Shown here in pieces: positions 1 to 32,665 of a stretch of DNA of 32,665 nt. The notes beneath the pieces were generated by a model. The model worked only from the letters and a program-made list of their open reading frames with translations, had not been told where the DNA came from and searched no databases. Each line of letters opens with the position of its first letter. The first letter of the stretch is position 1. The stretch is from the NCBI GenBank assembly GCA_025936595.1, contig JAICTB010000002.1, forward strand, positions 1 to 32,665. Reading direction: 5' to 3'. This DNA is from Thermoleophilia bacterium (GTDB lineage Bacteria; Actinomycetota; Thermoleophilia; Gaiellales; Gaiellaceae). Position numbers and translations under genes: made by a program.

Positions 1-168
1 CAGCTCGACAACGGTCACGAGACTCTCGGGTACACGGCCGGCAAGATGCGCCGGTTCCGCATTCGCATGAACCCGGGTGACCGCGTGCGGATCGAGCTGT
101 CGGCGTACGACCTCGATCGCGGCCGCATCGTCTACCGGCTTCGGCCGGGCGACGAACGCCCCGAGTAG
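1..168 (+). CDS. infA: Translation initiation factor IF-1-like protein, C-terminal part (5' truncated by window)
   Basis: Frame 1 reads [55 protein letters not shown], matching the IF-1 S1/OB-fold pattern (LxNGHxxxxxxxGKMRxxxIRxxxGDRVxxELSxYDLxxGRIVYR). Confidence 0.85.
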
Positions 169-177
169 AGCTCCGGT

Positions 178-2487
178 ATGGACACGGAGACGCCAGCTGC
201 TCTCGAGCTGCCGGCGATCGTCGCGCGGCTTGCTGCCTCCACGGCAACCGAGCGCGGATCCGCGCTCGCCTCGTCGCTCGTGCCCTCCGACGAAGTGGGG
301 GAGGTGGCGCGCCGGCAGGCGCTGACCGCGGAGGCGGTCGCGCTGCTCGACGCGGGCACCGCGCCCGAGCTCGCGGGCATCCGCGACCTCCGCGGATCGG
401 TTGAGCGGAGCGAGCGCGGCGGAATGCTGCGCCCGGACGAGCTGCGCGCCGTCTCCATCGCCGTGCGCGCGGCGCTCGAGGCGAAGCGCGTGACGGCCGC
501 GCCGTTGCTCGCTGCGCTGCTCGAGCCGATCGACGAAGAGCTTCGCCTGCTCGCCGACGAGATCGAGCGCTGCGTCGAGGACGACGGCGCCGATCTGCGC
601 GACACCGCGTCGCCCCGGCTGCGCAAGCTGCGCGCCGAGGTACGGAACGGCGGAGCGCGCGTGCGCGACGAGCTTGCGCGGGTCGCGCGCTCCTCCGACG
701 TCCGCGACGCGCTGCAGGAGACGTTCCTTGCAGAACGCGGCGGCCGGCCCGTGCTCGCTGTGCGCGCCTCGGCGCGCGCCGCGGTGCCGGGCATCGTCCA
801 CGACGCCTCGAGCACCGGCCAGACCCTCTTTGTCGAGCCGTTCGAGGTCGTCGAGCTGAACAACAGGCTCGCGGAGGCGGCGGCCGACGCACGTGAGGAG
901 GCGGAGCGGATCCTTCAGGAGCTGTCAGCCTCGGTCGCCGCGCGCGGCCTCGCACTCGTGCTGCTCGTCGAGGCAACGGGGGCGGTCGACCTCGCGCTCG
1001 CGTGCGGCACCCTCTCGCGTGGCTGGCGCGGAGCGCCGATCTCGATCGGCGACGAGGTGCGACTGCTCGGTGCGCGCCATCCGTTGCTCGACCCGGCGAC
1101 GGCGGTGCCGATCGACCTCGACCTCGGGACGATCCGCGCGCTCGTGATCAGCGGGCCGAACACGGGCGGCAAGACGGTCGCGCTGAAGACCCTCGGCCTC
1201 GCCGCGCTGCTGCACCAGTGCGGCCTGCGCCCGCCGGCGGACGAGACGACGCTGCCGGTGTTCGATCAGGTGCTCGCCGACATCGGTGACCGCCAGTCGA
1301 TCGAGATGAGCCTGTCGACGTTCTCCGGCCACGTGCGCACGCTCGTCTCCGTGCTCGAGTCAGCGACCGAGCGCTCGCTCGTGCTACTCGACGAGGTCGC
1401 GGCGGGAACCGATCCGGAGGAGGGTTCCGCGCTCGCGCAGGCCCTCGTCGCGCGGCTGGCGCGGCAGGCGCGGCTGACCGTCGTCACGACGCACTACGGC
1501 GCGTTGAAGGAGTGGGCGAGCGCCACGGAGAGCGTTGCCAACGCGGCGACGGGCTTCGACCCGGAGACCGATGCGCCGCTGTACCGGATCGCGCTCGGCC
1601 GGCCGGGCACGTCGCACGCGCTGCGGGTCGCCGAGCGGCTCGGGCTCGACTCCACGGTCGTTGCCGACGCGCGCTCGCGCGTCGCTCCCGAGCGGCTGCG
1701 CATGACGGAGCTGCTCGCGGAGGCCGAGGCGGCGGAGCGCGCAGCGTCCGCGACCCGTGCCGAAGCCGCCACGGCTCTCTCGGCGGCCCGCGATCGTGGG
1801 GCGCGGCTCGAGCGCGAGCTCGAGCGTGTGACCGCGTCCGCCGAGCGGGTGAAGGCCGAAGCGTTCGCAGCGGCACAGCGCGAGCTCGCAGAGGCACGGG
1901 GCGAGTTGCGGGCGTTGCGCGACGAGCTGAAGCGTGCGCGGCGTGTGCGCCGCGAGAGCGACCAGGACCGCGCACTCGGAACCGCGACGGAGCGTGCAGG
2001 TCGCGCGGAGCGCGCCCTCGCCGATCTGAGCGCGCCGCTGCCGCTGCTCGCTCCGCTCGCAGAGGGCGACCCCGTCGAGGCCCCCGAGGTCGGCGTGCGC
2101 GGGACGATCGCGTCGATCCGCGGCGACCAGGCGGAGGTCGTCGGTGCGGCAGGTCAGCGCGTCCGCATCCCGCTCGCCCGCCTGCGGCCGTCCCGCGAGC
2201 GCGCGTCCGAGGAGCGTGAGCCCGCCGTGCGCGTGCGAACCTCGGCGAGCGGCGACGTTTCCGATCAGCTCGACGTGCGCGGCCTGACGGCGCAGGAGAC
2301 GCGTGAACGGGTGCGGCGGCTCGTCGACGACGCGGCGCTCGCAGGGCTCGCGGAGGTGCGCGTCGTGCACGGCCGTGGCACCGGTGCCCTGCGCAAGGCG
2401 GTGCGCGAGGAACTGGCGTCGCATCCGCTCGTCGAGCGCCACGCACCGGACGCCGAGGACGGCGCGACGCTCGCGACGATCGGCTAG
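178..2487 (+). CDS. mutS2: Endonuclease MutS2 (MutS ATPase core plus C-terminal Smr domain)
   Basis: 769 aa; Walker A ISGPNTGGKTVALKTLG, LLDEVAAGTDPEEGSALA, THYGALKEWA, and C-terminal Smr-like LDVRGLTAQETRERVRRLVDDAALAGLAEVRVVHGRGTGALRKAVREEL. Confidence 0.94.
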   Translation: MDTETPAALELPAIVARLAASTATERGSALASSLVPSDEVGEVARRQALTAEAVALLDAGTAPELAGIRDLRGSVERSERGGMLRPDELRAVSIAVRAALEAKRVTAAPLLAALLEPIDEELRLLADEIERCVEDDGADLRDTASPRLRKLRAEVRNGGARVRDELARVARSSDVRDALQETFLAERGGRPVLAVRASARAAVPGIVHDASSTGQTLFVEPFEVVELNNRLAEAAADAREEAERILQELSASVAARGLALVLLVEATGAVDLALACGTLSRGWRGAPISIGDEVRLLGARHPLLDPATAVPIDLDLGTIRALVISGPNTGGKTVALKTLGLAALLHQCGLRPPADETTLPVFDQVLADIGDRQSIEMSLSTFSGHVRTLVSVLESATERSLVLLDEVAAGTDPEEGSALAQALVARLARQARLTVVTTHYGALKEWASATESVANAATGFDPETDAPLYRIALGRPGTSHALRVAERLGLDSTVVADARSRVAPERLRMTELLAEAEAAERAASATRAEAATALSAARDRGARLERELERVTASAERVKAEAFAAAQRELAEARGELRALRDELKRARRVRRESDQDRALGTATERAGRAERALADLSAPLPLLAPLAEGDPVEAPEVGVRGTIASIRGDQAEVVGAAGQRVRIPLARLRPSRERASEEREPAVRVRTSASGDVSDQLDVRGLTAQETRERVRRLVDDAALAGLAEVRVVHGRGTGALRKAVREELASHPLVERHAPDAEDGATLATIG

Positions 2488-3344
2488 AGCACCGCTTCGG
2501 GCGCGGGTCTGCGTGCCTGCACGAGCACCGCGCCGAGAACGACGGCGCCGCCGAGAAACGTCGCCGCGCCGGGCTGCTCGGAGAGCGCGAGCCAGACCCA
2601 GAGCGGGCCGAGCACGATCTCCAGCAACGTGATCAGCGCGACCTCGCCTGCCGGGATGAGGCGGCCGCCGATCGTCAGGAAGACGAAGCCGAGACCGATC
2701 TGGCAGATGCCGAGCGTCACGAGGAGCGAGACGTCGAGCGGCCCCACGTCGGCGACGCCCGCGAACGGCGCTGCCAGGACGAACACGAGGGCCTGCGAGA
2801 GACACGTGGCAGGCGCCATCGACACGTCGCGGTAGTGGCGCGTCAGCACGATGATGCCGGCGAACGACGTCGACATCAGGAGCGAGAGGACTTGCCCGAG
2901 CGGGCCGGCGCCGCCGGGACCGCCGACCATGATCGCGACACCGGCGACGGCAACGCCCATCGCGATCCACGTCCGGCGCGAGACCGGCTCGCCGAGCATC
3001 GTTCCGAGTGCCGCCGCGATGATCGGGGCGAGCGCCTGCATGAAGAGCACGTTCGCGACCGGGGCGTAGTTGAGCGCGATCAGGAACGCGCCGGACGAGA
3101 TCGCGAGCAGCGCCACGATCGCGAGACCGCCGCCCCCGATCGCACGGAACGCGCGCCAGACGCCTCGGCGCTCGGTGACGACGACGTATACGAAGAGCCC
3201 GGCGGCGGCGAACAGTGCGCGGCCTCCGAGTTGCGCCGCGACGTCGACCGACAGCTCGCGCTGCAGGACACCCGCCGTCGACCAGGCGGCTGCGGCGAGG
3301 GCGACGTACGCGCGCCCCCGCCGGTTCTGTGCTGCGCGATCCAC
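2484..3344 (-). CDS. EamA/DMT-superfamily transporter
   Basis: 286 aa, about 10 hydrophobic segments in two repeats; APVANVLFMQALAPIIAAALGTMLGEPVSRRTWIAMGVAVAGVAIM is typical of EamA proteins. Confidence 0.9.
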   Translation of the reverse strand: MDRAAQNRRGRAYVALAAAAWSTAGVLQRELSVDVAAQLGGRALFAAAGLFVYVVVTERRGVWRAFRAIGGGGLAIVALLAISSGAFLIALNYAPVANVLFMQALAPIIAAALGTMLGEPVSRRTWIAMGVAVAGVAIMVGGPGGAGPLGQVLSLLMSTSFAGIIVLTRHYRDVSMAPATCLSQALVFVLAAPFAGVADVGPLDVSLLVTLGICQIGLGFVFLTIGGRLIPAGEVALITLLEIVLGPLWVWLALSEQPGAATFLGGAVVLGAVLVQARRPAPEAVL

Positions 3345-3369
3345 GACCGCGCAGTCTGCATTGCTCGTC

Positions 3370-3516
3370 CTACTCTGGCTCGGGCGACTCGATCGGCTCG
3401 TCTGCCTCGACCGACTCGTTCGCCGGCGCGAGCTTCTCCGCGGCCCGCGCTTCCTTCTTCTGCTGCTTGCGCTCCCGGCGCTCGCGCAGCGCCTGCTCGC
3501 GCGCCCGCTTGACCAT
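3370..3516 (-). CDS. Small charged hypothetical protein (48 aa)
   Basis: Reverse strand reads MVKRAREQALRERRERKQQKKEARAAEKLAPANESVEADEPIESPEPE*; basic N-half and acidic C-half. Not on the supplied ORF track (below length cutoff). Confidence 0.45.
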   Translation of the reverse strand: MVKRAREQALRERRERKQQKKEARAAEKLAPANESVEADEPIESPEPE

Positions 3517-3543
3517 GGTCTCCGGCCTTCTGGAGCCCATCGT

Positions 3544-3771
3544 CTAGCGATGCCTCAGGCGGGCACGGCGCGGCTCGCTGTAGGAGACGACCGATACGCG
3601 CACTGCGCGCTCGTCCTCGCGATCGAAGGTGAGAGGAGTGCCCGCCATTCGATCGCCGCAGAGGTGCCCCGGCTCGAATCCCGACTCTTCGACGCGGAGG
3701 CGCTCGCCGTCCTCGGTGAGGATGAAGCCGTGCCGCTTGTCCGGGTTGAACCAGATCAGCTTTCCTTGCAT
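3544..3771 (-). CDS. Divergent cold-shock-domain protein (75 aa)
   Basis: MQGKLIWFNPDKRHGFILTEDGERLRVEESGFEPGHLCGDRMAGTPLTFDREDERAVRVSVVSYSEPRRARLRHR; GKLIWFNPDKRHGFI aligns with the CSD motif GxVKWFNxxKGYGFI. Start placed at internal ATG 3771 rather than the track start. Confidence 0.78.
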   Translation of the reverse strand: MQGKLIWFNPDKRHGFILTEDGERLRVEESGFEPGHLCGDRMAGTPLTFDREDERAVRVSVVSYSEPRRARLRHR

Positions 3772-3801
3772 ACGAACCCCTTCCCGTTCAGGTTGTGCTG
3801 C

Positions 3802-3821
3802 GCGGGGGCTCGCGCCCCCGC
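3802..3821 (-). terminator. GC-rich hairpin just downstream of cspA
   Basis: gcgggggc-tcgc-gcccccgc, 8-bp perfect stem, 4-nt loop, about 11 nt after the cspA stop; no obvious U-tract. Confidence 0.45.
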
Positions 3822-3832
3822 ACACGCGCGGG

Positions 3833-4039
3833 CTAGCCCGCGACGACGACGTTCTTCGCCTCGGGCCCCTTCGCGCCCTCGGCCGCTTCGAACTCGACCT
3901 TCGCGCCCTCGGGCAGCGACTTGAAGCCGTCACCGGCGACAGCGCTGTGATGAACGAACAGGTCCTTGCCGCCTTCGTCGGGGGTGATGAAGCCATACCC
4001 CTTCGCGTCGTTGAACCACTTCACGATTCCAGTTGCCAT
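3833..4039 (-). CDS. cspA: Cold shock protein CspA family
   Basis: 68 aa [68 protein letters not shown] with canonical RNP1 (KGYGFI) and RNP2 (DLFVHH); strong AGGAGGTG RBS upstream (plus-strand cacctcct 4049-4056). Confidence 0.95.
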
Positions 4040-4155
4040 AAAAAAACACCTCCTCTGCCACTCCAAGAACGGGCAGAGGCGGTGCACTGTGCACGACCGG
4101 TACTCGCTCGACTTGCCTCCAATCCTACCATTGCTGCGCAAAAAATGCCTGCGTC

Positions 4156-4350
4156 TTAGCGCCTCGACCGGCGCACGCGGCGCACGTGCAGCGCATACGA
4201 CGGCAAGCCGACGATCAGGAACAGGAAGACGAAGCTCGCCCACGCGGACGGGTGGCGGATGCGGTGTCGCTCTGCGTGGAAGAAGACCGCCGTTCCGGCC
4301 GCGGCGGCGACCAGGAAGGCGACCAGGAACTCCGCGGACGAGAGGCTCAC
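4156..4350 (-). CDS. Small membrane protein (64 aa), GTG start
   Basis: [64 protein letters not shown]; two hydrophobic segments with a basic tail. Confidence 0.5.
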
Positions 4351-4390
4351 CGCTGCACGGTAGCGCCGAGGAGCCAGGGATAATCCGGAT

Positions 4391-5023
4391 GTGGCCGCCG
4401 CTTCGACGAAGGAGGACGTCGTCGCGGTCGCCGGCGCAGCCGTCTTCCTGGCTCTCGCCGTGCTCATCGCGGCGGGCGCGTTCACGAGGTTCGACGAGTA
4501 CGCCGTTGCTCACTGGATGCCGTGGCTACGGGAGTCGACGCCACGGTTGATCCACGTGTCGTCGGTGTTCGTGCCGCAGACGCGTTCCACACTCGGCGGG
4601 ACGCTCGTCGGCCTGTGGACCTATCCGGCATCGCCGTTCGTCTCCGCGCTCGTCGTCGCCGGCTGCGCATACGTCGCTGTTCGCCGTGGCCGGCTGCGGG
4701 CGGCGGTGAGCGTCTGCGCGTTGTGGATCGTTGCCAACGCGGCCGAATTGATCAGCAAGGTCGTGATCTCGCGGCCGTCGGTGGGCGTCGCGGGCTTCCG
4801 CCACTCCTATCCGAGCGGTCACACGATTCGCGCGTGCGTGGTCGCGGCGGTGATCGCGTGGACCTGGCGCCGCGCGGGTGCGGCCGCAACAGCATGGGCG
4901 TTGCTCGTCCCGGTTGCGCTCGTGCTGCTCGGCGACCACACGCCGACCGACGTGGTCGGCGGCGTCGCGCTCGCGGTGTGCCTGATTGCGCTCTGGCAGC
5001 GGCGTCTCACGAGCGCGCCGTGA
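4391..5023 (+). CDS. PAP2-family membrane phosphatase
   Basis: 210 aa with [11 protein letters not shown] (KxxxxxxRP-like), YPSGHTIR (PSGH) and [11 protein letters not shown] (HxxxD-like) motifs. Confidence 0.85.
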
Positions 5024-5038
5024 AGTGCTCGCGCATCC

Positions 5039-7261
5039 TTACTCCTTAGGGTTACAGGCCTTTCCGATCTCGTCGGCGAGGCCGATCTGCGAGAGGAAGA
5101 CGCCGCCCGAGCGCGGCCGGAGCGAGGTGGCGAGGCTGGCGAGGTCGCCGGGGATCGGCGAGGTCTCGGGCGTCGTCAGCGCGACGTCTGCGTAGCCGCC
5201 TGCCGGGACGCACACGTGGATCCCCTCGAAGAGCGTGTCCGCCGACGCGACACCGTGCACGGTGCCGCGGTTCGAGGTCAGCTCGAAGGGACGCGACGGC
5301 ACACCGTCGGGCGCGCGCACCCCGAAGGTGATTCCGCGGAGAACGGCGGTGCGCTGACCGGGCACGGCGAAGACGCGCACGCGGGCGGTCACGCCGGGAC
5401 GCGTCCAGCCGTCGTCGTAGAGCCCGAACGAGAGCCAGTCTGTACGCCACGGCCGGTCGGCGCGTATCAGCCTGAGCCCTTGCTGACTCTCGATCTCGCG
5501 GCCGGAGACGCGGAAGCGCGACTCCTGGTCTGCCTGGAGCACGTACCGGGTCAGCGTGACGTCGGCACGACCGGTCGTCGGGTCGAACTTCCAGTAGACC
5601 TTCGGGAACCAGAAGCTGCTGAAGGTGAAGACGCCGCGCGGCTGCTCGACGTTGCGGTCGATCGACGCGTTCCAGTACTGGTAGTCGCGCCAGACGCGGA
5701 AGTTGACGAACCAGTTCGAGGAAACCGGATAGGTGGCGATCGTGACGTCGGAGTTCCTGCCGACCGTCCTGTCGACCCATGTGAACTGCTGGAGCTGCGG
5801 GTTCGTGATCGGCCGGCTCGCCCAGTCGTCCGTGCCGAAGAACCGGGCGAACACGTAGGCGGTCGACGCGGGCAGCGCGAGGGCGACGATCAGTGCGAGC
5901 ACCGCGGAGCTGCGAAGCCGCGGAACCAGGCGGCCGGTGAGCAGCAGGATCCCTGCGCCGAGGAGCGTGAAGAGGACGAGCGCGATGCGCGCGCCTGACA
6001 GGCCGCCGAACGCGCTCGCAAGTGGGCGATAGATCGCCGAGACGGGCGAGTCGTCGTCGATCGTCTCGAACTGGCCCCAGGTCGCGAACGGGATCGCGCC
6101 GACCGCGAACCCGAGTGCGACAAGCACGGCGGGGAGCGGCAGCGACCAGCGCAGTGGCAACGCATCGAGCATCGCGCAGAGGACGGCGATCACGATCACC
6201 GGCACGAGGTAGAGGAGAAAGCGGTCGTGGACGAACGTGTTGTAGAGCACGTCGAAGTTGGTGCCGTCGAAGACGAGCGCAGCGACCGTGATCGACCCGA
6301 TCCACGCAAACGCGTGCCGCTCGCTGTTCGCGGGTGGCTTTGCGGCGTTCGCGAGCAGCCAGGCGACTCCGCCGACGAACGGCAGCACCCCGAACGCGAG
6401 CGAGAAGGTCGCCAGGTGCTCGACGAACGAGCCCGCGATGCCGTGCGGGAGGAGCTGTTCGTGCTTCGCGTACCCGCCGTACACGCCCGCGATGTTCGAG
6501 AGCGCTCCGGCGGCGGCGAGAGCGACGGCGGCCAGGACGATCACGCCGAAGGCGACGGCGAGCAGATCGTGCCGCCGGAGCAGGCGACGGATACTCCGCT
6601 CGCCCCCGCGGAGCTCGTACCCGACCACCGCGAGCGGGAACACGGCGAGCAAAACGAGCAGCTCGCCGCGCGCGAAGTATGCGAGTGCGACGGCGGCGAG
6701 CGCGACCAGGTCGTTGCGCCGCGACGGCGACACGGTCGAACGCTGAATCGCGAGGAGCGCCCAGACGGAGGCCGGGTAGGAAGCGACCTCCGTCATCATC
6801 ATCGCGGAGAGGACGATCCAGGGCATGGCGACGGTGAGCGCTGCCGTGAGGTACGCGGCGGAGCGCCGACCGGTCACCCGCCGCGCGAGGAAGAAGGCGG
6901 GGATGCACGCCGAGGACATGATCCAGGCGTTCGCGAGGTGCACCGTCTTGACGTCGTCCGGCAGGAGCCCGTGCCGGAAGAACGGCGCGATCAGGAGCGG
7001 ATAGAGCTGCGAGTAGCTCTCGATGTTGACGCCGTGGATGCGCGGCACGAGCGAGTGCGTGCGGGCGATGCTGATCGCGAGCCGCTCGTAGCGAAGCTCG
7101 TCATCCTTCGCGAACCAGTCGAGCGCGCGTGTCGTCAGCGCCGCGAGCGCCGTCGCCGCACCGACCCAGAGCATCCCGAGGAAGACGACGTCGCGGACGC
7201 GGGCTGACAGCAGCCAGCCGGCGCCGCGCTCGGCAGGCTTCGCGGCGGCCGGAGCGTGCAC
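5039..7261 (-). CDS. Polytopic membrane protein, likely membrane glycosyltransferase (GT-C-like)
   Basis: About 740 aa; N-terminal loop FAKDDELRYERLAISIARTHSLVPRIHG with acidic residues as in GT-C proteins, then many TM segments. GTG at 7261 preferred over the track start 7390, because the 7390 start begins in low-quality sequence. Confidence 0.68.
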   Translation of the reverse strand: MHAPAAAKPAERGAGWLLSARVRDVVFLGMLWVGAATALAALTTRALDWFAKDDELRYERLAISIARTHSLVPRIHGVNIESYSQLYPLLIAPFFRHGLLPDDVKTVHLANAWIMSSACIPAFFLARRVTGRRSAAYLTAALTVAMPWIVLSAMMMTEVASYPASVWALLAIQRSTVSPSRRNDLVALAAVALAYFARGELLVLLAVFPLAVVGYELRGGERSIRRLLRRHDLLAVAFGVIVLAAVALAAAGALSNIAGVYGGYAKHEQLLPHGIAGSFVEHLATFSLAFGVLPFVGGVAWLLANAAKPPANSERHAFAWIGSITVAALVFDGTNFDVLYNTFVHDRFLLYLVPVIVIAVLCAMLDALPLRWSLPLPAVLVALGFAVGAIPFATWGQFETIDDDSPVSAIYRPLASAFGGLSGARIALVLFTLLGAGILLLTGRLVPRLRSSAVLALIVALALPASTAYVFARFFGTDDWASRPITNPQLQQFTWVDRTVGRNSDVTIATYPVSSNWFVNFRVWRDYQYWNASIDRNVEQPRGVFTFSSFWFPKVYWKFDPTTGRADVTLTRYVLQADQESRFRVSGREIESQQGLRLIRADRPWRTDWLSFGLYDDGWTRPGVTARVRVFAVPGQRTAVLRGITFGVRAPDGVPSRPFELTSNRGTVHGVASADTLFEGIHVCVPAGGYADVALTTPETSPIPGDLASLATSLRPRSGGVFLSQIGLADEIGKACNPKE

Positions 7262-7388
7262 CGCGCCATGGTAGTCGCGGCGGTTACATCGGCTCCCGCT
7301 CCTGCGTTGTAACTCGCCAGAGGTAGGCGTATCCTGAGACCTTCTCTGCGGCGGTTCCGGCAAGGACGGTTCAAAAGGAGTTCGCCGC

Positions 7389-8579
7389 ATGGAGTGGATC
7401 GACGAAGCAGACGGAGTCTTCCGCGGCGGCGGGGTGAAAGGCCTCGGCCTCGCCGGCGCGCTCGTCGGGTTCGCCGATCACCCGGAGAAGCCGGTCAGGC
7501 GATGGGTGAACGTCGCGGGTGCGTCCGCGGGCGCGATCATCGCCTGCTACCTGGCGGTCGGCCACGATGCGAAGGACATCGCCGCGCTGATGGATGAGAC
7601 CCGGTTCGGCGACTTCCAGGACTTCCCGTGGCCGGGCAAGGTCGTCGGCGGCGGCGTGAACCTGCTTCGCCGGAGGGGGCTCGCGCGCGGGGAGGCGTTC
7701 CGGCGCTGGTTCAGCAAGGAGCTCGAAGGCAAGACGTTCGCCGCGGCCAAGGCCGAGGACGGCTCGAGGCGCTACCGGCTGAAGCTGATCGCCGTCGATG
7801 CGACCAACCGCGCGCTCCTGGTGCTGCCCGACGACCTGCGCCGCTATCGACTGCCGGGTGCGAGTGCGGCGATCGACCCGGATCAGTTCGAGATCGCGGA
7901 TGCCGCGCGGATGAGCATGTCCATTCCGTACTTCTTTGAGCCGGTGACGCTGATCCGCGACCGCGTCTTCGTGGTCGATGCCGGCGGCACGGACGGTCTC
8001 GTCAGCGGTCAGCCGGCAGACCGGATCGACGTGGAGCAGCAGAACGAGGTCGCTCAGCATTTCGGTGTCAAGGAGGCGGGCTTCCGCGAGTTGACCGCGA
8101 GCGAGCTGGCGACCCAGCGGGCGACGATCATCGACGGCGGCACATTGTCGAACTTCCCGGTCTGGCTGTTCGACGTGGACGCGCCGACCCTCGAGCTGAA
8201 GCGGCCGACGTTCGGCTTCACGCTCACCGGCGGCCGGGGCGTCGGCGCGGGCCTCAACGCAGTCGTGCGCCGGCTGCCGTGGGCGCTGCGCTTCGGATTC
8301 GACATCTTTCATACGTCGCAGGAGGCGTGGGATTCACGATTCGTCTCGCACTCGACGCGCGTGCGGACGGTCGCAGTCGACGCCGGGGACATCGGGACGA
8401 CGCAGTTCAACCTGGGCAAGGACGACCGCGAGTTCCTGCTCGGCAGCGGCCGTGACGCCGCGAAGCGGTTCCTCGACCGCTTCGACCTGGCGGACTACGA
8501 GAACACGTTCCACCGTGGCTTCGGCGATGCACCTGTCGAATCGGGCGAGCCCGAGCCGGTGGCGGCGGTCGGCCGGTGA
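7389..8579 (+). CDS. Patatin-like phospholipase family protein
   Basis: 396 aa; oxyanion-hole motif FRGGGVKGLGLAGALVG, nucleophile elbow GASAG, and catalytic Asp motif DGGTLSNFP. Confidence 0.9.
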   Translation: MEWIDEADGVFRGGGVKGLGLAGALVGFADHPEKPVRRWVNVAGASAGAIIACYLAVGHDAKDIAALMDETRFGDFQDFPWPGKVVGGGVNLLRRRGLARGEAFRRWFSKELEGKTFAAAKAEDGSRRYRLKLIAVDATNRALLVLPDDLRRYRLPGASAAIDPDQFEIADAARMSMSIPYFFEPVTLIRDRVFVVDAGGTDGLVSGQPADRIDVEQQNEVAQHFGVKEAGFRELTASELATQRATIIDGGTLSNFPVWLFDVDAPTLELKRPTFGFTLTGGRGVGAGLNAVVRRLPWALRFGFDIFHTSQEAWDSRFVSHSTRVRTVAVDAGDIGTTQFNLGKDDREFLLGSGRDAAKRFLDRFDLADYENTFHRGFGDAPVESGEPEPVAAVGR

Positions 8580-8703
8580 TGACGACGTCGGCGTCGGGAG
8601 CCGTTGTTCCGAGCTGCGAATTCTGCGGCGGTCAGACGGTGCGCGCAGGCGGTCAGAGAGGGGGAGTCTGCGCGCACCGCAAAGCTTGCCCGGCGGTGCA
8701 GCG

Positions 8704-9693
8704 ATGAGCGAGGCGCCGACTGCCGTGCCGACGCCGGACGGCGCAACCTTCGCAGAGGTGGTCTACGCCCACTACGACTGGTGGAAGGCCGCCCGGAACG
8801 GCGGCTCGGCGGGCACGAGCGAGCACGCCTACCAGCAGCTGCTGCGCCGCTTCGAGCATCAGCACGGGAAGCTGATCAGCGCCTACTGGTGCTCGCACAT
8901 CGAGAGCAGCGTCGCGCTCAGCGAGCAGCCGCGCCGCTTCCCGTTCCACCCCCGCCTCGCGTTCCACCGCGAGACGGACTGGGCGACCAAGCGCTACCCG
9001 GAGATCGCCGCCCAGCTGCATCACCTCGACGACCTGGCGATTCGCGCGCGAACCGTCCTCACCGGCGTCCGTCAGCAGATCTGCCTGCATCGCGTCGCCT
9101 CCTCTGCAGGTCACCTCCTCAGCCTGGTCGACACCGCGAGCGCGCCGCCGAACCGCGAGCAGCTGACCGCAGCGCTCGAGGAAGAAGCGACGCGGATCGA
9201 CGACATCCAGCACTACTACGACGACGCCGCGAACGGACAGGCACAGATCGTCTACTTCAGCGGCATGGCCGCGGGCGTCATCCTCATCTCGCTGCTGGCG
9301 GGGCTCTTCCTGATCCACGTCGACACCTGGCAGGCAGGCGTCGCGGCCCTGGTCGCCGGCGCCGTCGGTGCGGTCGTCAGCGTCATCCAGCGGATCAACA
9401 ACCGCCACTTCCAGGTCGCCTATGACGTGGGCCGGCCGTATGCCTTCTTCCTCGGCGGCCTTCGCCCGCTGATCGGCGGCGCCTTTGCAATCGCCGTCAG
9501 CTTCGCGTTCGACAGCGGCATCATGCACCTCCCGATCACGAGCGCGAAAGCCGAGGACAAGCATCTCGCCCTCGTCGTCGTCAGCTTCCTGGCGGGCTTC
9601 AGCGAGCGCTGGGCGCAGGACACCCTCGCCACGGCCCTGCCGCAGGCAGCCGCGGACCCGCCGGCGGCGCCGGCGCAGCAGTCGCCGACGTAA
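8704..9693 (+). CDS. Uncharacterised membrane protein following the patatin gene
   Basis: 329 aa from ATG 8704 (track ORF starts at 8452 inside the upstream CDS). Soluble helical N-half, then TM segments IVYFSGMAAGVILISLLAGLFLI, GVAALVAGAVGAVVSVI and LIGGAFAIAVSFAF. Confidence 0.75.
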   Translation: MSEAPTAVPTPDGATFAEVVYAHYDWWKAARNGGSAGTSEHAYQQLLRRFEHQHGKLISAYWCSHIESSVALSEQPRRFPFHPRLAFHRETDWATKRYPEIAAQLHHLDDLAIRARTVLTGVRQQICLHRVASSAGHLLSLVDTASAPPNREQLTAALEEEATRIDDIQHYYDDAANGQAQIVYFSGMAAGVILISLLAGLFLIHVDTWQAGVAALVAGAVGAVVSVIQRINNRHFQVAYDVGRPYAFFLGGLRPLIGGAFAIAVSFAFDSGIMHLPITSAKAEDKHLALVVVSFLAGFSERWAQDTLATALPQAAADPPAAPAQQSPT

Positions 9694-9727
9694 GGCGAGC
9701 GGAGCCTAGGTCGGGAGTTTTCTTCGA

Positions 9728-10381
9728 TCAGCCGCCGGGCTGCACGAGGCCGCACTCGTAGGCCAGCACGACCGCCTGGGCGCGGTCGTGGAGGTCGAGC
9801 TTGGCGAAGATGCGCGCGACGTGCGTCTTCACGGTGGCGTCGCCGACGACGAGCTCGGCCGCGATGTCGGCGTTGGAGAGACCGCGCGCGACGAGGCGCA
9901 GCACCTCGAGCTCGCGCGGGGTCAGCTCGGCGAGCGGCGCGGGGTGCGGCGCCGGCGGCGGATGGCGGGTGTAGCTCTCGATCAGGCGGCGGGTGATCGT
10001 GGGTGAGAGGAGCGCGTCGCCGGCTGCGACCATGCGGACCGCATTGCGCAGCTCGTCGGCGCGGGCGTCCTTGAGCAGGAAGCCGCTGGCTCCGGCGCGG
10101 AGCGCTTCGTACACGTAGTCGTCGAGGTCGAAGGTGGTGAGGATCAGGACGCGCGGGGATCCGTCGGCGGCGGCGATTCGTCGCGTCGCCTCGATCCCGT
10201 CGAGGTTCGGCATGCGGATGTCCATGAGGACGACGTCGGGGTGCAGCGTCTGGACGGCTTCGAGCGCGTCGAGCCCGTCGGTGGCCTCGCCCACCACCTC
10301 GAGGTCGGGCTCGGCGTCGAGGACGACTCGAAATCCGGTGCGGACGAGCTCCTGGTCGTCGGCGATCAGGATGCGGATCAC
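9728..10381 (-). CDS. NarL/FixJ-type response regulator
   Basis: 217 aa; MIRILIADDQELVRTGF receiver, VVLMDIRMPNLDG phosphoacceptor, LuxR HTH LTPRELEVLRLVARGLSNADIAAELVVGDATVKTHVARIFAKL. Confidence 0.95.
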   Translation of the reverse strand: MIRILIADDQELVRTGFRVVLDAEPDLEVVGEATDGLDALEAVQTLHPDVVLMDIRMPNLDGIEATRRIAAADGSPRVLILTTFDLDDYVYEALRAGASGFLLKDARADELRNAVRMVAAGDALLSPTITRRLIESYTRHPPPAPHPAPLAELTPRELEVLRLVARGLSNADIAAELVVGDATVKTHVARIFAKLDLHDRAQAVVLAYECGLVQPGG

Positions 10382-11547
10382 GGCGCGTCTCCGAACGGGA
10401 GCCGTGCGCGCACGGCGTAGCCGTGGCCGTCGCCGCGGGAGCCTGCCTCGAGCGTCCCGCCGTAGAGGGCGACGCGCTCGCGCATCCCGATCAGGCCGTG
10501 GCCGTCGCCGTTGACGCCGCCGTTGGCGCCGCTGCCGTCGTCCACGACCTCGAGCTCGAGCGCGCGGGCGCCGTAGCGGACGACGATCTCGGTAGCCGCG
10601 TTCCCTGCGTGCTTGACGACGTTCGTCAACGCCTCCTGCACGATGCGGTAGGCGGAGAGGTCTATCCCGGCCGGCAGGTGCAGGGGCTCGCCTTCGACCC
10701 GCAGAACGACGCGCAATCCCGACGTTTGCAGCTGCTCGACGAGGGACTGGAGCGAGTCGAGCCCGGGCTGCGGCCCGATGGCGAGCTGCTCGTCGCCGGA
10801 GCGGAGGATCCCGAGCAGGCGACGGAGCTCGACGAGCGCGTCGCGCCCGCTCGACTCGATCGCGCGAAAGACGCCGGTCGCGCGCTCCGGGTCTCCCATG
10901 AGATGCGGTCCGGCTTGCGCCTGCACGACGATGACGCTGACGCCGTGCGCGATCACATCGTGCAGCTCGCGGGCGATGCGCGCCCGCTCCTCGGCGACCG
11001 CGAGTTGCGCCTTCTCCTCCCGCTCGTGCTCGAGTCGCGCGGCGTGCTCCTCGAGGTCAGAGACGCGCTGGCGTCGTCGCCGCAGATCGCGGCCGACGAG
11101 CCACGCGAGCACGAACGCGAGCCAGGCGGAGGGTCGCGAGCCGGTGGAGCTGAAGAGGCCCGGGCGGGCTAGGTCCGCGGCTGCGATCGCGCCCACCGCC
11201 ACGGCTCCCACGACCGGTGCGCGGCGCTCGTCACAGTTCGCGCCGACCGAGTAGAACGCGAGCAGCATGGCGAGGAAGACCCCGAGCGGGATCCCCGCCG
11301 AGTGGCTGCCGAGCAACGCCACCAGGACGAGGGCGCTCGCGGCGGACAGGAGCGTCGCCTCGGGCGCGCGCCTCCGCACAGCGAGTGGCAGCGTGACGAA
11401 CAGCAGGAGCACGACCAGGACGCCACGGCTTCCCGCAGCGCGCATCGTCCCGGGCTCGTGCTGCCACAGATCGAGCTGAACCCAGATCGCGAGCGCGAGT
11501 GCGACAATCGGGTCAGCCCAGCGGTCGAGAATGGCGCGAGCGCGCAT
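10378..11547 (-). CDS. NarL-partner sensor histidine kinase (HisKA_3)
   Basis: EERARIARELHDVIAHGVSVIVVQAQAG (H-box), YRIVQEALTNVVKHAG (N-box), GHGLIGMRERVALYGG (G-box); overlaps the response regulator start by 4 nt. Start set at ATG 11547 before the TM region. Confidence 0.93.
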   Translation of the reverse strand: MRARAILDRWADPIVALALAIWVQLDLWQHEPGTMRAAGSRGVLVVLLLFVTLPLAVRRRAPEATLLSAASALVLVALLGSHSAGIPLGVFLAMLLAFYSVGANCDERRAPVVGAVAVGAIAAADLARPGLFSSTGSRPSAWLAFVLAWLVGRDLRRRRQRVSDLEEHAARLEHEREEKAQLAVAEERARIARELHDVIAHGVSVIVVQAQAGPHLMGDPERATGVFRAIESSGRDALVELRRLLGILRSGDEQLAIGPQPGLDSLQSLVEQLQTSGLRVVLRVEGEPLHLPAGIDLSAYRIVQEALTNVVKHAGNAATEIVVRYGARALELEVVDDGSGANGGVNGDGHGLIGMRERVALYGGTLEAGSRGDGHGYAVRARLPFGDAP

Positions 11548-11728
11548 GGAGGCAAACGTACTGCGCGCCCCCCACGGGCGCATCAGCCCGCCGCACGATC
11601 TGCGTCCCCCTGCAGGGCTACGACGAGATAACGTCGCCGGGCGACGAAGGATCGCCACCACGGCCGACGACAGCGCCACGGCATCGCCCTAGCGTGCTGC
11701 GCAGATCCTCGACCTGAAGGAGAACACG

Positions 11729-12325
11729 ATGGACAAACCGATGCTGCCGCGGCTCGCAGCGGCTTGCGGGATCGTCTTCCCGATCACCATGTTCCTCGCC
11801 GCCGGCGACGGCAGCCACTTCGTCGCGTGGCGGGCGGTGGCCGCAACGTGGGCGCTCGTCCTCTTCCTGCCGTTCCTCGGCTACCTCTACAGCGTGCTTC
11901 GCGACGCAGAGGGCGACCGCGGCTGGCTCGCGACCACCGCGCTCGCCGCCGGCCTCATGGGCGTTATCGTCAAGATCGCCAGCCACGCGCCCGAGATCGC
12001 GATCCACCACGAGCACCTTGTCAAAGGCACGCCGCTCTACAAGGCACTCGACGACAGCGCCGCGGGAGCGACCGTGGTGAGCCTCTACCCACTCGCCATC
12101 TGCTGCGCAGCCGTCGCCATGGTCGCATTGCGCGAGCAGCTCATGCCACGCTGGTTCGGCATCTTTGCTGCGATCACGGCCGCTGCGCTTGCGGTCAACG
12201 GCGCGTTCCTCTTCGCAAGCTTCGTGCCCGCCTTCCTGCTCTTCCTCCTCTGGACGCTCGTCACCGGCGTCGTTCTGTTTCGGCGCAGCACGAGCGCCGT
12301 ACCGCGCGTCGCGTACTCGACCTGA
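11729..12325 (+). CDS. Multi-pass membrane protein (DUF4386-like)
   Basis: 198 aa, about 6 TM segments; preceded by an AAGGAG-like RBS. Confidence 0.7.
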   Translation: MDKPMLPRLAAACGIVFPITMFLAAGDGSHFVAWRAVAATWALVLFLPFLGYLYSVLRDAEGDRGWLATTALAAGLMGVIVKIASHAPEIAIHHEHLVKGTPLYKALDDSAAGATVVSLYPLAICCAAVAMVALREQLMPRWFGIFAAITAAALAVNGAFLFASFVPAFLLFLLWTLVTGVVLFRRSTSAVPRVAYST

Positions 12326-12335
12326 ACAGCAGATC

Positions 12336-12365
12336 GGGGCCGGCTCGAACTCGCGAGCCGGCCCC
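12336..12365 (+). terminator. Strong hairpin, probable terminator of the preceding gene
   Basis: ggggccggctcg-aactcg-cgagccggcccc: perfect 12-bp stem, 6-nt loop, starting 11 nt after the stop at 12325. Confidence 0.72.
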
Positions 12366-12391
12366 GCCCACGTCGTGGCGCAGAGCGAGTG

Positions 12392-12410
12392 CCCGACAAG
12401 AATCGAACTT
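12392..12410 (+). repeat. 19-bp direct repeat, left copy (tRNA-Arg 3'-end fragment; att-like)
   Basis: cccgacaagaatcgaactt is identical to 24444-24462 within the tRNA-Arg gene, same orientation; flanking agtgccc is also shared with a 2-nt gap. Confidence 0.6.
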
Positions 12411-12423
12411 TGCGATCGCAGTG

Positions 12424-15400
12424 CTAACCGGCCAGGACGGCTGATCCCGCGGCGTGCTGCCGCGCGCGCGCGAGCCACGCGGTCGCGCCCAGCCGCTCGA
12501 GCGTCTCGACGGCGCTCGCCGGGATCGCCTCGCCCGCCACCTCGGCCCGCTCGAGCTGCGCTACCGCCACCCAGAACGGCATCTCGAGCTCGCCGAACCG
12601 CTGTGCTGCCGCCGCGAAGCGCACGGGGCTCGCCTCGAGGCGTCCACGAAGGCGTAGCGCCTGCGCCTCCATGAACGGCGGCCGCTGCCCCGGCGCCGCG
12701 GTCTCGACGCGCCCGAGCAGGCTCTCGACGTCAGACGTCCGGCCGAGCGCGAGGGCGGCCTCTGCCGCGTGCCAGAACGCCTGCTTCGCTTGCTGGTAGG
12801 AGAGCCCCGCGGTCCCGCCGAGCAGCTCGAGCGTCTTCAGCGCGGCCGCGAAGGCCTCCTCGAGCCGGCCCTCGGCGTGCAGGACGGCGGTGTCGGCCGC
12901 CGCGACCGACGTCCGCTCCTGCACGTCCGGCGAGTCGGCCGGGTAGAGCCCCAGAAGGCGCCGCGCCTCTGGCGCGTTGCCGCGCGCGATGTGGATCTCC
13001 ACCACCGAGCTGAGCAGACTCAGCGTCACGCTCTCGTTCAGACGGTCCTCCGGGATCTCGGCGGCCGTCGCAAGGCACTCGTCCCAGCGGCCGAGCATGT
13101 AGAGCGGGTACGTCGACTCGGCGAGCGTCGCGCGCTCGTGCGGGCGGATGCCGCGGCGCCGGCTCACCTCGAGCGCCGATTCGAGGTAGCCGAGCGCGTC
13201 CGCATAGCGGTCGGCGTGGAAGCACTGGTCCGAGAGGTTGAACTGGATCGTCGCGAGCTGCTCGAGCAGCTCGTGCTCCTCGGCGATCAGCAGGGCCTCG
13301 CGCAGATATGCGGTAGCCACGTGCGCGTGACCGCGGGCGCGCGAGAGGTGCGCGCGCCCGAGGAAGGCGCCGGCGAGCACTTCCGCGGCACCGAGTGATT
13401 CTCCGAGCTCGACTGCCCGGTCGACCAGCGCGCCGGCGCGGTCGTCGCCGGCGAAGACGTAGCCGCCCGCGAGGCGCATCGCGAGCATCCCAAGATCCTC
13501 GTCGGGCTCGTCGTCCTTGAGTAGCTCGTAGGCACGCTCAGTCATGCCGATCGCCTCGTCGAACCGCCCCTGCCAACGGACGACGAACGCGAGACGCGCC
13601 GAGACGCGTGCAGCGCGATGGCTCTCGCCGGCTCCGTCGTAGAGGGCGATGGACTCGCCGAACAGGCGCTCGGCGCCTTGGAGATCCGCCGCGCCCTGGG
13701 CGGCAGTGCCGGCCTCGTAGAGGAGCTGCGCCCGCTCCAGCGGCTCATCGGTTAGCTCCGCCGCCTGCATCAGATACCGCTGCGCCTCTCCGGACGCGGC
13801 GAGCGACTGCGCGCGCGCCGCCGCCCGGACGACCGCGTCGCGCGCACGTGCCCTCAGCTCGTCGTCAGGCACCGCCGCGTAGGCATCGAGCAGGTGCGCG
13901 GCCATTACCTCCGCCACCTCGTCGTCCCCGGCGAAGGCGCGCTCGAGATGGGAGGCAGCTGCGAGGTGGCGCGCCCGTCGCTCCCGCTTGGAGAGCGACT
14001 CGTAGGCGACGTGGCGGACGAGGTCCTGGAGGAACGCGTACTGCCCGTGCTCGGGCGAGCGCGCGTCCGCCTGCAGGCCAAGTACCTCCTTGCGGACGAG
14101 CGAGCCGAGCAGCAATTCGAGCTGGTCGTCCTCCTCGGCCAGCGCCGCGAGCGCGTCGCGCGTGAAGCTCTTGCCGAGGACGGCGCCGTCCTGGAGCAGG
14201 CGCCGCTCCTCCGGCGGAAGGCCGTCGAGCCGTGCGGCGATCAGCGCGTGCAGCGTCTCCGGCACGTCGAGCTCGCCGATCTCCCCGACCGGCTGGTACG
14301 TACTTCCTCGCTCCGCGATCAGCCTGCGATCGACCAGCATGCGTACGGTCTCCACCGCGTACAGTGGGACGCCCTCGGCGCGCTCGAGGATCTGGCGGCG
14401 CGTCGTGTCCGGGAGCCCGGGGACGAGGCCGTTCAGCAGTTGCTCCATCGCGTCGCGGTCGAGCGGCTCGAGGTAGAGGGAGGTGAAGTTGCGGTGGCCT
14501 GCGCCCCACGTCGGCCGGCGCTCGAGGAGCTCCGGCCGCGAGAGCGTGACCACGTAGAGTGGCGAGTTGCGCGACCATTCGAGCAGGTATTCGATGAAGT
14601 CGAGCAGGCTCGAGTCCGCCCACTGCAGGTCTTCGAACGCGAGCACCGTCGGGTATGTGTCGGCGAGCCGCTCGAAGAACAGGCGCCAGGCTGCGAACAG
14701 ATCCTGCCGGTCGCGCGCGGCGTGCTCGGCGAGGGCGAGCAGGTGCGCGAGCCGCGGCTCGACGAACGCACGCTCGTCGGCATCGACGATGTGCTCCTCC
14801 AGTGTGGCCCGCAGCTTCTCGAGCGCGACACCGGGCTCGTCGTCCTCGCCGATGCGGCAGCGCATCCGCACCATGTCGGCGAGCGCCCAGTAGGTGACGC
14901 CGTCGCCGTAGGAGAGGCAGCGGCCGCGGTGCCAGTACGTCAGCTGAGGCAGGCCGTCGAAGTACTTGTAGAACTCCCACGCGAGACGCGACTTCCCGAT
15001 CCCGGCGATGCCTGTGACCGAGACGAGATGTGCCTTGGCACTCTCGGCGCAGGCATGGAAGAGGTCCTTGATCTGCCGGAGCTCACGGTCGCGGCCGACG
15101 AACGGCGCCTCGAGCCCGTGCGACTTGAGCGTCCCGCGCGCCCCGGATACGACGCGCAGCGCGCGGGCGAGCGCGACCGGCTCCTCCTTCCCCTTCAGCT
15201 CATGGGTGCCGGCGTCCTCGTAGACAACCGACTGCTCCGTCGCGCGGCGGGTCGCGTCCCCGACGAGCACCGTCCCGGCGTCGGCGGCCGTCTGGACGCG
15301 CGACGCGGTGTTGACGAGGTCGCCCGCGACCATCCCCTGACCCTGCGCCCCGACCGTGACCGCCGCCTCGCCGGTGACGACGCCGGCCCGAGCGCGCAGC

Positions 15401-15867
15401 TCGGGCACGCCGATCTCGTCGCCGAGCGCCGACACCGCCGCCACCAGGTCGAGCCCTGCGCGGACCGCGCGTTCGGCGTCGTCCTCCGTCGCGGTCGGTG
15501 CTCCCCACACCGCCATCACGGCGTCTCCGATGAACTTCTCGACCGTCCCGCCGTAGAGCTCGATCAGCCGGCGGCACGTCTCGAAGTAGCGCGTCAGGAG
15601 CTCGCGCACCTCCTCCGCGTCGCGCACCTCCGACAGGCGGGTGAAGCCGACGAGGTCCGCGAACAGCACCGAGACCAGTCGCCGCTCGGCTGCCGGCTGG
15701 ACATGTTCCGCGCGAGCCGCCACGGCACTCCCGCACTCGCCGCAGAACTTGACGCCGTCCTCGAGTGCGGCGCCGCACGAGGCGCACGCGACCGTCAGGC
15801 CGGTTCCGCACTCGCTGCAGAACTTCTTGCCCGCCGGGTTCTCGGTGCCGCAGCCGGGACAGAGCAT
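12424..15867 (-). CDS. Zinc-ribbon / class III nucleotidyl cyclase / AAA-type ATPase / TPR signalling protein
   Basis: 1147 aa; CPGCGTENPAGKKFCSECG and CASCGAALEDGVKFCGECG ribbons; cyclase LVSVLFADLVGFTRLSE, VEKFIGDAVMAVWG, DLVNTASRVQ; Walker A GIAGIGKSRLAWEF; helical repeat C-terminus. Confidence 0.94.
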   Translation of the reverse strand: MLCPGCGTENPAGKKFCSECGTGLTVACASCGAALEDGVKFCGECGSAVAARAEHVQPAAERRLVSVLFADLVGFTRLSEVRDAEEVRELLTRYFETCRRLIELYGGTVEKFIGDAVMAVWGAPTATEDDAERAVRAGLDLVAAVSALGDEIGVPELRARAGVVTGEAAVTVGAQGQGMVAGDLVNTASRVQTAADAGTVLVGDATRRATEQSVVYEDAGTHELKGKEEPVALARALRVVSGARGTLKSHGLEAPFVGRDRELRQIKDLFHACAESAKAHLVSVTGIAGIGKSRLAWEFYKYFDGLPQLTYWHRGRCLSYGDGVTYWALADMVRMRCRIGEDDEPGVALEKLRATLEEHIVDADERAFVEPRLAHLLALAEHAARDRQDLFAAWRLFFERLADTYPTVLAFEDLQWADSSLLDFIEYLLEWSRNSPLYVVTLSRPELLERRPTWGAGHRNFTSLYLEPLDRDAMEQLLNGLVPGLPDTTRRQILERAEGVPLYAVETVRMLVDRRLIAERGSTYQPVGEIGELDVPETLHALIAARLDGLPPEERRLLQDGAVLGKSFTRDALAALAEEDDQLELLLGSLVRKEVLGLQADARSPEHGQYAFLQDLVRHVAYESLSKRERRARHLAAASHLERAFAGDDEVAEVMAAHLLDAYAAVPDDELRARARDAVVRAAARAQSLAASGEAQRYLMQAAELTDEPLERAQLLYEAGTAAQGAADLQGAERLFGESIALYDGAGESHRAARVSARLAFVVRWQGRFDEAIGMTERAYELLKDDEPDEDLGMLAMRLAGGYVFAGDDRAGALVDRAVELGESLGAAEVLAGAFLGRAHLSRARGHAHVATAYLREALLIAEEHELLEQLATIQFNLSDQCFHADRYADALGYLESALEVSRRRGIRPHERATLAESTYPLYMLGRWDECLATAAEIPEDRLNESVTLSLLSSVVEIHIARGNAPEARRLLGLYPADSPDVQERTSVAAADTAVLHAEGRLEEAFAAALKTLELLGGTAGLSYQQAKQAFWHAAEAALALGRTSDVESLLGRVETAAPGQRPPFMEAQALRLRGRLEASPVRFAAAAQRFGELEMPFWVAVAQLERAEVAGEAIPASAVETLERLGATAWLARARQHAAGSAVLAG

Positions 15868-16055
15868 CGAGCACCCACCATACGTTCGCCGGGGTCCGCC
15901 GCAAAGGTCGCCGCTCGGATCGCGGCTCCGCTACAGGTGTCGAAGCTCCCGCCCGCGGCTGCAGGCCGGCCGTGGAAGATTCACGCAAACGCCGCTTCCG
16001 AAGCGGCCTCACCGGTTAAAAGTGACACGCCTTGGTTCGAGCGTGGTTATCACGT

Positions 16056-16250
16056 TCAGCGGCCCCGCCCGTCCTTCGCGCTCTGCCGAAGAGCACACAT
16101 CTGGTCGAGCTTCCGGTTGGCCCGCGAAAGGTGCCATTCGACGGTCGGCTCGTCGAACTTGACGAGCCGCGCGATCTCCTGCGTGGATTTTCCGGACGCG
16201 GCAAGCAGGACGATGCGCTTCTCGGTGAATGTCAGTTCGGGGACACTCAC
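16056..16250 (-). CDS. Stand-alone LuxR-type HTH protein (64 aa)
   Basis: MSVPELTFTEKRIVLLAASGKSTQEIARLVKFDEPTVEWHLSRANRKLDQMCALRQSAKDGRGR; matches the LuxR/GerE HTH pattern without an N-terminal receiver. Confidence 0.8.
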   Translation of the reverse strand: MSVPELTFTEKRIVLLAASGKSTQEIARLVKFDEPTVEWHLSRANRKLDQMCALRQSAKDGRGR

Positions 16251-16360
16251 GACGCTCCCTTATGGTCGTTTGTTCGTTTTTAGCCGAGTGAGCGGGCGGG
16301 CCGGGAGACGCCGCTCCCCGCCCGCCCGCCGGCGACTACGGGGCCACCCGCAACCGGCTG

Positions 16361-16981
16361 TTAGCCGTAGTACATGACGCCTTCGTAGCTTTGGATCTGC
16401 TTCGTGAAGTGCAGCTTCGGCCCGGTGAGCGTGAGCCCGTCGCTGGCGTGGCCGGCCGGCTTCGGGGTACCCGGCATCAGGCAGTAGAGCTTCAGCACGC
16501 CCGTGCCGAGCCCGCTGAGCTGCACGTTCAGCGTCAGGATGCCGGAGTAGGACGGCGACCCCCTCGACCCCTGCCAGCCGACCTCCTTGAAGCCTTTCGG
16601 CCACCAGCCTGCGAGCTGGAGAAACGAGACGAAGCGCGTCGGATGCCACGTCCCATGGGCAGTCATGGCGCCCGCTGCGCTCGTGACGGCATAGGTGCCG
16701 CCGCCGGTGGCGCTCCCGGCGGCCGGATCCCAGCCGCCCCGGCCGGTGAGCACGACGGTGGAGCCGTTGGCGGCTTGGGCCGATGGCCGGCCGTTGTCTT
16801 GGTAGCGGACGCCCGTCGGGCTGTTCGGGTCATTGCCGAGCAGGGTGTAGTGGGTCAGGAAGAACGTGAACGGCCTTGCCGTCCCACGGTCGGTGGCACC
16901 CGCGCCGAGCGAGCTGGCGGCGAGGACCGCGGTGGCCGCGACGACGAGCGCCGCCACGAGTGAGAGCTTCTTCATGATCAT
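16361..16981 (-). CDS. Secreted protein of unknown function (206 aa)
   Basis: MIMKKLSLVAALVVAATAVLAASSLGAGATD signal peptide, then a Gly/Ser/Thr-rich beta-like domain. Confidence 0.7.
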   Translation of the reverse strand: MIMKKLSLVAALVVAATAVLAASSLGAGATDRGTARPFTFFLTHYTLLGNDPNSPTGVRYQDNGRPSAQAANGSTVVLTGRGGWDPAAGSATGGGTYAVTSAAGAMTAHGTWHPTRFVSFLQLAGWWPKGFKEVGWQGSRGSPSYSGILTLNVQLSGLGTGVLKLYCLMPGTPKPAGHASDGLTLTGPKLHFTKQIQSYEGVMYYG

Positions 16982-17002
16982 CCTCCTCCGGTGCCTCTGG
17001 TG

Positions 17003-17224
17003 TCAGCAGCCCGAGGCTGCGACGGCGCCAAACATGCCGGCGTTGCCGTTGCCGCGAACGTCCTTCGTCATCGCGTTTGCCATGCCGCCGCCTGCGAGCA
17101 GCATGTTGCAGGCTCCTGTGACGCCCGTCCCGGGCGCCGGTCCGGTCGCGGCCGAGCCGGTACCTGCCGCGATGGTGAGACCGGCGACGACGGCGACGGA
17201 GACGAGTGCGATCCCGCGCTTCAC
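17003..17224 (-). CDS. Small secreted protein (73 aa)
   Basis: MKRGIALVSVAVVAGLTIAAGTGSAATG signal peptide; short mature part with two cysteines; 21 nt upstream of the next secreted-protein gene on the same strand. Confidence 0.62.
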   Translation of the reverse strand: MKRGIALVSVAVVAGLTIAAGTGSAATGPAPGTGVTGACNMLLAGGGMANAMTKDVRGNGNAGMFGAVAASGC

Positions 17225-17320
17225 TTACGACCTCCTCTGTGTTGTGGACAGCTGCGACCACGATCCCGCGGCCCGCTAACGTGCGGCTGACGTTGCGCTA
17301 ACGCGTGCGAGAATCGCCGT

Positions 17321-20300
17321 GTGGAGCTCCGGTTGCTCGGCACGCTCGAGGTCGAGGCCGACGGTCGCGATCTCACGCCGGCGCGCCCGAAGCAGAGGGC
17401 GCTGCTTGCGCTGCTGCTGCTGAACGCCGGTGCCGTCGTGCCCATCGACGACCTCGTCGACGCACTCTGGGGACCGCGGCCGCCGGAGACGGCGCGGACG
17501 GCGCTGCACGGCCACGTGTCCGCGCTGCGCAAGCGGCTCGGCGCGGGGCGCATCGAGACGCGGGCGCCCGGCTACCTGTTCCGGCTCGCCGACGGAGACC
17601 AGCTCGACCTGCACCAGCTCGAAGAACTCGTGGCCAAGGCGCGTTCGGCGGCGGACGCGTCGCTGCGGGTGGATGTGTTCGGTGAAGCGCTCGAGCTCAT
17701 CCGCGGCGAGCCGCTTGTCGACTTCCGCTATGAGCCGTTCGCGCGGCAGGAGGCGTTGCGTCTCGAGGAGCTTCGGCTCTCGGTGCTCGAGGAGCGGCTC
17801 GCCGCCGAGCTGGAGCTCGGCCGCCACACGGGGGCGATTCCGCAGCTCGAACGGCTCGTTGTCGAGCACCCGCTGCGCGAGCGCCTCCGCGCCCAGTTGA
17901 TGCTCGCCCTGTACCGGGCCGGCCGCCAGGCCGACGCCTTGCGTGTCTTCGAGGACGCTCGCCGAGTGCTGATCTCGGAGCTCGGGATCGAGCCCGGGCT
18001 GTCCCTCCAGCAGCTCGAGCGCCGCATCCTCAACCACGACGCGTCGCTCGCCGGTGTCGCCGAGAAGCCATCCGGCGTCGTCACGTTCCTCGCAGCCGAT
18101 CGGCCCCCGGACGAGGCGCTCGTGCACGGCGCGATCGCACGGCACGGCGGCTTGGAGCTGGAGCCGAGCAGGGAGGTGCCGCTCCTGGTTGCGTTCGCGC
18201 GAGCAGGCGACGCGGCCGCGGCCGCCGTCGAGCTACAACGGTCGGCGGCCACGGACGGATTGCGCATCGGAGTCGCCTCGGCGGAGGCGGGCTTCACCAC
18301 AACCGGCTACGCGGGCCTTCGGGTGCGCGATGCGGAGACGGTCCGCGCCGCCGCCCACCGTGGCCAGACGCTCGTATCGCAAAGTACGCGCGACCTCCTG
18401 CGCGAGTTGCCATCTGAGGAGATCGACGTGCGCGACGTGGGGAAGCACGTGCTCACCGACCTTGCGCCTGCGCGACGGCTCTTCCAGCTCGTCATTCCGG
18501 GCTTGCGATCCGAGTTTCCGCCGCCCCGCAGCCTTGCGGGAAGCGCGACGAACCTGCCGCACCAGCCGGCGCCGCTGGTGGGCCGGAAGCGTGAGCTCGA
18601 GGACCTTGCCGGGCTGCTTCGGCGGGACGAGGTCCGGCTCGTCACGCTGACCGGCGCCGGGGGGACTGGCAAGACACGGCTTGCCGCACAGGTCGGAGCC
18701 CTCCTGCTCGACGAGTTCCCCGACGGCGTCATCTTCGTCGACCTCGCTCCGCTGATGAATCCGGCGCTCGTGCTGGAGGAGGCCGCGCACACCCTCGGTG
18801 TCCCGCGGACTGCGGCCGAATGCCCCGTCGGAGAGGACGTGATTCGGCACCTGCGGCGGGGCCGCTACCTGCTCGTGCTCGACAACTTCGAGCATCTCCT
18901 CGACGCCGCGCCTGCGGTCCTGGAGGTCGCCGCTGCGGCGAAGCTACTCGTCACGAGCCGCGCGCCCCTGCGCGTTACAGGCGAGCTCGTCTACCCCGTG
19001 TCACCGCTCGAGACGGCGGTCGGCGACGACGTGGAGGCGCTGGCGTCAGTCGACTCGGTGGCGCTGTTCGTGGCGCGGGCCCAGGCGGTGCGGCCCGAGT
19101 TCGCGCTCAGCGCCGGCAACGCAGCGGACGTCGCAGGCATCTGCACGGCGCTCGACGGACTGCCGCTTGCGATCGAGCTTGCGGCGCCGCGGGTCACGGT
19201 GCTGCCGCCTGCTTCGCTGCGCTCCCGGCTCGACGCGCGTCTGAAGCTCCTCACGCATGGGCCGCGCAGGCTGCCGGAGCGCCACCGGGCGCTGCGCACC
19301 ACGATCGAGTGGAGTTACGACCTGCTCGAGCCTGAGGAGCAGCGGCTCTTCGAGCGGCTTGCGGTGTTCGTCGGAGGATGCAGCCTCGAGGCCGTCGAGT
19401 GCATTTGCGGCGACGACGTCGAGCACGTCGCGGCGCTCTCGTCGCTGGTCGATGCCAGCCTCGTCCGCAGCGAAGGCAGCGACGATGCACCGAGGTTCCC
19501 GATGCTCGAGACCATTCGCGAGTACGCGGCCGAGCGGCTCGAGCAGTCGGGAGACGCCGAAGCGATCCGGCGCCGTCACGCCCAGCACTTCCTGGCGCTC
19601 GCGGAGGACGTCGAGCCGCAGCTCCGCGGAAGCCCGGGCGTGTGGCTCGAGTCGCTCGAGTGGGACAACGACAACCTCCGCGCCGCACTCGATCGTCTCG
19701 ATGCGGCGGGCGAAGACGAGCTCACGCTTCGATTCGCCGGCTCGCTCTGGCGGTACTGGTATCTGACGGGTCGCTGCGCAGAGGGCTCGGAGCGACTGGA
19801 GCGCGCTCTTGCTGCGGACGATCGCCCGACGGCGGCCCGTGGCAAGGCGCTGATCGGCGCGGCCGTGATGGCTGCCAACCGCGGCGACACCGGGCTCGCA
19901 CGGCGCCGCGCTGAGGAGGCTATCGACCTCCACCGAGCGCTCGGGGACGCCTGGGGTGAGACCTACTCGCTGTTCATGCTCGGCGCCGCCGTCGGCGACG
20001 ACGGCGAGCTCGAGCGGGCCGTGGAGCTCGACGAGGAGAGCGCGCGGCGCTTCCGGGAGCTGGGAGACGAGCACTCGGCGCTGCTCGCGACACGCAACCT
20101 CGCGCGCATGTTCGCCGCTCTCGGCGACCGTGGCCGAGCACGGGAGCTGCACGAGCACAACCTGCGCAGCGCCCGGCTCACCGACAACCAGCGGATCGCC
20201 GCGAGCGCGCTCAGCGCGCTGGCGATGATCGCCGTCGCCGATGGGCGCGTCGAGGACGCGTATCCGATGTTGACGGAGAGCCTCTCGATTCATCGCGACC

Positions 20301-20587
20301 TCGGCGACTTCCTCGACAGCGCCGTCGATCTCTGTCGCTTTGCGTTCGTGCTGGCATTCGACGGCCACGTCGAGAAAGCCGTCCGTCTGCTCGCCAGCTT
20401 CGACGCGCACGCCGACGAGGTCGGTGGGCGCCGCGCCTGGGTAGCCGAGATCAACGACGATACGCTGACGACGGTTCGCACGCGGCTCGACGACGATGCG
20501 TTCGCGAGCGCGTGGCAGGAGGGAGCGGGGTTGACGATCGGGGAGGCTGTCACACTCGCGCTCGATGGCGCGGACGGGGCGCTCTGA
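17321..20587 (+). CDS. SARP/AfsR-type regulator: winged-HTH + BTAD + degenerate cyclase-like domain + NB-ARC-like ATPase + TPR
   Basis: 1088 aa (GTG start); MELRLLGTLEVEADGRDLTPARPKQRALLALLLLNAGAVVPIDDLVDALWG, BTAD helices, Walker A LTGAGGTGKTRLAAQVG, YLLVLDNFEHLLDA, GLPLAIELAAPRV, C-terminal helical repeats. Confidence 0.94.
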   Translation: MELRLLGTLEVEADGRDLTPARPKQRALLALLLLNAGAVVPIDDLVDALWGPRPPETARTALHGHVSALRKRLGAGRIETRAPGYLFRLADGDQLDLHQLEELVAKARSAADASLRVDVFGEALELIRGEPLVDFRYEPFARQEALRLEELRLSVLEERLAAELELGRHTGAIPQLERLVVEHPLRERLRAQLMLALYRAGRQADALRVFEDARRVLISELGIEPGLSLQQLERRILNHDASLAGVAEKPSGVVTFLAADRPPDEALVHGAIARHGGLELEPSREVPLLVAFARAGDAAAAAVELQRSAATDGLRIGVASAEAGFTTTGYAGLRVRDAETVRAAAHRGQTLVSQSTRDLLRELPSEEIDVRDVGKHVLTDLAPARRLFQLVIPGLRSEFPPPRSLAGSATNLPHQPAPLVGRKRELEDLAGLLRRDEVRLVTLTGAGGTGKTRLAAQVGALLLDEFPDGVIFVDLAPLMNPALVLEEAAHTLGVPRTAAECPVGEDVIRHLRRGRYLLVLDNFEHLLDAAPAVLEVAAAAKLLVTSRAPLRVTGELVYPVSPLETAVGDDVEALASVDSVALFVARAQAVRPEFALSAGNAADVAGICTALDGLPLAIELAAPRVTVLPPASLRSRLDARLKLLTHGPRRLPERHRALRTTIEWSYDLLEPEEQRLFERLAVFVGGCSLEAVECICGDDVEHVAALSSLVDASLVRSEGSDDAPRFPMLETIREYAAERLEQSGDAEAIRRRHAQHFLALAEDVEPQLRGSPGVWLESLEWDNDNLRAALDRLDAAGEDELTLRFAGSLWRYWYLTGRCAEGSERLERALAADDRPTAARGKALIGAAVMAANRGDTGLARRRAEEAIDLHRALGDAWGETYSLFMLGAAVGDDGELERAVELDEESARRFRELGDEHSALLATRNLARMFAALGDRGRARELHEHNLRSARLTDNQRIAASALSALAMIAVADGRVEDAYPMLTESLSIHRDLGDFLDSAVDLCRFAFVLAFDGHVEKAVRLLASFDAHADEVGGRRAWVAEINDDTLTTVRTRLDDDAFASAWQEGAGLTIGEAVTLALDGADGAL

Positions 20588-20939
20588 CCAGTCGTCTGAA
20601 CCGGATCCGTGGGTCTCCTTCGTCGTCCGGCTCGATGGAGATCAACTCCATCGGATGGCTTTTGGTGATCGCGAAGGGTGGCTGATCAAGCGCGATGGGC
20701 GGTTCCTCGAGCGCGATCTCGTTTGCGTTCGGCTGCGACAGGGCGATCGCCAACGCACCCTGCAAACTTGCGGGTTCTAGCAGGACAGTCGAGAGTGCTC
20801 CCAGTCGGTCATAACCCGAACCAAGACGCGCGTGTGGTTGGCGATCGGTTCAAGCTTTCACGTCGCAATGCCCGAAACGGCGGCTCGACGGGACGATGAA
20901 CTGTTACCCCGGTGCGGGCCGAAGCTATCTTCGGGGCGT

Positions 20940-21251
20940 ATGAAGACCGCGGATAAGGCTCGCAAAGACCGCTATCGGCGATACGCGCCGGAGCTAGGCC
21001 TGCTCCTGTGGGCGGTTTGGGATCCAATCGCCGCCGGAGTCCCAATCGACGAGTACGACAACTACGTCCCGGTCATCTGGAAGCTGCTGGAGGAGCACGC
21101 TGGCGCGGAGGCTGTTGCCGCCGAACTGACCCGGATCTGCACGGATCGCATCGAGATGGACGCCGGGACGAACGAGACCGCTGCCGAGCTGCTCACGGCG
21201 TGGTGGCACTGGCGCTTCGATTTCCCGGTCGAGTTCGAGGCCAGCTCGTAG
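20940..21251 (+). CDS. Small acidic protein (103 aa), DUF1871/immunity-protein-like
   Basis: MKTADKARKDRYRRYAPELGLLLWAVWDPIAAGVPIDEYDNYVPVIWKLLEEHAGAEAVAAELTRICTDRIEMDAGTNETAAELLTAWWHWRFDFPVEFEASS; WDPIxxGxPxDEYDxY pattern. Start at ATG 20940. Confidence 0.65.
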   Translation: MKTADKARKDRYRRYAPELGLLLWAVWDPIAAGVPIDEYDNYVPVIWKLLEEHAGAEAVAAELTRICTDRIEMDAGTNETAAELLTAWWHWRFDFPVEFEASS

Positions 21252-21330
21252 CGTCTGGCGGGCGGGCCGGCTACGTGCCCGAGCGGTCCGTAAGACATCC
21301 GACGGCGGAACTCTGGAATGCTGAACGAGC

Positions 21331-21741
21331 ATGAGCTTCATCCTCGAACTCGACGCGCCGGACGTTGATCCGGAGACGGCAGAACGACTGGAGCGGGCGA
21401 CCCAGGAGGCGGGATATCTGCCTGTGCGTGCGCGGCGAGGACGGCGCTGGCGACGCCGCGCGGAGATGGGGTTGTCGATCTTCGACGGGCGCGACGACGT
21501 CCACGTTCTCTCGGACGACGCCGATTGGTCGGAGGACGCCTTCACATTCGACGAGCGCGGCAGGGAGCTACTTGCACAGACGGTCTCGCTGCTGGCGCAC
21601 GAGCTTGAGCCCGGGTGGGCGCTGCGCGCGTATTGGGTCGGGGACCCGTGCAAGGACGAGCGCACCGTGACGGGTGATGAGCTGGCCGAACTTGTCCGCA
21701 GCTCGGCTCTCGAACGCACTGCGCGCTACCGGGTCGCTTGA
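21331..21741 (+). CDS. Hypothetical acidic protein (136 aa)
   Basis: ATG ORF with coding-like composition: MSFILELDAPDVDPETAERLERATQEAGYLPVRARRG... Confidence 0.6.
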   Translation: MSFILELDAPDVDPETAERLERATQEAGYLPVRARRGRRWRRRAEMGLSIFDGRDDVHVLSDDADWSEDAFTFDERGRELLAQTVSLLAHELEPGWALRAYWVGDPCKDERTVTGDELAELVRSSALERTARYRVA

Positions 21742-21802
21742 GGGGCGACGGCGCCCCGGACTGCGCGAGCGTCCCGTCGCGGGAGCTCCGCTGCTTTTCT
21801 AA

Positions 21803-21838
21803 GGTTTTCTATCGAGCCGTGTTGGTTCGATAGAAACC
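21803..21838. terminator. AT-rich hairpin downstream of 21331-21741
   Basis: tttctatcgagcc-gtgtt-ggttcgatagaaa (13-bp stem with one G-U) plus outer gg/cc pair; terminator or other palindromic site. Confidence 0.5.
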
Positions 21839-22106
21839 ATGAGAATCGCGTTCGGGTGCAGCTCGGGCCGGGACTCTCGGCGCTTCCGCAGAGATGCTGA
21901 TCTGACGTGTGTCTGAGCAGGGAAATGTCCGAAAGTCGCTGTCGAAGGTCCTTACATAGAGGTGGAGACTTCTATGCGTCTGGCACCGAGCACGGCAGCC
22001 TGCTCTGACCGGTGCGTCTTCGGCGCCGGCCGAGGTCATTGCCGTTAGCGCTGTCATCGTTGCTGGCAGCGGGTGTCAGCAACGTCGCCAGTAGCAGGGT
22101 GCCGTG

Positions 22107-22273
22107 CGCGTGCCCGCCTTCCCGTTTTGTGGTGCGGGTTTGCGGGGCGCTCCCGTTTCCTCCGTCTTCGACTCCGGATTCCTGACCACCCGCACACTTC
22201 GTGAGCTTGCGCGGGTGGTCAGGAACCACGGGAGCGCTGAGGTTTCTGGTGTGAGCGGGAACGCGGGCACGCG
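22107..22273. other. Nested inverted-repeat structure A (possible ncRNA or recombination/regulatory site)
   Basis: Three co-axial arms: cgcgtgcccgccttcccg (22107-22124)/cgggaacgcgggcacgcg (22256-22273), 17 of 18; gcgctcccg (22147-22155)/cgggagcgc (22229-22237), perfect; ttcctgaccacccgc (22179-22193)/gcgggtggtcaggaa (22211-22225), perfect. Confidence 0.6.
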
Positions 22274-22496
22274 ATCGGAGACCGGACACCGAACAGTGCG
22301 AATACCGGGTCCGAAGCAGGACCTGTGAAGAAGAGCGGGAGTGCGGGCTGCCGGCCTGGTGAAGAGATGACGGCTGGCGGGCGGCCATGGGTTGCCAGCT
22401 CAGTGGGCAGCGGGTGGCGAGTTGGCGGGCAGTGGGGGACGCGATCATTCGGCCGCCTGTCGTTGCAGCCTGCGAGCTGAGGTCAGGTTCGTCGGC

Positions 22497-22629
22497 GGGG
22501 CGGGCTTCGCGGGTTTGGGTGTGCGGGCTGCGCGCCGGCCGTCAAGCCGCCTTTGGCGGCTCTTCGCTCGCTGCGCTCGTGACTGCCGGCTCTCCGCAGC
22601 CCGCGTGAGCGGCGCTCGAAGCCCGCCCC
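22497..22629. other. Nested inverted-repeat structure B upstream of the recombinase operon
   Basis: ggggcgggcttcg (22497-22509)/cgaagcccgcccc (22617-22629), 13 bp perfect; gcgggctgcg (22523-22532)/cgcagcccgc (22595-22604), 10 bp perfect; gccggc and gtca/tgac pairs; apical agccgcc-ttt-ggcggct (22545-22561). Confidence 0.62.
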
Positions 22630-22663
22630 ACCGTCGATCTCAAACTCAATCAGGAGGTTGCGC

Positions 22664-22711
22664 ATGATGCACGTCGTCGTTCGTCCCGATGCAGCGGGTA
22701 GCGGCGCTTGA
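22664..22711 (+). CDS. Possible 15-aa leader peptide (or start of an interrupted small ORF)
   Basis: aggagg (22652-22657), then ATGATG: MMHVVVRPDAAGSGA*, stop overlapping a TTG start (cTTGA). Confidence 0.3.
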   Translation: MMHVVVRPDAAGSGA

Positions 22712-22974
22712 GCGTCCGGTCGAAGCACGTCCGTCGCGCTGACGATCGTCGCCGAGGCGAAGCGCCGTCCCGGCGGCGGCCTGTCCGGCGGCGGGAGCCG
22801 GTAGCGGCTGCGGGCGACGGTCGGCTGCGTGTTCGGGCGCCGCGGTTCGTCGACCGTTCCGATGCTCAGCGGACGGAGGTGGTCCGTTCGTTGCGTGTGC
22901 TGTACTGCGATTTCATCGCGGGCGGCGGCCTGGAGGAGCTTCGCCGCCGTCGCGATCGGGGAGGAGACCGTTAG
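22708..22974 (+). CDS. Hypothetical Arg-rich protein upstream of and abutting the recombinase gene
   Basis: 88-aa ORF (TTG start) ending ...RFVDRSDAQRTEVVRSLRVLYCDFIAGGGLEELRRRRDRGGDR*; TAG directly abuts the recombinase GTG. The N-terminal part may not be real. Confidence 0.42.
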   Translation: MSVRSKHVRRADDRRRGEAPSRRRPVRRREPVAAAGDGRLRVRAPRFVDRSDAQRTEVVRSLRVLYCDFIAGGGLEELRRRRDRGGDR

Positions 22975-24477
22975 GTGAGGATCGCGACCTACACCCGTAT
23001 CTCGACCGACGAGGAGCACCAGCCTTACTCGCTCGAGGCTCAGGCCGTGCGTCTCGCGGCCTATGTGGAGAGTCAGGAGGGCTGGCGGATCACGCGCCGC
23101 TTTACCGACCAGGCATCCGGCGCGAGCCTCGAGCGGCCCGGCCTGGAGCGGGCGTTGAAGGAGGCGGACGCGAAGCGGTTCGACCTGCTGCTCGTCTACC
23201 GCGTCGACCGCCTGTCGCGGTCGGTGCGCGGGCTCGCGCATGTGCTTGAGCAACTCGACCAGGCCGAGGTGCTCTTCCGCTCGGCGACGGAGCCGTTCGA
23301 CACCTCTAGTTCGGCGGGGCGGATGATGGTGCAGATGCTCGGCGTGTTCGCGGAGTTCGAGCGGGCGACGATTGTCGAGCGGGTGATCGCCGGCATGGAA
23401 CGCAAGGCCGCCCGCGGCGAATGGAACGGCGGCTCCGTGCCCTTCGGCTACCGCCTCGACGCCGAACGCCGCTACCTCGAACCCGAACCGGCCGAAGCAG
23501 CCGTCGTCGAGGAGATCTTCGAGCGGTACGTCGAGCGACTGCACGGCACGCAAGCGATCGCTCGCTGGCTCAGCGGGCGCGGTTACCGGACGAAGCAGAG
23601 TAAGCCGTTCAATCCGCAAGCTGTGCTGACGATCCTGCGCAACCGCGCTTATCTCGGCCAGATCAGTTTCCGCGGCACCCATCACGCCGCACCCCACACG
23701 CCGCTGATCGAGGCGGCGTTGTTCGAGCGGGCGCAGGCGATCTTGCGCGAGCGCGGCGAGGATCACTCGTTGCGCCGCTCGAACCAGTCCGACTACCTGC
23801 TCACGGGGCTCGTGAAGTGCGTCCGCTGCGGCAAGCGCTACCTCGGCGCCGCCGCGAACGGCAACGGCGGCCGCTACCGCTACTACGTCTGCTTCTCACG
23901 GCAACGCTACGGCCGAGGGACCTGTGACGCGGACAGCCTCCCCGCCGACGAGCTCGAGCAGGCAATCCTGGAGCAGCTGCAAGACCTACTCGCGCGCGAG
24001 GACGACGTGCGCGAGGCGATCAGCGTCGCCTTCGCCGACCTCACCAAACAGCAGCCGAAACGCGACGCCGAACTCACTCGCATCGACGCGGACATCCGGA
24101 AGGTCGACGAGGCGCTCGATCGCTACTTCCGCGCCTTCGAGAACGGCTCGATGCCCGAGCAGGCGTGCGCGCCCCGAATCGCCGATCTCACCAAGCGGCT
24201 CTCAGAACTTCAGGCCCGTCGCGACGAACTCGCCGCGGACGCCGCCGACACCCCTGAACCTTTGAGCGAGGACGACCTCCACGCTCTCCAAGCACACGTC
24301 GCCCAAGTGATCGCCGACGGCGAGCCCGCCGCTCGCAAGGCACTGCTGCAAGCACTCGTCGACGAGATCCGCGTCGCAAGCCGCGACGAGATCTATCCCT
24401 TCTTCACATTGCCGACGGTTCGACCACCGTACGGATCAGTGCCCCCGACAAGAATCGAACTTGTGCACACGGTTTAG
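22975..24477 (+). CDS. Large serine recombinase / integrase
   Basis: 500 aa; resolvase domain MRIATYTRISTDEEHQPYSLEAQ...VYRVDRLSRSVRGL, recombinase domain, zinc ribbon CVRCGKRYLG...YYVC, coiled coil; C-terminus PPTRIELVHTV* encoded within the tRNA-Arg gene. Confidence 0.96.
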   Translation: MRIATYTRISTDEEHQPYSLEAQAVRLAAYVESQEGWRITRRFTDQASGASLERPGLERALKEADAKRFDLLLVYRVDRLSRSVRGLAHVLEQLDQAEVLFRSATEPFDTSSSAGRMMVQMLGVFAEFERATIVERVIAGMERKAARGEWNGGSVPFGYRLDAERRYLEPEPAEAAVVEEIFERYVERLHGTQAIARWLSGRGYRTKQSKPFNPQAVLTILRNRAYLGQISFRGTHHAAPHTPLIEAALFERAQAILRERGEDHSLRRSNQSDYLLTGLVKCVRCGKRYLGAAANGNGGRYRYYVCFSRQRYGRGTCDADSLPADELEQAILEQLQDLLAREDDVREAISVAFADLTKQQPKRDAELTRIDADIRKVDEALDRYFRAFENGSMPEQACAPRIADLTKRLSELQARRDELAADAADTPEPLSEDDLHALQAHVAQVIADGEPAARKALLQALVDEIRVASRDEIYPFFTLPTVRPPYGSVPPTRIELVHTV

Positions 24478-24511
24478 GAAACCGTTGCTCTATCCACTGA
24501 GCTACGGGGGC
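24440..24511 (-). tRNA. tRNA-Arg (anticodon CCT)
   Basis: Reverse strand folds as GCCCCCG TA GCTC AGTGGATA GAGC A ACGGT TTCCTAA ACCGT GTGC ACAAG TTCGATT CTTGT CGGGGGC A; all four stems perfect. Confidence 0.96.
24444..24462 (+). repeat. 19-bp direct repeat, right copy (inside tRNA-Arg)
   Basis: cccgacaagaatcgaactt, identical to 12392-12410. Confidence 0.6.
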
Positions 24512-24535
24512 GCGTCGGCCCCAGCGTAACCGCCT

Positions 24536-26101
24536 CTAGTCCTCGATCGTGACGAGGGTGCCGATCGGGGTGTACGGCCACACTTTCGCGGCCGAGGCGA
24601 GCGGGAGCTCGACGCAGCCGAGGCTCTGCGGCGTGCCGAAGGAATTGCGATTGAACGCGTGCAGCGCTTCGCCGCCGTGGAAGTAGCTGATCCAGCGGAT
24701 CCCCGGATCGTTGTAGTGCGAGCCGTCGGGATTCGTGCCGCTCATCGTGCCGACCGGGATGTGCTCGAACACCGGGAACGTCCCGAGCGCGGTCGGCGCC
24801 GCCGGCACGCCGGTGTTGCCCGGCGAGGTGAGCACCACGTCGCCGTTGTGCCACAGCGTCAGGAGCTGCGGCACGTTTCGGTGCACGAAGACATAGCTGT
24901 AGCCGTCCCGGCGCTGCTTGCCCGCGACCGCGTCGACGAGCAGCGCGTGCCAGACATCGGCCCCGGCGATGCCGTCGACCGTCAGCCCGTGCTCGTCCTG
25001 GAACATCATCACCGCGCCGCGGACGATCGTGTTCGGCTCGCCGAGCCGCCAGAGCTCCTGCAGCTCGTGCGGTGTATTCGGGTAGCGCCAGGTGAACTCG
25101 CCGGCCGGCGGATCGACCGCGGCGGTGAGCTGCGCGCCCGCCGTTCGCGCAACCTCGTCGTCGTCCGGTGACCACGCGAGCGGCAGGTAGCCCTGCTCGG
25201 CGAGCAGCTGCTGCAGCCGCAGGAACGAGGCGGGCGCGACGGTCCAGCCGATCGCGCGCGACGCATCGACCGTGTCGCCGGTCGCGCTGCTGACGGCAAC
25301 CGTGTGCGGGAAGCGAACGTGCAGGCGGCTCGCGAAATGCGCGCCGAAGCCGGACGAGCGGAACTCGAGCGTGTGGCTGTCGGTCTGCAGCCAGCGGCCC
25401 GGGACGCCGGGCGAGAGCGTCGGCTGCGTCGAACCGAGCACCTCCGAGATCGGGTGCGAGAACGTGAGCCGCAGCGACGCTGACGGGTCGATCTGGGCGC
25501 CGGGCGCCGGGCTCGCGAGGACGACCGGCTCGCTCGCCGGCGGGAACCACGTCACCTTCACCGGCGCGCCGAGCCGCTCCCACGAGCGTGCGGCGACGGC
25601 TATGTCGATCGACCCCGCACGTGACTTCGCAGGCAGCGCGACGGACGTGCCGCCCACCGAGACACGGCCGTGGCCGAACGAGACCGAGCTGACCGCGGTG
25701 TCGAAGCGCACGCGCGGCGGTGCCCCCGGGCGAGCAGTCGGCCAGCGGTTGCGCACGTGCGCGACGGGCGCGTGCACCGTCAGCGTCTCGCGCCGCTCCT
25801 TGCCGAGCAGCCAGCTCGACCAGCCCGGGCGCCTGACGACGACCGCCACCGAGACCTCTTCTCCGGGTGTGACGCGTGTCGTCGGCGTCAGGCGCCCGCC
25901 GGCGACGTCGAGCCGGATCGGGCGACCTCCTGGGCCGGTCGCCCGGACGCGCTCGACCGAGCCCGCGAACGGCTGCAGGTCGATGCGCGCGAGCGCCGAG
26001 GCGTCGCCGGCGAGCGTCGCGCCCGACCAGAGATAGACGGCACCGGCGGCAGCCGCGAGCAGCGCGGCAACGGCGACGGCGGCAATCGCGGCCCGTGTCA
26101 C
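24536..26101 (-). CDS. L,D-transpeptidase (YkuD) with N-terminal Ig-like and peptidoglycan-binding-like regions
   Basis: 521 aa; N-terminal TM anchor; C-terminal WISYFHGGEALHAFNRNSFGTPQSLGCVELPLASAAKVW (HxxxxxxxSxGC catalytic signature). Confidence 0.92.
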   Translation of the reverse strand: MTRAAIAAVAVAALLAAAAGAVYLWSGATLAGDASALARIDLQPFAGSVERVRATGPGGRPIRLDVAGGRLTPTTRVTPGEEVSVAVVVRRPGWSSWLLGKERRETLTVHAPVAHVRNRWPTARPGAPPRVRFDTAVSSVSFGHGRVSVGGTSVALPAKSRAGSIDIAVAARSWERLGAPVKVTWFPPASEPVVLASPAPGAQIDPSASLRLTFSHPISEVLGSTQPTLSPGVPGRWLQTDSHTLEFRSSGFGAHFASRLHVRFPHTVAVSSATGDTVDASRAIGWTVAPASFLRLQQLLAEQGYLPLAWSPDDDEVARTAGAQLTAAVDPPAGEFTWRYPNTPHELQELWRLGEPNTIVRGAVMMFQDEHGLTVDGIAGADVWHALLVDAVAGKQRRDGYSYVFVHRNVPQLLTLWHNGDVVLTSPGNTGVPAAPTALGTFPVFEHIPVGTMSGTNPDGSHYNDPGIRWISYFHGGEALHAFNRNSFGTPQSLGCVELPLASAAKVWPYTPIGTLVTIED

Positions 26102-26157
26102 TCCAAAAGAATATGGCCGTTTTCCGCCGGGGACGAATCGCGCGTGTGCAAGCGTTT

Positions 26158-26322
26158 AGAAGCTCTCACAGAATGAGCGTTGTGCCGCCCGGCCGCGCTC
26201 GGCGCGGCGCGATGCTGTGTCCTCGGTCGTCCCGATAGTCTTGACTATCGGGAAGCCCTGCGTCCTGGCCTCGCACCACCGATCGCACCCGGATCGACGA
26301 ACGTCATTCTGTGAGAGCTTCT
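26158..26322. mobile_element. 165-bp MITE-like element with 19-bp perfect terminal inverted repeats
   Basis: agaagctctcacagaatga (26158-26176) and tcattctgtgagagcttct (26304-26322); internal perfect hairpin cccgatagtc-tt-gactatcggg (26231-26252). Confidence 0.58.
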
Positions 26323-26332
26323 TACCCCACTC

Positions 26333-27565
26333 GTGGCGAACCTCGGCGTCATCCGCGGCGGTGCCCTCTACGTCGGCGCGCTGGTCGGCCCCGGCCTGCT
26401 GCTCGTACCCGCGCTCGCAGCCCAGGCGGCCGGCGCGGCGTCGATCGTCGCGTGGGGCGCCCTGCTCGTCCTCTCTGCGCCGCTCGCCGTCACCTTCGCC
26501 GCGCTCGGCGTGCGCCACCCCGTCGCAGGCGGCGTCTCGGCCTACGTCCGCGAAGGGCTCGGCGACGATGCCGCGGCCGTCACCGGCGGCTGGTTCCTCG
26601 CCGCGGTCGCACTCGGCGCGCCGGCGGTCTCGCTCATCGGCGGCTACTACGTCGCCGATCTCACCGGCTCCGGCACTCCGGTCGCCGCGGCCGTCGGCCT
26701 CGCGATGTTCGCCGCCGTGCTCGCCGCGAACCTCTTCGGCGTGCGCGTCTCGTCCGGCTTCCAGCTCGCGCTCTCGTCGGCGCTGATCGTCGTCGTTGCC
26801 GTGGCGGTCGTCGTCGCGCTGCCGTCGCGCGGCGGGGACAACTGGTCGCCGTTCGCCCCGCACGGCTGGTGGGCGATCGGCACCTCGGCCAACATCCTCG
26901 TCTGGCTGTTCGTCGGCTGGGAGGCGGTCGCCCAGCTCGCCGGCGAGTTTCGCCGGCCGGGCGTCGACCTGCCGCGGGCCGCTGCGCTCGCGTTCGGCGT
27001 CGTGACGATCCTCTACGGCGGCGTCGCGGTCGCGACGATCGGCGTCACGGCCGGTACGCACTCGCGCGTGCCGCTCGCCGACCTCATCTCCGTCGGGTTC
27101 GGCCGCGCCGGGCGCGACGCGACGGCGGTGCTCGCGGTCGCGCTCACGATGGGGACGATGAACGTCTACCTCGCCGGCACGGCGAAGCTGACCGCGGCGC
27201 TCGCCGCCGAGGGTGCGCTGCCGCTCTGGTTCGCCGGCGGCCGCGAGCGCTCGATCCCGCGCCGCCCGCTGCTCGTCTACGCGCCTGTCGTCTTCGCCGT
27301 CATCGCCGTCGTGCTCGCGGGGGTCGGGACGACGTCGGAGTTGATCCGCGCGACGTCCGCCTGCTTCATCGCCGTCTACGTGATCGCGCTGCTCTCTGCG
27401 GTACGCATCCTCGACGGGCCGGTGCGCGCCGCCGCCGCCGTCTCGCTCGTGCTCTCCGGACTCGTCGCCGTCTTCTCCGCCGCGTATCTCGCCGTCCCGG
27501 TGGTCGCCGGCGTGCTCGCGTTCGCGCTCCGGCGCCGGCTCCAGCCTCGCGCCGTCGCGGTGTAG
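26333..27565 (+). CDS. APC-superfamily amino acid permease
   Basis: 410 aa, GTG start; GALYVGALVGPGLLLVPALAAQAAGAASIVAW and about 11-12 TM segments. Confidence 0.9.
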   Translation: MANLGVIRGGALYVGALVGPGLLLVPALAAQAAGAASIVAWGALLVLSAPLAVTFAALGVRHPVAGGVSAYVREGLGDDAAAVTGGWFLAAVALGAPAVSLIGGYYVADLTGSGTPVAAAVGLAMFAAVLAANLFGVRVSSGFQLALSSALIVVVAVAVVVALPSRGGDNWSPFAPHGWWAIGTSANILVWLFVGWEAVAQLAGEFRRPGVDLPRAAALAFGVVTILYGGVAVATIGVTAGTHSRVPLADLISVGFGRAGRDATAVLAVALTMGTMNVYLAGTAKLTAALAAEGALPLWFAGGRERSIPRRPLLVYAPVVFAVIAVVLAGVGTTSELIRATSACFIAVYVIALLSAVRILDGPVRAAAAVSLVLSGLVAVFSAAYLAVPVVAGVLAFALRRRLQPRAVAV

Positions 27566-27574
27566 CGTCGGGCC

Positions 27575-27955
27575 GTGCACGAGACGCGCATCCAGACACG
27601 CTGGACCGACTTCGACGCGCTCGGCCACCTCACGCACGTCGCCTACCCCGTGCTCCTCGACGAGGCGCGCGACTCGTTCCTCGCGAGCAGGATCGGCTCG
27701 TTCGCCGAGTGGCCGTCGGTGATCGTGCACCTCTCGGTCGACTACAAGCGGGAGATCGCGCACCCTGCGCCCGAGCTCGTGGTGCGTACGCGGGTCGCCG
27801 AGTTGGGGCGGACGAGCGTGACGTTTGAGCAAGAGGTCGTCGGCCCGGACGGCGCCGTCGCGGCGAGCTCGCGCTCGGTGCTCGTCGCCTGGGACGCCGG
27901 CGCGCGGGGCGCGCGCTCGATCGCGGACGACGAGCGCGCGAAGCTTGTCGGCTAG
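27575..27955 (+). CDS. Acyl-CoA thioesterase (4HBT hotdog fold)
   Basis: 126 aa; RIQTRWTDFDALGHLTHVAYPVLLDEARDSFL matches the 4HBT pattern xxRWxDxDxxGHxxxxxYxxxxxEAR. Confidence 0.88.
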   Translation: MHETRIQTRWTDFDALGHLTHVAYPVLLDEARDSFLASRIGSFAEWPSVIVHLSVDYKREIAHPAPELVVRTRVAELGRTSVTFEQEVVGPDGAVAASSRSVLVAWDAGARGARSIADDERAKLVG

Positions 27956-29043
27956 ACCGCGACGCGGACTTCGCCCCCGACGAAGACGCGCTCGATCTCG
28001 ATGCGGTCGTTCAGGACGACGATGTCCGCCGGCGCACCGATGTCCAGCCGGCCGAGCTCCGGATCGCCGAGCACACGTGCCGGCGTGGACGTCGCGGCCT
28101 CGAGCGCGTCCTCGATCGGCACGCCGAGGTCGTGCAGGTTCCGCACCGCCTCGATCATCGTCAGCACACTGCCCGCGAGCACGCCGTCGGGACCGCGCAC
28201 GGTTCCCTCGCTCACGTGCACGTCGAGGTTGCCGAGGCTGTACGAGCCGTCCGCGACGCCGGCGCCCGTGATCGCGTCGGTGACGAGTGCGAGCCGGCCG
28301 CGCGCCGCGCGCGCGGCGACGAGGACGGTCTCCGGCGCGAGATGGATGCCGTCGACGATCACGGAGACCACGACGTCGTCGCGTGCGAGCGCCGCACCGA
28401 TGATGCCAGGATCGCGGTGCAGGAACGGTCGCATCGCGTTGAAGAGGTGAGTAACGCTGCGCGCGCCGCGGTCGAAGGCGGCGTTCGCCTGCGCAGCCGT
28501 CGCGTCGCTGTGCCCGAGTGAGACGGCGACGCCACGCTCGAGCAGCCGGTCGATCAACTGCTCCGCACCCGCAAGCTCCGGCGCGAGCGTCATCAGGCGG
28601 ACCGGCCCCGCATCGAGCAACCGCTCGAGCAGCGCCGCGTCGGGGTCGCGCCGCGACGACGCCTCGTGCGTGCCGAGCCGGTTGGGCGAGAGGAAAGGCC
28701 CCTCGAGGTGCATGCCGAGGATCCGCGGTCTCGCCTCGCCCACCGGCACCTCGCGCATCGCCGCGAGGAGTTGCTGTTCGGGGCTCGTGATCAGCGTCGG
28801 GAGGTACGCCGTCACACCAGTCTCGAGCAGCGCCTCCCCGGCGCGGCGATAGCCGGCGACGTCGGCGTCGAGGAAGTCGACGCCGCCGAAGCCGTTCACC
28901 TGGAGATCGACGAAGCCGGGCACGGCAATGCCGCGGCCGCCGGGCGACGAGACCGCGACGGCGACGACCCGGCCGTCCTTCACCTCGACGTCGCCGGCGA
29001 CGAGCAGGCCGTCGACGAGCGCCGCTTCGACTCCGAGTTTCAT
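27952..29043 (-). CDS. nagA: N-acetylglucosamine-6-phosphate deacetylase
   Basis: 363 aa; PGFVDLQVNGFGGVDF, GMHLEGPFLSPNRLGTHEAS, SLGHSDATAAQ, VTHLFNAMRPFLHRDPGIIGAAL, LVTDAITGAG. Confidence 0.95.
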   Translation of the reverse strand: MKLGVEAALVDGLLVAGDVEVKDGRVVAVAVSSPGGRGIAVPGFVDLQVNGFGGVDFLDADVAGYRRAGEALLETGVTAYLPTLITSPEQQLLAAMREVPVGEARPRILGMHLEGPFLSPNRLGTHEASSRRDPDAALLERLLDAGPVRLMTLAPELAGAEQLIDRLLERGVAVSLGHSDATAAQANAAFDRGARSVTHLFNAMRPFLHRDPGIIGAALARDDVVVSVIVDGIHLAPETVLVAARAARGRLALVTDAITGAGVADGSYSLGNLDVHVSEGTVRGPDGVLAGSVLTMIEAVRNLHDLGVPIEDALEAATSTPARVLGDPELGRLDIGAPADIVVLNDRIEIERVFVGGEVRVAV

Positions 29044-29059
29044 CGCGCCAGTCTAGAAG

Positions 29060-29070
29060 TGGTCCTACCC
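29060..29070. promoter_or_regulatory. Weak DasR/dre-like site (TGGTCCTACCC)
   Basis: Partial match to the TGGTCTAGACCA-type palindrome, just upstream of nagA. Confidence 0.3.
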
Positions 29071-29072
29071 GT

Positions 29073-29084
29073 TGGTCAATACCA
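29073..29084. promoter_or_regulatory. DasR/dre-like operator (TGGTCAATACCA)
   Basis: Near-palindrome with TGGT/ACCA half-sites in the nagA-ABC divergent intergenic region. Confidence 0.6.
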
Positions 29085-29127
29085 GTAATCCAATTCGTGG
29101 CGAGAGCGGGCTTGTATCCGCCCGAGC

Positions 29128-29139
29128 TGGTCTATACCA
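29128..29139. promoter_or_regulatory. DasR/dre-like operator (TGGTCTATACCA)
   Basis: Close to the TGGTCTAGACCA consensus; 10 nt upstream of the ABC ATPase start. Confidence 0.65.
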
Positions 29140-29148
29140 TCGCACGCG

Positions 29149-30303
29149 ATGGCGGAGATCCGGCTCGACCAGGTGACGAAGGCGTTCGGCTCGGTCACGG
29201 CCGTGGACGACGTCTCCGTGACGATCGCCGACGGCGAATTCCTCGTCCTCGTCGGGCCGTCCGGCTGCGGCAAGTCGACCCTGCTGCGGATGATCGCCGG
29301 CCTCGAACAGGCGACCGCGGGCGCGATCTGGATCGGCGAGCGAGACGTCACCGAGCTGCCGCCGCGGAGCCGCGACGTCGCAATGGTCTTCCAGACGTAC
29401 GCCCTCTATCCACACATGACGGTGCGCCAGAACATGGGCTACGGGCTGAAGGCGCGACGCACGCCGAAGCCCGAGATTGCGCGGCGCGTCGACGACGTCG
29501 CCGAGCTGCTCGGGATGAGCGATCTCCTCGACCGCCGGCCGGCGCAGCTCTCGGGCGGCCAACGCCAGCGGGTGGCGATGGGCCGCGCGATCGTGCGCCA
29601 GCCGCAGGCGTTCCTGCTCGACGAGCCGCTCTCGAATCTCGATGCGAAGCTGCGCGTCGGCATGCGCGCGTCGCTCGCACAGCTGCACCAGCGACTCGGC
29701 GTGACGACCGTCTACGTCACGCACGACCAGACAGAGGCGATGACGCTCGGCCAGCGCGTTGCCGTGATGCGGGACGGGCGCATCCTCCAGTGCGACCGGC
29801 CGCAGGCGCTCTACGGACGGCCGGAAAATCTCTTCATCGCGGCCTTCATCGGCTCGCCGGCGATGAACCTCGTCGAGGCTGCGATCGAGGGCGACACCGT
29901 GCGCTTCGGGCAGTACCGCATCCCGCTCGCGACTCGGCCTGACGCCGGGCGGGTCGTGCTCGGGATCCGGCCCGAGAGCTTCGAGGACGCGGCCTTCGCG
30001 CCGGGCCGTCCCACGATCTCCGTTCACGTGGAGGTGCTCGAGGAGCTCGGCTCGGATGCGCACGTCTTCTTCCACGTCGACGCGCCACCGAAGACCGCCG
30101 AGGTGCTGGAATCGGCTTCGGAAGGCGGTTTGCTGGCCGCCGACCGGGCACTCTTCACGGCCCGCGTCGACGCGCGCACCGCCGCCCGCGTGGGCGGCAC
30201 GCTCGCGCTCGCGGTCGACCCGGCGCGCTTCCACTTCTTCGACCCCGAGACGGGAGACCGGCTCGAGGCCGCCGCCGCTCCACAGCTCGTGGGCGCTCGT
30301 TGA
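29149..30303 (+). CDS. Sugar ABC transporter ATP-binding protein (UgpC/MsiK type)
   Basis: 384 aa; GPSGCGKSTLLRMIAG, LSGGQRQRVAMGRAIVRQPQAFLLDEPLSNLDAKLR, YVTHDQTEAMTLG, C-terminal TOBE region. Confidence 0.95.
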   Translation: MAEIRLDQVTKAFGSVTAVDDVSVTIADGEFLVLVGPSGCGKSTLLRMIAGLEQATAGAIWIGERDVTELPPRSRDVAMVFQTYALYPHMTVRQNMGYGLKARRTPKPEIARRVDDVAELLGMSDLLDRRPAQLSGGQRQRVAMGRAIVRQPQAFLLDEPLSNLDAKLRVGMRASLAQLHQRLGVTTVYVTHDQTEAMTLGQRVAVMRDGRILQCDRPQALYGRPENLFIAAFIGSPAMNLVEAAIEGDTVRFGQYRIPLATRPDAGRVVLGIRPESFEDAAFAPGRPTISVHVEVLEELGSDAHVFFHVDAPPKTAEVLESASEGGLLAADRALFTARVDARTAARVGGTLALAVDPARFHFFDPETGDRLEAAAAPQLVGAR

Positions 30304-31043
30304 CGAAGCAGCGCGAGACACGCGAGCGCGTGCTCGAGCTGATCGAGCCGCTCAGCGTCGGCGACGCGATCCCGTCGGAGCGCCAGCTCGGCATCGACCT
30401 CGGCGTCTCCCGCCTGACGGTGCGCGCCGCCCTCGACGAGCTCGTGCGCGAGGGCTACCTCGTCCGCCGCCGCGGCGCCGGCACCTTCGTCGCCGAGCCC
30501 AAGGTCGCAAAGGGCATCGACATCACGTCGTTCAGCGACGACATGCGCGCCCGCGGCCTCAACCCCGGCAGCCGCACGCTCGACCTGCGCGACATCCCGG
30601 CGGGGGCGCGGCTCGGCCGCATCCTGCACGTCTCGCCGTCGGAGAGGATCGTCGCGATCAAGCGACTCCGGCTCGCCGACGGTGAGCCGATGGCGATCGA
30701 GCTCCTACACGTTCGCGGCTCGCTCGTCCCCGGGCTCACCGGCCGCGACCTGGAGGAGAACTCGTTCTACGACCTGCTCGCGAGCCGCTACGAGATCTCG
30801 ATCGTCGGCGGCACGCAGACGGTCGAGCCGACGGTGACGAACGACGAGGAGTCGGCGGCGCTCGGCGTTCCCCTCCATTCGCCGGCGCTCCTCTTCGAGC
30901 GGGTGACGCGGTCTTCCGACGGCGACGTCGTCGAGTACACGAGCTCGACCTACCGGGGCGACCGCTACCGGCTCGTCACGGAGATCGGCCTCGGCGGCAA
31001 GCCGCTCCAGCCGCTCAGCGTGGCCGGACTGGACCAGTTCTGA
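30300..31043 (+). CDS. GntR-family regulator, HutC/UTRA subfamily (DasR-like)
   Basis: 247 aa, TTG start overlapping the ABC stop; DAIPSERQLGIDLGVSRLTVRAALDELVREGYLVRRRGAGTFVAEPK plus UTRA-type effector domain. Confidence 0.93.
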   Translation: MTKQRETRERVLELIEPLSVGDAIPSERQLGIDLGVSRLTVRAALDELVREGYLVRRRGAGTFVAEPKVAKGIDITSFSDDMRARGLNPGSRTLDLRDIPAGARLGRILHVSPSERIVAIKRLRLADGEPMAIELLHVRGSLVPGLTGRDLEENSFYDLLASRYEISIVGGTQTVEPTVTNDEESAALGVPLHSPALLFERVTRSSDGDVVEYTSSTYRGDRYRLVTEIGLGGKPLQPLSVAGLDQF

Positions 31044-31046
31044 GAT

Positions 31047-31058
31047 TGGTATTGACTT
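31047..31058. promoter_or_regulatory. Weak dre-like half-site (TGGTATTGACTT)
   Basis: TGGTATTGAC equals 10 nt of the reverse complement of the 29073-29084 site. Confidence 0.35.
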
Positions 31059-31097
31059 CTCTGTGACCACTGTGAGACTATCCGCCGGAATGGGAAG

Positions 31098-31109
31098 TGG
31101 TCTGTACCA
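31098..31109. promoter_or_regulatory. DasR/dre-like operator (TGGTCTGTACCA)
   Basis: Palindromic match upstream of the sugar-binding-protein gene. Confidence 0.6.
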
Positions 31110-31166
31110 AATTCGCGGCGCCGTCGCTCTTTCCGAGCCGGGCCGCCTGACTCTGGGGGCATCCAG

Positions 31167-32411
31167 GTGAAGAGACGCAGCATCGTCGCGCTCTCGATTG
31201 TCGCCGTGACGGCGGCAGCGGTCATGGCCGCGACGTCGGGAGCGGCAACCAGGCACGCGACGGCCAACAGCATCACCGTCTGGCTTCAGGTCGACGCACA
31301 GTCCGGCTGGCCGGACCTCGTCGCCTCTACGAACCAGAAGTTCCAGTCCGACCATCCCGGCACCACGGTGAGCGTGCAGTACCAGAACTGGGGCGACCAC
31401 CTGCAGAAGTTCGACGCGACGCTCGCCGGCGGCGGCGGGCCCGACGTGATCGAGATGGGCAACACCGAGATGACGAAGTACATGGCGGCCGGTGCGTTCG
31501 CGTCGCTCGACCGCTCGTCGTTCGACAACTCGGCGTCGTGGCTGAAGGGCCTCGCCGCATCCGGGGCGTTCGGCGGCAAGACCTACGGCGTGCCGTACTA
31601 CGCAGGCTCGCGCGTCGTCACCTACCGTACCGACCTGTTCAAGAAGGCGGGCATCAGGAAGCTGCCGACGACGACGGCCGCGTACATGGCCGACGCGAAG
31701 CGGCTGCTTGCGAAGAACCCGAAGAAGGGCTTCTCGCCGATCTACATCGCGGGCACCGACTGGTACGTCGCGATGGGCTTCGTCTTCGACTACGGCGGCG
31801 GGATCGCGCAGCAGATCAGCGGCAAGTGGAAGGGCCTCCTCGACTCGAAGAAGTCGATCGCCGGCCTGACCGCGTTCAGGAACTTCTACCTCGCGACCTC
31901 GCGGGCGTCGAAGACGACGGACGAGACGCATCCGAACCCGTACGACGTGTACGCACAGGGCCAGGCCGCGTCGATGATCGGCCCGAGCTGGTTCACCTGC
32001 TGCGTCGGGAAGGCCTACACGGGCTCGACCGCGCAGTTCGTGATGCCCGGTCACGTGAAGGGCCAGGCGATCCCGGGCTTCCTCGGCGGCTCCGATCTCG
32101 CCGTTCCCGCGACCTCGAACTCGAAGTCGCTCGCCGCCGACTGGATCAAGGACTTCACCTCGACGAGTGCGGAGAAGACCCTCCAGGCGAAGGGCAACAT
32201 CCCGAACGCGACCAACCTGCTCGGCTCGAGCGTCAACGAGCGCGCGGCCGCCCGGAGCTGGTTCGTCCCGACGGCGAAGCACTGGGTCGACGTCGAGAAC
32301 GGCAACATCCTCCGCAACATGCTGGCGCAGATCCTCACGAACAAGCTGTCGATCAGGCAGGCAGCGTCGTCCGCCAGCGACAACATCGCGTCGGTGCTGA
32401 ACCAGCCGTAA
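31167..32411 (+). CDS. Extracellular sugar-binding protein of ABC transporter
   Basis: 414 aa, GTG start, signal peptide; ITVWLQVDAQSGWPDLVASTNQKFQSDHPGTTVSVQYQNWGDHLQKFDATLAGGGGPDVIEMGNTEMTKYMAAGAFASLD is typical of family 1 SBPs. Confidence 0.93.
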   Translation: MKRRSIVALSIVAVTAAAVMAATSGAATRHATANSITVWLQVDAQSGWPDLVASTNQKFQSDHPGTTVSVQYQNWGDHLQKFDATLAGGGGPDVIEMGNTEMTKYMAAGAFASLDRSSFDNSASWLKGLAASGAFGGKTYGVPYYAGSRVVTYRTDLFKKAGIRKLPTTTAAYMADAKRLLAKNPKKGFSPIYIAGTDWYVAMGFVFDYGGGIAQQISGKWKGLLDSKKSIAGLTAFRNFYLATSRASKTTDETHPNPYDVYAQGQAASMIGPSWFTCCVGKAYTGSTAQFVMPGHVKGQAIPGFLGGSDLAVPATSNSKSLAADWIKDFTSTSAEKTLQAKGNIPNATNLLGSSVNERAAARSWFVPTAKHWVDVENGNILRNMLAQILTNKLSIRQAASSASDNIASVLNQP

Positions 32412-32432
32412 CGCGTGCAGGAAAGCAGTCCC

Positions 32433-32665
32433 ATGGCTGTCGCCGCCGAGACCATGATCGACCGGTCTCGGCGGCGCCGCCGTTTCGGGGGGCGTGCGCT
32501 GCGCGCATCGATCCCCTACGGGCTGATCGCGCCGGTCGTCGTCGTGACCGCCGTCATCCTCGGCTATCCGATCTACTGGCTCGTCAAGCTCTCGACGCAG
32601 CAGTACGGCCTGTTCGAGCTGATCCGGCACAAGGGCATCGGCGTCGGCCTGCGCAACTACCACTC
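32433..32665 (+). CDS. Sugar ABC transporter permease, N-terminal part (truncated by window)
   Basis: MAVAAETMIDRSRRRRRFGGRALRASIPYGLIAPVVVVTAVILGYPIYWLVKLSTQQYGLFELIRHKGIGVGLRNYH...; basic N-terminus then first TM, as in MalF-type permeases. Confidence 0.85.
   Translation, partial: MAVAAETMIDRSRRRRRFGGRALRASIPYGLIAPVVVVTAVILGYPIYWLVKLSTQQYGLFELIRHKGIGVGLRNYH

Follow-up and report, generated by a model that had tools for sequence, protein, structure and literature searches.

The well-known large serine integrases mostly target a protein-coding gene. Those of the LI/A118, TP901-1, Bxb1 and phiC31 type have the same Resolvase, Recombinase and zinc-ribbon domains as the recombinase described here, the same 5-bp shift of the outer attachment-site motif and an attP half-site of about 25 bp (PMC3783163), but here the attB half is the T-arm of a tRNA and a range of tRNA genes serves a single clade. 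Cases of a serine integrase at a tRNA gene have been described as rare and are few, each with a single target (PMC3218068). In Mycobacterium, actinomycete integrative and conjugative elements (AICEs) carry serine recombinases at tRNA-Leu (PMC3218068). The AICEs are also actinobacterial and also have int beside the tRNA, and one relative (L043) has, as they do, RepSA (pSAM2 type) and an FtsK-like gene; conversely, the copy in the window is without recognizable replication or transfer genes and its clade uses many tRNA isotypes. The Dehalococcoides ssrA islands (DsiB) likewise combine a serine recombinase at the tmRNA, an int 3' end overlapping the attachment site and tandem islands, but differ in an inferred T-loop crossover, a 20-bp repeat, a partner recombinase (DsiA) and a single target gene (PMC3146451). 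The Int of phage phiRSM1 is also a serine recombinase at a tRNA 3' end (tRNA-Ser), though it is described as resolvase/invertase-like (a small serine recombinase), belongs to a filamentous phage and uses a 13-nt core at one tRNA (PMC3816273). Multi-targeting large serine recombinases similarly apply one specificity to many targets, but the examples described have relaxed, often AT-rich motifs, in many cases carry DUF4368, and are described without mention of tRNA in the main text (PMC10083194).

The window is the whole stretch of DNA that was analyzed, 32,665 nucleotides of contig JAICTB010000002.1 from a Thermoleophilia bacterium (Gaiellaceae) whose genome, G000, consists of 290 contigs and is 69% complete. 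The features on which the analysis rests are as follows.

12392–12410, + strand: 19-bp relic of a tRNA-Arg 3' end, probably the distal end of an older island (12392–20797) and not of the serine element
12424–15867, − strand: cyclase/AAA/TPR regulator, not part of the serine element; in G003 a 62% homologue is flanked by two tRNA-Arg fragments
17321–20587, + strand: SARP-type regulator, outside the serine element
20759–20797, + strand: counterpart of the sequence joined to the tRNA in G002 (27/34 identical, ungapped); the older island probably has its tRNA-proximal end here
20771–20826, + strand: predicted attL (P' profile), with the host or older-island half to 20797, then the P' half, CGAACC at 20817–20822 (+20 to +25 from the center)
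20798–24441, + strand: putative serine-recombinase integrative element; the two crossovers are 3,644 bp apart (±1–2 nt); placed by the P' profile, the attP/attB geometry and the G002 empty site
20832–21251, + strand: ORF of 139 aa, element cargo, no family above the cut-off
21331–21741, + strand: ORF of 136 aa, element cargo, no family
22179–22225, no strand: strong hairpin (18-nt arms, 94%) in a 1.2-kb gene-poor stretch before the recombinase
22975–24477, + strand: large serine recombinase, 500 aa (Pfam, PDB sequence search, sequence)
24415–24466, + strand: predicted attR, with the P half GGTTCG at 24417–24422 in the recombinase 3' end, the center at 24441/24442 and the B' half formed by the tRNA acceptor and T-arm, CGAACT at 24456–24461
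24439–24511, − strand: intact tRNA-Arg(CCT), the attB target (ARAGORN; G002, G003, G008 and G011 share the orthologous tRNA and the right flank)
26156–32663, no strand: conserved right flank (an amidohydrolase and its neighbors), syntenic beside the same tRNA in genomes of the same genus

An initial annotation of this DNA had proposed a 12-kb element at tRNA-Arg(CCT), whose tRNA end carries a serine recombinase and into which the tRNA 3' end points. The placement at the tRNA is borne out; ARAGORN puts the tRNA on the − strand, and its 3' end is therefore directed left. The recombinase has the architecture of a large serine integrase (Resolvase, E 1e-40; Recombinase, E 5.5e-20; Zn_ribbon_recom, E 2.4e-16), and R8 and S10 are present (VRIATYTRIS), Arg8 and Ser10 being the catalytic reference residues in Bxb1 numbering (PMC12884075). 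Its last codons and stop fall within the tRNA antisense strand, giving the C-terminus ...PPTRIELVHTV. G000 has one copy of the gene, and the recombinases detected among 60 relatives are all distant. The 19-bp repeat was also recovered as claimed, with exact copies of CCCGACAAGAATCGAACTT at 12392–12410 and 24444–24462 on the same strand, a chance expectation of 0 (100 dinucleotide shuffles) and no third copy in the window even at up to 3 mismatches; the left copy does lack two acceptor-stem Cs.

Scanning genome contigs identified relatives of the recombinase at 70 loci, mostly with 44–83% identity and nearly all in actinobacterial metagenome assemblies, while the relatives in phage and plasmid records are all distant (<60% identity). 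An intact convergent tRNA or tmRNA lies directly at the int 3' end in 36 of the 70 loci (ARAGORN). The annotation's reservation that tRNA genes are a less typical target for serine integrases is sound as a generality (PMC3218068) but does not extend to this clade. Because the recombinase ORF usually extends into the tRNA, the C-terminus of the relatives is antisense tRNA (e.g., ...PPAGLEPATHGLGNRRSI). In an alignment of the int 3' ends, GGTTCG precedes the tRNA 3' end by about 23 bp, and the T-arm CGAACC occupies the mirror position on the same strand. The exact GGTTCG occurs in 46 of 53 int 3' ends and is missing from 7, and the valine codon inside it is GTT in 45, whereas these genes use GTT for 7.7% of their valine codons, so it is the DNA that is conserved and not the protein alone.

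GGTTCG and CGAA are 39 nt apart in 36 loci, which is the spacing seen with a tRNA, and 44 nt apart in another three. In L022, L025 and L032 no tRNA follows int, CGAACC lies 44 nt from GGTTCG (P-P', attP-type junctions), and the DNA after int looks like the start of another element. The 44-nt junctions indicate that attP is a palindrome with its center between the window equivalents of 24441 and 24442. Measured from this center the outer motifs are at 20–25 bp in attP and at 15–20 bp in the tRNA (attB), and the difference (39 versus 44 nt) is the 5-bp shift known from large serine integrases, in one of which Rutherford et al. found the zinc-domain motif to lie 5 bp further inward in attB than in attP (PMC3783163). 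One way to account for the P-P' junctions would be recombination between an incoming attP and a resident attR (P-B'), the tRNA half sufficing. The B half-site has no conserved motif, which is unusual among serine integrases. The predicted central dinucleotide, GC, is self-complementary; it would not set polarity, and the crossover may consequently be off by 1 nt. A crossover in the anticodon loop had been considered from L044, in which tRNA identity ends there, and was abandoned after the P-P' junctions.

Up to 50 kb upstream of the relatives' recombinases there is no convincing long direct repeat of the tRNA 3' end, because the shared core is short. A P' motif does occur upstream of int in many loci, implying elements of about 4.5 to 11.3 kb, and favors the int strand (25 forward matches above 14 bits versus 1 reverse in 962 kb). 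A profile of 15 relatives' sites, from which the window site was left out, returned a single site in the window at 20,794–20,826 (score 17.0; next best on the same strand 3.9). This score had no equal in 1.30 Mb of control DNA and was reached in 1 of 2000 simulated 24-kb sequences, though the site is among the weaker matches (17 bits versus 25–47 for most relatives) and has a T replacing a C at one core position. From this site the element would therefore span 20,798–24,441. At about 20 kb there is a step in GC content, from 0.71 to 0.65–0.69, and none at 12.4 kb.

The empty-site comparison that had been suggested for this locus supports insertion, at a different left boundary. In G002, a genome of the same genus, CCTGCAAACAAGCCAGTTCTAGCAGGGCAAACGAAAGTG directly adjoins the orthologous tRNA, and in the window CCTGCAAACTTGCGGGTTCTAGCAGGACAGTCGAGAGTG runs up to 20,797 and is followed by 3,644 bp and then the tRNA, so that the break falls at 20,797 and not at 12,392. 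The two sequences match at 27/34 positions (79%) without gaps, with a score of 20 versus a maximum of 12 in 200 shuffles; the match covers only the 39 bp beside the tRNA but ends exactly at the predicted crossover. G002 holds another island at the same tRNA. Comparisons through YkuD, the cyclase, ORF 11729 and the SARP gene found no orthologous context in relatives, and neither did that of L043, where the contig ended. The locus thus has what identifies a tRNA-integrated element: an intact tRNA by the integrase, a distal attachment site and an empty site (the 39-bp match in G002). Joining the element flanks in silico yields an intact tRNA, ...CAGTCGAGAGTG/CCCCCGACAAG... (the slash marks the junction). 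With the crossover at tRNA nucleotides 72/71 the tRNA is intact after excision, which removes the earlier objection that excision would leave a defective acceptor stem. The predicted circular junction is ...GGATCAGTG/CTCCCAGTCGG..., and the unoccupied junction after the SARP end is predicted as ...GTCGAGAGTG/CCCCCGACAAG.... In the predicted circle the recombinase reading frame would acquire a new C-terminal tail (522 aa versus 500).

These observations point to 20,798–24,441 as a small integrative element that its own large serine recombinase inserted at the tRNA-Arg(CCT) 3' end via a T-arm half-site (probability roughly 0.85). To the attP, which would be palindromic, the int 3' end would contribute GGTTCG and the other element end CGAACC, each 20–25 bp from the center, and the recombinase would pair this site with the tRNA gene, whose T-arm (CGAACY on this strand) would act as the attB half-site 15–20 bp from the center. 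A crossover at tRNA nucleotides 72/71 would leave the tRNA functional once the element is inserted and restore it on excision. The boundaries, the geometry, the placement across the family and the empty site in G002 are all apparent in the sequence comparisons. From these we infer that the recombinase binds the motifs, as well as its activity and the present mobility of the element.

The left repeat has to be understood against the history of the site, as the tRNA-Arg(CCT) locus is an integration hotspot within the genus. The right flank is kept in G002, G003, G008 and G011, and the DNA past the tRNA 3' end is different in each. G002, G008 and G011 each have, kilobases away and in the same orientation, 41–48-bp fragments of the tRNA 3' half, and tRNA 3' fragments are found at island distal ends in these three as well as in G003 and G012; a fragment in G012 (L149, 2739) is missing two Cs, as is the 12,392 repeat. 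A single 12.05-kb element (12,392 to 24,443), mobilized by the serine recombinase and carrying the cyclase and SARP genes, would draw on the 41–48-bp repeats in these islands and on the exactness and correct orientation of the 19-bp direct repeat of the tRNA 3' end. It is nonetheless highly improbable: in the left repeat the T-loop motif is 2 bp nearer the core than in the tRNA, whereas the P' geometry of the family puts it 5 bp farther at the distal end, a proper P' site is present at 20,794, the G002 match stops at 20,797, 12.4 kb is without a GC step, and excision at the 19-bp core would harm the acceptor stem. Accordingly, the repeat at 12,392 does not serve as the boundary of the serine element, the 12-kb extent contracts to a left end at 20,797/20,798, and the cyclase and SARP genes, once placed within it, both lie outside. 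It is also very unlikely that, with the recombinase beside the tRNA, the 20,794 site is there by chance and the true left end is elsewhere or lost; the divergence of that site from those of the relatives (17 bits) would be in keeping with this, but the control and simulation counts argue against it, as does the agreement of the site with both the step in GC content and the empty site of G002.

For the 12,392 repeat the most likely reading is a relic of the distal end of an older island (12.39–20.80 kb) that carries the cyclase and SARP genes and today stops at 20,797, and the serine element would sit between this island and the tRNA. The further proposal that the older island (12,392–20,797) was of the tyrosine-integrase type seen in G002, with the serine element inserted afterward, extends the main reading, and we lean slightly toward it. 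It is consistent with the distal tRNA 3' fragments in the islands of the five genomes, with proteins in G002 and G011 that were read by inspection as tyrosine integrases, with the G003 cyclase homologue flanked by two tRNA fragments, and with the match of the G002 tRNA-adjacent sequence to 20,759–20,797. Against it, 12.4–20.8 kb has no recognized integrase, the left relic is 19 bp rather than 41 with two Cs missing, cyclase-type regulators are common (7 in G000), and nothing in the genus is syntenic with the left flank. A search of the window found no similarity to the G002 integrase, and in place of the tyrosine integrase and the ~40-bp repeat from the anticodon loop to the tRNA 3' end that mark such islands, the locus has a serine recombinase and a 19-bp repeat.

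Within the serine element, the two cargo ORFs matched nothing, no recombination directionality factor was identified, and a search for a decayed Replic_Relax gene gave nothing convincing. Related elements have variable cargo, including a DNA methylase, an EamA transporter and a glycosyltransferase, and those of L020 and L007 carry Replic_Relax genes. The replication initiator and TraB/FtsK-like gene of an AICE were not recognized in the window element, and the window copy is therefore probably stranded or helper-dependent.

Members of the recombinase family are found at tRNA genes for Arg (CCT, TCT, CCG, ACG), Lys, Glu, Ile, Leu, Ala, Val and Pro and at the tmRNA. A tree of 53 recombinases requires at least 20 anticodon changes and at least 11 changes of amino-acid type (38 labelled tips), and near-identical recombinases in one of its clades sit at Val-TAC, Val-CAC, Ala-CGC and tmRNA. 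That related enzymes change tRNA gene indicates a feature common to tRNAs. It is fairly likely that one actinobacterial clade of large serine integrases uses the universal T-arm (GTTCGA) as an attB half-site with little need of the other half, which would open almost any tRNA or tmRNA gene and permit tandem stacking; the clade could occupy many tRNA genes because nearly every tRNA has the T-arm motif. No description of such multi-tRNA use via the T-arm by one clade was found in the literature searched, which was mostly that available without subscription.

The known parallels are rare single-target cases (PMC3218068, PMC3146451, PMC3816273); here a whole clade is found at many tRNA types. The match of the outer attachment-site motif to the T-arm of nearly all tRNAs suggests a reason for the many targets, and the T-arm rule provides a testable prediction of targets for such enzymes. 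Additionally, the site grammar offers a means to delimit small elements that lack a long direct repeat, and the family may yield recombinases whose landing site could be predicted in many bacteria.

At three loci in other genomes (L022, position 4362; L025, 11482; L032, 6888), the P' end of one element, the attP half carrying CGAACC, directly follows the int end, the recombinase-gene end, of the preceding element, and together the two form a complete, attP-like palindrome. These loci appear to hold serine elements in tandem. Locus L007 carries two P' sites, at 1026 and 1808 (spacing 782 bp), with a P-like remnant, GGTTCGACCACCGT, between them, apparently an earlier element that has eroded. The left half of the window attL (20771-20797) has GGTTCT at the position that GGTTCG occupies in P, and may be a decayed P half from an earlier serine element, or else a chance match. 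Besides tRNA genes, tmRNA genes adjoin recombinase relatives (L046, 5214; L002, 1113).

Within the gene-poor stretch of the window's serine element, inverted repeats cluster at 22100-22660 and could be an origin of transfer or replication:

22102/22256, inverted repeat
22179/22208, inverted repeat
22465/22617, inverted repeat

In the window, an L,D-transpeptidase gene (24536-26101) separates the tRNA from the conserved right flank; the homologue in the same-genus genome G008 is on another contig, not in this interval.

The same-family genome G021 has 5'-half fragments of tRNA-Arg(CCT), anticodon to 5' end, the reverse of the usual 3' relics:

C12:10902, 5'-half fragment
C16:6931, 5'-half fragment
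C103:20319, 5'-half fragment

In the same-genus genome G003 (L109, C246, 4956-10378), two 3' fragments of tRNA-Arg(CCT) enclose a cyclase homologue and a TetR-like gene, with no integrase seen between them. Cyclase/AAA/TPR regulators number 7 in the window's genome and 16 in its relative G019 (E <= 1e-60), and are strongly expanded in the family to which the window's genome belongs.
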